From: Arthrobacter zhaoxinii
Lineage (GTDB): Bacteria > Actinomycetota > Actinomycetes > Actinomycetales > Micrococcaceae
Reading direction: 5' to 3'
NCBI RefSeq assembly: GCF_024385505.1
Contig: NZ_JANFLT010000006.1
Coordinates: 620,001 to 684,000 of the forward strand
DNA: 64,000 nucleotides
The notes below the pieces were generated by a model, which saw only the letters and a list, made by a program, of their open reading frames with translations, made no database searches and was not told the origin of the DNA. Positions 1 to 64,000 of the stretch are shown here, piece after piece; the stretch's first letter is position 1, and each line of letters opens with the position of its first letter. The position numbers and the translations under genes were made by a program.

Positions 1-1
1 C

Positions 2-280
2 TGGGAAGAGAATGAAGTCACCGAAGGTTTCTCCTCCGTCGCCGTGCCGGTCCCGGACCGGACCGGGCACGCCGTCGCCGCCCTGACCCTGACCGCACCG
101 AACCGCGCACCGGGCATCGAGGCGGCTTCGGCACGGGGGATCGATGCCCTGGCCGCCCAGGTCCTGCCCGGCCTGCTCCGCTGCGCCGCCGAGCTTTCCC
201 GCCGGCTGGGTGTCCGCCCACAGCCGGATCCGAAGGCGTCTGGTACCCCAGACATCCCTCCCGGGGCGGCTGCGCCCTAA
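2..280 (+). CDS. IclR-family transcriptional regulator, C-terminal fragment
   Basis: An open frame enters from the left edge and stops with TAA at 278-280, giving about 92 residues. The stretch GFSSVAVPVPDRTGHAVAAL, followed by a helical tail, resembles the end of the IclR effector-binding domain, where such regulators bind a small metabolite. The DNA-binding N-terminus lies outside the window. Its stop is only 24 bases before hutU in the same direction, so it is plausibly the local regulator of histidine use; this is inference from position. Confidence 0.7.
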   Translation, partial: WEENEVTEGFSSVAVPVPDRTGHAVAALTLTAPNRAPGIEAASARGIDALAAQVLPGLLRCAAELSRRLGVRPQPDPKASGTPDIPPGAAAP

Positions 281-304
281 ACGACCCGGGGCTACGGTCT
301 GGCT

Positions 305-1990
<1,686 letters not shown>

Positions 1991-2007
1991 CCAGCCTGGA
2001 GAGAACC

Positions 2008-3207
2008 ATGGACACCGTTAGCAGCCTGCTCGCCTCAATTGCCGACGTCGGTCGGGATCCGCGGCGCGGCGGCTACTCCCGCCCGGTGTTTTCGACGCCG
2101 GAGCTGACGCTCCGCGAGTGGTTCCAGACGGAGGCCCGGAACCGTGGATTGGACGTGGAAACGGACCGCAACGGCATCCTCTGGGCCTGGTGGGGAACAC
2201 CCGAACGCGGGGCGCTGGTCACGGGCAGCCACCTTGACTCCGTGCCGGGCGGCGGCGCCTTCGACGGACCCCTGGGGGTGGCCTCCGCGCTTGCCGCCGT
2301 GGACCTGCTGCGCGAGCGCGGGATTAGCCGCAACCGCTCCCTGGCCATCACCGTCTTTCCCGAAGAGGAGGGGTCCCGCTTCGGGGTCGCCTGCCTGGGC
2401 TCGCGGCTGTTGACCGGCGACATTGACGCGGACAAGGCCCGGAACCTGCGCGACGCGGACGGAACCACCTTTGCGGACGCCGCCCGGGCGAACGGACTCG
2501 ACCCCGCACGGCTCGGACGCGACGACGAGGCGCTGGCCCGCATCGGCGACTTTGTGGAACTGCACGTGGAACAGGGCCGCGGGCTTGGCGAGGACGGACC
2601 GGCCGTTGCCGTGGGCGGATCCGTCCTGGGCCACGGCCGCTGGCGGATCAGTGTTTCCGGGCAGGGCAACCACGCCGGCACCACAGCTATGGCGGACCGC
2701 GCCGACCCGCTGGTGGCAGCCGCGCAGATTATCGTCGCCGTGCAGAAGGCCGCTGCCGCGGTCGACGGCGCCAGGGCGACTGTAGGCCGTCTCGCTCCGG
2801 TCCCGGGCGGCACCAATGTCATTGCCTCCCGGGTGGACCTCTGGCTCGATGCCCGGCACCCGGACGACGCCACCGCGCTGGCCCTGGTGGAAACCATCCA
2901 CGGCAAGGCGCAGAAAATTTCCGCGTTCGAAGGCTGCACCGTGTCCCTGACACCGGAATCCTGGACCGGCTCGGTCACCTTCGACACCGCGCTGGGCCGC
3001 AGCCTGGAACTGGCGCTTCCCGGAGCCCCGGTGCTGGCCACGGGTGCGGGCCACGACGCCGGCATCCTCGCCGGACACGTGCCGTCGGGGATGCTGTTTG
3101 TCCGTAACCCCACCGGGATCTCGCACTCCCCGGAGGAACACGTGGAAGCCGAGGACGCTGACGCCGGAGCCGGGGCGCTCGCCGATGTGCTGGAGGCGCT
3201 GCTGTGA
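2008..3207 (+). CDS. M20-family amidohydrolase (allantoate amidohydrolase-like), candidate N-formylglutamate hydrolase
   Basis: This 399-residue protein belongs to the M20 hydantoinase/carbamoylase branch (allantoate amidohydrolase, N-carbamoyl amino-acid hydrolase). Metal-site motifs are visible: GSHLDSVPGGGAFDG near residue 73, EEEGSRFG near 118 and HVEQG near 186. These dinuclear-metal enzymes hydrolyse N-substituted amino acids. It sits 17 bases after hutU with a GGAGAG ribosome-binding site and overlaps hutF by 4 bases. No HutG-type deformylase is nearby, so its likely role is releasing glutamate from N-formylglutamate made by HutF. The family call is firm; the substrate is inferred. Confidence 0.85.
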   Translation: MDTVSSLLASIADVGRDPRRGGYSRPVFSTPELTLREWFQTEARNRGLDVETDRNGILWAWWGTPERGALVTGSHLDSVPGGGAFDGPLGVASALAAVDLLRERGISRNRSLAITVFPEEEGSRFGVACLGSRLLTGDIDADKARNLRDADGTTFADAARANGLDPARLGRDDEALARIGDFVELHVEQGRGLGEDGPAVAVGGSVLGHGRWRISVSGQGNHAGTTAMADRADPLVAAAQIIVAVQKAAAAVDGARATVGRLAPVPGGTNVIASRVDLWLDARHPDDATALALVETIHGKAQKISAFEGCTVSLTPESWTGSVTFDTALGRSLELALPGAPVLATGAGHDAGILAGHVPSGMLFVRNPTGISHSPEEHVEAEDADAGAGALADVLEALL

Positions 3208-3240
3208 AAGGCGCTGTTGTGAACGGCACTGCTGTGAAGG
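3196..3240 (+). repeat. 15-bp tandem repeat, three copies, across the M20/hutF start
   Basis: Units at 3196-3210, 3211-3225 and 3226-3240 read approximately GCGCTGCTGTGAAAG and differ at only a few positions. The first unit holds the stop of the upstream gene and the GTG start of hutF. Each unit keeps an in-frame GTG, so the repeat multiplies potential start codons without shifting frame. Confidence 0.85.
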
Positions 3241-4658
3241 GTGCTGCGGACCGGTCCCCGGAGGACGGCGCTGCCATCTGGTGCGAAGCCGGCTGGTACG
3301 AGGGCAGCATCCGGGAAGGCATCCGGCTCACGGTCGACTCCGCCGGAAGGGTCGCGTCGGCCGTCCCCGGATCGGACTCCGAGCCCGGGGACCTGCTGCT
3401 GTCCGGCGTCGTGTTCCCCGCAGCAGCCAACGCCCACTCGCACGCCTTCCACCGGGTGCTGCGCGGCCGCACCCACACCGCGGGCGATTTCTGGAGCTGG
3501 CGGGAACAGATGTACTCGGCCGCCGGGTCCCTGACCCCCGGCCTGTACGAGCAGCTGGCCACGGCAGTCTTCACGGAGATGGTGGTCTCCGGGTATACCA
3601 GCGTGGCCGAGTTCCACTATGTGCACCACGCCCCGGACGGCTCCGCCTATCCGGAGCACGGGATGGAACTGGCCCTCGCCCGGGCGGCGGTTGCCGCCGG
3701 CATCCGGCTGACCCTGCTGGACACCTGTTACCTATCCGGCGGTTTCGGGTCCGATGGAGTGGGAACCCCGCTGGATGCCCGGCAGCAGCGGTTCGGAGAC
3801 GCCGACGCCGATGCCTGGCTGGAGCGCTTCGCCTCGCTGCAGGCGGCGGTCGGGAAGCGGTTTCCCCCGGAACAGGTGAGCGTCGGGGCCGCCCTGCATT
3901 CGGTCCGCGCCGTCCCGGAGGCCGCACTGGCCCGAATTGCGGAGCGGCTGCCGGCCGGGATTCCGCTGCACATCCACCTGTCCGAACAGCCGCAGGAAAA
4001 CGCCGACTGCCTCGCTGCCACCGGGACGACTCCCACGGGGCTGCTGCACCGGCACGGCCTGCTCAGTCCCCGGCTCGCCGCCGTCCATGCCACCCATCTG
4101 ACCGAGGCGGACATCGCCCTGCTGGGAGCGGCAGGCGCCACCGCGGTGTTCTGTCCCACCACGGAAGCGGACCTGGCTGACGGTCTCGGCCGAGCCGCGG
4201 ACCTGCGCAGCGCCGGGGTGGCCCTGGCGCTGGGCAGTGACCAGCACGCCGTCGTCGACCCCTGGCTGGAGATGCGGGCCCTGGAATACGGTGAGCGGCT
4301 GCGGACCGGCAGGCGCGGGTCCTTTACCCCGGCGGACCTGCACGTGGCCGCGTCCGACGCCGGAGCCGCGGCGCAGGGACGAACGGCACCCGGGCTGGAA
4401 CCGGGGAAGGCCTGCGACCTTATGGCGGTTCGCCCGCACAGTGTGCGCACCGCCGGGTCACGAACCAACCAGCTGGCATTCTCCGCCACCGCCGCGGACG
4501 TGGCCGCCGTCGTCGTCGGCGGCCGGCTTCGCGCCCGGAACGGTGAGCACACCACGCTCGGAGACCCGGCGGCCCTCCTGCAGGATGCGATTGCCGCGGT
4601 CGACTCCGCCCCCGCACCAGTGCACGAAACCCGTTTGGAAGGAAACCGGCACCTATGA
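3204..4658 (+). CDS. hutF: Formimidoylglutamate deiminase
   Basis: This 484-residue amidohydrolase deiminates N-formimidoyl-L-glutamate to N-formyl-L-glutamate plus ammonia. Metal ligands are recognisable: HSHAFHR near residue 79, HIHLSEQ near 256, HATHL near 297 and the catalytic aspartate region LGSDQH near 346. The GTG at 3204 is chosen because a GGAGG lies 7 bases upstream and the start overlaps the preceding stop. Two further in-frame GTGs (3219, 3234) come from a 15-base tandem repeat, so the N-terminus is uncertain by ten residues. An ATGA overlap couples it to hutI. Confidence 0.93.
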   Translation: MKGAVVNGTAVKGAADRSPEDGAAIWCEAGWYEGSIREGIRLTVDSAGRVASAVPGSDSEPGDLLLSGVVFPAAANAHSHAFHRVLRGRTHTAGDFWSWREQMYSAAGSLTPGLYEQLATAVFTEMVVSGYTSVAEFHYVHHAPDGSAYPEHGMELALARAAVAAGIRLTLLDTCYLSGGFGSDGVGTPLDARQQRFGDADADAWLERFASLQAAVGKRFPPEQVSVGAALHSVRAVPEAALARIAERLPAGIPLHIHLSEQPQENADCLAATGTTPTGLLHRHGLLSPRLAAVHATHLTEADIALLGAAGATAVFCPTTEADLADGLGRAADLRSAGVALALGSDQHAVVDPWLEMRALEYGERLRTGRRGSFTPADLHVAASDAGAAAQGRTAPGLEPGKACDLMAVRPHSVRTAGSRTNQLAFSATAADVAAVVVGGRLRARNGEHTTLGDPAALLQDAIAAVDSAPAPVHETRLEGNRHL

Positions 4659-5878
4659 GCCCGGCCTCAACACTCGTCACCAACATCGGTGAACTCTCCA
4701 CCCAGGACCATTCCGCTGACACACCGGTGCTGCAGGATGCCGCCATCGTGTTCGAGGGGGAGCGGATCAGCTGGATCGGTCCGGCGCGGAACGCTCCGGC
4801 CGCGGACGAGGTGATCGACGCCGGCGGGCGGGCCGGGCTGCCCGGCTGGGTGGATTCCCACACCCACCTGGTGTTTGTCGGGGACCGCAGCGCGGAGTTC
4901 GAGGCGCGGATGGCGGGGAAGGCCTATGAAGCCGGCGGGATCGCCGTCACGACGGAAGCCACCCGGGCGGCGTCGGACTACGACCTGACCCGGCTGCTGC
5001 TGGCCCGGGCCGCCGAAGCCGCAGCGGGCGGCACCACGTACCTGGAGACCAAGACCGGCTACGGATTGAACGTGGAGGAGGAACGCCGGCATGCCCGGAT
5101 CGCCTCCACCGTGGCGGACGCCGTCACGTTCCTGGGCGCCCACCTGGTGCCGGACGGAGCCGATGCGGATGAGTACACGGACCTGGTCTGCACCGACATG
5201 CTCGCCGCGGTGCGGCCGTACGTGCAGTGGGCGGATGTCTTCTGCGAAAAGGGAGCGTTCACCGAGGAGCAGTCCCGGCGGGTGCTGCAGGCGGCCGCGG
5301 ATGCCGGGCTGGGGCTTCGGGTGCACGGGAACCAGCTTGGGCCCGGGGCGGGGGTGCGACTCGCGGTGGAGTTCGGGGCGGCCAGCGTGGACCATGTGAA
5401 CCATCTGTCCGACGACGACGTCGCGGCGCTCGCGGACACCTGGTCCGGGTGGGATGCCGGAGCCGGGATTCCCGGCACCGTCGCGACCTGCCTGCCCGCC
5501 TGTGACCTGTCCACCCGGGCTCCGCTGGCACCCGCGCGGCGGCTGCTGGACGCCGGGGTGCAGGTGGCCCTGGCTTCCAACTGCAACCCGGGCACGTCCT
5601 TCACGAGTTCCATGGCTTTCTGCGTAGCCACCGCTGTGCTGCAGATGGGCCTCACCGTGCAGGAAGCCGTCCGGTCAGCCACCTACGGCGGTGCTTTGGC
5701 GCTGCGGGTGCACACCGGTGAGGACCGGGACGGGAAACGGGCTGTCGGGTCCCTCGCCGTCGGGCACCGTGCCGATCTACAGCTGCTCAACGCTCCTTCG
5801 GCCGCCCATCTGGCGTACCGGCCCGGCATGCCCCTGACCGGCATGGTGTTTAAGGCCGGGGTGCCCGTCCGGCGGTGA
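4655..5878 (+). CDS. hutI: Imidazolonepropionase
   Basis: The 407-residue product opens the ring of 4-imidazolone-5-propionate to give N-formimidoyl-L-glutamate, linking HutU to HutF. Motifs of this metal-dependent amidohydrolase include DSHTHLVFVGDR near residue 67, VHGNQLGPGAG near 224, DHVNHLSDDD near 246 and LASNCNPGTS near 306. The start lies in an ATGA overlap with hutF, a sign of translational coupling. It is the last gene of the operon; about 340 non-coding bases follow. Confidence 0.96.
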   Translation: MSPASTLVTNIGELSTQDHSADTPVLQDAAIVFEGERISWIGPARNAPAADEVIDAGGRAGLPGWVDSHTHLVFVGDRSAEFEARMAGKAYEAGGIAVTTEATRAASDYDLTRLLLARAAEAAAGGTTYLETKTGYGLNVEEERRHARIASTVADAVTFLGAHLVPDGADADEYTDLVCTDMLAAVRPYVQWADVFCEKGAFTEEQSRRVLQAAADAGLGLRVHGNQLGPGAGVRLAVEFGAASVDHVNHLSDDDVAALADTWSGWDAGAGIPGTVATCLPACDLSTRAPLAPARRLLDAGVQVALASNCNPGTSFTSSMAFCVATAVLQMGLTVQEAVRSATYGGALALRVHTGEDRDGKRAVGSLAVGHRADLQLLNAPSAAHLAYRPGMPLTGMVFKAGVPVRR

Positions 5879-6016
5879 ACGCGGGGCTGCGGGGATGCGG
5901 GGCGTTGGGCGTGCGGCGTACCTGATGTGCGGGGGCTGCGAGATGCCCGGGAGCTGAAGCCGGCCGGAATCGAGTCTGCAGTATTTACAGATTTTTGGAC
6001 GCAATCCGGTTTATTG

Positions 6017-6106
6017 TGCTGATTCGATCCGGGAACCGGTAAGTGTTGCCGACTCGATGCGGGAACCGGTAAGTGTTGCTGACTCGATGCGGGAACCGGC
6101 TGGCTC
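6017..6106. repeat. 30-bp tandem repeat, three copies, in the hutI-CPBP intergenic region
   Basis: The 337 bases between hutI and the next gene hold three head-to-tail 30-base units starting at 6017, 6047 and 6077, with shared core CGATGCGGGAACCGG. Units 1 and 2 differ at three positions; unit 3 diverges in its last third. A degenerate copy may lie around 6140-6166. The rest of 5879-6215 is plain GC-rich sequence in which no gene or clear promoter is seen. Confidence 0.85.
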
Positions 6107-6215
6107 GGGAACGGCGCTTCGATGAGCAAGGCATGGTCCAGGTTCGATACGAGAGGCGGTAAGTCCGCCTCCGGACAGCTCCGCACGGGTCTGAGCCCCG
6201 TAAGCATCCGGCACA

Positions 6216-7013
6216 ATGGTGTCCATGTCTGCTGCCCTGCCCTCCGCCCCCGCTGAATCCCTGGATCCGCGGGCACGCCGGATGCTGGTCTTCGAAATCC
6301 TGATTGTGCTGGGACTGTCGCTCGGCCGGTCGGGGGTCTACGCCGTCGTCGAACTCATCGAAAAGGCCACCGAGGCTCCGCTGGGCGACCAGACCACCAC
6401 GTTGAATCCCGTCCTCGACGAGCGGCCGTACTTCGACCTGGTGTACCAGCTGCTGGGAATCTTCTTTTCTCTCCTGCCGGTAGCGCTGGTCCTGTTCCTG
6501 CTGACCGAACCCGGAAAGTCCGCGTTCCGCCGGATCGGGTTCGCCTTCGCTCGACCGCTCCGCGACTTCGGCCTGGGGGTTGCCCTGGCGGCGGTCATCG
6601 GCGTCGGCACGCTGGGTGTCTACGCTGCCGGACGGGCGCTCGGCATCACCACCGCACTGGTGCCGGCAGCCCTGGATACCTACTGGTGGACACTGCCGGT
6701 GCTGATCCTCTCGGCCATGCGGCATGCCGTGCTGGAGGAAGTCATTGTGGTGGGCTACCTGTTCCTGCGGCTGCGGCAGCTGGGCTGGGGAACACCGGCG
6801 ATTATTCTCACCAGCGCCCTGATCCGGGCCAGCTACCACCTGTACCAGGGGATCGGCCCCGGTATTGGAAACTTCCTGATGGGTCTGCTCTTCGGCTATG
6901 TCTACACCAAGACGCGTCGGGTCATGCCGCTCGTGATCGCGCATGCTCTGGTGGACATTGCCGGCTTTGTCGGGTTTGCCCTGTTCGGTTCGGCCATCGG
7001 GATCGGGGACTGA
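6216..7013 (+). CDS. CPBP-family intramembrane glutamic protease
   Basis: A 265-residue membrane protein with several hydrophobic segments. It carries the motifs of the CPBP (CAAX protease and bacteriocin-processing, Abi) family: a paired glutamate in HAVLEEVIVVGY near residue 173, a histidine in ASYHLYQG near 207, and FGYVYTKTRR followed by IAHALVD near 240. These residues build the intramembrane active site. The substrate is unknown. Two starts are possible, 6216 and 6225. The GH2 gene begins 23 bases downstream and may be cotranscribed. Confidence 0.87.
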   Translation: MVSMSAALPSAPAESLDPRARRMLVFEILIVLGLSLGRSGVYAVVELIEKATEAPLGDQTTTLNPVLDERPYFDLVYQLLGIFFSLLPVALVLFLLTEPGKSAFRRIGFAFARPLRDFGLGVALAAVIGVGTLGVYAAGRALGITTALVPAALDTYWWTLPVLILSAMRHAVLEEVIVVGYLFLRLRQLGWGTPAIILTSALIRASYHLYQGIGPGIGNFLMGLLFGYVYTKTRRVMPLVIAHALVDIAGFVGFALFGSAIGIGD

Positions 7014-7036
7014 ACGGCGGCACATAAGATGGCCCG

Positions 7037-8929
7037 GTGACACTGATGACCCGATGGGGTGCAGCCCTGGACCCCGGCTCCGTCCTGCAGGAATACCCCC
7101 GCCCGCAGCTGGTGCGCGACAGCTACCTGAACCTCAACGGTTACTGGGAGTACGCAATCACCGACGCCGGCCGGAATCAACCACCCGCAGACGGCACCTG
7201 GGACGGACGCATCCTGGTGCCGTTCTCCCCGGAAGCGGCACTGTCCGGCGTGAACCGGCAGCTGAAGCCGGGCCAGGCGCTGTGGTACCGGCGCACTGTC
7301 CGGCTGCCCGCCGGATTTGCGGGGGAGCGGGTACTGCTGCATTTCGGCGCCGTCGATTCCAGCTGCACAGTGGCGGTCAACGGTATTCCGGTAGGCGGGC
7401 ACGACGGCGGCTACCTTCCGTTTTCCCTCGACATCACGGACGCGTTGGCGAGCCGTTCGCAGCCGGCAGGTGAGACGGGGCAGGAGCCCACCGAACACGA
7501 GATTGTCGTCCGGGTACGCGACACCAGTGATACGGGGTACCACAGCCGCGGCAAGCAGAAGCTGAACCGCGGCGGTATCTGGTACACGGCCCAGTCGGGG
7601 ATCTGGCAGACCGTGTGGCTGGAATCCGTGCCGCGGACCAGCATTTCCCGGCTGGTCCTGGTGCCGGACCTTAGCTCCGTCACCGCCACCATCCTGCTCA
7701 GCGCCGACGCCAGTGCCAGTGCCAGTGCCGGTGCCGGCGCGGTCAGCGACACGGACAGCGACACGGGGAGGGCCGGAACTTTCGCCCCGCCCGGCCTGCG
7801 GGCCGAAATCACCGTAAGTACCGCCGGCAGGACCGTAGCGCAGGCAGACGCCGGGCCGGGCCGGACGGTGCGGATTCCGGTTCCCGATCCGCACCTGTGG
7901 ACTCCGGAGGATCCCTTCCTCTATGACCTCGACATCCGGCTGCTCTCCGGAGATGAGGAAATCGACCGGGTCCGGAGCTACACCGGCCTGCGGACCGTGG
8001 GCATGGGCCCGGATCCGCAGGGTCACCAGCGGCTGCTGCTGAACGGCGCCCCCTACTTCCATGCAGGACTGCTGGACCAGGGGTACTGGCCGGACGGGTT
8101 GTATACGGCCCCCTCGGATGAGGCACTGGCCTTCGATATCGGCGCCGCGAAGGAGCTGGGCTTCACGATGCTGCGCAAGCACATCAAGATCGAACCCCTG
8201 CGCTGGTACTACCACTGTGACCGGCTGGGGATCCTGGTCTGGCAGGACCTGGTGAACGGCGGCACCACCTACCGGCACTCCGTGGTGAGCGCTCCTGCAG
8301 TCGGCGCCCCCCACCGCTCAGACAATGCCTATCTCGCCTTTGGGCGGGCGGACGCGCAGGGTCGGGAGGAGTTCCGCCGCGAACTGCACGGCACCGTGGA
8401 GCTGCTGGGCAGCAGCCCGTCGATCGCCGTGTGGGTGCCGTTCAACGAAGGCTGGGGCCAGTTCGACGCCAACGCCCTCGCGCAGGAGCTCCGCGGCCTT
8501 GATCCGACCCGGATCATCGACCACGCCAGCGGCTGGCATGACCAAGGCGGCGGAGACCTCAAGAGCGTGCATGTGTACTTCGTGCCGTTCCGGCTGCGGA
8601 AGGCCTGGCAGCGGGGCCGGCGTGCGGTGGTCCTGTCCGAATACGGCGGCTACGGCCTGCGGATCCCCGGGCACACGTTCAACGACAGGGAGTTCGGCTA
8701 CCGGATGTTCCGGTCCAAGCGGGATCTGCGGCGTGCCTATATCCGCCTGCATACCCGGCAGATCGAACCGGCGGTGGCCCGCGGCCTGGCCGCCACCGTG
8801 TACACCCAGCTCACCGACGTTGAGGACGAGGTCAACGGGCTGCTGACCTATGACCGGGCAGTGCTGAAGATCGACGCCGGCACGGTGAAAGGGCTCAACG
8901 GGCGGCTTGTCCGTGCCTCTGGGTCCTGA
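7037..8929 (+). CDS. Glycoside hydrolase family 2 protein
   Basis: A 630-residue enzyme of the beta-galactosidase/beta-glucuronidase/beta-mannosidase family. The N-terminal 220 residues resemble the jelly-roll sugar-binding domain, then comes an immunoglobulin-like domain, then the catalytic barrel. The acid/base is the glutamate in WVPFNEGWGQF near residue 471 and the likely nucleophile is the glutamate in VVLSEYGGYG near 534. No signal peptide, so it is cytoplasmic. The sugar cannot be told from sequence alone. An Ala-Ser/Asp-Ser-Thr-rich insertion near residues 223-250 is encoded by short DNA repeats. Confidence 0.9.
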   Translation: MTLMTRWGAALDPGSVLQEYPRPQLVRDSYLNLNGYWEYAITDAGRNQPPADGTWDGRILVPFSPEAALSGVNRQLKPGQALWYRRTVRLPAGFAGERVLLHFGAVDSSCTVAVNGIPVGGHDGGYLPFSLDITDALASRSQPAGETGQEPTEHEIVVRVRDTSDTGYHSRGKQKLNRGGIWYTAQSGIWQTVWLESVPRTSISRLVLVPDLSSVTATILLSADASASASAGAGAVSDTDSDTGRAGTFAPPGLRAEITVSTAGRTVAQADAGPGRTVRIPVPDPHLWTPEDPFLYDLDIRLLSGDEEIDRVRSYTGLRTVGMGPDPQGHQRLLLNGAPYFHAGLLDQGYWPDGLYTAPSDEALAFDIGAAKELGFTMLRKHIKIEPLRWYYHCDRLGILVWQDLVNGGTTYRHSVVSAPAVGAPHRSDNAYLAFGRADAQGREEFRRELHGTVELLGSSPSIAVWVPFNEGWGQFDANALAQELRGLDPTRIIDHASGWHDQGGGDLKSVHVYFVPFRLRKAWQRGRRAVVLSEYGGYGLRIPGHTFNDREFGYRMFRSKRDLRRAYIRLHTRQIEPAVARGLAATVYTQLTDVEDEVNGLLTYDRAVLKIDAGTVKGLNGRLVRASGS

Positions 8930-9979
8930 GCCTGCTTTTCCTCCAGTTTGTCCGAATCCCTGCAGATTGTCCGGATTCCCGCAGCGCGCGGAGCAGGGAT
9001 TGCCACAAACCGCTGGTATCCGGACAACCCGGAAGGAAATCGGCGGCGCCGGGAACGGGGGAGACCAGCGCGGACCAAGCGCTGCACCAAGGACTCCGGG
9101 TGCCGTGCCTCTTTTGCGATATCTTCCCAAGACCAGCGAACAAAACTAACCCCTGTTGCACGGATGGCATCTTCGCGCCGTTTCTCCTGGCGCAGTGTGT
9201 CCCAGGAAGGGGCAACGGCTGCATCGCCCCGACCGTATTTCACCGCGCCGTCAAACTCCCCAACGAGCCTCTGCTCACGCCAATAAAAGTCGACCCGGAA
9301 GCGGCCGGCCGAGGTATTGAATTGTTGCTGGAGCTCGGGCGGAAGGAAACGGTGTGTGAATCACGGCCCGGGAATAGGACTCGCCGGCAGACTCAGAGCG
9401 CGCATCGGCGAAGTCGATTACCTGTAAGGCCCGCAGTCGCTTTACCTGACTGGGCAGGTTCTCTGCTGTTTCCCGCAGATGGTCCTTTCCCAGGGGAGGC
9501 AAACCGAGAACAGGATCCGGCCGCAGCACGTGGTCCATGGAGGGAACCGCGTGCTCGAAAGGGAGATAGGCAGCCATGTCCAGAACGGTCTGCGGCCGAG
9601 ATGTCAGGGGCACCTCTTCCACAACAGTGACCGGTTCCAACAGCTGACGCTCCACCCAGTGGAGCCCGCCACGGCGCTGGCCATGAAGGGGAGGGTTGGC
9701 CAACAGCAGAACCTCGGCAGAGTTACCAATGACGGGCAGCCCCCACATGACGGCAGCAGATTGCTGGATAAGGATGCGCTGACCGTGCCCCTGTTCCACG
9801 GCTGCCCGGATCCGGAGCCGTTGCTGGTCCCAGGGAGAAAGGCTTTGCCACTCATCCGCCTGCATATAGACGCCGCGGCGGAGGCGGATCAACTGACCGG
9901 ACCGGCAGCTCGAGGCCAAGGCACGGCGGTCAGTACCGTGGGCCTCAGCATCGGCTGTGAAAATGAGCTCCGGATCCAT
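8848..9979 (-). pseudogene. AbiEi-like/DUF559-type protein gene, broken by a frameshift
   Basis: Translation from ATG at 9979 gives an N-terminal wing similar to AbiEi-type antitoxin proteins (MDPELIFTADAEAHGTDRR, then LIRLRRGVYMQADEW) and runs to SRAVIHTPF before stopping at 9275. The expected C-terminal endonuclease-fold part (RVDFYWREQRLVGEFDGAVK, later FVRWSWEDI) lies in another frame that continues to 8848. One extra base in a CACACA run (plus-strand TGTGTG at 9353-9358) would explain the shift. The second frame also lacks the usual stop after LPRSRRR and runs through a repeat into the convergent GH2 gene. A real pseudogene or a sequencing error are both possible. Confidence 0.75.
8947..9027. 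repeat. Dispersed palindromic repeat, copy A
   Basis: About 55 bases starting TTTGTCCGAATCCCTGC match two other sites (10075-10132 and 30392-30446). AATCCCTGC pairs with GCAGGGATT, and TTGTCCGGAT pairs with ATCCGGACAA at the right end, so the element can fold in more than one way. It lies just after the GH2 stop and inside the 3' tail of the broken antisense gene. Confidence 0.75.
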
Positions 9980-10074
9980 GGACTCAAAGGTGGATGGGTA
10001 ACAGCGGACCCGCGAGGGTATGCCTCCCGATTGTGGACAACCCTCCGGTGCCTCGGCTTGGAAAAGCCCTGCGG

Positions 10075-10132
10075 TTTGTCGCAATCCCCGCAGTTTGTGA
10101 CAATTCCTGCGCCGCGCGGTGCAGGAATCCGG
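10075..10132. repeat. Dispersed palindromic repeat, copy B
   Basis: Same family as copies A and C. It contains a clean hairpin, ATTCCTGCGCC / GGTGCAGGAAT around a four-base loop with one G-T wobble pair. It lies about 95 bases upstream of the AbiEi-like pseudogene start and leads directly into the minisatellite. Copies A and B flank the pseudogene in the same orientation. Confidence 0.75.
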
Positions 10133-10310
10133 ACATATCGCGGGGGTCCGGACATGGTTTGGGGACATGCCGCGGGGTCCGGACATCGTGTGGGGACATA
10201 TCGCAGGAATCCGGACATGCCGCGGGGGTCCGGACACACTGCGGGGACATGCCGCAGGAATCCGGACATACCGCAGGAATCCGGGCGAAGCCCCGGCCCC
10301 GGCCCCGGCC
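10131..10310. repeat. Minisatellite built on GGACATNNCGCAGGAATCC
   Basis: Nine consecutive units begin GGACAT or GGACAC. Most are 19 bases (one 18) and three are truncated to 13, producing a partly regular 32-base higher-order pattern. The unit is the reverse complement of the half-site TGTCCGGATTCCTGC found in the dispersed repeat next to it, so the array looks like a local expansion. It ends in a CCGGCC-rich run touching the stop of the minus-strand VOC gene. No unique spacers are present. Confidence 0.85.
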
Positions 10311-10316
10311 CCGGAA

Positions 10317-10976
10317 CTAGATCTCGACCGGACCGTTCGCGGTGTCGAAGGTGACGGACATGATGCCCGGAGTGCCGGCGGGCGCAATCCACGTGACATC
10401 CACGTTCTCCAGCGGCTTCTCCACCGGATGGCCCAGCCAATCCGTGACCCGCGCTGCGGACCCGGCGATGGTCAGGGACTTGAGCTTGACTGATCCGGGC
10501 ATGCCGGGAAGCGCGTTGGAAGGGTGCAGTTCCTCCGTGCCGTCGTCCCAGCGCAGCAGGTAGGGCACCTGCGGGTCTGCGATCAGTCCGTTGATGCCGA
10601 TCTGCCGCCAGGTCAGCTCCTGGCCGTCGGGGAATTTGCGGTTGCCCGGCACGGATGCCCGGCCGAGCCGTTCCTCAAAGGGGGTGAGGTCATCCACGGC
10701 AACGCACCAGCCCATCCAGCCGCCGCCGCATTCCGAGCGCTGGCGCACGGCCTGGCCGAACGGCGCCTTGTCCGACGCCGGGTGGTTCAGGACCTCCACC
10801 ACCTCGACGTACTGGTTGTTGGCCAGGGGCAGGATCATATTGCGGGTACCGAATCGGGGGTGGACTCCACCCTTCACGAAATCGGCGCCGAGAGCAGCAG
10901 CAATCCTCTCGGTAGTGGCCAAAAGACCGTCGGATTCACAGGCATAAGAAACATGGTCCAAGCGCATGCGGCCCAT
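10317..10976 (-). CDS. Glyoxalase-like (VOC superfamily) protein
   Basis: A 219-residue protein starting MGRMRLDHVSYACES; ATG at 10976 or at 10967 is possible. The opening LDHVSYAC, the later FGTRNMILPL and the glyoxalase-like fold over residues 1-180 match the Glyoxalase_3 type of the vicinal-oxygen-chelate superfamily. Such proteins often bind a metal, but no substrate can be assigned. It runs opposite to metY, and its 3' end abuts the minisatellite. Confidence 0.75.
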   Translation of the reverse strand: MGRMRLDHVSYACESDGLLATTERIAAALGADFVKGGVHPRFGTRNMILPLANNQYVEVVEVLNHPASDKAPFGQAVRQRSECGGGWMGWCVAVDDLTPFEERLGRASVPGNRKFPDGQELTWRQIGINGLIADPQVPYLLRWDDGTEELHPSNALPGMPGSVKLKSLTIAGSAARVTDWLGHPVEKPLENVDVTWIAPAGTPGIMSVTFDTANGPVEI

Positions 10977-11125
10977 TGTGGCACGTTGTGATACCCGTCT
11001 CGACCAAGGGCGGCCTAAGTGCGGAAACTTCCGCGGCGCAGCCCCGGTCCGGCGCCACAACACTCCGTATTTTCATGGAGCGTCATAGAGGTTGCGCGAC
11101 GGCCGCATATCGGTTTCCATAGGTG

Positions 11126-11252
11126 CAGGTCATGAGTGCCAGCAGATAGCCCCGGCTTGCTGGCCGGCAACCCTCCAACCGCGGTGGGGTGCCCCGGGTG
11201 AAGACCTGGCCGTACGCCAAACGGGCGTCCGGCAAGCGCGGGTCCCACGACC
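11126..11252 (+). promoter_or_regulatory. SAM-IV riboswitch
   Basis: The leader of metY contains GGTCATGAGTGCCAGC, then CCCCGGCTTGCTGG, CCGGCAACCCTCCAACCGCGG, TGGGGTGCCCCGGGTGA and GGCAAGCGCGGGTC. This succession of conserved segments matches the SAM-IV class of S-adenosylmethionine riboswitches, known from actinobacteria before methionine genes. It ends about 70 bases before the metY start and should lower metY-metX expression when SAM is abundant. The 150 bases before it (10977-11125) show nothing else identifiable. Confidence 0.92.
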
Positions 11253-11321
11253 CCACCGGACATCCGGCGTACCCGGGTGCACCCCGGCGGCGTTGTGCGG
11301 CCCCTGGTTTGAGGGAGCATC

Positions 11322-12638
11322 ATGAGTGCAGATTGGTCATTTGAAACCCGCCAGATCCACGTAGGCCAGGAGCCCGACGCCGTCACCGGTGCACGTGCCC
11401 TGCCGATCTACCAGACCACGTCCTTCGTTTTTCCGAGTGCAGAGGCCGCCGCGAACCGGTTTGCCCTGGCCGAACTGGAACCGATCTACACCAGGATCGG
11501 CAACCCCACCCAGGAAGCGGTGGAAAACCGGATCGCCTCCCTCGAGGGCGGCGTCGGCGCCCTGCTGCTGGCATCCGGACAGGCGGCCGAAACCTTCGCG
11601 CTGCTGAACCTGGCGCAGGCCGGCGACCACGTGGTCGCCAGCCCCAGCCTCTACGGGGGGACCTACAACCTCCTGAAGCACACCCTGAAACGGTTCGGCA
11701 TTGAGACCACGTTCGTGCAGGACCCGGACAACCTTGACCACTGGCGCGACGCCGTCCGGCCCAACACCAAGGCCTTCTTCGGCGAGGTGGTTTCCAACCC
11801 CCGCCAGGATGTCCTGGACCTGGAAGGCATCAGCGCCGTGGCCCATGAGGCAGGTGTACCGCTGATCGTGGACAACACCCTGTCGACGCCGTACCTCATC
11901 CGTCCCATCGAATGGGGAGCCGACATCGTGGTCCACTCGGCCACGAAATACCTCGGCGGGCACGGGACGGCCATTGCCGGCGTCATCGTCGACTCGGGCA
12001 ACTTCGACTTCGCCGCGGATCCGGAGAAGTTCCCCGGGTTCAACACCCCGGACGAAAGCTACAACGGTCTCGTCTACGCGAGGGACCTGGGCGTCAACGG
12101 GTCCCTCGGGGCCAACCTGGCGTTCATCCTCAAGGCCCGGGTCCAGCTGCTGCGGGACCTCGGGTCCGCGGTATCGCCGTTCAACGCGTTCCTGATCGCC
12201 CAGGGACTGGAAACGCTGAGCCTGCGGCTGGAGCGGCACGTATCCAACGCCGTCGCCGTAGCGAACTGGCTGGAAGGCCACGACGACGTCGTGTCGGTGG
12301 CGTACGCGGGCCTGGAGTCCAGTCCGTGGTTTGAGCGCGGCCGCAAATACGGGCCGCGCGGCACCGGCGCCATTGTCTCCTTCGAGATCGAGGGCGGCAT
12401 CGATGCCGGTAAACGCTTCGTGGACGGCCTGGAACTGCATTCCCATGTGGCGAATGTCGGCGATGTGCGTTCCCTGGTGATCCATCCGGCGTCGACCACC
12501 CACAGCCAGCTTGGTGCCGAAGCGCAGCTGGCCGCGGGGGTCAGCCCGGGGCTGGTCCGGCTCTCGGTGGGCATCGAGCACATCGATGACATCCTCGCGG
12601 ACCTCGACGCAGGGTTCCGGGCTGCCAAGGGAGCATAG
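11322..12638 (+). CDS. metY: O-acetylhomoserine sulfhydrylase
   Basis: This 438-residue PLP enzyme of the Cys/Met-metabolism family makes homocysteine from O-acetylhomoserine and sulfide in methionine synthesis. The cofactor lysine is in VVHSATKYLGGHG (Lys209), preceded by LIVDNTLSTPYL near residue 183. The N-terminal FETRQIHVGQEPD and the length of around 440 separate it from cystathionine gamma-synthases, which are nearer 390. GAGGG lies 10 bases upstream of ATG. It sits under a SAM-IV riboswitch and 5 bases before metX, which supplies its substrate. Confidence 0.96.
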   Translation: MSADWSFETRQIHVGQEPDAVTGARALPIYQTTSFVFPSAEAAANRFALAELEPIYTRIGNPTQEAVENRIASLEGGVGALLLASGQAAETFALLNLAQAGDHVVASPSLYGGTYNLLKHTLKRFGIETTFVQDPDNLDHWRDAVRPNTKAFFGEVVSNPRQDVLDLEGISAVAHEAGVPLIVDNTLSTPYLIRPIEWGADIVVHSATKYLGGHGTAIAGVIVDSGNFDFAADPEKFPGFNTPDESYNGLVYARDLGVNGSLGANLAFILKARVQLLRDLGSAVSPFNAFLIAQGLETLSLRLERHVSNAVAVANWLEGHDDVVSVAYAGLESSPWFERGRKYGPRGTGAIVSFEIEGGIDAGKRFVDGLELHSHVANVGDVRSLVIHPASTTHSQLGAEAQLAAGVSPGLVRLSVGIEHIDDILADLDAGFRAAKGA

Positions 12639-12643
12639 CCTCC

Positions 12644-13786
12644 GTGACCCGGCGCCCGGCATCCCGGCATGAGCCGCTGACGGTGTCCCCGCTGCAGCAC
12701 CCCGCCGACGGGGTGCTGCAGTACGCCTCCATCGGCGGACTGGAACTGGAAACGGGCGGGTACCTGCCCGACGTCGTCTTGGCCTACGAGACGTGGGGGC
12801 AATTGGACCCGGATGCCGGCAACGCGGTGCTGGTCCCGCATGCGCTGACCGGCAGCAGCCATGTGGCCCGGGGCAGCAGCACCGAACCGGGCTGGTGGGA
12901 GGAACTGGTGGGCCCGGGCCGGACCGTGGACACTAACCGGTACTTCGTGGTCTCGGCCAACATGCTCGGCGGCTGCTACGGTTCCACCGGACCTGCCTCC
13001 GCCGATCCGGACGGACTGGCCTGGGGATCCCGGTTTCCGTTCGTCACCGTCCGGGATTCCGTCCGGGCGGAGGCGCGGCTGGCTGACCAACTGGGCGTTA
13101 CGCGCTGGCATGCCGTGCTGGGCGGCTCGCTCGGGGGAGCGCGGGCGCTGGAATGGGCGGTCACCGAGCCGGACCGGGTGCTGCACTGCGGGGTGATCGC
13201 GGCGACCGCAGCCAGCACGGCGGAACAGATCGCGTTTGCCCAGGCGCAGCTGGCCGCTATCCGGCTGGATCCGGATTTCAGCGGAGGGGACTATTACAAC
13301 GGCACGCCTCCGCTGGCCGGGCTCGGCCTCGCCCGCCGGATTGCGCACATCACCTACCGGTCCGAGCCGGAACTGGAATACCGGTTCGGGCGCACCCCGC
13401 AGGGAGCCGAAGATCCGTTTGGCGCCATGCTGCCGGCCGGGCGGGGCCGGTACTCCGTGGAGAGCTACCTGGACCACCAGGCCCGGAAGCTGGCCGGAAG
13501 ATTCGACGCCAACAGCTATCTGGTCCTGACCGAGGCGCTGGTCAGCCACGACGTCGCCCGGGGCCGGGGATCCCTGCGTGCGGCGCTCGCAGGCACGGCG
13601 GCGGACTTCTTTATTGCCGCGGTGGAATCGGACCGGCTCTACTTTCCCCGTCAGTCGGCGGACCTGGCGGCAGCCCTGCCCCGGGAAACCTCCGTCCACC
13701 ACATCCGGGCACCCATCGGGCATGACGGGTTCCTGACCAGCGTCCGGGAGATTTCCGGCACTTTGAAGCGGGAGGTGTTCGGGTAG
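12644..13786 (+). CDS. metX: Homoserine O-acetyltransferase
   Basis: This 380-residue alpha/beta-hydrolase-fold enzyme acetylates L-homoserine with acetyl-CoA, feeding MetY. The nucleophile is Ser162 in LGGSLGGARALEW; the other likely triad members are Asp330 (VESDRLYF) and His360 (PIGHDGF). NMLGGCYGSTGP near residue 106 is also typical. The nucleophile motif usually reads GGSMGGM, so SLGGA is a mild variant. It starts with GTG and is cotranscribed with metY. Confidence 0.95.
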   Translation: MTRRPASRHEPLTVSPLQHPADGVLQYASIGGLELETGGYLPDVVLAYETWGQLDPDAGNAVLVPHALTGSSHVARGSSTEPGWWEELVGPGRTVDTNRYFVVSANMLGGCYGSTGPASADPDGLAWGSRFPFVTVRDSVRAEARLADQLGVTRWHAVLGGSLGGARALEWAVTEPDRVLHCGVIAATAASTAEQIAFAQAQLAAIRLDPDFSGGDYYNGTPPLAGLGLARRIAHITYRSEPELEYRFGRTPQGAEDPFGAMLPAGRGRYSVESYLDHQARKLAGRFDANSYLVLTEALVSHDVARGRGSLRAALAGTAADFFIAAVESDRLYFPRQSADLAAALPRETSVHHIRAPIGHDGFLTSVREISGTLKREVFG

Positions 13787-13791
13787 GACGC

Positions 13792-14571
13792 TCAAGCGTC
13801 CGGGGCCTCCATCAGCCAAAAAGCTGCTCCGGTAGGGTCGGCCAGCTGGACCATCCGCCCGTAGTCGGAATCCTCCGGCACGCTCAATACCGATCCACCC
13901 AGCTGCTCCGCCTGCTCGGCCGCGGCGTCAATATCCGCATGGCCGAAGTAGATCTCCCAGTGGGAGGGGATGTCCTCCGGCAGTTCCCCGGCGGCATCCA
14001 TCACCCCGGCCACCGGACGGCCGTTGCTCCGCAGCGTCGAATAGCGGAACTCGCTGGTGTCTGAGAGGACCGCCGTTTCCCAGCCGAACACGTTCCGGTA
14101 AAACTCCAGGGCCGCCGGATAGTTATTGGTCATGAGCTCGTACCAGACCGGTGCCCGGGTCTCATTGATCCGCGCGAATCCCCGGAGGGTATCCGGCTGC
14201 CAGACACCGATGGCCGCTCCGGTGGGGTCGCCGAGCACCGCCACCGTGCCCTGGTCCAGGGCGCGCGCCGGGTCCAGCAGCACCTGCCCTCCGGCGGCGG
14301 CAGCGGAATCGGCTGTGGCACCGGCGTCGTCGGAGGCAAGGTACACGGTCCAGAAATCCGGGAACGTGGTCTCCGGCGGGTTCTGCATCATGCCGGCCAC
14401 CACGTCCCCGTTGTGCCGGAAATGGAGGTAATGACCGGATTCCCTGCCCAGGTCCACGGTGTCCCAGCCGAGCAGACCGGCATAGAACTCCCGGGCCCGG
14501 GCAGGATCGGAGGAGGTCAGATCCGCCCAGCAGGGGGAACCTGCAGGAAAGCGGTCGGGTGCAGCAGGCAT
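13792..14571 (-). CDS. Two-domain VOC-family protein
   Basis: The 259-residue product has two tandem vicinal-oxygen-chelate modules: residues 10-125 (CWADLTSSDPARAREFYAGL) and 135-257 (VWYELMTNNYPAALEFYRNV). Each ends in a DPTGAA motif. This arrangement is common in actinobacterial glyoxalase/dioxygenase-like proteins of unknown substrate. AGAGGTGG precedes the ATG at 14571. It is convergent with metX, with only 5 bases between the stops. Confidence 0.85.
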   Translation of the reverse strand: MPAAPDRFPAGSPCWADLTSSDPARAREFYAGLLGWDTVDLGRESGHYLHFRHNGDVVAGMMQNPPETTFPDFWTVYLASDDAGATADSAAAAGGQVLLDPARALDQGTVAVLGDPTGAAIGVWQPDTLRGFARINETRAPVWYELMTNNYPAALEFYRNVFGWETAVLSDTSEFRYSTLRSNGRPVAGVMDAAGELPEDIPSHWEIYFGHADIDAAAEQAEQLGGSVLSVPEDSDYGRMVQLADPTGAAFWLMEAPDA

Positions 14572-14690
14572 GAGGGCCACCTCTTTCGGAGGAACTGCAG
14601 CGGGATATCCGCAGTTATACCAAGCCCGTTCGGCGGACGACAGGGGTCTACCCCTTGCCCGCCGCGGCAATTCATGGGAGAACATTCCCC

Positions 14691-15131
14691 ATGGCAGATC
14701 GGATCTCCCTCTCCGGCCGGGCGCAGTGCACCCCGGAGGTACTCTGGCACGTACTCGTGGATAACCGGGCGTCCTGGTGGCCGGACATGGACTTCGCCCC
14801 GCACCCGGGGGCACCCCTGAAAGAGCGGTGGAGCGAGGACGGGGTGGAGCACACCGCCACCGGCACGGTGCTGGCCGTCGCCCCGGGCAGGTTGCTCTCC
14901 TTCCGCTGGACCGCACCCGAATGGGGCGCCCACACAGTGGTCAGTTTCGAACTGACCGATGAGATAGATACCACCGGGATAGCAGTGACCGAGAGCGGCT
15001 TTGCGGCGCTCGACGCCGGTGTCGGCGCGGAGCTTTCGGCAGCCCACCGCGAAGGGTGGGCCTTCCATCTGGCGAACCTGATTGAGCAGGCCGAGAAAAC
15101 CGACCAGGCGCAGCAGGCCGGCGGGTCCTGA
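14691..15131 (+). CDS. SRPBCC/AHSA1-like domain protein
   Basis: A 146-residue protein of the START/Bet v1-like superfamily, judged from MADRISLSGRAQCTPEVLWH, a central FRWTAPEWGAH strand and a C-terminal helix HREGWAFHLANLIEQAE. Such proteins have a hydrophobic pocket and often act in stress response or as toxin-like ligand binders. ATG at 14691 is preferred to an upstream in-frame ATG at 14655 because the family homology starts there. The function is not known. Confidence 0.75.
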   Translation: MADRISLSGRAQCTPEVLWHVLVDNRASWWPDMDFAPHPGAPLKERWSEDGVEHTATGTVLAVAPGRLLSFRWTAPEWGAHTVVSFELTDEIDTTGIAVTESGFAALDAGVGAELSAAHREGWAFHLANLIEQAEKTDQAQQAGGS

Positions 15132-15163
15132 CCAAGCGCGGCGGAGTACGCTAGCGTGGCGCC

Positions 15164-15484
15164 ATGAGCGAGGAACGAGGTTCCAGCCGGCGGGTACGGC
15201 TTCTTGCTGCCGTTGCCGTGCCCGTGATCGCAGCGGCACTGATTGTCACCGGCATCGTGCTGGCAGTAGCTACTCCCGGGCCGAAATCCTTTGGCTGGTT
15301 TGCTTACGGCCCGCTGCCGGAAGGCACCGGAGGGCTGGGAAGCCCGATACTGGTCACCGGAACCATGCAGCTCGGCTTCCTCCTTGCCGTCCTCGGACTG
15401 CTGACGGCGGCTTTCTGGGCAGGACTTCGGATCGGCAGGAGCCGGGCCGGGCGCCGGAGCCCGCACCGGGCCGGCAGTGCCTGA
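15164..15484 (+). CDS. Small membrane protein with two transmembrane segments
   Basis: The 106-residue protein has a basic N-terminus (MSEERGSSRRVR), a hydrophobic helix at about residues 12-36, an extracellular-type loop rich in Gly/Pro and a second helix at about 63-88, ending in an Arg-rich tail. It follows the SRPBCC gene by 32 bases. No family or function is recognised. Confidence 0.65.
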   Translation: MSEERGSSRRVRLLAAVAVPVIAAALIVTGIVLAVATPGPKSFGWFAYGPLPEGTGGLGSPILVTGTMQLGFLLAVLGLLTAAFWAGLRIGRSRAGRRSPHRAGSA

Positions 15485-15495
15485 GAAGCGGTTTC

Positions 15496-16353
15496 CTAGT
15501 CGGCAGATCCCTGCGGCATCCGCCGGCCGAACATCGGGCCGGCCTCGGGGCGCTTGGCGGAGATCCCGTCACCAGAGGACTGGTGCCGCACCCGGCGGAC
15601 CACCCAGGGGAACAGGAACTCGCGGGCCCAGACCATGTCTTCGGAGCGGGCCGTGCGCCATTTCTTGGCAGGCAGCGGCTTGGTTTCCAGCGGCTGCAGC
15701 GAATGCGGCACCTGCAGGGTGTCCAGCACCATGGCGGCAATGGTGTGGTGTCCCAGCGGAGAGAAGTGCAGTCGGTCCGGAGCCCACATCTGCGGATCAT
15801 TCAGCTCACGCAGCGCCCACATGTCGGCAATGATTGCGCCATGCCGTTGCGCCACGGTCCGCAGGTTTTCGTTGTAGATTGCCGCCCGTCCGCGGACACT
15901 GCCCAGCACGGGAGTGCTCCCGAGGTCCGGTCCGGTGAACAGCACAACCCCGGCACCGGTTCCGCGCAGCCGGGCAACGGCACTGTCCATACGTTCGGCA
16001 AGGCGGTCCGGGTCGCCGCCGGGGCGGATCACGTCATTGCCGCCGGCGCAGATGGTGACCAGATCCGGTTTCAGGGCCAGGGCCGGTTCCAGCTGCTCGT
16101 CGATGATCTGGTTCAGCAGCCGCCCGCGGATGGCCAGGTTAGCGTAGGCAAAATCGGGCTGTCCGGACGCCAGTTCCTCCGCCACCCGGTCCGCCCAGCC
16201 CCGGTTGCCGCCTGGACTGTCCGGGTTGGGATCGCCAATGCCTTCGGTGAAGGAATCCCCCATGGCCACGAACCGGGACCAGAGGTGCAGCGGAGGCTGG
16301 ACCTGCTGGGATACGGGAGAAGGAGCGGCTTCGGGGAGGGAATTTGTACTCAC
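15496..16353 (-). CDS. SGNH/GDSL-type esterase or lipase
   Basis: A 285-residue hydrolase with all four SGNH blocks: the nucleophile serine in FVAMGDSFTEGIGD near residue 34, a glycine in block II, the asparagine in ICAGGNDVI near 105, and the Asp-His pair in DRLHFSPLGH near 195. No clear signal peptide, suggesting a cytoplasmic ester hydrolase. A 66-base gap separates it from a divergent alpha/beta hydrolase. Confidence 0.87.
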   Translation of the reverse strand: MSTNSLPEAAPSPVSQQVQPPLHLWSRFVAMGDSFTEGIGDPNPDSPGGNRGWADRVAEELASGQPDFAYANLAIRGRLLNQIIDEQLEPALALKPDLVTICAGGNDVIRPGGDPDRLAERMDSAVARLRGTGAGVVLFTGPDLGSTPVLGSVRGRAAIYNENLRTVAQRHGAIIADMWALRELNDPQMWAPDRLHFSPLGHHTIAAMVLDTLQVPHSLQPLETKPLPAKKWRTARSEDMVWAREFLFPWVVRRVRHQSSGDGISAKRPEAGPMFGRRMPQGSAD

Positions 16354-16419
16354 CGGTCAATACTTGCAAACGGGCCCTTGGCTACGCGACCGTAGGTTCC
16401 CGCATGCCAGAATAAAACC

Positions 16420-17082
16420 ATGACAAACCCCGCATGGAATCCCGTTGTCCTCTGGTCAAAACCCGAAGCTGAGCGGGCAGGAACGCCGCTGCTGGTGCTC
16501 TTTCACGGGTATCTGGCCAATGAGGAGGACCTCATGGGACTGGCGGACCACCTGCCCGAAGACTTCACAATCGCCTCGGTCCGGGCACCGCAGGCCTCCG
16601 GCCCGGGCTACACCTGGTTCCCGCTGATGAGCGACGCGGACTACTCGGTGGACGCCGTCGTGGAGTCCGTGGCGGACGTCGCCGCATGGCTCGACACCGT
16701 TCGGGACAATCACACCAGTGTGAGCCTGCTGGGCTTTTCGATGGGCATGGCCGTGGCCACCACCCTGCTGCGGCACCGCCCGCGGGACTTTGCCGCCGTC
16801 GTCGGGCTCTCCGGTTTCGTGGTCCCGTCGCAGGACAACCCGTTCTTCCACGACGACGAACTCAAGCCGGGCGGCATGCAGTTCTTCTGGGGCCGGGACC
16901 AGGCGGACCCGGTCATCGACGCACCGCGGATCGAGTATACGCACGCCTGGCTCAATGCCCACACCGCGCTGACCAAGATCCTCTACTCGAACATGGGCCA
17001 CGGCATCAATATGCAGGAGCTGGGCCACGTGAAGGAGTTCCTGACGCACACGGTGCTGCGCGCCGGAACCCGGACGAGCTAG
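16420..17082 (+). CDS. Alpha/beta hydrolase of the phospholipase/carboxylesterase type
   Basis: The 220-residue protein has the oxyanion stretch LVLFHGYLANEEDL, the nucleophile elbow LLGFSMGMA near residue 107, an acidic residue in QADPVID near 166 and a histidine in NMGHGIN near 195. This is the dienelactone-hydrolase/carboxylesterase pattern. The substrate is unknown. Its stop overlaps the stop of the convergent S4 gene by 4 bases. Confidence 0.82.
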   Translation: MTNPAWNPVVLWSKPEAERAGTPLLVLFHGYLANEEDLMGLADHLPEDFTIASVRAPQASGPGYTWFPLMSDADYSVDAVVESVADVAAWLDTVRDNHTSVSLLGFSMGMAVATTLLRHRPRDFAAVVGLSGFVVPSQDNPFFHDDELKPGGMQFFWGRDQADPVIDAPRIEYTHAWLNAHTALTKILYSNMGHGINMQELGHVKEFLTHTVLRAGTRTS

Positions 17083-17309
17083 CCTTCGCGGGTAATCCGC
17101 ACGGTCTCGCCGTTGACGGAGACCAGGTCGCCGGCGTGCAGCTGGCGGCCGCGGCGCTCTTCAATGTCGCCGTTGACCTGGACCAGGCCGTCTTCGATCA
17201 GCTGTTTGGCCTGGATCCCGTCCTCGGCCAGGTTGGCAAGCTTGAGCAGCTGGCCCAGGCGGATCATGTCGTTGCGGATGGGAAGGTCTTGGGCATCGGA
17301 GGAACTCAT
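17079..17309 (-). CDS. RNA-binding S4-domain protein
   Basis: Only 76 residues. The S4 signature is clear: IRLGQLLKLANLAEDGIQAK, then QLIEDGLVQVNG and later LHAGDLVSVNG. Stand-alone S4 proteins of this size (YbcJ/YaaA-like) bind structured RNA and are linked to ribosome biology. ATG at 17309 is chosen because homology begins right after it; an upstream extension in the same frame looks non-coding. Confidence 0.85.
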   Translation of the reverse strand: MSSSDAQDLPIRNDMIRLGQLLKLANLAEDGIQAKQLIEDGLVQVNGDIEERRGRQLHAGDLVSVNGETVRITREG

Positions 17310-17385
17310 GCCTCCATTCTGCCCGACTTTCCGGCCCCGTCCCCGCCCTGCCGGTCCCTGCTGCCCGGAGCGGTAGGGTAGTCGG

Positions 17386-18399
17386 GTGCCAAACGCTGTG
17401 CGGATGTCCCCGCTGATCGGTCTGCCCCTGTCCCTGCTTGCCGGAGTTGCCATCCCGTCCCAGGCCCGCGTCAACGGGGCCCTGGGGGAGCGGCTCGATG
17501 ACGGCCTGGCCGCCGCGCTGGTCAGCTTCCTGGTGGGGCTGGCGGTCATGACCGCCATCAGCCTGGCGCTGCCCCGCGGCCGCGCCGGTGCCGGGCAGCT
17601 GATTCCCTCGCTGCGGGAGCGGCGGTTCCCGCGCTACTACGTCCTGGCCGGCATGATCGGCGGCTACTTCGTGCTCTCCCAGACCCTCACCGTGGCAGTC
17701 CTGGGCGTGGCGGTGTTTACCGTTGCCGCCGTCGCCGGACAGACCCTCACCGGGCTGGTGGTGGACCGGCTCGGCATTGGCCCGGCCGGCAAGAAGGCGC
17801 TGACCGTGATGCGTGTGGTGGGCGCGGTGCTGACCATCGCCGCCGTCGCCTGGGCCGTCAGTCCGAAGCTCGGTGCCGGGGGAGAGCCGTCCGAATGGCT
17901 CCTGCCGGTGCTGCTGCCCCTGACCGCCGGCATGCTGATGAGTTTCCAGCAGGCCATGAACGGCACCACGGGCATGCACTACGGCACGCCGATCACCGCC
18001 ACACTGGTGAACTTCATCTCCGGCACCGTCCTGCTGGCCGTGATGTGGGGGATCAAGGTTGCCGTCTCGGGCCCGGGCAATCCGCTGCCCGGCGAATGGT
18101 GGCTGTACCTCGGCGGGCCGCTGGGCTGCATCTTCATCGGCGTCGGCGCCCTGCTGGTCCGCAGCCTGGGCGTCCTGCTGACCAGCCTCGGGCTGATCGG
18201 CGGGCAGCTGATCGGCTCGCTGCTGCTGGACATTGTCTTCCCCGCACCGGGCAGCGTTGTAGTGGCGGCAACCGTGCTCGGTACCCTGCTCACCCTGCTC
18301 GCCATTGTGCTGGCCACGCTGCCGTGGAACATGCCCGGCGGTGGCCCGTTCCGCCGTCGTCGTCCCGGAAAGCCCCGGACGCAGAGCACCCTGCGCTGA
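17386..18399 (+). CDS. DMT-family transporter, YdcZ-type (DUF606)
   Basis: A 337-residue protein with about ten hydrophobic segments arranged as two repeated halves, each starting with a motif like GLPLSLLAGVAIPSQARVNG. This is the pattern of the YdcZ branch of the drug/metabolite transporter superfamily in fused two-repeat form. The substrate is unknown. It starts with GTG at 17386. A short GC hairpin at 18435-18449 follows the gene without a T-run. Confidence 0.82.
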   Translation: MPNAVRMSPLIGLPLSLLAGVAIPSQARVNGALGERLDDGLAAALVSFLVGLAVMTAISLALPRGRAGAGQLIPSLRERRFPRYYVLAGMIGGYFVLSQTLTVAVLGVAVFTVAAVAGQTLTGLVVDRLGIGPAGKKALTVMRVVGAVLTIAAVAWAVSPKLGAGGEPSEWLLPVLLPLTAGMLMSFQQAMNGTTGMHYGTPITATLVNFISGTVLLAVMWGIKVAVSGPGNPLPGEWWLYLGGPLGCIFIGVGALLVRSLGVLLTSLGLIGGQLIGSLLLDIVFPAPGSVVVAATVLGTLLTLLAIVLATLPWNMPGGGPFRRRRPGKPRTQSTLR

Positions 18400-18587
18400 C
18401 CCGAAACGCCGCAGCCCGGCGGTCCGGTAGGTGAGCGGGGCGTCCCCGCCTTAAGCTGGTAGTTGTAGCTTTGCCCGGCGGCGGACTCCCGCGCACCCAA
18501 TCGGCGGTGGTGCAGAATGCCCAAGGGACCACAAGAGGACCGCACCCAGCGGCCCTCTAGACACGAAAAGAACGGCGGTACCATTCC

Positions 18588-19976
18588 ATGGCTTCGACCA
18601 AATCCAAGCTGGATCCCATCATCTCCCTCGCCAAGCGCAGGGGGTTTGTCTTCCAGTCGGGAGAGATTTACGGCGGGTCCCGGTCCGCATGGGATTACGG
18701 CCCCCTGGGTGTCGAACTCAAGGAAAACATCAAGAAGCAGTGGTGGCAGCACATGGTCCGCGGACGCGACGACGTCGTGGGGCTGGATTCCGCCGTCATC
18801 CTGCCGCGCCAGGTCTGGGAGGCCTCCGGCCACGTGGAGGTGTTCTCGGATCCGCTGGTGGAATGCCTGAGCTGCCACAAGCGCTACCGTGCCGACCACC
18901 TCGAAGAGGCCTACGAGGAAAAGAAGGGCCACGCCCCCGAAAACGGGCTGGCCGACATTGCCTGCGCCAACTGCGGCACCAAGGGCCAGTGGACCGAGCC
19001 GCAGGAATTCTCCGGCCTGCTCAAGACCTTCCTCGGCCCGGTGGCCAACGAAGAAGGCATGCACTACCTGCGCCCCGAAACGGCGCAGGGCATCTTCGTG
19101 AACTTCAACAACGTGCTGACCACCTCGCGGAAGAAGCCGCCGTTCGGCATCGGCCAGATCGGCAAGAGCTTCCGCAACGAAATCACGCCGGGCAACTTCA
19201 TTTTCCGTACGCGTGAGTTCGAGCAGATGGAAATGGAATTCTTCGTCGAGCCGGGCACGGATGAGGAATGGCACAAGTACTGGATCGAAAACCGGTTCAA
19301 CTGGTACACCGAACTGGGCATCAACCCGGAGAACCTGCGCCTGTTCGAGCACCCGCTGGAGAAGCTCAGCCACTACTCCAAGGGCACCACCGACGTCGAA
19401 TACCGCTTCGGTTTCGCCGGCTCCGAGTGGGGCGAGCTTGAGGGCATCGCCAACCGCACCGATTTCGACCTCGGCACGCACTCCAAGCACTCCGGCACGG
19501 ACCTGAGCTACTTCAACCAGGCCACGAACGAGCGCTTCACCCCGTACGTGATCGAGCCCGCCGCCGGCCTGACCCGTTCCTTCATGGCGTTCCTGGTGGA
19601 TTCCTACACCGAGGACGAGGCACCCAATGCGAAGGGCGGCGTCGACAAGCGCACCGTCCTGAAGCTGGATCCGCGCCTGGCCCCGGTCAAGGCCGCCGTG
19701 CTGCCGCTGAGCCGCAACGAGGACCTTTCGCCCAAGGCCAAGGACCTCGCCGCGCAGCTGCGCCGCAACTGGAACATCGACTTTGACGACGCCGGCGCCA
19801 TTGGCCGCCGGTACCGCCGCCAGGACGAAATCGGCACCCCGTTCTGCATCACCGTCGACTTCGACACGCTCGAGGATCAGGCGGTGACCGTGCGCGAGCG
19901 CGACACCATGGCGCAGGAGCGCGTGAGCCTGGACAAGGTCCAGGGCTACCTGGCTGAACGGCTGATCGGCGCGTAA
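18588..19976 (+). CDS. glyS: Glycine--tRNA ligase
   Basis: The 462-residue class II synthetase of the single-chain homodimeric type charges tRNA-Gly. Seen are the N-terminal [16 protein letters not shown], class II motif 2 ([20 protein letters not shown]) and motif 3 (GLTRSFMAF), with CLSCHKRY and CANCG forming a zinc knuckle near residues 93-130. The 188 bases before it hold a short hairpin but no clear attenuator. It overlaps the next gene by one base (TAATG). Confidence 0.97.
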
Positions 19977-20881
19977 TGGCACTTTCATTCCGCGAATGGC
20001 GTGAAGATGATGACCTCAAGCTGAACCAGCTCTGGGGCGATCCGGAGAGCACGCAGGCCGGACAGTTCCGTGCCGTACTGCGTCCCTCCTCCAACGAGCC
20101 GTGGAGCCGCTGCATCGTGGCCGAAGACGACGGCATTCCGGTGGCCGCCGGCGTCGTCTACGAGACGAGCCTGCATCCGGACCGCCTGTGGGCCTACGTT
20201 GAGGTGGCCCGGGAAAACCGGCGTACCGGACTCGGCACCACCCTGCTGGACATGCTGCGCAAGGAAGCCGAGTCGGCGCCGTCGGGCGTGACCAAGCTCC
20301 GCGCGAAGGTCGAGCCGGGCACCCCGGGCGCCGCGTTCGCCGAAGCCGCCGGGCTCACCCCCATCCAGCGCTCCTGCGTGGTGCTGGTGGAACCGGGCAA
20401 GCTGAAGCTGCCCGTGTTCACCGACGACGGACCCCAGCTGGACGAGGCAGCCACCGGCTCGGTGGAGCTCACGCAGGCAGTCACGCAGTTCTACAACGCC
20501 GTGCATGAGTGGGACCGCGCCGAGATGACCCTCGGCAAGGCCCAGCAGATGCTGCTGAACGACGCCACCGGAGCCTCCGGTGCCGTCGTCCTGCGGGACA
20601 GGCCGAAGAAGGACGGCGGGAAGATCGCCGCCTTCGCCGTGAGCTACACGCAGGAACGCACCGACGAACCCGCTGATGTGCTGGTGGGGTACGACACCAC
20701 CCTGGATCTCGACGAGGCGCAGGCCGCGGTGGAGTCCCTGGTGGCCATGCTTGCCTACCAGTACCCGGTGCAGTTGGAAGTGGACGAGTCCATGACCGCC
20801 GTGGTCCGGGCGCTGGAACCGCTGATCAAGGCGGGCGTGGCCCGGCAGGTCGGCAGCGAAACGCTGATCCTCAGCGACTAG
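19976..20881 (+). CDS. GNAT-family N-acetyltransferase
   Basis: The 301-residue protein carries a GNAT fold at residues 1-135 (VEVARENRRTGLGTTLLDML contains the acetyl-CoA loop) and a degenerate second GNAT-like half. The start shares a base with the glyS stop, so translation is probably coupled to glycyl-tRNA synthetase, suggesting but not proving a tie to translation. A strong terminator follows. Confidence 0.8.
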   Translation: MALSFREWREDDDLKLNQLWGDPESTQAGQFRAVLRPSSNEPWSRCIVAEDDGIPVAAGVVYETSLHPDRLWAYVEVARENRRTGLGTTLLDMLRKEAESAPSGVTKLRAKVEPGTPGAAFAEAAGLTPIQRSCVVLVEPGKLKLPVFTDDGPQLDEAATGSVELTQAVTQFYNAVHEWDRAEMTLGKAQQMLLNDATGASGAVVLRDRPKKDGGKIAAFAVSYTQERTDEPADVLVGYDTTLDLDEAQAAVESLVAMLAYQYPVQLEVDESMTAVVRALEPLIKAGVARQVGSETLILSD

Positions 20882-20892
20882 CCTTTCGAACG

Positions 20893-20933
20893 AAAAGAGG
20901 CGGTCCCCGCGCACTGCGGGGGCCGCCTCTTTT
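20893..20933. terminator. Strong bidirectional intrinsic terminator
   Basis: AAAAGAGGCGGTCCCCGC and its near-perfect complement flank a short loop, with A- and T-runs at the two ends. It can end transcription from the GNAT gene on the plus strand and the TetR gene on the minus strand. Confidence 0.92.
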
Positions 20934-20957
20934 GTGCGTGGCGTCAGGAGTTCTGCG

Positions 20958-21542
20958 TCAGGAGTTCAGCCGGCCGGACAGCGCGTAGAGCACGGATCCC
21001 GCGACGTCCTCGACGGAACGCTCCGGATTGAACACGAGCCAGTCCAGCGCCCCCATCAGGGTGGCACCGAAAACGCTGCCGGCAATCAGCGTGAGGCGGT
21101 CCGGGCTGCCGTCCGGCAGATCCGACGCTCCGCCTGTCTGCCGGATGGGTTCCACGAACTCGGCCAGTGCTTCCTGGCGAAGTAAGTGGAGGGAGTGCTG
21201 CCAGGAGCGGTCCGTGCGGAGGATTTCCGCGGCCATTAGCTTGGCCAGGTCCCGGTTCTCGGACAGCAGCTCCAGCAGGGCGCGGACCATCGACTCGATG
21301 GCGTTCCAGCCGGTGAGGCCGCTGCGTGCCGTCCGCAGGCACTCCGTCAGGGTGCCTACGCCCTCCAGCAGCAGCTTCTCGAAAAGCTTGTCCTTGGAGG
21401 AGAAGTTGTAGTACAGGCTGCCCTTGGCCACGCCGGCCTGTTCCGCCACGTCATCCATGGTGGTCCCGGAGATGCCGTTGGCGGCGGCAAGTTCCAGGGC
21501 GGCGTCGAGGATGGCGCGCTTGGTGCCGGATTCGCGTGGCAT
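20958..21542 (-). CDS. TetR-family transcriptional regulator
   Basis: The 194-residue protein starts MPRESGTKRAILDAALELAA and has the TetR helix-turn-helix at about residues 25-50 (TMDDVAEQAGVAKGSLYYNF). The ligand-binding half is all helical. ATG at 21542 fits the family length; the frame stays open further upstream but without TetR similarity. A perfect 7-base inverted repeat 22 bases upstream is a candidate self-operator. The inducer and targets are unknown. Confidence 0.9.
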   Translation of the reverse strand: MPRESGTKRAILDAALELAAANGISGTTMDDVAEQAGVAKGSLYYNFSSKDKLFEKLLLEGVGTLTECLRTARSGLTGWNAIESMVRALLELLSENRDLAKLMAAEILRTDRSWQHSLHLLRQEALAEFVEPIRQTGGASDLPDGSPDRLTLIAGSVFGATLMGALDWLVFNPERSVEDVAGSVLYALSGRLNS

Positions 21543-21563
21543 GGGGAAATGGATCCTTAGGCG

Positions 21564-21584
21564 GAAGGGAACTGCTGTCCCTTC
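21564..21584. promoter_or_regulatory. Candidate TetR operator (inverted repeat)
   Basis: GAAGGGA and TCCCTTC form perfect 7-base arms around a 7-base spacer in the 127-base divergent gap between the TetR gene and the dihydrouridine synthase gene. Size and position suit a TetR dimer controlling both; this is inferred. Confidence 0.5.
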
Positions 21585-21669
21585 GATCTTAGATGCCGAG
21601 GGGACGGCGCCGGGCCCGCGGCCGGGGGCACACTGCACAGGATTTGCATCGGCTTGCGAGAATGGTGGG

Positions 21670-22842
21670 GTGACTGTTTTATCTCCGGAACTCAAGCTAG
21701 AGCTTCCCCCGCTGCAATTAGGCCCGATCACCGTGGACACCCCGGTGATCCTGGCACCCATGGCCGGCATCACCAACAAGGCCTTCCGCCGGCTCTGCCG
21801 TGAATACGGGGGAGGGCTGTACGTGACTGAAATGGTCACCTCCCGGGCCCTCGTGGAACGCTCGCCGGAATCCATGCGGATCATCAAGCACGACGACGAC
21901 GAAAAGGTCCGCTCCGTCCAGCTCTACGGCGTCGATCCCAAGACTGTCGGTGCGGCCGTCCGCCTCCTGGTCGAGGAGGACCGCGCCGACCACATTGACC
22001 TGAACTTCGGCTGCCCGGTCCCCAAGGTCACCCGCAAGGGTGGAGGTTCGGCCCTGCCGTGGAAGCTGGACCTGTTCACCGCCATCGTCCAGACGGCGGT
22101 GAAGGAAGCTTCCCGGGGCAACGTGCCGCTGACCATCAAGATGCGCAAGGGCATCGACGAGGACCACCTGACCTTCCTCGACGCCGGGAAGATCGCCCGT
22201 GACTCCGGCGTGGCAGCCGTGACGCTGCACGGACGCACGGCGTCGCAGTTCTACTCGGGCAAGGCCGACTGGTCCGCCATCGCGGAACTGCGCGAAGCCC
22301 TGCCGGACATGAACGTCCTGGGCAACGGGGACATCTGGTCCGCCGAGGACGCCATCCGCATGGTGCGCGAGACCGGCGTGGACGGCGTCGTCATCGGACG
22401 CGGCTGCCAGGGCCGCCCGTGGCTCTTCGGTGACCTGGAAGCGGCTTTCGAGGGAAGCACCGAGCGGCACCGGCCCGGTTTGAAGCAGGTTTCCGAAAGT
22501 GTGTACCGGCATGCCGAACTGCTGGTGGAGACCTTCGGCGACGAAGTGATTGCCCTGCGCGACATCCGCAAGCACATGGCCTGGTACTTCAAGGGCTACG
22601 TAGTCGGGGGAGACCTCCGCGCTAAACTGGCGACGGTACCGTCCCTGGCGGTCCTCCGTGAACTGCTGGACCAGCTGGACCCCGACGCACCCTACCCCGG
22701 CACAGACGCCGAGGGCCCGCGCGGACGGGCCGGAACACCCAAAAAGACAGCGCTGCCGGAAGGCTGGCTGGACGGGCGGGAACTCAACGCCGCCCAGAAG
22801 TCCATCATTTCGGCAGCCGAACTCGACGTATCAGGCGGCTAA
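21670..22842 (+). CDS. dusB: tRNA-dihydrouridine synthase
   Basis: This 390-residue flavoenzyme reduces uridines in tRNA D-loops. The FMN-binding APMAGITNKAFRRLC, the catalytic cysteine in NFGCPVPKVTRKGGGSAL (Cys115), LHGRTASQFYSGKADW and IGRGCQGRPWLF are all present. GTG at 21670 is chosen; the frame continues upstream but that stretch is antisense to the TetR gene. DusB is the closest bacterial type by motif, though the exact tRNA position is not provable here. It is followed after 8 bases by dgt. Confidence 0.93.
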   Translation: MTVLSPELKLELPPLQLGPITVDTPVILAPMAGITNKAFRRLCREYGGGLYVTEMVTSRALVERSPESMRIIKHDDDEKVRSVQLYGVDPKTVGAAVRLLVEEDRADHIDLNFGCPVPKVTRKGGGSALPWKLDLFTAIVQTAVKEASRGNVPLTIKMRKGIDEDHLTFLDAGKIARDSGVAAVTLHGRTASQFYSGKADWSAIAELREALPDMNVLGNGDIWSAEDAIRMVRETGVDGVVIGRGCQGRPWLFGDLEAAFEGSTERHRPGLKQVSESVYRHAELLVETFGDEVIALRDIRKHMAWYFKGYVVGGDLRAKLATVPSLAVLRELLDQLDPDAPYPGTDAEGPRGRAGTPKKTALPEGWLDGRELNAAQKSIISAAELDVSGG

Positions 22843-22850
22843 AGCACCCC

Positions 22851-24134
22851 ATGACCTTCCCGCAGGCAGTCTCCACCGCAGGCTATACCGAAGTCGATCT
22901 GGCCCGATGGGTTACGGAACCGGCGAAAAACACCAACCGAACGCAGTTCGGACGTGACCGCGCGCGGGTGCTCCATTCCTCCGCGCTGCGCCGGCTGGGT
23001 GCCAAGACCCAGGTGGTCGCCCCGGACACGGACGACTTTGTCCGCACCCGCCTGACGCACAGCCTCGAAGTGGCCCAGGTGGGCCGGGAGCTGGGCAACG
23101 CGCTCGGCTGCGACCCCGACGTCGTCGACGCCGCCTGCCTCTCCCATGACCTGGGGCACCCGCCCTTCGGCCACAACGGCGAGACCGCGCTGAACGACAT
23201 TGCCCATGCCATCGGCGGCTTCGAGGGCAACGCCCAGACGCTGCGGCTGCTGACCCGCCTCGAGCCGAAGATCATTGCCCCCGACGGCACGCCCGCGGGC
23301 CTGAACCTCACCCGCGCCAGCCTGGATGCCGCCACCAAGTACCCGTGGTCCATTGCCAATGCTCCGCTGGTGAACGGGCATCGCACCACCAAGTTCGGTG
23401 TGTACGAGGATGACCTGCCCGTCTTCACCTGGCTGCGTGACGGCGCGCCGGAGGGACGCTCCTGCCTGGAAGCGCAGGTGATGGACCTGGCGGACGACAT
23501 TTCCTACTCCGTGCACGACGTTGAGGACGCGATTGTGGCCGGCCATGTCCAGCTCAAGTGGCTGGACAACCCGGACCAGCGTGCCCGGGTGGTCGGCTAC
23601 ACCCAGCAGTGGTACCTGCCCGGTGCGGAACCTGCCGCCATCGATGCGGCGCTTGCCCGGCTGGAAGCCACCAAGGTGTGGGTCCGCGAATCGGACGGCA
23701 GCCGACGCGCCATGGCCGCCCTGAAGGACATGACCAGCCAGCTGATCGGCCGGTTCTGCAACAGTGCACTGGAAGCCACGCGCGGCATTTACGGCACCGA
23801 TCCGCTGACCCGGTACCACGCCGAAATGGTGGTCCCCGAGGAGACCCAGCTGGAAATTGCCGTCATGAAGGGCCTGGCCACCACGTTCGTCATGACCACC
23901 GACCAGCGCCAGCCGCTCTACGAACGCCAGCGCGAAGTGCTCACCGCCCTCGTCGCCCAGCTGGCAGCTACCGGGGACAAGCACCTGGACCCGATGTTCG
24001 CCGCCGACTGGCGGGACGCCCCCGACGACGGCGCCCGGCTGCGCGTCGTCGTCGACCAGGTGGCCTCGCTGACGGACGGTTCAGCACTGGCTCTGCACGA
24101 GCGGCTGGTAGGCCCGGTTCCGGCGCTCTGGTAG
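22851..24134 (+). CDS. dgt: Deoxyguanosinetriphosphate triphosphohydrolase-like protein
   Basis: This 427-residue HD-superfamily enzyme splits dNTPs to deoxynucleoside and triphosphate. The metal residues are in LTHSLEVAQVGR near residue 65 and the HD pair in CLSHDLGHPPFGHNGE near 97-102, with DLADDISYSVHDVEDA near 208 completing the site. It is the dGTPase-like form common in actinobacteria, somewhat shorter than the enterobacterial enzyme. It sits between dus and, after the adhesin, dnaG. Confidence 0.92.
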   Translation: MTFPQAVSTAGYTEVDLARWVTEPAKNTNRTQFGRDRARVLHSSALRRLGAKTQVVAPDTDDFVRTRLTHSLEVAQVGRELGNALGCDPDVVDAACLSHDLGHPPFGHNGETALNDIAHAIGGFEGNAQTLRLLTRLEPKIIAPDGTPAGLNLTRASLDAATKYPWSIANAPLVNGHRTTKFGVYEDDLPVFTWLRDGAPEGRSCLEAQVMDLADDISYSVHDVEDAIVAGHVQLKWLDNPDQRARVVGYTQQWYLPGAEPAAIDAALARLEATKVWVRESDGSRRAMAALKDMTSQLIGRFCNSALEATRGIYGTDPLTRYHAEMVVPEETQLEIAVMKGLATTFVMTTDQRQPLYERQREVLTALVAQLAATGDKHLDPMFAADWRDAPDDGARLRVVVDQVASLTDGSALALHERLVGPVPALW

Positions 24135-24258
24135 GAGTTGCGGCCGGCTCTCTGGTGAACGGGCGGCTGCACCGTTAGCCTCTGGCGCGGGGTGGTTCAG
24201 CGTCTGGCGATTCACCATCGCCGGGCGGTCGGCCCGACACGCGCACCCGAGGACCGCT

Positions 24259-27200
24259 ATGAGCACCCAGCAGACAACCCGTTCCCGCAAGCTACGCCGC
24301 GTCAGGGACAGAAGCCGAAGGTTCCGCTCTCGGAGCCTCCTGATTTTCCTGCTGGGCCTGGCGATGCTGCCGCTGGGGCTGCCCGCGCAGGCCGCCCCTG
24401 ATCCCGGGCCTATTCTGGGTGCGCCTCCTGCCAGCAACGCGAACACGGACATCGTGGTCACGTCGCTCGGCGCCGGGACAAGGGTGTCGGGAGGGTTGCC
24501 GCCCCTGGGGCAAACCTGGCCCATTGACGCCTATCCCGCCGGTGTTCCGGCCGGGTACCAGACGGAAAACGTCAGCTTTGCCGGCATCATCAACACCCAG
24601 GACGCCAGCGGCACCACCACGGCCGAGATGTACTGCATTGACCTGCGCACCTCCACGAGGGTGAGCATCGGTTACGAAAACGGCAGCTGGGATGAGTCCA
24701 ACGTCCCGAATATCGGATACGTCAACCGGATCCTGAATACGTACTATCCGAGTACCAACCTGCCGGCGGGCAACGTCAACAACAAAGCCGCCGCTGTGCA
24801 GGCTGCCATCTGGTTCTTCACGGACGGGTTTGTCCTCAATCGGCAAAGCAATCTCTATTCGACCGTCGCCGGGATAGTGAACGACACCATCGCAGCCGGT
24901 CCCCTGGAGGAGCCGGACCCACCGGCGATCGCCATCACTCCGCCCACTACCGGAGCACCTGTGACGGGAGTCGCTGGACCGCACACGGTGACGTCAGAAG
25001 CGGACGAGATTGAAGTGACGATCGATGAAGGATATAGCCTCTACGCCGACGCCGACGGGACCGTTCCGTTGAACAGCCCCGTGGCCAGCGGAACGCAGTT
25101 CTGGGTGCGCAGCGATACGGGTGCTACGGGACCGGCAAACATTACGGCCCGGGCCGCGGTCACCGTACCGACGGGCAACGTCTACCTGTACGACGCGGCA
25201 ACACCGGGTGTGGACAACGCGCAGAAGCTGATCCTGGCGGTTACGCGGGAGCTTAGCTCCAATGCGACGGCGGCCGCCGCCTTTACCGAAGTGGGCTCGC
25301 TGACCGTCACCAAGTCCATTGCCGGTCCTGCCGCCGGTAACCAAGGTGCCGTGGTCATCACTATCGACTGCGGCGCAGACAACCAGTTCACCTTCAACGT
25401 GGACGCCGGTGCCACCGGAACGCAGTCGCAGACGTTCAACGACATCCCGGCAGGTTCCACCTGCACCGTCGCCGAACCGACGGACGGGTCCAATGAAAGC
25501 GTCGCCGTCAGCACCATCCTCCCCGGCGCCGTCACCATTGTTTCCGGCACGACGGCGTCGGCCACGGTCACTGACACTTATACCTTTGCCCCCGGGACGC
25601 TGGTGGTGACCAAGACCAACACCGGCGAAGCAGCCGGAGCCCAGGACGAAGTGACGATCTCCGTGGTCTGCACCCTGGGCGGCACCACGGTCCTGGACAC
25701 CACGGAGACTATTCCGGCAGGGACCACGGACCCGACGTCGTTCGAGTTCCCCAACCTGGAGGCCAACACCAGCTGCACCGTGACTGAAACGGTGACCGGG
25801 GAAACCACCAGGGTGAACGTCACGGTCACCGGGGAAGGGGCGGTGACGGTGCCTGTGGGCAGCAGCGTCACCGCGGCACTGACCAACGACTACACCTTTG
25901 CTCCGGGAACCCTCGCCGTCCGGAAGGACATCGCCGGGCCCGGAGCCGGCCGGCAGGGTGTCGTTACGCTGCAGGTTACCTGTACCGCCGGAGGAGCGAC
26001 GGTCCTCAACACGACAGTCACCGTTGCGGCCGGCACCACTGAGCCGACCACGCAGGAGTTTGCGGTAGCGGCAGGGTCCGACTGCACGGTCACCGAGACC
26101 GCGAACGGCGCCACCACCGAGGTCAGCGTGGAAACCGTGGTCGAACCGGCAACGGGTACCGTCACCATTCCCGCCGGCGACGGCGTGGAGATCACCGTGA
26201 CGGATACGTACACGGTGAACCCCGGTGCCCTGACCGTGGACAAGGTGATCGCCGGTCCGGCGGCTCGTGAACAGGGTCCAATCACGGTCGAGGTCATCTG
26301 CACCGCAGACGACGGAGAAGAGGTGATCCGCCAGGACCTCATCATTGAAGCAGGCGCCGGAGGCACCATTCCCGGCACGGTCAGCGGAATCCCGGAAGGT
26401 GCGAGCTGCAGCGTCACCGAACCCGGAACGGGTGAAACGCCCGCGGTGGGTGTCACCGTGGAGCTGCCCGAAGACGTGACCATAGCCGCCGGTGTAACTG
26501 CGGAAGCTGCCGTCATCAACACTTACGAGGTGAATCCCGGCTCCTTGACCGTCACCAAAGCTATTACCGGCCAGGCGGCAGGAAACCAGGATTCCGTGGA
26601 GGTCGATGTCCTGTGCACCCTGGACGGGGTGACGGTATTCGAGGAGGTTTCCCAGGTTCCGGCCGGGACCACCGAAGACGTGGGCGCGGTGTTCTCGAAT
26701 ATCCCGGCAGGTGCCTCCTGCTCCATTACGGAACCGGTGACCGGGGCCACCGCCGCAGTCACCGTGACCACCGAATTGCCCGGCGACGTCGAAATTCTGG
26801 CCGGCGATACCGTCGACACCATGGTGACGAACACCTACAGCCCGGTTCCGGGGGACCTCGTGGTCACCAAGGTCATCACCGGGGCTGCCGCGGGCGAACA
26901 GGGTGAGATCGTCCTCGAGGTCCGCTGCGGTACCGACGGCTCCGCGCTGGATGAAACGGTGACCATCCCGGCCGGCGCCACGGGAGAGCTGACCGCCGAA
27001 TTCGACGGACTCCCCGCCGGAACCGAATGCACGGTGACGGAAACCAGTACCGGCGCCACCTCTGCCGTGCGGGTGGAATCCGAGCTGCCCGGCCCGGTCA
27101 CCATCCCGGCCAGCGGTACGGCCACTGCCGTCGTGAACAACACCTACGCCTTCGTGGAGTCGCCGGCTCCGGCTCCGGCGCCTGAACCCCGCCCGGAGCA

Positions 27201-27330
27201 GCCGGACTGGTCAGGGCTTCCGAGCACCGGCCTGGAGGTATCCGCCAGCACCTATCTGGCCCTCGGAGCCGGTCTGTGCCTGATGGGTGGTCTGGGTATC
27301 TATGCCGCCCGGCGCCGGACGGAGGACTGA
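24259..27330 (+). CDS. LPXTG-anchored thioester-domain surface protein with DUF5979-type repeats
   Basis: A 1023-residue secreted, wall-attached protein. An Arg-rich N-terminus and hydrophobic core end at LPAQA near residue 45, a signal peptide. A TQXA/thioester domain follows: Cys126 in EMYCIDLR and Gln181 in VQAAIWFF are placed to form an internal Cys-Gln thioester, as in Gram-positive adhesins that bind hosts covalently. Residues about 347-970 hold six repeats of some 100 residues (each starting like GSLTVTKSIAGPAAGNQ), probable stalk domains. LPSTG at 987-991, a membrane helix and ARRRTED form the sortase signal. GAGGA lies upstream of ATG. The sortase is not in the window. Confidence 0.88.
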   Translation: MSTQQTTRSRKLRRVRDRSRRFRSRSLLIFLLGLAMLPLGLPAQAAPDPGPILGAPPASNANTDIVVTSLGAGTRVSGGLPPLGQTWPIDAYPAGVPAGYQTENVSFAGIINTQDASGTTTAEMYCIDLRTSTRVSIGYENGSWDESNVPNIGYVNRILNTYYPSTNLPAGNVNNKAAAVQAAIWFFTDGFVLNRQSNLYSTVAGIVNDTIAAGPLEEPDPPAIAITPPTTGAPVTGVAGPHTVTSEADEIEVTIDEGYSLYADADGTVPLNSPVASGTQFWVRSDTGATGPANITARAAVTVPTGNVYLYDAATPGVDNAQKLILAVTRELSSNATAAAAFTEVGSLTVTKSIAGPAAGNQGAVVITIDCGADNQFTFNVDAGATGTQSQTFNDIPAGSTCTVAEPTDGSNESVAVSTILPGAVTIVSGTTASATVTDTYTFAPGTLVVTKTNTGEAAGAQDEVTISVVCTLGGTTVLDTTETIPAGTTDPTSFEFPNLEANTSCTVTETVTGETTRVNVTVTGEGAVTVPVGSSVTAALTNDYTFAPGTLAVRKDIAGPGAGRQGVVTLQVTCTAGGATVLNTTVTVAAGTTEPTTQEFAVAAGSDCTVTETANGATTEVSVETVVEPATGTVTIPAGDGVEITVTDTYTVNPGALTVDKVIAGPAAREQGPITVEVICTADDGEEVIRQDLIIEAGAGGTIPGTVSGIPEGASCSVTEPGTGETPAVGVTVELPEDVTIAAGVTAEAAVINTYEVNPGSLTVTKAITGQAAGNQDSVEVDVLCTLDGVTVFEEVSQVPAGTTEDVGAVFSNIPAGASCSITEPVTGATAAVTVTTELPGDVEILAGDTVDTMVTNTYSPVPGDLVVTKVITGAAAGEQGEIVLEVRCGTDGSALDETVTIPAGATGELTAEFDGLPAGTECTVTETSTGATSAVRVESELPGPVTIPASGTATAVVNNTYAFVESPAPAPAPEPRPEQPDWSGLPSTGLEVSASTYLALGAGLCLMGGLGIYAARRRTED

Positions 27331-27358
27331 GCCAACAGGCCCGGACACCGGACGTCTT

Positions 27359-27388
27359 CAGCGCCCGGGGCTGCGGTCCCGGGCGCTG
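27359..27388. terminator. GC-rich hairpin after the surface protein gene
   Basis: CAGCGCCCGG and CCGGGCGCTG form a perfect 10-base stem 29 bases after the stop and 60 before dnaG. There is no T-run, so termination strength is uncertain. Confidence 0.6.
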
Positions 27389-27447
27389 AGTGCGTCCACC
27401 GTCTGGTCCCCGGCGCCGGTTTGGCGGGGAAGAATAGACTGGATGCT

Positions 27448-29481
27448 ATGGCCGGACTGATCAAGCGTGAAGACATCGATGAAGTGCGGCTGCGTACCGA
27501 CATCAAAGCAGTGATCGACGGATACGTAACCCTGAAATCTGCAGGCATCGGTTCCTTCAAGGGTCTGTGCCCGTTCCACGACGAACGCTCGCCGTCCTTC
27601 CACGTCCGTCCGCAGGTGGGCACGTACCACTGCTTCGGCTGCGGCGAGAGCGGCGACGTGATCTCCTTTGTGCAGAAGATGGACCACGGCACCTTCTCCG
27701 AAACGGTGGAGAAACTCGCGGCCCGGCTCGGCTACGAACTGCACTACGAAGACGGCGGCACGGGCCCGCGCCGCGAAGACGTCGGCAAGCGGCAGCGCCT
27801 GCTGGATGCGCACAAGGTGGCCGCGGAATTCTTCCGCAGCCAGCTCGGCACGCAGGGTGCCGCCGCAGCCCGGAACTTCCTGCAGGAGCGTGGCTTCGAC
27901 CCGGCTGCGGCGGAGCATTTCGGTGTCGGCTACGCACCGCAGGGCTGGGACTCCTTGCTCAAGCACCTCACGTCCAAGGGCTTCACCCGCGAGGAACTGG
28001 CCGAGACCGGGATGTTCTCCACCGGCTCGGACGCCTCTCGGTTCTACGACCGCTTCCGCGGCCGCTTGATCTGGCCCATCCGCGACCTCACCGGTGCCGT
28101 GATCGGCTTCGGCGCACGCAAGCTTTACGAGGACGACCAGGGCCCCAAGTACCTGAACACCCCCGAAACCCCGCTCTACAAGAAGTCCCAGGTCCTGTAC
28201 GGCATCGACCTCGCCAAGCGGGACATCGCCAAGACCCGGCAGCTCGTCGTCGTCGAGGGTTATACCGATGTGATGGCCTGCCATCTGGCGGGCATCACCA
28301 CCGCCGTGGCCACCTGCGGAACGGCGTTCGGTACCGACCACATCAAGATCGCCCGCCGCCTGCTGTCCGACGACGGCACCGGGGGAGAGGTTATCTTCAC
28401 CTTTGACGGCGACGCCGCTGGGCAGAAGGCGGCCCTGCGCGCCTTCGAGGAGGACCAGCGGTTCACCGCGCAGACCTACGTGGCCGTGGATCCCAACGGC
28501 ATGGACCCCTGCGATATCCGCCAGACGCACGGCGACTCCGCCGTGGCTGAGTTGATCTCTTCCCGCCGCCCGCTGTTCGAGTTCGCGATCCGCTCCACGC
28601 TGCGCAAGTTCGATCTGAATACCGTGGAGGGCCGCGTCTCGGCACTGCGTGCTGCGGCACCGGTGGTGGCGGACATCCGTGACCCGGCCATGCGCCCGGC
28701 GTACGCCAGGGAGCTGGCCGGTTGGCTGGGGACCGACGTCGACGACGTCAGCCGAGCGGTCAACGCCGCAACCAAACGGGGGAAGGCAGCCCCCGGCGCA
28801 GACACTGCCGGGCAGACCGTACCAGCCGGACGCAGCCCGGAAGGGCAGCAGGGCCGGCAGCAATACGGTCAGCGCGGGAGTCAGCAGCGCGGGAGCCAGC
28901 AGCAGTACGGACGGCGCGATGAGCAGCCGCGGCAGTGGCAGGGCCAGAACCAGACGTACGGCCGGGAGCGGAGCCAGCCGCAGGAACCGGAGCCTTCATC
29001 CGCGTTCAGCCGTCCCAACCTGAGTGATCCTGCTGCCCGGATGGAACGCCAGGCGCTGGAAGTCGCACTTCAGCAGCCGGGAATGCTCGACGCGGGGCAG
29101 TGGGAACGCTTCAAAGCGGTCCGGTTCACAGTCCCGGCCTATGTTGCCGTCCATGATGCGATCCGTGCCGCGGGCGATGCCGGAACCGCCCCGGCGGCCT
29201 GGGTGGAACGGGTCCGCGAGGAACTGCCGGAGCCGCTGCGCGGTTTCGTCAGCGAGCTGGCTGTGACGCCGCTGCCTGCCCGTGACGCCGATGCGCTGGC
29301 CATGTACTGCCGGGACATCCTCAACCGGCTCTTTGAGCTGCAGGTGACGCACCTGAAGGCAGAGAAGCTGGGCCAGCTGCAGCGGCTGGACCCCAACGCC
29401 GACCAGGAGTTGTTCCACCAGCTCAACCGCGAACTCATGGAGCTGGAAATGCAGCGCCGGGCCCTGCGGGGAGACCAGTAA
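27448..29481 (+). CDS. dnaG: DNA primase
   Basis: The 677-residue enzyme makes RNA primers for replication. It has a zinc finger (CPFHDERSPSF with CFGCGESGD, residues 41-64), the RNA-polymerase core and a Toprim domain (VVVEGYTDVM near 267, TFDGDAAGQ near 318). A Gln/Arg-rich low-complexity linker over about residues 455-515 precedes the DnaB-binding C-terminus. ATG at 27448 starts MAGLIKREDIDEV as in homologues; an in-frame TTG at 27421 is less likely. Confidence 0.96.
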   Translation: MAGLIKREDIDEVRLRTDIKAVIDGYVTLKSAGIGSFKGLCPFHDERSPSFHVRPQVGTYHCFGCGESGDVISFVQKMDHGTFSETVEKLAARLGYELHYEDGGTGPRREDVGKRQRLLDAHKVAAEFFRSQLGTQGAAAARNFLQERGFDPAAAEHFGVGYAPQGWDSLLKHLTSKGFTREELAETGMFSTGSDASRFYDRFRGRLIWPIRDLTGAVIGFGARKLYEDDQGPKYLNTPETPLYKKSQVLYGIDLAKRDIAKTRQLVVVEGYTDVMACHLAGITTAVATCGTAFGTDHIKIARRLLSDDGTGGEVIFTFDGDAAGQKAALRAFEEDQRFTAQTYVAVDPNGMDPCDIRQTHGDSAVAELISSRRPLFEFAIRSTLRKFDLNTVEGRVSALRAAAPVVADIRDPAMRPAYARELAGWLGTDVDDVSRAVNAATKRGKAAPGADTAGQTVPAGRSPEGQQGRQQYGQRGSQQRGSQQQYGRRDEQPRQWQGQNQTYGRERSQPQEPEPSSAFSRPNLSDPAARMERQALEVALQQPGMLDAGQWERFKAVRFTVPAYVAVHDAIRAAGDAGTAPAAWVERVREELPEPLRGFVSELAVTPLPARDADALAMYCRDILNRLFELQVTHLKAEKLGQLQRLDPNADQELFHQLNRELMELEMQRRALRGDQ

Positions 29482-29503
29482 GGGTCCGGGTTCCTCCGGC
29501 GGG

Positions 29504-29524
29504 GCGCCGATTTCGTTTCGGCGC
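29504..29524. terminator. Hairpin downstream of dnaG
   Basis: GCGCCGA and TCGGCGC pair around a T-rich loop 22 bases after the dnaG stop and 30 bases before the tRNA. No T-run follows, so it may be a weak terminator. Confidence 0.5.
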
Positions 29525-29554
29525 GGAATCTCTGTAAAGTAAAACCTGCCGCTT

Positions 29555-29627
29555 TCCCCCGTAGCTCAATTGGCAGAGCATTCGACTGTTAATCGAAGGG
29601 TTACTGGTTCGAGTCCAGTCGGGGGAG
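29555..29627 (+). tRNA. tRNA-Asn (GTT), copy 1
   Basis: A 73-base cloverleaf: acceptor TCCCCCG/CGGGGGA, D-arm AGCTCAATTGGCAGAGC, anticodon loop CTGTTAA with anticodon GTT, T-loop TTCGAGT and discriminator G. CCA is not encoded. A TAAAGT at 29535 is a plausible -10 element. It is identical to the copy at 30241-30313. Confidence 0.97.
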
Positions 29628-29633
29628 CAAACA

Positions 29634-29674
29634 AGATCCCTGACCTGCAGCTATGCAGGTCAGGGATCTTTTTT
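29634..29674 (+). terminator. Intrinsic terminator after tRNA-Asn copy 1
   Basis: AGATCCCTGACCTGCA and its perfect complement form a 16-base stem around a 4-base loop, followed by six Ts. It also overlaps the stop of the NUDIX gene coming the other way. Confidence 0.93.
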
Positions 29675-30128
29675 ATGTGCTCGGGAGTACGGGTGGACTC
29701 TCCGCCAGATCCCCTAGCCTGGCGCCCAGTCCGCCGGCAAGGACATGTGCCTGGGGGAGCGGCATCCACCAGCAGGTCCACGAGACCGGTGAGCCGCCGC
29801 CCTCCGGATCCGGTTCTCCCGCCACCCAGCGGGCGGAGACGCTGCTGGCCGGAACCTCCAGCTGGAAGAAGTGCCGGGTTGCTGTCTCGGGCCGCAGAGG
29901 CCGCAGGTCGTAAACGGATTCGCCGAGGTACCTCCGCACCTTTCCGGCCATCCCGGTCTCTTCATACAGTTCGCGGACCGCCGCATCGGCCGGCTCTTCG
30001 CCCGGCCGGACCGTTCCCGCCGGGACCTGCACACCCGTGATTTCCATCGATACTGCGTTATGGGTGAAGACAAGCAAGTGATCCTGCTGCACCGCGTAGC
30101 AGACGACTTTCCGGACCGGTTTAATCAT
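29673..30128 (-). CDS. NUDIX hydrolase
   Basis: The 151-residue protein has a full Nudix box, GTVRPGEEPADAAVRELYEE followed by TGM (about residues 38-60), which binds metal and hydrolyses a nucleoside diphosphate linked to another group. The substrate is not predictable. ATG at 30128 starts MIKPVRKVVCYAV, fitting the family. It lies between two identical tRNA-Asn genes on the opposite strand. Confidence 0.87.
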   Translation of the reverse strand: MIKPVRKVVCYAVQQDHLLVFTHNAVSMEITGVQVPAGTVRPGEEPADAAVRELYEETGMAGKVRRYLGESVYDLRPLRPETATRHFFQLEVPASSVSARWVAGEPDPEGGGSPVSWTCWWMPLPQAHVLAGGLGARLGDLAESPPVLPST

Positions 30129-30196
30129 GGGCAACTGTCTCACAGGCCGGCAACGCGGCGTCGGAACTACCAACGGCGGAGTCCCGGGCGGACTGG

Positions 30197-30226
30197 TTCG
30201 GAAGGACCGGCAATTTACTGTATAGT
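30197..30226 (+). promoter_or_regulatory. Candidate promoter of tRNA-Asn copy 2
   Basis: TATAGT at 30221-30226 is a good -10 element 15 bases before the tRNA. TTCGGA at 30197-30202 is a weak -35 at 18-base spacing. Confidence 0.45.
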
Positions 30227-30240
30227 TGAGGACGCCGCTT

Positions 30241-30313
30241 TCCCCCGTAGCTCAATTGGCAGAGCATTCGACTGTTAATCGAAGGGTTACTGGTTCGAGT
30301 CCAGTCGGGGGAG
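30241..30313 (+). tRNA. tRNA-Asn (GTT), copy 2
   Basis: This gene is identical over all 73 bases to the copy at 29555-29627, including anticodon GTT and the absence of an encoded CCA. The flanks share only CGCTT or similar just upstream, so the duplication is old or limited to the tRNA. An imperfect hairpin ending in T5 at about 30318-30363 follows and is the likely terminator. Confidence 0.97.
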
Positions 30314-30391
30314 CAACGCAAAAGGGTCTGTGACCGGGTTTACCCGTGTTGCAGGCCCTTTTTCGTGGGAAATTCACCGATCCTCCCGCGG

Positions 30392-30446
30392 TCTGTCCGG
30401 ATCCCTGCACTCTGTCCGGTTTCCTGCGGTGCGTGGAGCAGGGATC
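30392..30446. repeat. Dispersed palindromic repeat, copy C
   Basis: Starts TCTGTCCGGATCCCTGC and aligns over about 55 bases with the copies near 8947 and 10075. ATCCCTGC and GCAGGGAT form its arms. The surrounding 30314-30756 gap otherwise holds the tRNA terminator, featureless sequence, a palindrome AAGCATGCTT at 30669-30678 and the promoter region of the sugar porter. Confidence 0.75.
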
Positions 30447-30702
30447 TGTACAAAACGTAGGGATCTGAACCCGCAGCGACTTTCCGGTGCCCTGAACCTG
30501 TGAGGTAAGCGACATCGGGCAGGTTCTCCTCACCTAGTTCCGATTCCCCGACAGGACGGCCGGCCCCGGCGCCCGGGCCGGAATTCCGGTGCAGCGGCCT
30601 TTCAACACCACGGCGGGTTGTCCCGTGTTTCTGCTGTTGGAGCCGCGCTTCGGCTACCGTGCATGAACAAGCATGCTTAGTGTTATGCGTAGGCTTAAGT
30701 GT

Positions 30703-30718
30703 TTTGACACCAGTCACG
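30703..30718 (+). promoter_or_regulatory. Promoter -35 element and CRP-like site before the sugar porter
   Basis: TTGACA at 30704-30709 is a consensus -35 element. The same bases form TTTGA-N6-TCACG, 8 of 10 matches to the CRP/GlxR consensus TGTGA-N6-TCACA, 39 bases before the start codon. Overlap of the two would suit repression. Confidence 0.45.
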
Positions 30719-30756
30719 TGTACGCAGCTAGTTGAGTAGAAAACGAGGAACGGTCG

Positions 30757-32193
30757 ATGGGCGCGACTCAGCCAGGACCTAACAACGGCAAATCCGAACG
30801 GGTGGCCCACCCCGGCAGGGTGATTGGTGTCACCGTTGCCGCAGCAGTGGGCGGATTGCTTTTCGGGTTCGATACCGCAGTAATCAACGGCGCGGTCGAT
30901 GCCATCGGCGAGGAATTCACCCTCAGCCCGGGCATCCTCGGCTTCACCGTGGCCATCACGCTGCTGGGCTGTGCCGCCGGCGCCTGGTTCGCCGGCCAGC
31001 TGGCCGACAAGCTTGGACGCAAGCTGGTCATGGTCGGTGCCGCCGTACTCTTTGCAGCCAACTCCGTGGGATCCGCACTGGCATTCAGCGAATGGGACCT
31101 GATGCTCTGGCGGCTGGTCGGAGGTTTGGCCATCGGCACCGCATCCGTCATCGCCCCCGGCTACATTGCCGAGGTTGCCCCAGCAAAATGGCGCGGCGCG
31201 CTGGGCTCCGTCCAGCAGCTGGCCATCACCATCGGTATTTTTGCCGCACTGCTTTCCGACGCCTTCCTGGCCAATACGGCCGGCAGCGCGCTGGGCGAAC
31301 TTTGGTGGGGCCTGCCGGCCTGGCGCTGGATGCTGCTGGTCGGGGTCCTGCCCGCCATCGTCTACGGTGTCCTGGCACTCACCATTCCGGAATCCCCGCA
31401 GTACCTCGTCCGGAAGAACCGCGACGCGGAAGCCGCCAAGGTCCTCACCACCATCTCCGGCGTGACGGACACGGACCGCAAGATCGCCGACATCCGCGAC
31501 AGCTTCAAGAGCCCGCAGCCGACCTTCCGGGACCTGCGCGGGCCCAAGTTCGGACTGCAGCCCATTCTCTGGGTCGGCATGGCAATCGCCGCGTTCCAGC
31601 AGCTGGTCGGCATCAACGCGATCTTCTACTACTCCACCACCCTGTGGAAGTCCGTAGGCTTCAGTGAGAGCGACTCCTTCACGACGTCGGTGATCACTTC
31701 GATCGTGAACGTGCTGATGACACTGGTCGCCATTGTGTTCGTGGACCGCATCGGCCGACGCAAGCTGCTGATGATCGGTTCGGCCGGTATGTTCGTAGGC
31801 CTGCTGGCAGCCACCGTTTCGTTCTTCCAGGCCGTGGACGTAGACGGTGAAGTCTCCCTGCCCGGCATCTGGGGCCCGGTTGCCCTGGTGGGCGCGAACC
31901 TCTTCGTGGTCTTCTTTGCGGCAACCTGGGGACCGGTCATGTGGGTTACCCTGGGCGAGGTCTTCCCGAACAACATCCGTTCCCTGGCCCTGGGCCTGGG
32001 CGCCATGGTCAACTGGATCTTCAATTTCATCGTTACCCTTGCCTTCCCGTGGGTCAGCGATAACTTCGGAGTCTGGATCATGTACGCCATCTTTACCGCG
32101 TTCGCGGTGCTGTCCTTCTGGTTCGTGAAGACCAAACTTCCCGAGCTGTCCGGCCGCGAACTCGAGGACCGCGAGGGCCTCGAAACGTCCTGA
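30757..32193 (+). CDS. Sugar porter family MFS transporter
   Basis: A 478-residue inner-membrane protein with twelve hydrophobic segments and the sugar-porter motifs: GFDTAVINGA in helix 1, an RXGRR-type loop (DKLGRK), IPESPQYLVRK after helix 6, QQLVGINAIFYYS in helix 7, and DRIGRRKLLM. It most resembles proton/sugar symporters such as GlcP or XylE. The sugar is not known. It stands alone with its own promoter region. Confidence 0.92.
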   Translation: MGATQPGPNNGKSERVAHPGRVIGVTVAAAVGGLLFGFDTAVINGAVDAIGEEFTLSPGILGFTVAITLLGCAAGAWFAGQLADKLGRKLVMVGAAVLFAANSVGSALAFSEWDLMLWRLVGGLAIGTASVIAPGYIAEVAPAKWRGALGSVQQLAITIGIFAALLSDAFLANTAGSALGELWWGLPAWRWMLLVGVLPAIVYGVLALTIPESPQYLVRKNRDAEAAKVLTTISGVTDTDRKIADIRDSFKSPQPTFRDLRGPKFGLQPILWVGMAIAAFQQLVGINAIFYYSTTLWKSVGFSESDSFTTSVITSIVNVLMTLVAIVFVDRIGRRKLLMIGSAGMFVGLLAATVSFFQAVDVDGEVSLPGIWGPVALVGANLFVVFFAATWGPVMWVTLGEVFPNNIRSLALGLGAMVNWIFNFIVTLAFPWVSDNFGVWIMYAIFTAFAVLSFWFVKTKLPELSGRELEDREGLETS

Positions 32194-32294
32194 CGTGCCA
32201 TTGGTGCGGATGGGCAGACTGATAACGCTGAGGAGAATGGTAATTTGGGGTTATGGCAACGGTGAATACTGAACAGGGGACGGAGGCTGGGCGC

Positions 32295-33083
32295 ATGAAC
32301 CGCTCCGCTAGCACTCGGACACAGCGAACGGCGGGGAGCTCGTCGCTGGTGGGGCTGGCGAAAGTCATGGCCCGCCTGACGCCGCGCCAGCTGAATGACG
32401 AGTTCGCCCTCGCCACAGCCGAAATGAAGCAGAAGGGCATCAAAGCCGGCATTGCCGCGGCCTTCATGGTGGTGGCGCTGCTGATGGTTGCGGCTTTGGC
32501 CATCTCGCTTCTTGTTGCCGGCATCATGGCGCTGTCACTGATCATGGCGCCCTGGCTGGCTGCGCTGCTGGTCGCCGCCCTGTTCCTGGTGATCGCGGGT
32601 ATTGCCGGATTCATCGGCTACAGCCGCTTCAAGAAGGCGCTGCCGCTGCTTCCCGAGGAGGCCATCCGCGGCGTGCGTTACGACCTCGGCGTGCTGAAGG
32701 AAGGCCGCAGCTTCGACCCGGCTACCCTGGATAAGCCCAAGGAGCCGAAGGAAAAGAAGGACAAGAAGGCTGAGAAGGCGGACAAGCCTGAAGGCCCGAA
32801 GCCGCCCACCCCCGAGGAGCTGCGCACCCGTGCACGCCAGCGCCGCGAGCATATTGCCGCAGTCCGGGACGGACTGGGCGAGAAAGTGGACGTCAAAGCC
32901 CGCATCCAGGAGCTGAAGTCCCGCCGTGCTGCCGCAGCCCGCACCAACGAAGAAAGCGCTGCCGGTCCTTCGGCGGCCGACGACGTGCTGGCACTGATCA
33001 AGGAACGCTGGCAGCCGCTTTCGGTCATGGTCGCCTCGCTGCTGGCGCTGCTCATCATGTCCCGCCGGCTCGCGCGAAAGTAA
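32295..33083 (+). CDS. Holin-X family membrane protein fused to a DUF3618-like domain
   Basis: A 262-residue protein. Residues 10-110 match the actinobacterial holin-X (Phage_holin_3_6) pattern: LVGLAKVMARLTPRQLNDEF then two hydrophobic helices. A Lys/Glu/Pro-rich linker follows, and residues about 175-262 (RREHIAAVRDGLGEKVDVKA plus a terminal helix) look like DUF3618. ATG at 32295 has GGAGG 8 bases upstream; ATG at 32253 lacks a good site. Despite the name, such proteins are usually chromosomal and not lytic. Function unknown. Confidence 0.75.
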   Translation: MNRSASTRTQRTAGSSSLVGLAKVMARLTPRQLNDEFALATAEMKQKGIKAGIAAAFMVVALLMVAALAISLLVAGIMALSLIMAPWLAALLVAALFLVIAGIAGFIGYSRFKKALPLLPEEAIRGVRYDLGVLKEGRSFDPATLDKPKEPKEKKDKKAEKADKPEGPKPPTPEELRTRARQRREHIAAVRDGLGEKVDVKARIQELKSRRAAAARTNEESAAGPSAADDVLALIKERWQPLSVMVASLLALLIMSRRLARK

Positions 33084-33119
33084 GCTGTACTCGTACATCT
33101 TTGACGAGGGGAACGGACC

Positions 33120-33761
33120 GTGATCAGATTCGTCGGTGCCGGAGCGCGTCCCGATACGGAACTCACCGTATTGGAACGGTTCTGGACCCTACCGAATCTG
33201 GTCACGGTCCTTCGTTTTCTGGGCATCCCCCTGTTTGTGCTGTTCGTCAGCGAGGACCGCTACGGGAGTGCGTTCCTCACGCTGGTAGCGGTGGGCAGCA
33301 CCGACTGGATCGACGGCTATCTGGCCCGCCGGCTGAACCAGGTCTCAACCACCGGACAGTGGCTGGACCCGGTAGCGGACCGGCTCGCGCTGATCATCGT
33401 GGCCGCCACCTTCGTGGTGGATGGCATCGCACCTGTGTGGCTGATCCTCAGCATCGCCGTTCCGGACGCCGTCCTGATCGTCAACTCCCTGCTGCTCTTC
33501 CACGGCAATCCGGACCTGCCGGTCAGTCTCGTCGGAAAAATCCGGACAGCACTTCTGCTTCTGGGTGCACCCCTGCTGCTGCTGGGCCGGGTGGACGGGT
33601 ATGACTACCAGTGGCTCTCCTCCGCCGGTTCCGCCGTGCTGGCACTGGGCTGCATCGGCCATGTGGCGGCAGCCGCCGGGTACCTGGCAGCCGCGTGGCG
33701 CAAATACCTGCACCAGCGGGATTCCGTTTCCGCCGGAACCGGAACCGGCTATGCACCCTAG
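33120..33761 (+). CDS. CDP-alcohol phosphatidyltransferase family protein
   Basis: The 213-residue integral membrane protein has the catalytic signature D-x2-DG-x2-AR-x8-G-x3-D-x3-D, seen as DWIDGYLARR then TTGQWLDPVADR at about residues 60-87. This binds CDP-diacylglycerol and metal for phospholipid headgroup transfer. It could be a phosphatidylglycerophosphate synthase or relative; the acceptor is not certain. It starts with GTG after GAGGGGAACG. Confidence 0.88.
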   Translation: MIRFVGAGARPDTELTVLERFWTLPNLVTVLRFLGIPLFVLFVSEDRYGSAFLTLVAVGSTDWIDGYLARRLNQVSTTGQWLDPVADRLALIIVAATFVVDGIAPVWLILSIAVPDAVLIVNSLLLFHGNPDLPVSLVGKIRTALLLLGAPLLLLGRVDGYDYQWLSSAGSAVLALGCIGHVAAAAGYLAAAWRKYLHQRDSVSAGTGTGYAP

Positions 33762-33803
33762 GCCGGCTTCCGGCCGCCCGCGCCGCGGATTCCAGCCCGG
33801 GCC

Positions 33804-34742
33804 GTGCCGATGGTAGGCGTCGCCGTCGCCTGCGCCCTCGCAAGTGCCTTCTTCCTGGCTTTCGGCGCTCAGCGCCAAGGCAGCGCGGTGAAGGCCGACA
33901 CGGGCGGCCTGGCCCTGAATACCTCCCAGATCAGCCGGCTGCTGCGCAACCCCCGGTGGCTTCTTGGCCTCCTGCTGCTGGGCACCGGCATGGCCCTGAA
34001 CGTGGCGGCACTGTCGATGGCGCCCCTGACCGTGGTGCAGCCGATCGGTTCCATTGCGCTGGTGATTACCACCGTGGTGAATTCACGGGATCAGGGCCTG
34101 CACATGAACCGCATTACCGTCGCGGCCATTACCGCGTGCGTGGCGGGCAGCATGCTGTTCGTGTCCCTGGCCATCATGGTCACCCGCACCGAGCAGGTAG
34201 TGGAGCCGCGGCAGGAAGTGACGATTGTCCTCATCCTCGCCGTCGTCGTGGTCTTCTTCGGTGGCCTGAACCTGGTCTTCGGCAAGCGGCTCCGTGCAAT
34301 CGCGCACATTCTGGGTGCCGGCATCCTGTTCGGGTTCGTGGCCGTCCTGACGAAGGTTATTGCCGGTGACCTGCTCAACCCCAACGGCCGGTTCCTGCTG
34401 AACGTGCCCTGGTACACCATCGTGGCGATTGCAGCCGCCGGCGCACTGGGGTCCTGGTTTGTGCAGAACGCCTATTCCAGCGGGCCGCCGGACCTGGTGA
34501 TCGCAGGACTGACCGTCATTGACCCCATGGTGGGGATAGCCATCGGCATCGGCGTCCTGCACGAACTGCGGCCGGATGTTCCGGCCGTCGCCGCGGTGGC
34601 CATGTCCGTGGCGGCCTTGATTGCTATTGTTGGGGTCGTTGCCCTCTCGCGGTATCACCCTGACGTTATCCAGCGTCGGAATGAAGAGCGGAGGCGGCAA
34701 AAGCCGGCCTCAAAAAACCCGAAAGCAGGACCACCAACGTGA
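33804..34742 (+). CDS. DMT/NIPA-like membrane transporter
   Basis: A 312-residue protein with about nine hydrophobic segments, an SMAPLTVVQPIGSIALV motif in the first half and GLTVIDPMVGIAIGIG in the second, typical of EamA/NIPA-like members of the drug/metabolite transporter superfamily. The substrate is unknown. Starts at GTG 33804 or ATG 33810 are both possible. The stop overlaps the start of the glycosyltransferase by 4 bases, so the two are probably made together. Confidence 0.78.
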   Translation: MPMVGVAVACALASAFFLAFGAQRQGSAVKADTGGLALNTSQISRLLRNPRWLLGLLLLGTGMALNVAALSMAPLTVVQPIGSIALVITTVVNSRDQGLHMNRITVAAITACVAGSMLFVSLAIMVTRTEQVVEPRQEVTIVLILAVVVVFFGGLNLVFGKRLRAIAHILGAGILFGFVAVLTKVIAGDLLNPNGRFLLNVPWYTIVAIAAAGALGSWFVQNAYSSGPPDLVIAGLTVIDPMVGIAIGIGVLHELRPDVPAVAAVAMSVAALIAIVGVVALSRYHPDVIQRRNEERRRQKPASKNPKAGPPT

Positions 34743-35938
34743 CCGACGCCCCGGTAGACCAACCGCTGACTGTCCTCATTGCCTGTGACACCTATCCTCC
34801 CCACCTGAACGGTGCCGCGCAGTTCGGCTACCGGCTGGCCCGGGGGATGCACGGGCGCGGGCACAACGTCCATGTCCTGGCACCGAATGACGTCAACGGC
34901 GGGAGCCGCAGCGATCTCGGGGGTGAGTGGCCGGTGCACCGGCTCCGTTCCCACGGGGTTCCCACACACGAGTACTGGCGGATCTGCCTGCCCTGGGAGA
35001 TTAAAAAAGAAATCGCACTGCTCTTCGACCGGGTGCAGCCCGACGTCGTGCACATCCAGTGCCACTACATGGTGGGGGAGTACACCCTCTACGAGGCCCG
35101 CAGGCGCGGGATCCGCGTCATTGCGACCAACCACTTCATGCCGGCCAACCTGGATCCGTTCCTGCCCTTCCCCAAGTGGCTGAAACGGATCGTCGCGACC
35201 AACTCCTGGAAGGACATGGGCAAGGTGATGGGCCAGGCGCAGGTGGTCACCACCCCCACACCGCTGGCCGCCGAGGCCATGTACCGCCATGCCTTCCTGC
35301 ATGACGTGATGGCGTTGTCCAACGGCATTGACGCATCGGTGTATGAACTGCATCCGGGGGAGAAGATTCCCCCGCACGAGGCGCCCACGGTCCTGTTCGT
35401 CGGCCGGCTGGCCGAGGAAAAACACGTGGACGTCCTCATCGACGCCGTAGCCAAAACCCCGGCCCATCTCGGTGTGCGGGCGGAGATTGTCGGCGGCGGC
35501 GAGGTCCGCACCGCACTCGAAGCCCAGGTGCAGCGGCTGGGACTGCAGGACCGGGTGGTGTTCCGCGGGCTGATCTCAGACGCCGAACTGCGCGAGGCCT
35601 ATCTGAAGGCCGATCTGTTCTGCATGCCCGGCACCGCCGAGCTGCAGTCCCTGGTGACGCTGGAGGCAATGTCGGCGTCCAAGCCGGTCCTGCTCGCCGA
35701 TGCCATGGCCCTGCCGCACCTCGTGGAGAAGGGGCGCAACGGCTACCTCTTTACGCCCGGCGACAGCGACGAGTTGTCCGGCCGCATCACGGAGATCCTT
35801 GAACTCTCCCCGGAAGACCGGCAGAAGATGGGCAGGACGAGCCGCGACATGGTGGACCGGCACAGCCTGGAAGCCACGCTGTCCACCTTTGAAGATCTCT
35901 ATCGGGGCGATCCCGGGAGACCGGTGCCTGCGGCCTGA
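34739..35938 (+). CDS. GT4-family glycosyltransferase
   Basis: A 399-residue GT-B enzyme. The N-terminal domain opens LTVLIACDTYPPHLNGAAQF and the C-terminal donor-binding domain has VLFVGRLAEEKHVDVLI near residue 219 and the E-x7-E-like region PGTAELQSLVTLEAMSA near 298. It resembles GDP-mannose-dependent mannosyltransferases that build phosphatidylinositol mannosides or related lipids; donor and acceptor are inferred only. GTG start, coupled to the transporter gene. Confidence 0.87.
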   Translation: MTDAPVDQPLTVLIACDTYPPHLNGAAQFGYRLARGMHGRGHNVHVLAPNDVNGGSRSDLGGEWPVHRLRSHGVPTHEYWRICLPWEIKKEIALLFDRVQPDVVHIQCHYMVGEYTLYEARRRGIRVIATNHFMPANLDPFLPFPKWLKRIVATNSWKDMGKVMGQAQVVTTPTPLAAEAMYRHAFLHDVMALSNGIDASVYELHPGEKIPPHEAPTVLFVGRLAEEKHVDVLIDAVAKTPAHLGVRAEIVGGGEVRTALEAQVQRLGLQDRVVFRGLISDAELREAYLKADLFCMPGTAELQSLVTLEAMSASKPVLLADAMALPHLVEKGRNGYLFTPGDSDELSGRITEILELSPEDRQKMGRTSRDMVDRHSLEATLSTFEDLYRGDPGRPVPAA

Positions 35939-36009
35939 TTGGTTGTCCGGTCCCCGGACACACTAGGATGGCATCGTTGCCTTTGGGCACCGATGCCTTT
36001 CCGGCACCG

Positions 36010-36083
36010 GGGGCTGTAGCTCAGCTGGTCAGAGCAGCGGACTCATAATCCGTGGGTCGTGGGTTCAAGCCCCACCAGCCCTA
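36010..36083 (+). tRNA. tRNA with CAT anticodon (Met, or Ile2 decoding AUA)
   Basis: A 74-base cloverleaf: acceptor GGGGCTG/CAGCCCT with a G-T first pair, D-arm AGCTCAGCTGGTCAGAGC, anticodon loop CTCATAA, T-loop TTCAAGC, discriminator A, no encoded CCA. CAT fits elongator tRNA-Met. It also fits tRNA-Ile2, in which TilS changes C34 to lysidine. Sequence features visible here do not settle it. The initiator type is excluded by the paired acceptor end. Confidence 0.92.
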
Positions 36084-36088
36084 CAAGA

Positions 36089-36126
36089 TTCCGGGCCTTC
36101 CAAGAGATTGGGAGGCCCGGATTTTT
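36089..36126 (+). terminator. Intrinsic terminator after the CAT tRNA
   Basis: TTCCGGGCCTTCC pairs with GGGAGGCCCGGAT around an 8-base loop and is followed by a T-run. The rest of the gap up to 36224 shows nothing identifiable. Confidence 0.88.
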
Positions 36127-36224
36127 CTTTGGTCAGGTGCCCGGCGATGCGCTTCCGGCCGGCGCCAGCATTGGCCTCAGCATTCCTTGCCGCCCGAATA
36201 ATTCCCGCGGCACGTTGTGATCGT

Positions 36225-36242
36225 TGTTACTGGTGGGTAACA
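36225..36242. promoter_or_regulatory. Inverted repeat TGTTAC-N6-GTAACA before the acyl-CoA dehydrogenase
   Basis: Perfect 6-base arms 68 bases before the start codon form a candidate operator for a TetR- or GntR-type fatty-acid regulator. An overlapping TGTGA-N6-TTACT (36216-36231) matches the CRP consensus at 8 of 10 positions. Confidence 0.5.
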
Positions 36243-36309
36243 TAGGCTCAGCCGGTTCCCGGACGGGCACCAGTGGATCACCGATGATCAGCAGCGAAGG
36301 ACATTTTCC

Positions 36310-37494
36310 ATGGGAATTATCGACGTCGACAACCTTCCGTACCCGGACGGCGACTTCTACGCATTCGAGGACCTGCTCAGCGACAAGGAGCGCGACCGCC
36401 TGCACGAGATCCGTGCCTGGCTCACCGCCGAGGTCAAGCCGCATGCAGCCGACTGGTGGAACGCCGGGGAATTCCCGCACCACATGATCCCCAAGATCGC
36501 CGAACTGGATGTCATGAGCCCGGTGTACCGCCAGGGTTACTCCAACCTCTTCGCGGGCCTTTGCCACGCCGAGGTGACGCGTGCCGACACGTCCTTCGCC
36601 ACCTTCCTCGGTGTCCACGACGGGCTCTTCACGGGCTCCATTGAGGCCTTGGCCTCCGAGGAGCAGAAGGCCGCCTGGCTCCCGGACATCTACGCCATGA
36701 AGAAGATCGGCGCCTTCGGCCTGACCGAACCGCTGGGCGGATCCGACGTCGCCGGCGGTACCCGCACCACCGCCCGCCGTGAAGGAGATAACTGGATCCT
36801 CAACGGCGAAAAGCGCTGGATCGGCAACGCGACCTTCTCCGACTGGGTGGTCATTTACGCCCGCGACCTCGAAGATAACCAGGTCAAGGGTTTCATGGTG
36901 GATACCAAGACGCCGGGCTACACGGCCACAAAGATTGAAAACAAGATTGCGCTGCGCACGGTTCAGAACGCCGACATCGTCCTGGACAACGTGGTGATCA
37001 GCGACGACTTCCACCTCAAGGGCGCCAACAGCTTCCGCGACACCAACAAGGTCCTGAAGGTTACCCGCCTCGCGGTTGCCTGGCAGGCTGTGGGCCAGCA
37101 GATGGCTGCCTTCGACGTCGCCCGGAAGTACGCCGTGGAGCGCAAGCAGTTCGGCAAGCCGCTGGCATCCTTCCAGCTGGTGCAGGAACAGCTGGTGAAA
37201 ATCCTGGGCAACACCGTCAGCTCTCTGGGCATGATGGTGCGTCTGGCACAGCTCGAGGACCTGGGCCAGGCCAAGGATGAGCAGTCCGCCCTGGCAAAGG
37301 CGTTCACCACGGCGCGCATGCGCGAATCGGTGGCCCTGGGCCGCAGCATCCTGGGTGGAAACGGCATCGTCACCGACTACGGGATGGCCAAGATCTTTGC
37401 CGATGCGGAGGCCATCTACTCGTATGAAGGCACCTACGAGATCAATACCCTGGTCACCGGACGCGCCATCACCGGAGTTGCCGCGTTCGTCTAA
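36310..37494 (+). CDS. Acyl-CoA dehydrogenase family protein, glutaryl-CoA dehydrogenase/ACX4-like clade
   Basis: This 394-residue FAD enzyme oxidises an acyl-CoA at the alpha-beta bond. FAD-site motifs are AFGLTEPLGGSD near residue 137 and LNGEKRWIGNATF near 163; the catalytic base is Glu373 in YSYEGTYEINTLVTGRAITG. The GEKRWIGN and YEGTYEINTLVTGR patterns are closest to glutaryl-CoA dehydrogenases and the plant short-chain oxidase ACX4. The substrate is inferred only. ATG follows GAAGGA. It is monocistronic. Confidence 0.88.
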   Translation: MGIIDVDNLPYPDGDFYAFEDLLSDKERDRLHEIRAWLTAEVKPHAADWWNAGEFPHHMIPKIAELDVMSPVYRQGYSNLFAGLCHAEVTRADTSFATFLGVHDGLFTGSIEALASEEQKAAWLPDIYAMKKIGAFGLTEPLGGSDVAGGTRTTARREGDNWILNGEKRWIGNATFSDWVVIYARDLEDNQVKGFMVDTKTPGYTATKIENKIALRTVQNADIVLDNVVISDDFHLKGANSFRDTNKVLKVTRLAVAWQAVGQQMAAFDVARKYAVERKQFGKPLASFQLVQEQLVKILGNTVSSLGMMVRLAQLEDLGQAKDEQSALAKAFTTARMRESVALGRSILGGNGIVTDYGMAKIFADAEAIYSYEGTYEINTLVTGRAITGVAAFV

Positions 37495-37524
37495 ACCTGT
37501 GACGTAACCGGGACCAGCAAAGAA

Positions 37525-37560
37525 CCCCGGCCGGATCCTGTCAAAGGGTCCGGCCGGGAT
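37525..37560. terminator. GC hairpin between convergent genes
   Basis: CCCCGGCCGGATCC pairs with GGGTCCGGCCGGG between the acyl-CoA dehydrogenase and the M23 gene; it overlaps the last codons of the latter. There is no long T-run. Confidence 0.6.
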
Positions 37561-38146
37561 GGTTTAACGTCCGGCCGGGCGGGACAACACCGGTAGGGGC
37601 CGACGGCGGCGGACGCTGTGCGGGAGGGTAGGCTGCCGGAAGAAGCACTGAAGGCCGGCGGTCAGACACGTAACGAAGCGGATCCTTGTAGTCGCCGTCG
37701 AGGCGGACGCCCCAGTGTAGGCATCCCGGACTGCAGTGCGACCCGGATCCCACCGACCCCACCGCTGTTCCCTTTGACACTTCCGTGCCCGCCGGCACGG
37801 AAGTCTCCAGGGGCTCGAAACTGCTCTTCAATCCTCCTCCGTGGTCAATAGTGAGGACCCTCCGGTCTACCACCCAGCCGGCAAAGACAACGCGCCCTCC
37901 CGCCGGAGCTTTTATCTCCGCACCGGCGGGCGCCGCGAGGTCCACGCCCCGATGCCCCGCCAGCCACCGCTGCGCCGGCGGATCAAAGCTGCGGATGAGG
38001 GCAGGCACCGGGTCCAGCGGCCAGGTCCAGGGCGGAGAATAAACCGCAGCCGCTGCGGGTACGGGGTCTGTTGCCGCGGGCGCTGCAGGGGCGCCCGCGG
38101 CCAATACCGCCGCCGCAAGCACCGAAAACGCGCGTGTTCTTTTCAT
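37541..38146 (-). CDS. Secreted M23 (LytM-type) peptidase-like protein
   Basis: A 201-residue protein with signal peptide MKRTRAFSVLAAAVLAAGAP and cleavage around residue 25. The M23 core runs from about 45 to 160: zinc ligands His-x3-Asp are in GHRGVDLAAPAG. The second motif, normally His-x-His, reads GCLHWGV, so the usual catalytic histidine is a cysteine, within a Cys-x4-Cys pair. It may be a wall-binding or altered hydrolase. The Pro-rich C-terminus is probably disordered. It diverges from rpsB, as in many actinobacteria. Confidence 0.85.
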   Translation of the reverse strand: MKRTRAFSVLAAAVLAAGAPAAPAATDPVPAAAAVYSPPWTWPLDPVPALIRSFDPPAQRWLAGHRGVDLAAPAGAEIKAPAGGRVVFAGWVVDRRVLTIDHGGGLKSSFEPLETSVPAGTEVSKGTAVGSVGSGSHCSPGCLHWGVRLDGDYKDPLRYVSDRRPSVLLPAAYPPAQRPPPSAPTGVVPPGRTLNHPGRTL

Positions 38147-38586
38147 GCGGCAACAGTGCACCCGCGCCGGCGACGAACTCCGGTTCACCGGATCGGCTGT
38201 GGACCGGAGGGGAAGGCGGGCCGGGTGGGGAGGAGGAGCTCCGGCGGGGACGGCAGGACCCCGGCGCTGTAGTACACTTGACGGAGCAGCTTGCTGTGCC
38301 ATGGGACCTGCCCGGACGCTCTGTCCGGACCCGGTCCCGGGTCTGGCCTTTCCGGTCACGACCAGCAGGTACGGAAGCTGACTACGCGTGTCCCAATTAT
38401 CCCCGTCAAGGGGGTGCGTCTCCAGCGGTCCGGCACTGCCGGCAGGGGAAGCACGTCGAAGCTCCTTCAAGGGCAACGGCTGATGGACACCAGGAGCTTC
38501 GCCCGACCGGGCGTACAGCTAAAACCGTCAATTGGCAGTAGGACCAGTGCGCCGTGCGCACGGCTGCTGCCGGAAGGAGTGACGAC
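38147..38586 (+). other. Non-coding rpsB leader and promoter region
   Basis: No gene is seen in these 440 bases. TACACT at 38273-38278 is a plausible -10 element, which would give rpsB an untranslated leader of about 300 bases. The leader holds several small hairpins, including CCCCGTCAAGGGG near 38401 and GTGCG/CGCAC near 38550. GGAAGGAG just before the ATG is the ribosome-binding site. Such long leaders often serve feedback by S2, which is inferred here. Confidence 0.5.
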
Positions 38587-39480
38587 ATGCCCGTCGTTAC
38601 AATGCGCCAGCTGCTCGACAGCGGCGTTCACTTTGGTCACCAGACCCGCCGTTGGAACCCGAAGATGAAGCGTTTCATCTTCACCGAGCGCAACGGCATC
38701 TACATCATTGACCTGCAGCAGTCGCTGTCCTACATCGACCGCGCGTTCGAGTTCGTCAAGGCCACTGTGGCCCACGGCGGAACCGTCCTGTTCGTCGGTA
38801 CCAAGAAGCAGGCGCAGGAAGCCATTGCAGAGCAGGCCACCCGTGTTGGCCAGCCCTACGTCAACCAGCGCTGGCTCGGTGGCATGCTCACCAACTTCCA
38901 GACTGTCGCCAAGCGGATCCAGCGCATGAAGGAACTCGAAGAGATCAACTTCGACGACGTTGCTTCCTCCGGCCACACGAAGAAGGAGCTCCTGCTTCTC
39001 CGTCGCGAACTGACGAAGCTCGAAACCAACCTCGGCGGCATCCGCAACCTGACCAAGGCTCCGTCCCTGCTCTGGATTGTCGACACGCAGAAGGAACACC
39101 TCGCCATTGACGAGGCCAAGAAGCTGAACATCCCCGTTGTTGCCATCCTGGACAGCAACTGCGATCCGGACGACGTCGACTTCCCGATCCCGGGCAACGA
39201 CGACGCCATCCGCTCCGTCAACCTGCTGACCCGCGTTATTGCCGACGCCGTGGCCGAGGGCCTGATCGTCCGCCACAACAAGTCCGGCAACAACACGGAA
39301 GCCCCGGCCGAGCCGCTGGCCGAGTGGGAGCGCGAACTCCTCGAAGGTGCTGCTGAGACCCCGGCCGCTGACGCCGCTGCTGAAGCTCCCGCTGCCGAAG
39401 CTGCTCCGGCCGCCGAAGCTCCCGCCGCTGACGTTGACGCCATCGTCGACGCGCCGGCAGCTGAAGTAACCGAGAAGTAA
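38587..39480 (+). CDS. rpsB: 30S ribosomal protein S2
   Basis: The 297-residue small-subunit protein begins [20 protein letters not shown] and has [16 protein letters not shown]-like and [13 protein letters not shown] segments diagnostic of S2. The last 50 residues are an Ala/Glu/Pro-rich tail common in actinobacteria and absent in E. coli. ATG at 38587 is preceded by GGAAGGAG. It is followed by tsf. Confidence 0.98.
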
Positions 39481-39497
39481 AGAACGTATTTCCTTAG

Positions 39498-39580
39498 TCC
39501 GGGGGATCGATTCCCCCGGACCCGGGCTGTGGTGCGGCTGGCCGGTTATCCGGCCAGCCGTACTGGCAGAACCGCACCAA
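39498..39580 (+). other. Paired hairpins between rpsB and tsf
   Basis: TCCGGGGGA/TCCCCCGGA at 39498-39520 and GGCTGGCCGG/CCGGCCAGCC at 39536-39559 are near-perfect stems. The second is enclosed by GGTGCGG/CCGCACC. Neither has a T-run. They could lower read-through or protect mRNA so that S2 and EF-Ts are made in different amounts. Confidence 0.7.
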
Positions 39581-39608
39581 TACTTATTACGGGAGGACTG
39601 GAGTCCAA

Positions 39609-40448
39609 ATGGCGAACTACACTGCTGCTGACATCAAGGCACTGCGCGAGCGTACCGGCGCAGGCATGATGGATGTAAAGAAGGCTCTGGACGAGGCCAA
39701 CGGCGATGCCGACAAGGCCATGGAGCTCATCCGCATCAAGGGCCTCAAGGGCGCGACCAAGCGTGAAGGCCGTTCCACCGCTGAGGGCCTGGTTGCCGCC
39801 AAGGTTATCGACGGCACTGTCGGCGTTATGGTCGAGCTCAACTGCGAGACCGACTTCGTTGCCAAGTCCCCGAAGTTCATTGAACTGGCGGACAAGGTCC
39901 TGGCCGCTGCTGTTGAGTCCGCTGCTGCCGACGCCGAAACCCTCCTCGCCTACAACGTTGACGGCAAGCCGCTGTCCGAGGTTGTTGTCGAAGAAGGCGC
40001 AATCCTGGGCGAGAAGGTCGTTGTCCGCCGCGTGGCACGCATCGAAGGCAAGACCGTTGACGCGTACCTGCACAAGACCTCCAAGGATCTTCCGGCACAG
40101 GTCGGCGTGCTGTTCGCCGTTGACGGCGAAGGTGCAGAAGCTGCCACCGCCGCCCACGACGTCGCCGTGCACACCGCTGCATACGCTCCGACCTACCTGA
40201 CCCGCGACGAAGTTCCGGCAGAGACGGTCGAGAATGAACGCCGCATCGCTGACGAGACGGCACGCGCAGAGGGCAAGCCCGAAGGCGCACTGCCCAAGAT
40301 CGTAGAAGGCCGCCTGACCGGTTTCTTCAAGGAAATCGTCCTGCTGGACCAGCCGTTCGCCAAGGACGCCAAGAAGACCGTGGGCAAGGTTCTCGAAGAA
40401 GCCGGTGTTGCACCGGCAGGCTTCGCCCGCTTCCGTGTAGGCGCCTAA
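39609..40448 (+). CDS. tsf: Elongation factor Ts
   Basis: The 279-residue nucleotide-exchange factor recycles EF-Tu-GDP. The N-terminal UBA-like region ALRERTGAGMMDVKKALDEA and the core VELNCETDFVAK (about residue 76) are diagnostic. It lies in the standard rpsB-tsf-pyrH-frr order, with GGGAGGA upstream of ATG. A terminator follows. Confidence 0.98.
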   Translation: MANYTAADIKALRERTGAGMMDVKKALDEANGDADKAMELIRIKGLKGATKREGRSTAEGLVAAKVIDGTVGVMVELNCETDFVAKSPKFIELADKVLAAAVESAAADAETLLAYNVDGKPLSEVVVEEGAILGEKVVVRRVARIEGKTVDAYLHKTSKDLPAQVGVLFAVDGEGAEAATAAHDVAVHTAAYAPTYLTRDEVPAETVENERRIADETARAEGKPEGALPKIVEGRLTGFFKEIVLLDQPFAKDAKKTVGKVLEEAGVAPAGFARFRVGA

Positions 40449-40493
40449 TTATTTAGGCAGCAACGGTTTCGACGGAAACGTCATCATGACAGA

Positions 40494-40525
40494 GGGGGTG
40501 GTCACCATGGGTGGCCACCCCTTTT
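40494..40525 (+). terminator. Intrinsic terminator after tsf
   Basis: GGGGTGGTCACC and GGTGGCCACCCC form a hairpin followed by TTTT, separating tsf from pyrH. Confidence 0.88.
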
Positions 40526-40588
40526 GCCTGTCCAGAACAGCTCACTAGTCTTTAAGAGCAGCACCAGCACCTATGCCCGGGAGGCACC

Positions 40589-41320
40589 ATGGCCCACGTA
40601 TTGAAAGAAACCGACTCTCCGCGACGACGCGTCCTGCTGAAGCTCTCAGGGGAGGTCTTCGGCGGCGGCAAGCTCGGAGTGGACCCCGAAACCGTGCGGG
40701 CAGTTGCCAAGCAGATCGCTGCGACAGTGGGCGAGGTCGAGGTGGCCATCGTCGTCGGCGGCGGGAATTTCTTCCGCGGCGCGGAGCTCTCCCAGAGCGG
40801 CATGGACCGCTCCCGCGCGGACTACATGGGAATGCTCGGCACCGTGATGAACTGCCTCGCCCTGCAGGATTTCCTGGAGCAGGCCGGAGTCGAAACCCGG
40901 GTGCAGAGCGCCATCACGATGGGACAGGTTGCTGAGGCGTATATCCCGCGGCGCGCCATCCGCCACCTGGAAAAGGGCCGCGTGGTCATCTTCGGTGCCG
41001 GTGCAGGCCTGCCCTACTTCTCGACCGACACGGTCGCTGCCCAGCGGGCGCTCGAGGTGCACGCAGACGAGGTGCTGATGGCCAAGAGCGGCGTGGACGG
41101 GGTCTACACCTCCGACCCCAACAAGGACTCCACCGCCGTGCGGCTGGAAACCCTGACCTACGACGACGCGCTGCGCCAGGACATCCGCGTTATGGACCAG
41201 ACGGCCATGACCATGTGCAAGGACAATGACCTGAACATGGTGGTGTTCGGCATGGAGGGTGAAGGCAACGTCACCCGCGCCATCCGCGGCGAGAAGATCG
41301 GCACCATCGTTTCTAACTAA
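40589..41320 (+). CDS. pyrH: Uridylate kinase
   Basis: The 243-residue amino-acid-kinase-fold enzyme phosphorylates UMP to UDP. Key motifs are [12 protein letters not shown] near residue 16, [14 protein letters not shown] near 54, [11 protein letters not shown] near 148 and [15 protein letters not shown] near 166. Length is normal. It follows the tsf terminator and precedes a repeat-rich gap before frr. Confidence 0.97.
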
Positions 41321-41517
41321 CCGGTCCGCTGGGCGGTCCCTGCGGGACCTGGAACGGCGGCAACGAAATCCCCTCGGCCGCAGGCGGCCTCCGGGATTTA
41401 AAGCCGCCTTCCTCCAGGTCCTTCCGGGACCGGACCGCAGGCTCACGCACGTCGAAACGAATTACCTTGTTCTCCGCAGCGGGACGGTTGCCGTTCAACC
41501 TCCAACTCTGAGGTGGG
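41321..41517. other. Non-coding sequence between pyrH and the 58-bp repeats
   Basis: Nearly 200 bases without a gene. A hairpin with GGCGGC/GCCGCC arms near 41383-41408 is visible. Nothing else is identified. Confidence 0.5.
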
Positions 41518-41663
41518 GGCTCGGTGCAGGGAACCCGGACCCTTTTGCGCCGAAAGGGTTTCCCTACACCTCGCAGGCTCGGTGCAGGGAACCCGGACCC
41601 TTTTGCGCCGAAAGGGTTTCCCTACACCTCGCAGGCTCGGTGCAGGGAACCCGGACCCTTTTG
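41518..41663. repeat. 58-bp tandem repeat with internal hairpin, 2.5 copies
   Basis: Two identical 58-base units (41518-41575, 41576-41633) and a 30-base partial third start GGCTCGGTGCAGGG. Each full unit folds: ACCCTTT/AAAGGGT around TGCGCCG, extended outward by GTGCAGGGAA against TTCCCTACAC. The array ends 72 bases before frr. Confidence 0.92.
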
Positions 41664-41735
41664 GCTTAGGATGATATTAGAGTCCGGCCACATAGCGGGT
41701 AGCGCTGTGTGGACACTGTTTTATGAGGAGAGACC

Positions 41736-42293
41736 GTGATCGAAGACACCTTGAAAGAGGCCGCCGAAAAGATGGACAAGGCGGTGGAAGTTGCTAAGGA
41801 GGACTTCTCCTCCGTCCGTACGGGCCGCGCCAACCCGGCGCTGTTCAACCGGGTGCTGGTGGATTACTACGGTTCCCCGACACAGCTGCAGCAGCTGGCG
41901 TCCTTCGCCACCCCGGATGCCCGCACGCTGCTCATCACCCCTTACGATGTCAGCGCCCTGCGCGCCATCGAGCGGGCCCTGAGCGATTCCGAGGTAGGCG
42001 CAAATCCGTCCAACGACGGCAAGGTCATCCGGGTTATTATGCCCGAACTGACGCAGGACCGCCGTAAGGAATACGTCAAGATCGTCCGCGGCAAGGCCGA
42101 GGATGCCAAGGTTTCCGTCCGTAACATCCGCCGCAAGGCCAAGGACGGCATTGACCGCCTGGTCAAGGACAGCGAGGTGGGGGAGGACGACGGCGCCCGC
42201 GCTGAAAAGGATCTGGACGCCCTGACGAAGGCGCACACGGATTCCATCGACGAGCTCCTCAAGCGCAAGGAAGCCGAGCTTCTCGAGGTCTGA
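41736..42293 (+). CDS. frr: Ribosome recycling factor
   Basis: The 185-residue tRNA-mimicking factor splits post-termination ribosomes together with EF-G. Segments [20 protein letters not shown] and PFDVS-like [13 protein letters not shown] plus the C-terminal [17 protein letters not shown] are typical. The stop overlaps the cdsA start (ATGA), so the two are coupled. Confidence 0.98.
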
Positions 42294-43258
42294 TGAGTGA
42301 CGCCCAGCCTCCAACCCAGGCTGGCGGTTCACCGTCCGTCGAGACTATTCCCGCAGCGAAGGCCAACGAAATGAGCGCAGCTGATTCCGGACAGGTCCGG
42401 GGCCGCGGCGCCCGGGAGCGCCGCGGTGCCGGGAAGCCTGCAAAGGTCTCGCGTGCCGGACGCAACCTGCCTGCTGCCATAGCCGTCGGCGTGATCCTGC
42501 TGGGGTCGCTGCTGCTCGGCCTGCTCTTTTTCCCGTTCGCCATTGTGATTATCGCGGTGGGTTTCGCCGCTGTCGGCGTGTGGGAAGTCAACCGCGCCCT
42601 CGAGGTCCGCGGAATGAAGGTTCCCCAGGTGCCCGTCCTGGTCGGATCCGTGGGGCTGCCGTTCGCGGCGTACTTCGGCGGCACGGAGGCGCTGGCCTTC
42701 GCCATGGTTGCGACGGCCGTGGCCATCCTGCTGTGGCGGAGCATCGACACAGCCGCCGAAGCGATCCAAAGCATCTTGGCCGGCATCTTCGTTGTCCTCT
42801 GGGTGCCGTTCCTGCTGAGCTTTGCACTGTTGCTGCTGCGCGAGCCGAACGGACAGGTCCAAGTGGCCGTACTGCTCCTGCTCGTGGTCTCCAATGACAC
42901 CTTCGGCTATCTGGTTGGCGCCTTCTTCGGCAAGCACCCGATGGCCCCCAAGATCAGCCCGAAAAAGTCCTGGGAGGGCTTTGCCGGATCCGCTGCCGGG
43001 GCAGCAATCGTGGGTGTCGGAGCGGCGGTCCTGTTCCTGGACCAGCCCTGGTGGTTCGGCGTGGTGCTGGCAGTGGCGACCGTGGCCGCGGCAACCGCCG
43101 GCGACTTCTCCGAATCCATGGTGAAGCGGGAACTGGGCGTGAAGGATATGTCCAACCTGCTCCCGGGACACGGCGGAGTGATGGACCGGCTGGACTCGGT
43201 GGTCTTCGCGTCCCCTGTGGTGTTCCTGCTTTCGGTGCTGCTTTCCACCGTTTCGTAG
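42293..43258 (+). CDS. cdsA: Phosphatidate cytidylyltransferase
   Basis: The 321-residue membrane enzyme makes CDP-diacylglycerol from phosphatidate and CTP, the precursor of all its phospholipids. After a disordered N-terminus of about 60 residues come eight or so helices. The signature SMVKRELGVKDMSNLLPGHG followed by GVMDRLDS is at about residues 275-303. Start at 42293 fits the ATGA overlap; ATG at 42371 is an alternative. Confidence 0.95.
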   Translation: MSDAQPPTQAGGSPSVETIPAAKANEMSAADSGQVRGRGARERRGAGKPAKVSRAGRNLPAAIAVGVILLGSLLLGLLFFPFAIVIIAVGFAAVGVWEVNRALEVRGMKVPQVPVLVGSVGLPFAAYFGGTEALAFAMVATAVAILLWRSIDTAAEAIQSILAGIFVVLWVPFLLSFALLLLREPNGQVQVAVLLLLVVSNDTFGYLVGAFFGKHPMAPKISPKKSWEGFAGSAAGAAIVGVGAAVLFLDQPWWFGVVLAVATVAAATAGDFSESMVKRELGVKDMSNLLPGHGGVMDRLDSVVFASPVVFLLSVLLSTVS

Positions 43259-43330
43259 CGGCGTCCGGAACCGGAACCGAACCGTAACGGTCCGGCAACG
43301 GCCGGTGCGCCGGAACACGAACCTCCGGTG

Positions 43331-43372
43331 CCGGCATCGTACGATGTTTCAGAGTTTTTCAGACGATGCCGG
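43331..43372. other. Long inverted repeat between cdsA and the DivIVA gene
   Basis: CCGGCATCGT and ACGATGCCGG form perfect 10-base arms around a 22-base loop, with a T5 inside the loop. It could be an operator or part of the leader of the DivIVA-repeat gene; its role is not clear. Confidence 0.5.
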
Positions 43373-43449
43373 TAGGAGCCTTGGAAAAACACCGGGGTTC
43401 CGGCGGTAGCAGTTCCGCAAGGAAATGACCACAGAGGAACAATTTATTC

Positions 43450-44028
43450 ATGGATGATGCGCGGCAGGCCAGTGCCCCTTTTGAGCGGGTGGGACGACGG
43501 GACTACGGCTACAACATCCGCCAGGTTGATGAGTTCCTGACCAGGGCCCGGGACTACTACAACTCGGACTCCACCTCCGCCCATCCGGTAACCAGCGCCG
43601 ATGTCCGCTCCATGGCCTTCGACCCGGCGAAGGGTGGCTACGAACCGCAGGCGGTGGACGCCGCCCTGGACCGCCTGGAGGATGTTTTTGCCCAGCGGGA
43701 ACGCGACCGCCTGATCGCGGACCGCGGCGAAGAGGCGTGGCTGCTGCAGATCGGACGGATGTCCGCGGTTCTGCGGGCCCGGCTGCACCGCAAACCGGGG
43801 GAGCGGTTCCGCCGCCCCGGAAAGAAGCGTGTCACCAGTTACAACATCGAGGACGTTGACGCCCTGTGCAACGAGCTCCTCGGCTACTTTGAACATGACC
43901 GCCCGCTCAGCGTTGACGTGGTGCGCCGAGCCGTCTTCCGTGAGGCCAAGGGCGAGCAGGGTTACGAGGAAAGCCAAGTGGATGCCTTCCTGGACCGCGT
44001 CGTCGAACTGATGGCCTCCATCGACTAA
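43450..44028 (+). CDS. DivIVA-domain repeat protein
   Basis: This 192-residue cytoplasmic protein has four copies of the DivI1A mini-motif (Tyr-x3-x-Val-Asp-x-Phe/Leu): YNIRQVDEFLTRA, YEPQAVDAALDRL, YNIEDVDALCNEL and YEESQVDAFLDRV. The motif is the N-terminal membrane-binding part of DivIVA/Wag31 pole-organising proteins, but the long coiled coil is absent. A role at membranes or septa is inferred. Its stop overlaps the convergent symporter gene by 4 bases. Confidence 0.85.
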   Translation: MDDARQASAPFERVGRRDYGYNIRQVDEFLTRARDYYNSDSTSAHPVTSADVRSMAFDPAKGGYEPQAVDAALDRLEDVFAQRERDRLIADRGEEAWLLQIGRMSAVLRARLHRKPGERFRRPGKKRVTSYNIEDVDALCNELLGYFEHDRPLSVDVVRRAVFREAKGEQGYEESQVDAFLDRVVELMASID

Positions 44029-45566
44029 ACGGGCTTACTGCCCCCGGATCCGGCACCCGCACCCGGTCGTGCCAGGTCCAGCGGCTCCGGCGTGTGTAGC
44101 CGGGCCAGGAACTTTGCCGCCCCGCCCGGCGCCGATCCGGCAGTCAGCCGGGACACCAGAACGGTCACCGCGAACGCGGCGGGAACGGTCCAGGCCGCAG
44201 GCTGCTCGATCCAGGCCGGGATTCCCGCACCGACCCGCGGCAGGACGGCCGCGGCAATCATCGCTCCGCCGCACAGCAGTGCACCGGTCAGCATTCCGGC
44301 TCCCGCCCCGGACGCCGTCAGCCGGCGCCACCAGATGCCCAGGACCAGCAGCGGGCAGAGGGTGGAGGCGGTGAATGCAAACACCGTGCCGATACTCCCG
44401 GCCAGCGCCGAGGACTCAGTCAGCAGTGCAATGGCCAGCGGCACGACGGCGGCCAGTACAGCGGAGACCCGGAACCCGGCAACGCTGCCGCGGAAGAATT
44501 CCTGGCTGATCACCCCCGCCAGAGACACCGTGAGCCCGCTGCTCGTGGAGAGGAAGGCGGCAAAGGCTCCCGCCGTGACCAGTGCCGCGAGCAGGTCCCC
44601 GGAGGCGCCGTCGAACACGCGGCCGGGCAGCAGCAGTACCGTGGCGTCCGAAGCGCCGCCGTCTGCCAGATCGGGGGCATAAATCCTGCCCAGTACGCCG
44701 TAGGTGATCGGGAAGATGTAGAAGAGCGAGAGCAGGCCCAGGACAATCAGCGTGGTCCGCCGGGCCGAGGCGCCGTCGGGATTGGTGTAGAAGCGCACCA
44801 GCACGTGCGGCAGGCCCAGCGTGCCGCAGAGCAGCGCGATGCTGAGGGAAATGTTGCGGTACAGCGGTGCGTGGGTTTCCGGGTTCAGGGCTTCCGTGAG
44901 CAGCTGGCCGCCGTCGGGGCCGGGAGGGCCGTCGCCGGCGAGGCGGAAGAGGATGAACAGCACCGGCACGGCAATCGCCGCCAGTTTCAGCCAGTACTGG
45001 AAAGCCTGGACAAAGGTGATGGAACGCATGCCGCCGGTCACCACGCTCAGGCAGACGACGCCGGTCACGACCAGGCAGCCGATCTCTGCGGGCAGCCCGG
45101 TGGTGATGCGCATGGTGAGGGCCGCTCCGTGCAGCTGCGGCACAATGTAGAGCCAGCCGATGGCGATCACCAGCAGGCTGGTCAGGCGCCGCACCGGGAG
45201 GGACTCCAGCCGGGCGTGCGCGAAATCCGGCACCGTATAGGCTCCGGACCGGCGCAGCGGCGCCGCGACGAAGAGCAGCAGCATCAGGTAGCCGGCCGTA
45301 TAGCCGATGGGGAACCAGAGTGCGTCCACCCCGGAGGCGACAATCAGGCCGGCCACGCCCAGGAAGCTGGCCGCAGAGAGATACTCGCCGCCGATGGCCG
45401 AAGCATTCCACCAGGGTTTCACCGTCCGGGACGCCACGTAGAAGTCGCTGGTGGTCCGCGAAATCCGCAGCCCGTAAAAACCGATCAGCAGCGTGGCCGC
45501 GGAAACCAGTGCCAGCGCGGTGTATCCGATGCCGGGGCTCATGCCCGCGACCGCATCCCCGGTCAC
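44025..45566 (-). CDS. Sodium:solute symporter family protein (small-carboxylate type)
   Basis: A 513-residue membrane protein with about 13 hydrophobic segments. SRTVKPWWNASAIGGEYLSA near residue 46 and FVQAFQYWLKLAAI near 186 are SSS-family hallmarks, closest to acetate/pyruvate-type symporters such as ActP. It starts with GTG at 45566, 3 bases after the small gene before it, and ends the operon kinase-regulator-small protein-symporter. The substrate is unproven; it may be what the two-component system senses. Confidence 0.87.
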   Translation of the reverse strand: MTGDAVAGMSPGIGYTALALVSAATLLIGFYGLRISRTTSDFYVASRTVKPWWNASAIGGEYLSAASFLGVAGLIVASGVDALWFPIGYTAGYLMLLLFVAAPLRRSGAYTVPDFAHARLESLPVRRLTSLLVIAIGWLYIVPQLHGAALTMRITTGLPAEIGCLVVTGVVCLSVVTGGMRSITFVQAFQYWLKLAAIAVPVLFILFRLAGDGPPGPDGGQLLTEALNPETHAPLYRNISLSIALLCGTLGLPHVLVRFYTNPDGASARRTTLIVLGLLSLFYIFPITYGVLGRIYAPDLADGGASDATVLLLPGRVFDGASGDLLAALVTAGAFAAFLSTSSGLTVSLAGVISQEFFRGSVAGFRVSAVLAAVVPLAIALLTESSALAGSIGTVFAFTASTLCPLLVLGIWWRRLTASGAGAGMLTGALLCGGAMIAAAVLPRVGAGIPAWIEQPAAWTVPAAFAVTVLVSRLTAGSAPGGAAKFLARLHTPEPLDLARPGAGAGSGGSKPV

Positions 45567-45569
45567 CGG

Positions 45570-45950
45570 CTACCGCCCGTCCACCAGGTCGCGGTAGCGG
45601 GTTTCGTTCCGCTGGGCACTGTGCACGTACAGCAGTCCGCAGCCGATGACCAGCGGATAGACACCGACGCCGAGCAGAATCCACGGCGCCGGAACGCCGA
45701 AGACGGTCAGCTCGGCAATCACCGGCAGGAAGGCAAGCAGCACCGGGACGCTGAGCAGGATCAGCAGGAAGCCGCCGCCCACCACCAGGGCCAGCCGGAG
45801 CTGGCTGCGGATCAGCGAACCGATAATCAGCTCGCCCACTTCGGACTGCTCGTCCAGTTCCCGGGAGACGGGGAACGGCGCTGCACCCGTGCCGGGAGCA
45901 GTGACCCGAACCCGCGGGGGTACCTGGCTGTGGAGCGGGTCGCCGGTCAC
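45570..45950 (-). CDS. Small membrane protein accompanying the symporter
   Basis: The 126-residue protein has a soluble N-terminus with QSEVGELIIGSLIRSQLRLA and two hydrophobic helices near residues 50-75 and 85-110, then a charged tail. Size and layout are like the DUF485-type partners that accompany ActP symporters, though similarity is weak. It overlaps the response regulator by 4 bases and lies directly before the symporter. Confidence 0.72.
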   Translation of the reverse strand: MTGDPLHSQVPPRVRVTAPGTGAAPFPVSRELDEQSEVGELIIGSLIRSQLRLALVVGGGFLLILLSVPVLLAFLPVIAELTVFGVPAPWILLGVGVYPLVIGCGLLYVHSAQRNETRYRDLVDGR

Positions 45951-46687
45951 GACGTCGGCCGGACCCGGCCGGCGTCAAGCGTTCCGCGGACAGCCGGCAG
46001 GTGCCGCCGGCTGACCGGAAGATCCACCTCGCCCAGCTGCACGCTTGCCCGCCCGCCGGTCAGCCGGACCTGGCGGATGTGGTTCCGGGCCACCAGATAG
46101 GAACGGTGGATGCGGACAAAACCGGCGCCGGCCCACTGCTCTTCCAGATCCGCCAGGGGAACCCGGATCAGGTAGCTGGCGTCGGCAGTGTGCAGCCGGG
46201 CATAGTCGCCCTGCGCCTGGACGTAGCGGATGTCGCCGCGGGGGATGATCCTCGTCGTCGCGCCCTGGACCACGGTCACGACGTCGGCGTCCTGGGGCTC
46301 GGCGTCGGCCGTGAGTTCACAGATGCGGCGCACCGATTCGGACAACCGCTCCGGCCGCACCGGCTTGAGCAGGTAGTCCAGGGCTGCCAGGTCAAAGGCC
46401 CGGAGCGCCTGGTCCTCATCCGCCGTCACGAAGACGACGGCGGGCGGCCGCTCCCGGCGGTTCAGGGCCTTGGCAATGTCGAGTCCCGAGAGGGCCGGCA
46501 TGTGGATGTCCAGGAAGACGGCGTCGATGTTGCGGGTCTCGATCTCGTGCAGCGCCTGGGCGCCGTTGGCGGCACGGTGCACGGTGCCGATCCGGGCATC
46601 AAGGCCCAGCAGGTAGGCGAGTTCCTCGACAGCAGGAGCTTCGTCGTCGGCAACGACAACAGTGAGCGGCCGGAGAGGTTTACGCAT
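45947..46687 (-). CDS. LytTR-family response regulator
   Basis: A 246-residue two-component regulator. The receiver domain has the phospho-acceptor Asp60 in AVFLDIHMPALSG, acidic DDEAP at its start and a lysine in LLKPVRPERL. The C-terminal LytTR DNA-binding domain (about 140-240) contains GDIRYVQAQGDYARLHT and FVRIHRSYLVARNHI. It starts 9 bases after the kinase gene. LytTR regulators bind direct repeats two helical turns apart; a fitting site is present at 47981-48009. Confidence 0.93.
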   Translation of the reverse strand: MRKPLRPLTVVVADDEAPAVEELAYLLGLDARIGTVHRAANGAQALHEIETRNIDAVFLDIHMPALSGLDIAKALNRRERPPAVVFVTADEDQALRAFDLAALDYLLKPVRPERLSESVRRICELTADAEPQDADVVTVVQGATTRIIPRGDIRYVQAQGDYARLHTADASYLIRVPLADLEEQWAGAGFVRIHRSYLVARNHIRQVRLTGGRASVQLGEVDLPVSRRHLPAVRGTLDAGRVRPTS

Positions 46688-46696
46688 GGAAAAAGA

Positions 46697-47908
46697 TTAC
46701 GCGCCCGTGGGGCTGTTTTCCGGCTGCGACTTGGGGACACGCATGGTGATCAAGGTGCCGGCGCCGGGAGCAGTGTCGATCACCAGCCCGTGGTTCGGCC
46801 CGTAGACCTGGCGCAGCCGCACATCGACGTTGCGCAGGCCCACATGGTCGCCGTCCGCATGCCCGGCCAGGACGGAGCGCAGGTGCTCGGGGTCCATACC
46901 CACCCCGTTGTCCTCGATCGTGATCACCGCGTCCGCACCGGCGTCGACGGCGGCAATGCTGATCCGCCCCTGCCCGTCCTTGGTTTCCAGGCCGTGCCGG
47001 ACGGAATTCTCCACCAGGGGCTGCAGGGACAGGAACGGAATGACGGTGCCCAGGACCTCGGGGGCGATCTGCAGGGCCACCTTCAGCCGCTCCCCGAAGC
47101 GTGCCCGTTCCAGCAGGAGGTACCGGTCCACCGATTCCAGTTCCTGGGCGATGGTGGTGAAGTTGCCGTGGCGGCGGAACGAATAGCGGGTGAAGTCGGC
47201 GAACTCGACCACCAGCTCCCGGGCGCGTGCCGGGTCGGTGTTGATGTAGGACGCAATCGCGTTCAGGGAGTTGTAGATGAAGTGGGGGCTGATCTGCGCC
47301 CGGAGCGCCCGGACTTCGGCCTCCATCAGCTGCGCGCGGGAGGCATCCAATTCCGCCAGCTCCACCTGCGTGGCGAGCCAGGCAGCCACCTCATTGGCCG
47401 CACGGACCAGCCCGGCGCGGACCTCGGGGGCGAACACCGCCACCGTGCCGACGGTCTCGCCGTTGACCGGCAGGGGGCAGATCAACAGTTCGCAGCCGCA
47501 CTCCTGCAGGCCCAATGCCCGCAGTGCGGCGCCGCGGAAGACCCGCGTCCGGCCGGATTCGAGCACCAGCGCTGCTGCGGACAACAGCCGTTCGCGGCGG
47601 AACGGCGTGTCATTGACCGTCCCGTCCCATGCCAGCACGGCGGAGGCATCGGTGATCACCAGGGTGTCGCAGTCCAGCAGATCACGCAGGTGGCGGCTGG
47701 CCTTGCGGGCGCCGGCCGGCGTCAGGCCGGCCCGCAGATGCGCCGAGGCGAGCGACGCCGTGTGCAGCGTGGCGTAGGTGGCCTGCTCGGCGTCGGACCC
47801 CAGGTCCCGCTGCGAGCGGCTGAGCCGGAAGCCGAGCGCACCCACCGCTGCGACGGTCAGGACGGCGACGGCGCAGATCAGGGCGATATCGACGGCGGGA
47901 CTGAGCAT
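46697..47908 (-). CDS. LytS-like sensor histidine kinase
   Basis: The 403-residue kinase has one hydrophobic helix at residues 7-28, a GAF-like domain over about 40-175 (DCDTLVITDASAVLAWDG) and the His_kinase domain: phospho-acceptor histidine in ALRAQISPHFIYNSLNAIA near 215 and an ATPase part with VENSVRHGLE and IEDNGVGM. It lacks the multi-helix 5TM sensor of LytS/BtsS. It leads a four-gene operon and diverges from the DUF485-actP operon. Confidence 0.9.
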   Translation of the reverse strand: MLSPAVDIALICAVAVLTVAAVGALGFRLSRSQRDLGSDAEQATYATLHTASLASAHLRAGLTPAGARKASRHLRDLLDCDTLVITDASAVLAWDGTVNDTPFRRERLLSAAALVLESGRTRVFRGAALRALGLQECGCELLICPLPVNGETVGTVAVFAPEVRAGLVRAANEVAAWLATQVELAELDASRAQLMEAEVRALRAQISPHFIYNSLNAIASYINTDPARARELVVEFADFTRYSFRRHGNFTTIAQELESVDRYLLLERARFGERLKVALQIAPEVLGTVIPFLSLQPLVENSVRHGLETKDGQGRISIAAVDAGADAVITIEDNGVGMDPEHLRSVLAGHADGDHVGLRNVDVRLRQVYGPNHGLVIDTAPGAGTLITMRVPKSQPENSPTGA

Positions 47909-47940
47909 GCACCCACCCTAGCTGCCCGGCCGCCGTCCCC

Positions 47941-47980
47941 GCCGTTCGACGCCGTTCGACGCCGTTCGGCGCCGTCGGGC
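47941..47980. repeat. 10-bp repeat, four copies, in the divergent regulatory region
   Basis: GCCGTTCGAC occurs twice, followed by GCCGTTCGGC and GCCGTCGGGC, all in 10-base register. It lies between the kinase start and the LytTR-type site. Confidence 0.7.
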
Positions 47981-48009
47981 ACCGTTCACCGCAGAGAACC
48001 GACCGTTCA
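47981..48009 (+). promoter_or_regulatory. Candidate LytTR binding site
   Basis: ACCGTTCA at 47981-47988 and again at 48002-48009 are separated by exactly 13 bases. E. coli BtsR binds ACC(G/A)CT(C/T)A repeated with the same 13-base gap. The site is 73 bases before the kinase gene and 135 before the DUF485-actP operon. Confidence 0.65.
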
Positions 48010-48056
48010 CCGACGCCCGGGTGCGCCTGGCACCTCACGGCGGCCGACTGGGGGAA

Positions 48057-48072
48057 AGTGATAAGCGTCACA
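48057..48072 (+). promoter_or_regulatory. CRP/GlxR-type site before the DUF485-actP operon
   Basis: AGTGA-N6-TCACA matches the CRP consensus at 9 of 10 conserved positions, 72 bases before the start of the DUF485 gene. Acetate-uptake genes are classical CRP/GlxR targets. Confidence 0.6.
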
Positions 48073-48143
48073 GCTTGCACAGCGTCGTGTCCTGACCTCC
48101 ACAGGTGGATGCCGCGCGGCGGGCCCCACCTAGAGGAGGAACA

Positions 48144-48515
48144 ATGGCTGAAGAGCAGCCGGTTTCACACGCTGCGCACCCGGAACAGGTGGACTTCCGG
48201 GACGTCCAGAGCTCGCCTGAGTTCCAGGAACTGCGCAAGCGCCAGCGCAGCTTTATTTTCCCCATGGCAGTGGTTTTCCTGGTCTGGTACTTCGCGTACG
48301 TCCTGCTGGCCGACTACGCCCACGAATTTATGTCGACTCCGGTGATCGGGAACATCAACATGGGCCTGATCCTCGGCCTGCTGCAGTTTGTGAGCACGTT
48401 CGGCATCACCATGTGGTACGTCAGCTACGCCAACCGCAAGATGGACCCCCTTGCGGCGGATCTCCGCCGTGACCTTGAGGCCCACGGAGTAAGCCGCCCG
48501 GAGGAGACGAAGTGA
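48144..48515 (+). CDS. DUF485 family membrane protein
   Basis: The 123-residue protein has two helices near residues 48-70 and 77-103 with a typical DUF485 core (FQELRKRQRSFIFPMAVVFL, then VWYFAYVLLADYA). Proteins of this family (YjcH in E. coli) are encoded next to the acetate symporter ActP. ATG at 48144 has GAGGAGGA directly upstream, which decides against ATG at 48105. It overlaps actP by 4 bases. Confidence 0.93.
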   Translation: MAEEQPVSHAAHPEQVDFRDVQSSPEFQELRKRQRSFIFPMAVVFLVWYFAYVLLADYAHEFMSTPVIGNINMGLILGLLQFVSTFGITMWYVSYANRKMDPLAADLRRDLEAHGVSRPEETK

Positions 48516-50140
48516 ACAGCCTGCACATTTCCGCCGCCACTGATGTTACGGCCGAGTCCATTAAGGATACCGGCCTGCTCAACATGATCATTTTCGGTGT
48601 CTTCGTGGCAGTCACCCTCGTGGTGGTGCTCCGCGCGAGCCGCAACAACAAGACGGCGGCCGACTACTACGCCGCCGGCCGGTCCTTCACCGGGCCGCAG
48701 AACGGCACCGCCATTGCCGGCGACTACCTCTCCGCGGCGTCCTTCCTCGGCATTGTCGGGGCCATCGCCGTGAACGGCTATGACGGCTTCCTGTACTCCA
48801 TTGGCTTCCTCGTTGCCTGGCTCGTCGCCCTGCTGCTGGTTGCTGAAATGCTCCGCAACACCGGCAAGTTCACCATGGCCGATGTGCTCTCCTTCCGGCT
48901 CAAGCAGCGTCCGGTCCGCATTGCGGCAGCCATCACCACCCTGGCGGTCTGCTTCTTCTACCTCCTGGCGCAGATGGCCGGCGCAGGTGGACTGGTCTCC
49001 CTGCTGATGGGTATCGACAGCAAGATCGGGCAGTCCCTGGTGATTACCGTCGTCGGCGCCCTGATGATCATTTATGTATTGATCGGCGGCATGAAGGGCA
49101 CCACCTGGGTGCAGATCATCAAGGCCTTCCTGCTGATTGCAGGCGCGGCCATCATGACCGTCTGGGTCCTGGCCCTGCACAACTTCAACCTCTCGGACCT
49201 GCTGGGGGCAGCCGTCGAGACCACCGGCAATCCCGCCATCCTGGATCCGGGGCTGCAGTACGGCAAGTCGGACACCTCCAAGCTGGACTTCGTCTCCCTC
49301 GGACTGGCTTTGGTGCTGGGCACCGCCGCCCTGCCGCACGTGCTGATGCGTTTCTACACGGTTCCCACCGCCAAGGAAGCCCGCCGGTCCGTTGTCTGGG
49401 CCATCTGGCTGATCGGCATCTTCTACCTGTTCACCCTGGTCCTGGGCTACGGCGCCGCGGCACTGATCGGTTCCGAAGCCATCGCCAGCGCTCCCGGCGG
49501 AGTGAACTCGGCAGCACCGCTGCTCGCCTTCGCACTGGGCGGACCGGTGCTGCTGGGACTGATTTCCGCCGTCGCCTTCGCCACCATCCTCGCGGTGGTC
49601 GCAGGCCTGACCATCACGGCAGCGGCGTCCTTCGCCCACGACATCTACGCCAACGTCATCCGTAAGGGTGAGGTGGACGCAGACGGAGAAGTGAAGGTAG
49701 CCCGCACCACGGTGGTGGTGATCGGCATCATCTCGATCCTGGGCGGCATCGGCGCACAGGGGCAGAACGTGGCCTTCCTGGTGGCCCTCGCCTTCGCAGT
49801 GGCAGCCAGTGCCAACCTGCCCACGATCGTGTACTCGCTCTACTGGAGGAAGTTCTCCACACAGGGTGCACTGTGGAGCATGTACGGCGGCCTCGCGTCG
49901 GCAATCCTGCTCATTGCGTTCTCGCCGGTGGTTTCCGGTGCGGAAACCTCGATGATCTCCGGGGTGGACTTCCACTGGTTCCCGCTCAACAACCCGGGCA
50001 TCGTGTCCATCCCGCTGGCCTTCTTCCTGGGCTGGCTGGGCACCGTGCTGGATAAGAACACCGAATCCGCCATCAAGCAGGCAGAGATGGAAGTCCGGTC
50101 CCTGACCGGCGTCGGCGCCGAAAAGGCCGTCGACCACTAA
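48512..50140 (+). CDS. actP: Cation/acetate symporter
   Basis: The 542-residue membrane protein has about 13 helices and ActP-type SSS motifs: YYAAGRSFTGPQNGTAIAGD near residue 50, GGMKGTTWVQIIKAFLL near 190 and LPHVLMRFYTVPTAKEARRS near 272. It takes up acetate or a similar short carboxylate with a cation. The DUF485 partner is translated just before it through a GTGA overlap. A LytTR-type and a CRP-type site lie upstream. Confidence 0.93.
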   Translation: MNSLHISAATDVTAESIKDTGLLNMIIFGVFVAVTLVVVLRASRNNKTAADYYAAGRSFTGPQNGTAIAGDYLSAASFLGIVGAIAVNGYDGFLYSIGFLVAWLVALLLVAEMLRNTGKFTMADVLSFRLKQRPVRIAAAITTLAVCFFYLLAQMAGAGGLVSLLMGIDSKIGQSLVITVVGALMIIYVLIGGMKGTTWVQIIKAFLLIAGAAIMTVWVLALHNFNLSDLLGAAVETTGNPAILDPGLQYGKSDTSKLDFVSLGLALVLGTAALPHVLMRFYTVPTAKEARRSVVWAIWLIGIFYLFTLVLGYGAAALIGSEAIASAPGGVNSAAPLLAFALGGPVLLGLISAVAFATILAVVAGLTITAAASFAHDIYANVIRKGEVDADGEVKVARTTVVVIGIISILGGIGAQGQNVAFLVALAFAVAASANLPTIVYSLYWRKFSTQGALWSMYGGLASAILLIAFSPVVSGAETSMISGVDFHWFPLNNPGIVSIPLAFFLGWLGTVLDKNTESAIKQAEMEVRSLTGVGAEKAVDH

Positions 50141-50172
50141 AGGGCAGCAGTCTCAGCCAAGGCAGGTTCCGC

Positions 50173-50712
50173 TCAGGCGGAGCCTGCCTTTGCTGTTGCC
50201 GGGGTCCGGTCCGGGCGCAAAGGGTCCGGCGACGACGGCGGGGGCAGCCCCGCACCCCGGCGCAGCAGGGGAGCGGCACGCAGGGGAATGAGTTCGCCCA
50301 TGGCCAGGTTGGTGTCACAGCGCTCCACCCCCGCGATGGCGAGGATCTGCTTGTTGATACGGAACAGGTCTTCGGCGTCTGCAGCCACCACACGCAGCAG
50401 GATGTCGGCGTCTCCGGTGAGGCCGTGGGCTTCGACAACCTCGGGCAGCCCGGCCAGGTCTTCGGTGATCCGCGCCAGGCTCGGCTGGTGGACATGGACA
50501 TGCACAAACGCCATCAGGGGGTAGCCCAGGGCGGCAGCGCTGATCCGGCGCTCGAACGGCAGAAAAGCCCCCTTGCGTTCCAGACCGGCCAGCCGCGCCT
50601 GAACCGTATTGCGGGAGAGGCCGAGTGCCGCGGCCAGGGCCACCGCCGTACGGGTGGAATCCTCCGCCAGGGCAAGCAGGAGGCGAAGGTCGGTGGCGTC
50701 GAGGGGCTGCAT
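50173..50712 (-). CDS. Lrp/AsnC-family transcriptional regulator
   Basis: The 179-residue protein has an N-terminal helix-turn-helix (MQPLDATDLRLLLALAEDS then ALGLSRNTVQARL) and a RAM ligand-binding domain (VVEAHGLTGDADILLRVVA) followed by a Pro-rich tail. Lrp-type proteins sense amino acids. It diverges from the branched-chain ketoacid dehydrogenase genes 161 bases away, so it may act like the Lrp-type activator BkdR of Pseudomonas. ATG at 50712 is chosen by homology. Confidence 0.9.
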   Translation of the reverse strand: MQPLDATDLRLLLALAEDSTRTAVALAAALGLSRNTVQARLAGLERKGAFLPFERRISAAALGYPLMAFVHVHVHQPSLARITEDLAGLPEVVEAHGLTGDADILLRVVAADAEDLFRINKQILAIAGVERCDTNLAMGELIPLRAAPLLRRGAGLPPPSSPDPLRPDRTPATAKAGSA

Positions 50713-50796
50713 AGTGCGCAACGCTAGCACGGCGTTAGAACCGTTTATAGGGCAGGATGCTCGGTCTTTGGAGGAATGGTTGTGCCAAGTGTTAAG

Positions 50797-50812
50797 TGTG
50801 AGTAGGGTCACA
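50797..50812 (+). promoter_or_regulatory. Perfect CRP/GlxR-type site before the E1 alpha gene
   Basis: TGTGA-GTAGGG-TCACA matches all ten conserved positions of the CRP/GlxR consensus. It is 61 bases before the start of bkdA and in the divergent gap with the Lrp gene. A smaller inverted repeat AACGC-N7-GCGTT at about 50720 may be an Lrp half. Confidence 0.75.
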
Positions 50813-50873
50813 TGTACCCGGGCAATGGAGCCCGGAGTCGGCCCCGCCACCCCTGGGGCCCAAACACGGAAGG

Positions 50874-52016
50874 ATGCGTATCCAAGTGTCCCTGCATACC
50901 CCGGTGCGGCACCCGGAAAACTCCGGCAGTTTCCCCACCGACCCGTACGTACAGCTCGTCACTCCCGACGGCATCCGCACCCCCGACCCCCTGTATGACC
51001 GCTGGATCGAGGACATCGACGGAGCCCGGCTGCAGGAGCTCTACATCGACATGGCTGTCATCCGCCGCATCGATACCGAAGCAACGGCCCTGCAGCGCCA
51101 GGGCGAGCTGGGGCTGTGGCCTCCGCTGCTCGGCCAGGAAGCCGCACAGATCGGCTCCGTGCGTTCCCTGCGTTCCTCCGACTTCGTTTTTCCCAGCTAC
51201 CGGGAGAATGGCGTGGCCTACTGCCGCGGAGTGGAGCCCGGGGACCTGATGAAGGTCTGGCGCGGCAACGCCGGCGCCGGCTGGGACCCGTATCAGGTGA
51301 ACATGGCACCCACCCAGGTCATTATCGGCGCCCAGGCCCTGCATGCCGCCGGGTACGCCATGGGCATCACCCGCGACGGTACCGACGACGCCGTGATCAG
51401 CTACTTCGGCGACGGCGCCACCAGCCAGGGCGATGTCAACGAGGCCATGGTGTTTGCCGCGAGCTTCAACTCCCCGGTGGTTTTCTTCTGCACGAACAAC
51501 CAGTGGGCCATCTCCGAACCGGTGACCCTGCAGGCGCAGGTACCCATCGCCAACCGCGCCCCGGGCTTCGGCATTCCGTCCATCCGCGTGGACGGCAACG
51601 ACGTACTTGCGGTCATGGCCGCCACCCGGGAGGCCCTGGACCGGGCCCGCTCCGGCAACGGACCGACCTTCATTGAAGCGGTCACCTACCGGATGGGTCC
51701 GCACACCACAGCCGATGACCCAACGCGCTACCGGGACTCCGCCGAACTGGAACGGTGGCGGTTAAAGGATCCGCTGACCCGGCTTCAGGCACTGCTGGTC
51801 TCCATGGATCTGTTCACCGAGGAGTTCGCCGCCGAAGCCGCCCGCCGCGCCGACGACGTGGCTGCCGAGCTGCGCGCCGCGTGCCTCGGGATGCCGGACC
51901 CGCTGCCTGCGGATGTTTTTGCCCATGTCTATTCCGAGCCCCACTCCTGGCTGGACCGCCAGCAGGAGCAGTACTCGCGCTATCTCAGCGGTTTCGCTGG
52001 CGAGGAGAACCGTTAA
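50874..52016 (+). CDS. bkdA: Branched-chain 2-oxo acid dehydrogenase E1, alpha subunit
   Basis: The 380-residue ThDP enzyme subunit decarboxylates the keto acids of Leu, Ile and Val (pyruvate is an alternative). The ThDP/magnesium motif GDGATSQGDVNEAM, followed by a CTNNQWAIS segment, is near residues 180-212, and the phosphorylation-loop region TYRMGPHTTADDPTRY near 271. It overlaps E1 beta by one base (TAATG). Beside a leucine-degradation operon, a branched-chain role is favoured over pyruvate. Confidence 0.9.
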   Translation: MRIQVSLHTPVRHPENSGSFPTDPYVQLVTPDGIRTPDPLYDRWIEDIDGARLQELYIDMAVIRRIDTEATALQRQGELGLWPPLLGQEAAQIGSVRSLRSSDFVFPSYRENGVAYCRGVEPGDLMKVWRGNAGAGWDPYQVNMAPTQVIIGAQALHAAGYAMGITRDGTDDAVISYFGDGATSQGDVNEAMVFAASFNSPVVFFCTNNQWAISEPVTLQAQVPIANRAPGFGIPSIRVDGNDVLAVMAATREALDRARSGNGPTFIEAVTYRMGPHTTADDPTRYRDSAELERWRLKDPLTRLQALLVSMDLFTEEFAAEAARRADDVAAELRAACLGMPDPLPADVFAHVYSEPHSWLDRQQEQYSRYLSGFAGEENR

Positions 52017-53035
52017 TGACCAGCATGACTTTCGGGCGGGCAATCAATGCCGGCCTGCGCCGGGCGATGGAGCAGGATCCCCGCGTCCTCATTATGGGTG
52101 AGGACGTCGGCAAGCTCGGCGGCGTTTTCCGGATCACCGACGGACTCCAGAAGGACTTCGGTCCGCTGCGGGTGGTAGACACCCCGCTCGCCGAGTCCGG
52201 GATCATGGGCACAGCCGTGGGACTGGCGTTCCGCGGCTACCGCCCCGTAGTGGAAATCCAGTTCGACGGCTTCATCTACCCGGCATTCGACCAGATCGTG
52301 TCCCAGGTGGCGAAGATGCACTACCGGTCCCGCGGAACGGTGAAGCTGCCGCTGACCATCAGGGTGCCCTTCGGCGGCGGCATCGGTTCCCCTGAACACC
52401 ACTCCGAATCGCCCGAGGCATACTTCACCCACACCTCGGGGCTGCGCGTGATCAGCGTGTCCAACCCGCAGGACGCCTACACCATGATCCAGCAGGCCAT
52501 TGCCTCCGACGATCCGGTGCTCTACTTCGAACCGAAGCGCCGCTACCACGTCAAGGGCGAGGTGGACGAAGCAGCGGCACCGCAGCTTCCCATGGGCTCC
52601 GCGCGGGTGGTCAGCGAGGGGACCGACGTGACCCTGGTGGCGTACGGACCGCTGGTTCCCACCGCACGCGACGCCGCCGTGGCTGCCTCGGATGAAGGCG
52701 TGTCCGTGGAAGTCATTGACCTGCGCTCCCTGGCACCGATCGACTTCGCCACGGTGGAGGGCTCCGTGCGGAAGACCGGCCGGCTGGTGATCACGCATGA
52801 AGCTGCCCAGTCCGGCGGCGTGGGAGCCGAGATCGCCGCGAGCATCACCGAACGCTGCTTCGAGTACCTGGAGCATGCACCGGTCCGGGTGACCGGCTTC
52901 GACATCCCGTATCCGCCCGCCCGGCTGGAATCCCATCACCTGCCGGACCTCGACCGCATCCTTGACGGTGTCGACTGCGTGCTGGACCGGCCCAGTTCCC
53001 TGGCCGGCGTCGTTTCCGGATCGGCGGCGAGCTGA
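52016..53035 (+). CDS. bkdB: Branched-chain 2-oxo acid dehydrogenase E1, beta subunit
   Basis: The 339-residue partner completes the alpha2-beta2 E1. It begins MTSMTFGRAINAGLRRAMEQ and has GEDVGKLGGVFR near residue 24, VEIQFDGFIYPAFDQIVSQ near 79 and a C-terminal transketolase domain with VEVIDLRSLAPID. ATG at 52016 overlaps the previous stop; the frame is open upstream inside bkdA but not coding. It overlaps bkdC by one base. Confidence 0.93.
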   Translation: MTSMTFGRAINAGLRRAMEQDPRVLIMGEDVGKLGGVFRITDGLQKDFGPLRVVDTPLAESGIMGTAVGLAFRGYRPVVEIQFDGFIYPAFDQIVSQVAKMHYRSRGTVKLPLTIRVPFGGGIGSPEHHSESPEAYFTHTSGLRVISVSNPQDAYTMIQQAIASDDPVLYFEPKRRYHVKGEVDEAAAPQLPMGSARVVSEGTDVTLVAYGPLVPTARDAAVAASDEGVSVEVIDLRSLAPIDFATVEGSVRKTGRLVITHEAAQSGGVGAEIAASITERCFEYLEHAPVRVTGFDIPYPPARLESHHLPDLDRILDGVDCVLDRPSSLAGVVSGSAAS

Positions 53036-54405
53036 TGCTGCGCGAATTCCGCCTCCCGGACCTGGGGGAGGGGCTCACCGAGTCCGAGATCCTGAACTGG
53101 CACGTCAGCGTGGGGGACATCGTTGAGTTGAACCAGGTGATCGCCGATGTGGAGACCGCCAAGGCCGTGGTTGAACTGCCGTCGCCGTACGCCGGCATCG
53201 TGGCGCAGCTGCACGAACCGGCGGGGACCGTGGTGGAGGTCGGTTCTCCGATTGTGTCGTTCGAGGTCGCGGTGCCGGCCGGCGCAGACACGGGTGCGCC
53301 CGAGGCAGGCGCCGGACCCGTGTCTGCGAAACGGGAGCCGACTCTGGTGGGCTACGGAGCGGTACCCGACTCCGGGGGACGCCCGGCCCGGCGGCGCCGC
53401 GGGCAGGCTCCCGCTGCGGATCCCGTCCCTGCCTCGGTCCCTGCTGTCGTGCCTGCAGATTCCGCACCTGCAGCGACGCCTGCACCCACGCCTGCACCGG
53501 TGCATGAACGTCCGCGGTCCACTCCGCCGGTCCGCAAGCTGGCCCGGGATATGGGAGTGGATCTCACCCAGGTGCAGGGATCCGGTCCGGGCGGGCTCGT
53601 GGTGCGTACCGACGTCGTCCGTGCTGCTTCACCGGCCGCCGAAACGATGCAAACGTCCGCACCTGACGCCGCCGCTGCCGCGCCTGCCCCGCCGCCACCT
53701 GCGGGACGGGAGGAGCGGACAGCGATCTCCGGCATGCGGAAGCATACTGCCGCCGCCATGGTGGCCAGCGCGTTCACGGCTCCCCATGCCACGGTGTTCC
53801 TTACCGTGGATGTCACTCCCACCATGGAACTCCTGAAACGGCTCCGGCAGCAGCCGGCCTTCGAGGGCCTGAAGCTGTCCCCGCTGACGCTGGCAGCCAA
53901 GGCAGTGTGCCTGGGGCTGCGGCGCTTCCCGTCGCTGAATTCGCGGTGGGATGAGTCGGCGCGGGAAATCGTCCGCTACAACTATGTGAACCTCGGCATC
54001 GCGGCGGCGACCCCGCGCGGGCTGATGGTTCCCAATATCAAGGACGCCCAGACGCTGAGCCTGCACGGCCTCGCCGCGGCCGTGACGGCGCTGGCACAGA
54101 CCGCGCGGGACGGGAAAACGCCGCCGGCAGACCTGACCGGCGGAACCATCTCCATCTCCAACGTGGGGGTGTTCGGCGTCGACGCCGGGACGCCCATTCT
54201 GAATCCGGGAGAAGCGGGCATCCTGGCGCTGGGAGCGGTTCGGCGGCAGCCCTGGGAGTACGAGGGGGCCATCGCCCTTCGCTCGGTTATGACGCTGAGC
54301 CTCTCCTTCGACCACCGGCTGGTGGACGGCGAGCAGGGGGCCGGGTTCCTGAGTGACGTGGGAGCGGTCCTGGCCGATCCCGCGCTGGCGCTGGCCATGG
54401 CCTAA
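53035..54405 (+). CDS. bkdC: Dihydrolipoamide acyltransferase (E2) of the 2-oxo acid dehydrogenase
   Basis: The 456-residue E2 core has one lipoyl domain (residues 1-78; lipoyl-lysine Lys43 in VETAKAVVEL), an Ala/Pro linker, a peripheral subunit-binding domain (TPPVRKLARDMGVDLTQVQG near 162) and the catalytic domain ending in His427 and Asp431 of DHRLVDG. It passes the acyl group to CoA. E3 is not in the window. A hairpin GCTCC...GGGAGC at about 54414-54456 follows. Confidence 0.93.
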   Translation: MLREFRLPDLGEGLTESEILNWHVSVGDIVELNQVIADVETAKAVVELPSPYAGIVAQLHEPAGTVVEVGSPIVSFEVAVPAGADTGAPEAGAGPVSAKREPTLVGYGAVPDSGGRPARRRRGQAPAADPVPASVPAVVPADSAPAATPAPTPAPVHERPRSTPPVRKLARDMGVDLTQVQGSGPGGLVVRTDVVRAASPAAETMQTSAPDAAAAAPAPPPPAGREERTAISGMRKHTAAAMVASAFTAPHATVFLTVDVTPTMELLKRLRQQPAFEGLKLSPLTLAAKAVCLGLRRFPSLNSRWDESAREIVRYNYVNLGIAAATPRGLMVPNIKDAQTLSLHGLAAAVTALAQTARDGKTPPADLTGGTISISNVGVFGVDAGTPILNPGEAGILALGAVRRQPWEYEGAIALRSVMTLSLSFDHRLVDGEQGAGFLSDVGAVLADPALALAMA

Positions 54406-54542
54406 ACCGCCGTGCTCCTTGGGGAAGGCCGACTTACGCCCGTCTTCCCCGGGAGCAGTCAGGCCGGTCCCCGAAACAACGCTCCGATAACGAAATCCCG
54501 GCAGCGGTTCACCGGCCCGGGCGGACTGTTAGCGTCGTGCGC

Positions 54543-54938
54543 ATGAGAAAACGACATTTGCCAACCGTCGCTGCAGCCCTCGTCTCGGGTGTCCTTCTGG
54601 CCGGCTGTACGGGTCAGGACCAACAGACCCAGCAGGAGCCGGCAGCATCCGGGGAAGCCAGTGCAACTGCCGCTCCTGTTTCCGGCACCTACACGGGGAC
54701 GCAGACCTTCGACCTGGGCACTCCGCCGGCGGAAGCAACGGAGATCGCCGTGGAGATCACCTGCCTTGATGCGGGCACCCTTACCCTGCCCAGCGGTGCG
54801 GAAGTCACGTGCCGGGATTCCACCGAGCGGATGACGACAGGCATCTGGTCGTTTCCGCTGGTCCCGGGACAGCACACCGTTGAGGTTCAGGCGAGCGAGC
54901 CAGCCATCAGCTACGAAGTGAAAATCGCCTACGCATAG
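54543..54938 (+). CDS. Putative lipoprotein
   Basis: The 131-residue protein starts MRKRHLPTVAAALVSGVLLA, then GC, a lipobox LLAGC with the lipidated cysteine near residue 21. A Gln/Glu/Ala-rich spacer and a small beta-rich domain (GTYTGTQTFDLGTPPAEATE, two later cysteines) follow. It is probably an outer-face lipoprotein of unknown function. GTG at 54537 is an alternative start. Confidence 0.72.
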   Translation: MRKRHLPTVAAALVSGVLLAGCTGQDQQTQQEPAASGEASATAAPVSGTYTGTQTFDLGTPPAEATEIAVEITCLDAGTLTLPSGAEVTCRDSTERMTTGIWSFPLVPGQHTVEVQASEPAISYEVKIAYA

Positions 54939-54950
54939 TCAGTTGCCGCT

Positions 54951-55010
54951 GCCGCCCCGGAGAAATCCGGGGCGGCTCTTAGCGTGCTGCGGCCGGGACC
55001 GGCAGCACGC
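54951..55010. terminator. Two adjacent terminator-like hairpins
   Basis: GCCGCCCCGGA/TCCGGGGCGGC (54951-54976) has a perfect 11-base stem followed by a short T-containing tail. GCGTGCTGC/GCAGCACGC (54982-55010) comes next. They separate the lipoprotein gene from the convergent GNAT gene. Confidence 0.82.
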
Positions 55011-55014
55011 AGCC

Positions 55015-55482
55015 CTAGCGAAGTTCGAGCTCGAGTTCCTTCACCACGGCACCGCGGGCATTGGCAAAGCCCTGCGTTTCGCCGATGACCGTAAAGCCGT
55101 ACTTTTCCAGGATGCGGATGGAACTGACGTTGTCCGCCACTGCCCGGGCGCGGATCGGCCGTTCGGCGAACTCCTCCAGGAACAAGCCCACCGCCGCGGT
55201 GGTAATGCCCTGCCCCCAGCGTGCCTTATCGATCCAGTAGCTGATCTCGGGGATGTCGCCGTCCCGGTACGCCAGAATGCTGCCTGCCACCTCGCCGTCG
55301 GCCACAATGGTGCGCACCGTGACGGTCGGATCATTGAGGATGCTCTGCCAGTGATGGTCGAAGACGCCGCGGTCTGCTGGATTCTTGGCGCTGAACGCGG
55401 CCATATGGTTGGCGCTCGGGTCCAGCTGGTGGGAGAAGAACTCCTCCAGGTCGGCGGGAACTACGGCACGAAGCTCAATCAC
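55015..55482 (-). CDS. GNAT-family acetyltransferase (RimJ/RimL-like)
   Basis: The 155-residue protein starts with GTG (VIELRAVVPADLEEFF) and has the acetyl-CoA loop ARWGQGITTAAVGLFLEEF near residue 88 and VADNVSSIRILEKYGF near 113, the pattern of RimJ/RimL-type N-acetyltransferases. The acceptor is unknown. Starts further upstream in the same frame do not resemble the family. Confidence 0.82.
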   Translation of the reverse strand: MIELRAVVPADLEEFFSHQLDPSANHMAAFSAKNPADRGVFDHHWQSILNDPTVTVRTIVADGEVAGSILAYRDGDIPEISYWIDKARWGQGITTAAVGLFLEEFAERPIRARAVADNVSSIRILEKYGFTVIGETQGFANARGAVVKELELELR

Positions 55483-55544
55483 GGCAGGTCTTTCTGCTCG
55501 GGGGTGGAGTTCGGCCCGCCGGAAGGAACCGGCGGGCAGATAAG

Positions 55545-56174
55545 TTACTGGGCGTTCAAGGCCGCCCACGCCATTCTATCGAGCAGCGTACGCAGCCTTG
55601 CCGTTTCACGGGCGCTGATGCGGCCATGGATGGTATGGGACGTGGAATTGATCAGGCCGAAGACCCCCTGCGCCCGGTGGCGCAGCAACGGAAGGTCGGA
55701 AGCGGAATGCAGGGCGGAAAGTGCATCCACCCAGACCTCCACATACTGCCGCTGCAGGGAGCGTACCCGCCGCTCGTCGGTTTCGGGCAGGCTGCCCAGA
55801 TCCCGGTCCTGGACCCGGATCACGTCCGCCTGCCGAAGTGCGAAGTCAACCTGGAATTCGACCAGGCCGCGGAGGGCTTTTTCCGGTGTCGCGGACTCGG
55901 CAACCACGGCCTTTCCGCCCTCCAGCAGGTCCTCGCTGACTCCGATCAACAGGGCGGACAGCACTGCCGGTTTGCCGCTGAAGTGCCGGTAGACCGCCGG
56001 TCCGCTGACCCCCGCTGCCGCGCCCAGCTCCTCAATGGAAACCCCGTTGTAGCCGCGCTCGGCAAACAGGGCCGCAGCGGCGTCGAGCATTACGGCCCTA
56101 CGCGAAGCCTTCGCCTGGCTGCGTCCCGTCATCCGCACCGTTTCCGGAGCTGTTTCGTTTTTTGCTACGTCCAT
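55545..56174 (-). CDS. TetR-family regulator of the leucine/isovalerate operon
   Basis: The 209-residue repressor starts MDVAKNETAPETVR; GGGAGGGTGGGA just upstream selects ATG at 56174 over 56213. The helix-turn-helix is at about residues 38-63 (SIEELGAAAGVSGPAVYRHF). It diverges from the carboxylase operon, with a large palindrome between them. A TetR gene holds the equivalent position in M. tuberculosis. A branched acyl-CoA or CoA is a likely effector (inferred). Confidence 0.88.
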   Translation of the reverse strand: MDVAKNETAPETVRMTGRSQAKASRRAVMLDAAAALFAERGYNGVSIEELGAAAGVSGPAVYRHFSGKPAVLSALLIGVSEDLLEGGKAVVAESATPEKALRGLVEFQVDFALRQADVIRVQDRDLGSLPETDERRVRSLQRQYVEVWVDALSALHSASDLPLLRHRAQGVFGLINSTSHTIHGRISARETARLRTLLDRMAWAALNAQ

Positions 56175-56229
56175 TCCCACCCTCCCGATTGGACTGCGCA
56201 TATATATTCCCATTGTGGTGGACAGGTGA

Positions 56230-56270
56230 GTTAATAACCAATAACCTGACTTGGGTTAGGGGTTATTAAC
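56230..56270. promoter_or_regulatory. Candidate TetR operator
   Basis: GTTAATAACC (56230-56239) and GGTTATTAAC (56261-56270) are perfect 10-base arms, with inner TAACC/GGGTTA partly continuing the symmetry. The 41-base AT-rich site stands out in GC-rich DNA, 56 bases from the TetR start and 48 from the carboxylase gene. Confidence 0.75.
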
Positions 56271-56318
56271 CCAGCTTAGTACGGGGTTATCCCTCGCTGC
56301 TGCTGCAGAAAGACGTCA

Positions 56319-57923
56319 ATGGAGACACTGAAATCCGGGCTGGACACAGCCTCGGCCGCCTTTGCACAAAATACGGCTGCCCAGCAGGCGCTGGCACAGG
56401 AGCTGCGCGGACGGCTCGCGGAGGCCGCCGTGGGCGGACCGCTGCGCTCCCGCGAGCGGCATACCGCCCGCGGAAAGCTGCTGCCCCGGGAACGGGTTGA
56501 CCGGCTCCTGGACGAGGGCAGCCCGTTCCTCGAGGTGGCGCCGCTGGCCGCAGCGGACATGTACGACGGCGAGTGCCCCGGAGCGGGGCTGATCGCCGGC
56601 ATCGGCCTGGTGCAGGGCCGGCAGGTGATGATCCTGTCCAATGACGCCACGGTCAAGGGCGGCACCTACTACCCGATGACCGTCAAAAAGCACCTGCGGG
56701 CACAGGAAATAGCACTGGAAAACCGGCTGCCGTGCATTTACCTGGTGGACTCCGGCGGAGCTTTCCTGCCCCGGCAGGACGAGGTTTTTCCCGACCGGGA
56801 GCATTTCGGCAGGATTTTCTTCAACCAGGCGCAAATGTCCGCGCGGAAAATTCCGCAGATCGCCGCCGTCCTGGGTTCCTGCACCGCCGGCGGCGCCTAT
56901 GTCCCGGCCATGAGCGATGAAACGGTCATAGTGCGCAACCAGGGCACGATCTTCTTGGGCGGTCCGCCGCTGGTGAAGGCCGCCATCGGAGAGATCGTGA
57001 CGGCGGAGGAGCTGGGCGGCGGAGACGTGCATTCGCGCACCAGCGGCGTCACCGACCACCTGGCCGAAAACGATGCCCATGCCCTGGAAATAGTGCGCAG
57101 CATCGTGGAGACCTTTCCGCAGCAGGAACCGGTATGGGACATTGCGGAGTCCAGGCCGCCCGCCGAGGATCCGGCGGAAATCTACGGCGTGGTCCCCACC
57201 GATCTGCAGACGCCCTACGACGTCCGCGAACTCATCGCCCGCCTGGTGGATGCCAGCGAGTTCCATGAGTTCAAGAAGGAGTACGGCGCCACCCTGGTCA
57301 CCGGCTTTGCGCGGCTGCACGGCCACCGGATCGGCATCGTCGCCAACAACGGCGTGCTGTTCAGCGAATCCGCGCTCAAGGGCGCGCACTTCATTGAACT
57401 GTGCGACCAGCGCGGCATCCCGCTGGTCTTCCTGCAGAACATCTCCGGGTTCATGGTGGGCCGGGACTACGAGGCCGGCGGCATTGCGAAGAACGGCGCC
57501 AAGATGGTGACCGCGGTGGCCACCTGCCGGGTACCCAAACTCACCGTCGTGGTGGGCGGGTCCTTCGGTGCCGGCAATTACTCCATGTGCGGCCGGGCGT
57601 ACTCGCCGCGCTTTATGTGGATGTGGCCGGCGGCCCGGATCTCGGTGATGGGCGGCGCCCAGGCATCCTCGGTGCTGGCCACGGTGAAGCGGGACCAGCT
57701 CGAGGGCCGCGGCGAGCAGTGGCCTGCCGAGGACGAGGAAGCCTTTAAGACGCCCATCCGGGAAACCTACGAAACCCAGGGCAGCCCCTACTACTCGACG
57801 GCCCGGCTCTGGGACGACGGCATCATCGACCCCCTCGATACCCGCACCGTCCTGGGCCTGGCCCTGGACGTCTGCGCCAACGCACCCCTGCCGGAGACCT
57901 CCTTCGGCCTGTTCCGGATGTGA
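56319..57923 (+). CDS. accD1: Methylcrotonyl-CoA carboxylase, carboxyltransferase (beta) subunit
   Basis: The 534-residue carboxyltransferase moves CO2 from carboxybiotin to the acyl-CoA. Motifs: [18 protein letters not shown] near residue 55, [20 protein letters not shown] near 145, and a second oxyanion site [16 protein letters not shown] near 410. SGGAFLPRQ and [12 protein letters not shown] favour a methylcrotonyl-CoA over a propionyl-CoA enzyme. It opens the operon after the TetR operator and is followed by the biotin subunit 6 bases on. Confidence 0.93.
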
Positions 57924-57929
57924 GCGACT

Positions 57930-60092
57930 ATGACCCCGCAGCCCTCTAACGCCGCACCGCTTTTCGACACCGTGCTGGTCGCCAACCGCGGCGAAATCGC
58001 CTGCCGGGTGATCCGCACCCTGCGCACACTCGGGATCCGCTCGGTGGCGGTCTACAGCGACGACGACGCCGGCGCCCGCCACGTGCGTGAAGCCGACCTG
58101 GCAGTCCGGCTGGGCCCAGCGCCCGCCCGGGACAGCTACCTGTCCGTGGACGCCGTGCTCGCGGCCTGCCGCAGCACCGGGGCGCAGGCCGTGCATCCCG
58201 GGTACGGCTTCCTGAGTGAAAACGCCGAGTTTGCCTCGGCCCTCGCGGACGCCGGAATCACCTTCATCGGCCCGCCCGTCCGTTCCCTCGATTTGATGGG
58301 GGACAAGATCCGGGCCAAGAACCATGTCCAGGCACACGGCGTGCCGGTGGTTCCCGGCATCGCGGAGCCTGGCCTGGACGATGCCCGGCTGCTGGCGGCC
58401 GCGGCCGACGTCGGCTATCCGATCCTGATCAAGCCCTCCGCCGGCGGAGGCGGCAAGGGCATGCAGGCCGTAGAGAACCCCGGGGACCTGCCGGCGGCGC
58501 TGCAGACCGCGCGGCGGGTGGCTGCCTCGGCCTTCGGGGACGACACCCTGTTCCTGGAACGGCTGGTCTCCTCACCCCGGCACATCGAGGTGCAGATCCT
58601 CGCGGATACCCACGGGAACGTGGTCCATCTGGGGGAGCGGGAGTGTTCCCTGCAGCGCCGGCACCAGAAGGTCATCGAGGAAGCACCGTCCGTGCTGCTG
58701 GACGCGGCCACCCGGGACCGCATCGGGGAGGCAGCCTGCAACGCCGCCCGGTCCGTGGACTACACCGGTGCCGGAACCGTGGAGTTCCTGGTGTCCGACG
58801 CCGCTCCGGACGAGTTCTTCTTTATGGAAATGAACACGCGCCTGCAGGTGGAACATCCGGTGACCGAAATGGTCACCGGAGTAGACCTGGTGGCGGAACA
58901 GCTCCGCATCGCCGCCGGCCATCCGCTGTCCCTCAAGCAGGAGGACGTCACCCTGACGGGGCACGCAGTGGAAGCCCGGATCTACGCAGAGGACCCGGAG
59001 CGGGACTTCCTGCCGACGTCGGGCTCGGTGCAGTGGCTGCGTGAACCCGACGGCGAGGGCATCCGCGTGGACTCCTCCCTGCTGCCCGGCCTGGCCGTGT
59101 CCTCCAGCTACGACCCGATGCTGGCCAAGGTTATCGCCTGGGGACCGGACCGCGCCGCCGCGCTCGCCCGCCTGGACACGGCGCTCGCCGGTACTGCGGT
59201 GCTGGGCATCGGCACCAATGTGGAATACCTCCGGCTGCTGCTGGCCGATCCCGATGTCCGTGCCGGACGGCTGGACACCACCCTGATCGAGCGGCGGCTG
59301 CCCGGGCTGAAGTTCCGGTCCCCGCAGGCTCCCGAGATCGCGGCCGCCGCCCTGCTCTATCTGCAGGGCCTGGAGGTCCCGGCGTCGGGGTCGCCCTGGC
59401 GGCGGGCGGACGGCTGGCGGATCGGCGGCAGCGGAGCGGAGGCAGGCAGCGGCAACGCCGGCGCGCCCCTGCACCTGGTGTTCGCCGCCCCGGCGTCCGA
59501 CGGCGGCGACGTCGACGTGAGCGTGACGGGAACCGCACGGGACGCAACGGTACGGATCGGCGGGACGGTATACGCTGCCGGACTGACGGCCGGCGCCGAC
59601 GCCCGGACCGGCGGACGCGTCAGCGTTTCCCTGGACGGGGTGCTGCATACCTTCACGGGGGCCGCCGAACCGGGCACCGGCGCGTTCTGGCTGGCCGGAG
59701 GCAGTGCGGGGGAGCTGTTCACGGTGCGCCTGCGCCTGCGGAGCCGCCGCGAGCAGCTGGACCGCCAGCTGGCCGCGGCCGGCCGCGAAGCCGGCGACGT
59801 GGACCCCGCGGTCCGCTCGCCGATGCCCGGCACCGTGGTGGCCGTGGCCGTGGCGGACGGCGACCGGGTACTTGCCGGTACGCCGCTGCTCAGCGTGGAG
59901 GCCATGAAGATGGAACACCAGCTGCGCGCTCCGATGGCCGGCATCGTCTCCCTCAGCCTCCGCCCCGGGGATCTGGTCAAGGCCGACCAGGTCCTTGCCG
60001 TGCTCACACCGGAACCGGTATCCGGTTCCCTCCCTAACCCGCACGATGACCCGCCCGCCCAGAACCAAGGAGAAGACCATGCCCGACTTTGA
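57930..60092 (+). CDS. accA1: Acyl-CoA (methylcrotonyl-CoA) carboxylase, biotin-containing alpha subunit
   Basis: The 720-residue subunit has biotin carboxylase at residues 8-455 ([23 protein letters not shown]-grasp [12 protein letters not shown] near 170, [19 protein letters not shown] near 302), an intermediate domain, and a C-terminal biotinyl domain with Lys660 in EAMKMEHQ. It charges biotin with bicarbonate and ATP for AccD1. Its end overlaps the acyl-CoA dehydrogenase start by 14 bases. Confidence 0.94.
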
Positions 60093-61242
60093 CCTCAGCG
60101 AGGAATACCAGGACCTCTCGGACACCGTGCGGGACTTCGCCGACGAAGTCATTGCCCCCGTGTCCGCCCAGCACGACGCGGAGCACAGCTTCCCCTACAA
60201 GGTCATCGCCCAGATGGGGGAGATGGGACTGTTCGGCCTGCCCTTCCCGGAGGAGTACGGCGGCATGGGCGGGGACTACTTCGCCCTGGCCCTCGCGCTG
60301 GAGCAGATTGCCCGAGTGGACCAGTCCGTGGCCATTACCCTGGAAGCCGGAGTCTCCCTCGGCGCCATGCCCGTGTACCGCTTCGGCAATGAAGAGCAGA
60401 AGCAGCAGTGGCTGCCCCTGCTGGCCAGCGGCGAGGCGCTCGCAGGGTTCGGCCTGACCGAACGCGAGGCAGGGTCCGACGCCGGCGGCACCAAGACCAC
60501 CGCGCGGCTGGAGGACGGGCAGTGGGTCATCAACGGCAGCAAGGAGTTCATCACCAACTCCGGCACCGACATCACCCGCCTGGTGACGGTCACCGCCGTG
60601 ACGGATACCGTCACGGAGCCGGACGGTTCCGTCCGGAAGCTCATTTCCACCATCCTCGTACCCACCGGAACACCGGGCTTCACGGCGGAAAAACCGTACA
60701 ACAAGGTGGGCTGGAACGCATCGGACACCCATCCGCTGACGCTGACCGACGTCCGGGTGCCCGAGGCGAACCTGCTGGGTGCCCGCGGCCGGGGCTTTGC
60801 GAACTTCCTGCAGATCCTCGACGAGGGGCGCATCGCCATTGCCGCCCTCGCCACCGGTGCCGCCCAGGGGTGCGTGGATGAATCCCTCCGCTACGCGAAG
60901 GAACGCGAGGCCTTCGGTGCGGCCATCGGCACCTATCAGTCGATCTCCTTCAAAATCGCCCGCATGCAGGCCCGGGCCCACACCGCCCGGCTGGCCTACT
61001 ACGACGCGGCGTCCCGGATGCTTGCCGGCCGCCCGTTCAAGACCCAGGCAGCCATCGCCAAGATGGTGGCCGGCGAAGCAGCCATGGACAACGCCCGCGA
61101 CGCCACCCAGATCTTCGGCGGCTACGGCTTCATCAACGACTTCCCCGTCGCCCGCCACTACCGCGATTCCAAGATCCTCGAAATAGGCGAAGGAACTACT
61201 GAGGTGCAGTTGATGCTGATTGCCCGCAGTATGGGCCTGTGA
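60079..61242 (+). CDS. Acyl-CoA dehydrogenase, probable isovaleryl-CoA dehydrogenase (FadE19-like)
   Basis: A 387-residue FAD enzyme with [14 protein letters not shown] near residue 129, [15 protein letters not shown] near 152 and C-terminal [20 protein letters not shown]. The base is expected at Glu371 in EIGEGTTEV. Classical isovaleryl-CoA dehydrogenases carry alanine there and use a glutamate elsewhere, so the active site is of the general type. Context makes isovaleryl-CoA (or a branched relative) the likely substrate. ATG at 60079 has AAGGAG upstream. Confidence 0.88.
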
Positions 61243-61286
61243 CAACCGCCCGTGTCTTTGCCGACCGACTGTGAACGGATAAGCCC

Positions 61287-62072
61287 ATGATCAATAAGGT
61301 GTACCCCGGTGCGGCCGAGGCCGTCGCCGACATTCCCGACGGCGCTTCCCTGGCTGTGGGCGGTTTCGGCCTCTGCGGCATACCGGTGGCGCTGATCGAC
61401 GCGCTGCATGAGCAGGGCACCACGGACCTGGAAACGGTGAGCAACAACTGCGGCGTGGATGACTGGGGCCTCGGCCGCCTCCTGGCGGACCACCGGATCC
61501 GGCGCACCACCAGCTCCTACGTGGGCGAAAACAAGGAATTTGCCCGCCAGTTCCTGTCCGGGGAACTCGAAGTAGTGCTGACCCCGCAGGGCACCCTGGC
61601 CGAGAAGCTGCGTGCCGGGGGCGCCGGCATCCCGGCCTTCTTCACCCCGGCCGGGGTGGGCACGCAGGTGTCCGAGGGCGGCCTGCCGCAGAAGTACGAC
61701 GCCGAGGGCGGCGTGGCGCTGGCCTCCGAAGCCAAGGAGATCCGCAGCTTCTCCGGCGCGGACTATGTGCTGGAGGAATCCCTCACCCCCGACTTCGCCC
61801 TGGTCCATGCGGCAAAAGGGGACCGGCACGGAAACCTGGTCTTCCACGCCACCGCCATGAACTTCAATCCGCTCTGCGCCATGGCCGGGCGGATCACCAT
61901 TGCCGAGGTCGAGGAACTGGTGGAACCCGGTGAACTGGACCCCGAACACATCCACGTTCCGGGGATCTTTGTCCAGCGGGTGGTGCTGGCCTCCGACGGG
62001 GAGAAGCGGATTGAAAAGCGGACCGTCACGGCCGCCGAAAGCAGAAGCACCAACGGAAGCAAGGAGTCCTGA
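61287..62072 (+). CDS. scoA: 3-oxoacid CoA-transferase, subunit A
   Basis: The 261-residue subunit begins [19 protein letters not shown] and has the CoA-binding [17 protein letters not shown] near residue 22 and [20 protein letters not shown] near 102. With subunit B it moves CoA between succinyl-CoA and acetoacetate, the end product of leucine breakdown. It lies 44 bases after the dehydrogenase gene and directly before subunit B. Confidence 0.94.
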
Positions 62073-62073
62073 G

Positions 62074-62715
62074 ATGGCACTGTCCCGCCAGGAACTGGCC
62101 GCCCGGGTAGCCCGCGAGCTGCAGGACGGCCAATACGTGAACCTCGGCATCGGCATGCCCACGCTGATCCCCAACTACATCCCCGAGGGCGTGGAAGTGG
62201 TGCTCCATTCCGAGAACGGAATCCTCGGCGTCGGGCCGTACCCCACCGAAGACCAGCTGGACCCGGACCTGATCAACGCCGGGAAGGAAACCGTCACCGT
62301 GAACAGCGGTGCGTCCTTCTTTGATTCCGGTGCCTCCTTCGGGATGGTGCGCGGCGGGCATGTGGACGTGGCGGTGCTGGGCGCCATGGAAGTGGCGGCC
62401 AACGGCGACCTGGCCAACTGGATGGTGCCCGGGAAGATGGTCAAGGGCATGGGCGGGGCCATGGACCTGGTGTTCGGAGCCAAGCGCGTGATTGTCATGA
62501 TGGAGCATCTGGACCGGGCGGGACGGCCCAAGATCGTGCGGGAATGTTCCCTGCCGCTGACCGGAAAGGGCTGCGTGGACCTGATCGTCACCGATCTGGC
62601 CGTGATCGAGGTCGGGCCGGAGGGGCTGGTCCTGCGCGAGACCGCCCCCGGCGTCAGCGTCGAGGACGTACTTGCCGGCACCGATGCCCCGCTGGAGGTT
62701 TCCCTTGACGTATGA
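62074..62715 (+). CDS. scoB: 3-oxoacid CoA-transferase, subunit B
   Basis: The 213-residue subunit carries the catalytic glutamate (Glu47) in [12 protein letters not shown], which forms the enzyme-CoA thioester, and [20 protein letters not shown] before it. ATG at 62074 begins [19 protein letters not shown]; the open frame upstream is inside scoA. It overlaps the MaoC gene by 11 bases. Confidence 0.94.
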
Positions 62716-63253
62716 GGAGCCCGGCGCGGGAACGGACGAGCCGGCGATGGCTCCCCGGATCATTGAGCAGCGCGGCCTCTGGTACGAGGAGTTCCAGCCC
62801 GGGGTCGTTTACCGGCACCGGCCGGGCCGTACGGTGACCGAGGCGGACAACGTCCTGTTCACCACCCTGACCATGAACACCCAGGGCCTGCACCTGGATG
62901 CCGCCTACAGCGCAGCCTCTGAGTTCGGGCAGCGGCTGGTGAACTCCATGTTCACCCTGGCCACCATGGTCGGCCAGTCGGTGGCGCAGCTGACGCAGGG
63001 CACCCTGGTGGCGCAGCTGGGGCTGGGGGAAATCAGCTTTCCGCATCCCCTCTTCCACGGCGACACCCTCTATACCGAGACTGAAGTGGTGGATATGAGG
63101 CTCTCCTCCTCCCGGCCCGGGCAGGGAATCGTCACGCTGGCCCATACCGGCAGGAACCAGCGCGGCGACGTCGTGGCCAGGTGCAGCCGGACGGCCCTGA
63201 TGTGGACTGCCGAGGGATACGCCGCGCAGGAGGCAGGCACCGGGACACGGTAG
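62705..63253 (+). CDS. MaoC-family hydratase (methylglutaconyl-/itaconyl-CoA hydratase candidate)
   Basis: The 182-residue protein has a hot-dog-fold MaoC domain: [40 protein letters not shown] with an Asp-x4-His-like catalytic pair, then [19 protein letters not shown] at 62705 has GGAGG 6 bases upstream; ATG at 62747 is possible. In M. tuberculosis the homologous neighbour (Rv2499c) hydrates methylglutaconyl-CoA/itaconyl-CoA. The same job here is inferred from synteny with the following CitE-like gene. Confidence 0.87.
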
Positions 63254-63296
63254 GTTGGATCGGCAAGCAACGCCGAAGATACCGAGGAGTACAGCC

Positions 63297-64000
63297 ATGA
63301 CCACCTTCCCCATGGGACCAGCACTGCTTTTCTGCCCGGGGGACCGGCCGGAGCGCTTCGGCAAGGCGGAGCGGGCGGATGCCGTCATCCTCGATCTGGA
63401 GGATGCCGTCGCTCCCCGGGACAAGGAAGCGGCCCGGAAGAACCTCATCGCCGCGGAACTGGATCCCGAACGCACCATCGTCCGGGTCAACCCGCTCGGG
63501 ACCGAGGACTTTGAGCTCGACCTGGCAGCCCTGGCACAGACCCCGTACCGCACGGTGATGCTGGCCAAGACAGAGGACGGACCCGCCGTCGCCCGGGCGC
63601 TCGCCGGCTTCACCGTCGTCGCGCTGCTGGAAACCGCGTTGGGCGTGGTGCGGGCTGCCGAGATTGCCTCCACGGAGAACGTGGCGGCCCTGATGTGGGG
63701 CGCCGAGGACCTGCTGGCCTCGCTCGGCGGAGAATCCAGCCGCCACCAGGACGGGACCTACCGCAGCGTTGCCGTACAGGCGCGGTCCACGGTCCTGCTG
63801 GCCGCGGGCGCCTTCGGCAAGGGAGCCATCGACTCGATCTACGGCAACATCCCGGATACCGAGGGACTCGAGGTCGAAGCGCGCGACGCCGTCGCGTCCG
63901 GTTTCGCGGCCAAGGCCTGCATCCATCCCGGCCAGGTCGCTGCCGTGCGCGCTGCCTATGCACCGGACCCGGCCGATGTCACGTACGCCGAGCAGGTGTT
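63297..64000 (+). CDS. citE: CitE-like beta-hydroxyacyl-CoA lyase, 3' end cut by the window
   Basis: From ATG 63297 (GAGGAG upstream) the frame stays open for 234 codons to the edge. It opens MTTFPMGPALLFCPGDRPER and has VILDLEDAV (metal ligand region) near residue 33, IVRVNPLGTEDFELDL near 61, a LLETALGV strand near 107 and ACIHPGQV near 218. This is the HpcH/HpaI aldolase, citrate-lyase-beta family. The M. tuberculosis relative (Rv2498c) cleaves HMG-CoA and citramalyl-CoA; that role is inferred here. Confidence 0.9.
   Translation, partial: MTTFPMGPALLFCPGDRPERFGKAERADAVILDLEDAVAPRDKEAARKNLIAAELDPERTIVRVNPLGTEDFELDLAALAQTPYRTVMLAKTEDGPAVARALAGFTVVALLETALGVVRAAEIASTENVAALMWGAEDLLASLGGESSRHQDGTYRSVAVQARSTVLLAAGAFGKGAIDSIYGNIPDTEGLEVEARDAVASGFAAKACIHPGQVAAVRAAYAPDPADVTYAEQV

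Follow-up and report, generated by a model that had tools for sequence, protein, structure and literature searches.

The genes at positions 50874–64106 very probably form the leucine-degradation regulon of an Arthrobacter that works through the (R)-HMG-CoA route. The window (the whole stretch of DNA that was analysed) is 64,000 nucleotides long, and the complete leucine gene set runs 106 bases past it, to the end of citE. The genes are arranged in two blocks, namely bkdABC (50874–54405) and a seven-gene run accD1-accA1-acyl-CoA dehydrogenase-scoA-scoB-maoC-citE (56319–64106); between them lie genes for a small predicted lipoprotein, a GNAT protein and a TetR protein. All of the genes named in the initial annotation were recovered as open frames matching their families in Pfam and NCBIfam profile searches, with E values for AccD1, the lyase and the acyl-CoA dehydrogenase that are far beyond chance. 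The features are as follows.

50173–50850, minus strand: Lrp/AsnC-type regulator gene, divergent from bkdA and likely bkdR-like (Pfam PF01037, PF13404)
50874–52016, plus strand: bkdA, E1 alpha of a 2-oxoacid dehydrogenase, read as branched-chain (PF00676; NCBIfam TIGR03181 above cut-off; AceE separate in the genome)
52016–53035, plus strand: bkdB, E1 beta (PF02779, PF02780; start chosen)
53035–54405, plus strand: bkdC, E2 acyltransferase with lipoyl and E3-binding domains (PF00198, PF00364, PF02817)
54543–54938, plus strand: small predicted lipoprotein of 131 aa, probably outside the pathway (lipobox-like start, by reading only; hand-counted coordinates)
55015–55569, minus strand: GNAT acetyltransferase, probably outside the pathway (PF13302)
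55545–56213, minus strand: BkaR-like TetR regulator gene, divergent from accD1 (PF00440; NF050111 240.9 bits; position and operators)
56230–56245, no strand: putative BkaR operator, exact GTTANTNNNNANTAAC (motif from PMC3920632)
56255–56270, no strand: second putative BkaR operator, one mismatch, 25 bases on from the exact copy
56319–57923, plus strand: accD1, 3-methylcrotonyl-CoA carboxylase beta subunit (best solved relative M. tuberculosis AccD1, 4q0g; 16-residue stretch)
57930–60092, plus strand: accA1, biotin carboxylase/carrier subunit of AccD1's enzyme (PF21139 BT_MCC_alpha plus biotin carboxylase and biotin domains)
60079–61242, plus strand: acyl-CoA dehydrogenase, likely isovaleryl-CoA dehydrogenase (FadE19-like), substrate presumed (PF00441, PF02771, PF02770; 7szv; start chosen)
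61287–62072, plus strand: scoA, 3-oxoacid CoA-transferase subunit A (TIGR02429 above cut-off; human SCOT 3dlx, E 2e-88)
62074–62715, plus strand: scoB, 3-oxoacid CoA-transferase subunit B (TIGR02428 above cut-off; start chosen)
62747–63253, plus strand: MaoC-type hydratase (Rv2499c-like by position), proposed 3-methylglutaconyl-CoA hydratase giving (R)-HMG-CoA (PF01575; CitE nearby in most CitE-positive genomes of the class)
63297–64000, continuing to 64106, plus strand: CitE-like beta-hydroxyacyl-CoA lyase (Rv2498c-like), cut at the window end (PF03328; 6aq4; active-site residues) and whole in the genome (L005 5297–6106)

Gene content and order, operators and active-site residues are read directly from the DNA, as is the fact that no classical lyase can be detected in it; from these observations we infer enzyme substrates, stereochemistry and regulation. 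BkdABC would convert the 2-oxoacid of leucine into isovaleryl-CoA, from which the acyl-CoA dehydrogenase would form 3-methylcrotonyl-CoA, and AccD1-AccA1 would carboxylate the latter to 3-methylglutaconyl-CoA. The MaoC hydratase would then add water to give (R)-HMG-CoA, which the CitE-like lyase would cleave into acetyl-CoA and acetoacetate, and ScoAB would use succinyl-CoA to activate the acetoacetate. The TetR protein, bound to its two operators, would repress the divergent operon until released by an intermediate. Genes for acetoacetate activation are present at some clusters, namely ScoAB here, an acetoacetyl-CoA-synthetase-like gene in loci L022, L024 and the CitE-less L052, and a weaker match of that kind in the CitE-less L037, and their presence fits with HMG-CoA cleavage.

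By sequence, accD1-accA1 pass as a 3-methylcrotonyl-CoA carboxylase. In comparison with solved structures, AccD1 matches M. tuberculosis AccD1 (4q0g, E 1e-265) and contains a 16-residue stretch that occurs in both the M. tuberculosis and the P. aeruginosa enzyme (PMC4347857), while AccA1 has the MCC-type BT domain (PF21139 BT_MCC_alpha). The acyl-CoA dehydrogenase matches 7szv (E 2e-199), and the best matches of ScoA are acetoacetate enzymes (human SCOT 3dlx, E 2e-88). The substrate of E1 alpha is not fixed by its sequence, because the protein exceeds the cut-off of the pyruvate dehydrogenase model TIGR03181 (440 vs 411 bits) and, among solved structures, comes closest to a pyruvate dehydrogenase. 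These matches would suit a bkdABC that encodes a second pyruvate- or acetoin-type dehydrogenase with no tie to leucine, but we consider this improbable: a full AceE is already encoded elsewhere in the genome, the divergent Lrp-type gene fits amino-acid control, and in half of the 20 CitE-positive loci (10) the accD1 block has bkd-like genes next to it, whereas a bkdA match was obtained in just one (L047) of 20 CitE-negative loci. Among the 80 named Arthrobacter-type loci bkdC was seen in 58, a count that includes contig ends and flank limits.

The best solved relative of the CitE-like lyase is M. tuberculosis Rv2498c (6aq4, E 2e-79). The substrate and metal residues of Rv2498c, as given in PMC6689899, are R64, E112, M133, G135, A136, E137, D138 and V181. 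The Arthrobacter enzyme keeps R64, E112, M133, G135, A136, E137 and D138, has isoleucine for valine at 181, and is by both this relative and these residues of the Rv2498c type; R64, E112, G135, E137 and D138 are invariant across 97 orthologs. In M. tuberculosis, according to PMC6689899, loss of Rv2498c stops growth on leucine.

A CitE-type lyase would stand in place of the classical enzyme in a genome in which the latter was not detected. The initial annotation had seen no classical HMG-CoA lyase in the window, and the search was extended to the whole genome (3.5 Mb, 12 contigs, 100% complete) with the profile of the classical, mvaB-type lyase (NF004283), which found none. The stretch read beyond the window likewise holds no mvaB-type gene downstream of citE, where a gene for an NAD(P)-binding protein is followed by dxr, rseP and ispG (the last three read from translations). 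Three proteins of the genome with an HMGL domain (PF00682) were considered as HMG-CoA lyases and rejected as other enzymes.

Regulation of the BkaR type is suggested by a divergent TetR gene together with two operators of the published motif GTTANTNNNNANTAAC (PMC3920632), one exact and one with a single mismatch. The exact sequence has a single copy in the 3.5 Mb genome, at the expected place in the divergent TetR-accD1 gap, and it lies upstream of AccD1 in 72 of 73 named kin loci. In a shuffle control, an operator with one mismatch or better arose in just 3 of 2260 shuffles. The TetR protein scores 240.9 bits against NCBIfam NF050111, slightly below the cut-off of 250. With the same gene set, the same operator and an Rv2498c-type lyase, the correspondence to the M. 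tuberculosis bkd-citE region that had been proposed from the window is supported.

The leucine set with a CitE-type lyase is usual in Arthrobacter-type genomes. The set from BkaR to CitE is whole in 73 of the 80 named loci; six of the other seven are cut by contig ends, and one (L060, Arthrobacter citreus) is a true exception, a full-length named locus in which CitE has no partner within 10 kb. We also surveyed 296 genomes of the class, 67 of which are CitE-positive, 173 AccD1-positive and 61 positive for both. CitE has MaoC no more than 2 kb away in 64 of the 67, which suggests that the hydratase and the lyase move together, and a CitE-type lyase, a classical lyase or both are present in 165 of the 173. 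Two of the findings speak against the leucine reading, namely the lone CitE of L060 and an NF004283 match somewhere in 32 of the 61 genomes with AccD1 and CitE. In the neighbourhood of AccD1, the MaoC-CitE pair was found within about 10 kb in 17 of 20 CitE-positive neighbourhoods, none of which has a classical lyase there, and the classical lyase was found in 14 of 20 CitE-negative loci (L033–L036, L038–L042, L045–L047, L049 and L050). On a quick AccD1 tree, three changes between the two layouts are needed. We see about an even chance that MaoC-CitE is a portable two-gene module of matched stereochemistry and has repeatedly traded places with the classical HMG-CoA lyase inside a single class, with little change in the carboxylase, the dehydrogenase, the TetR regulator or the operator. 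Two mirror-image leucine routes would then share a regulator, and lineages such as this Arthrobacter would retain the (R)-route alone, with itaconate use as a by-product of a leucine enzyme. The MaoC-CitE linkage across the class genomes and the three layout changes are new here; no publication on the distribution of MaoC-CitE versus classical lyase was found in a literature search that covered few subscription journals and no supplements, and PMC12290011 makes no mention of leucine, HMG-CoA or Rv2498c.

The pair could instead be a general module for C5/C6 hydroxyacyl-CoA compounds, placed in the leucine operon for co-regulation, with the HMG-CoA step performed by another enzyme. It does occur away from AccD1: AccD1 and CitE lie more than 15 kb apart on one contig in 7 of the 58 genomes with both positions recorded and on different contigs in 9 (some perhaps contig breaks), 6 of the 67 CitE-positive genomes have no AccD1 match, and the flanks of AccD1-distant pairs vary. 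We nevertheless regard such a general role as very unlikely, given that the Arthrobacter genome shows no other HMG-CoA lyase, that the pair lies near AccD1 in most CitE-positive neighbourhoods, none of them with a classical lyase there, and that M. tuberculosis depends on its lyase for growth on leucine. The isolated pairs were also checked for signs of an itaconate operon: neither a family III CoA-transferase nor ScoAB was found beside them at 19 places, with own-genome proteins of these two types as queries. Next to the isolated pair, L138 and L139 carry a MerR-like gene together with a divergent acyl-CoA dehydrogenase (by reading; flanks were listed for 8 of the 19 places), and no gene in the L140 flanks passed the open-frame filter.

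The initial annotation had envisaged a bifunctional, Rv2498c-like route; its leucine part is upheld by the gene set, operator, active-site residues and missing classical lyase, whereas its itaconate part draws on likeness to Rv2498c and is not supported by family scores. The lyase reaches 143.7 bits against NF038242 (RipC/Ccl, cut-off 375) and the hydratase 160.2 bits against NF038241 (RipB/Ich, cut-off 340), so neither can be named an itaconate enzyme by family. It is possible, but we hold it only tentatively, that scoA-scoB-maoC-citE is also a full in vivo itaconate pathway, in which itaconate receives CoA, the product is hydrated to (S)-citramalyl-CoA and this is split into pyruvate and acetyl-CoA, and that the operon is truly bifunctional. 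Genes for all three steps are adjacent here. A Micrococcus sp., from the same family as Arthrobacter, reportedly uses itaconate, judging by the title of a paper in the reference list of PMC6689899. According to PMC6689899 itself, Rv2498c is about equally active on (S)-citramalyl-CoA and (R)-HMG-CoA, and growth on itaconate is impaired when it is lost. A passage of a review credits Rv2503c with itaconate CoA-transferase and Rv2499c with itaconyl-CoA hydratase activity (PMC13307414), but it cites PMC6689899, whose main text, in the part available, calls the transferase and hydratase unidentified. Against the full pathway also stand the low family scores, the closeness of ScoA to acetoacetate enzymes, and a second CitE-like gene that adjoins a family III CoA-transferase gene in the genome and could serve C5 acids instead. 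By analogy with Rv2498c, from which its bifunctionality would follow, the leucine-operon lyase is likely to be chemically able to cleave citramalyl-CoA.

The (R)-HMG-CoA route was described in the literature as without precedent; the work was on the tuberculosis bacterium, in which the route is bound up with infection. Our sequence comparison suggests that common soil Arthrobacter ordinarily break down leucine by this route, which would make an origin for life in macrophages unlikely, and the route is open to study in laboratory strains that are harmless. The pairing of hydratase type and lyase type also offers a simple, testable annotation rule for leucine operons in which the lyase has been given the label citrate lyase.

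Among known systems, the itaconate operon ict-ich-ccl (RipA, RipB, RipC) shares with the Arthrobacter run the MaoC-type hydratase and HpcH/CitE-type lyase families, but the Arthrobacter hydratase and lyase fall far under the family cut-offs and its CoA-transferase is of the SCOT type. The bkaR regulon of M. tuberculosis and M. smegmatis (Rv2495c–Rv2506; PMC3920632, PMC4347857 and PMC6689899) has the same enzymes, and is alike in its divergent TetR gene, two operators of the published core and an Rv2498c-type lyase with matching active-site residues. In contrast to it, Arthrobacter has no detected NF004283 lyase in its genome and no fadD35-like gene in the TetR-accD1 gap; its bkdABC stands apart as a block that has an Lrp/AsnC gene of its own, and its scoAB lies inside the operon, between dehydrogenase and maoC. 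The classical leucine operon with an mvaB-type (S)-HMG-CoA lyase shares AccD1 and AccA1 with Arthrobacter, in many cases also the acyl-CoA dehydrogenase and a BkaR-like gene plus operator, and differs in that an HMGL-family HMG-CoA lyase replaces MaoC and CitE.

Translation of the region, with Pfam and NCBIfam scans, bore out all of the genes named in the initial annotation, which had proposed a leucine, and possibly itaconate, catabolic island whose CitE-like lyase takes the place of the classical (mvaB-type) HMG-CoA lyase. The genes lie in two blocks, parted by genes for a small lipoprotein and a GNAT protein, which look unrelated to the pathway:

50874-54405, bkdABC block, with a divergent Lrp/AsnC gene upstream
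55545-56213, minus strand, TetR gene
56319-64106, accD1-accA1-acyl-CoA dehydrogenase-scoA-scoB-maoC-citE block, transcribed away from the TetR gene

The lyase gene is interrupted by the window edge; in the source genome its 3' end lies at 64106, and none of the genes read beyond it encodes a classical lyase. Upstream of the bkd block, a sodium/solute symporter-like gene was also noticed by reading (48512-50140).

The best solved relative of AccD1 is M. tuberculosis AccD1 (4q0g), shown in PMC4347857 to be part of a 3-methylcrotonyl-CoA carboxylase; a 16-residue stretch quoted there is also found in the window AccD1, and AccA1 carries the BT domain of that carboxylase. For the lyase, the best solved relative is Rv2498c (6aq4), shown in PMC6689899 to cleave (R)-HMG-CoA and (S)-citramalyl-CoA; the metal- and substrate-holding residues named in that paper are all kept in the window protein except at position 181 (I for V). 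The ortholog comparison drew on 120 loci, 80 of them named and 40 unnamed, and kept the 97 matches with an identity of 45% or more. In all of these R64, E112, G135, E137 and D138 are unchanged; M133 is present in 96 and A136 in 95, and at position 181 there is V in 85 proteins and I in 12. The closest named relatives of the lyase, among the best 80 of 166, belong to Arthrobacter sp. zg-Y844 (97% identity) and A. yangruifuii (95%), which makes Arthrobacter the very likely genus of the source.

The classical lyase, whose absence had been claimed for the stretch in view, was not found across the source genome either (3.5 Mb, 12 contigs, tabulated completeness 100%): the HMG-CoA lyase profile NF004283 gave no match, and the HMGL domain PF00682 occurred in three proteins, namely 2-isopropylmalate synthase, a pyruvate-carboxylase-subunit-B-like protein and pyruvate carboxylase. 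NF004283 exceeded its cut-off in 49/119 phylum genomes; among 14 named control genomes it matched five, three of which were over the cut-off. In the same-family sample, matches at E 1e-40 or better occurred in 32/119 genomes (13/119 over cut-off), the listing leaving out 67 genomes without a match; among the six same-genus genomes listed, four had a sub-cut-off match, and the source genome and one other had none. On contig C8 of the source genome (locus L002, 997-2580), a 527-residue protein resembles pyruvate carboxylase subunit B or transcarboxylase 5S, and the genome holds a full pyruvate carboxylase in addition.

Among 296 class genomes sampled, AccD1 was found in 173 (E 1e-200 or better), the lyase in 67 (E 1e-55) and NF004283 in 198 (E 1e-60). 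The AccD1-positive genomes divide into those with the lyase alone (29), NF004283 alone (104), both (32) and neither (8); all 19 belonging to the window's order have the CitE-type lyase, and four of them NF004283 too. In the phylum sample, AccD1 was matched at E 1e-110 in 42/119 genomes, eight of which, with best matches of just 46-54% identity, probably represent paralogs, and the lyase at E 1e-20 in 24/119, only six of these reaching at least 55% identity.

The best 80 of 166 lyase relatives in named genomes all belong to Arthrobacter or its near kin, which is to be expected where only close relatives are kept, and their loci hold MaoC and ScoB (78 each), ScoA (76), the dehydrogenase (75), AccA1 (74), and AccD1 and BkaR, the TetR-type regulator of the mycobacterial leucine regulon (73 each). 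The order from BkaR to CitE is identical in 73 of these loci, none of which contains a classical lyase, and in six more the locus is truncated at the end of its contig; such a gene set is therefore the usual state in this group. The one true exception, in A. citreus DSM 20133 (locus L060), keeps the usual downstream neighbours of the lyase gene and has other genes, none of them a partner, in the 10 kb upstream. There (399-10819), the CitE-like gene stands at its usual place before a dxr-like gene, and the upstream genes, by reading amidase-, monooxygenase-, maleate-isomerase- and isochorismatase-like, are perhaps an inserted degradation island.

MaoC (E 1e-40) was present in 86/296 class genomes, 65 with the lyase and 21 without. 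Distances were taken from MaoC matches of E 1e-56 or better in 67 genomes, together with a shortened match in genome G260 (E 5e-53) and with weaker rows excluded. MaoC so defined lay within 2 kb of the lyase in 64/67 lyase genomes; one exception had MaoC 44 kb off, and two had none. The lyase and AccD1 were at most 15 kb apart in 42 of the 58 genomes with an AccD1 place transcribed, farther apart on one contig in 7 and on different contigs in 9; the other nine lyase genomes comprise six without an AccD1 match and three without a listed place. In two genomes without an AccD1 match (loci L138 and L139), the MaoC-CitE pair adjoins a MerR-like gene and an acyl-CoA dehydrogenase gene in divergent orientation. 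One genome with AccD1 and MaoC, and no match to CitE or the classical lyase, has MaoC followed by acyl-CoA ligase-like and acetoacetyl-CoA synthetase-like genes (L052, 13800-18090).

Forty neighbourhoods were hand-picked, half from genomes with a CitE match and half from genomes lacking one. MaoC and CitE lay near AccD1 in 17 of the CitE-positive neighbourhoods and a classical lyase in none, whereas the CitE-negative ones held a classical lyase (14), MaoC alone (1) or neither (5), a contrast that picking by CitE status partly creates. Unaffected by this selection is that a classical lyase stood beside CitE in no locus, though NF004283 was matched elsewhere in 6/20 of those genomes. On a quick tree built from 41 AccD1 rows, a minimum of three changes between MaoC-CitE and classical labels was required, omitting nine rows with neither; because many inner branches are weak (15/38 starred, 10 open), this count is a hint and not a measure.

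The BkaR core, GTTANTNNNNANTAAC, is described in PMC3920632 as occurring in two copies in a divergent promoter. In the window, an exact copy spans 56230-56245 and a copy with one mismatch spans 56255-56270. The source genome as a whole has no other exact match; with at most one mismatch there are 11 places, and the reversed pattern, used as a control, gives 8. The signal therefore lies in the one exact copy and in its pairing with the second, not in the one-mismatch count. Within a span from 350 bases upstream of AccD1 to 30 bases into it, 72 of the 73 AccD1-holding named loci (among the best 80 of 166 relatives) have an exact site and 69 have at least two sites with at most one mismatch; of the shuffled stretches, 3/2260 contained even one site with at most one mismatch. 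Among the hand-picked loci, a site with at most one mismatch was found upstream of AccD1 in 17/20 CitE-positive versus 13/20 CitE-negative loci, and an exact one in 13/20 versus 3/20.

MaoC-type hydratases yield (R)-hydroxyacyl-CoA, and crotonase-type enzymes the (S) form. In a few loci the classical lyase has a crotonase-type gene nearby (L046, L042 and weakly L047; none was seen in the other 11 of the 14 classical-lyase loci). This, and the placement of MaoC before an (R)-specific lyase, fit a proposed rule by which hydratase and lyase are matched in stereochemistry and exchanged together.

For itaconate, a review (PMC13307414) credits Rv2503c with CoA-transferase and Rv2499c with hydratase activity, citing PMC6689899; the main text of the latter, in the portion available, does not report them. 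The source genome encodes a second CitE-like lyase, with about 40% identity to the first, on contig C2 near 195 kb (L133, 8177-10218). Its gene adjoins, in the same orientation, one for a family III CoA-transferase, and the region has, by reading, ADP-ribosylglycohydrolase-like and sugar-transport-like genes; this second lyase could serve citramalate, mesaconate or itaconate.

The operon very likely serves leucine catabolism, and the main value of the finding is the comparative pattern. The bifunctional route for leucine and itaconate put forward in the initial annotation is possible by analogy, because Rv2498c of M. tuberculosis performs both reactions.
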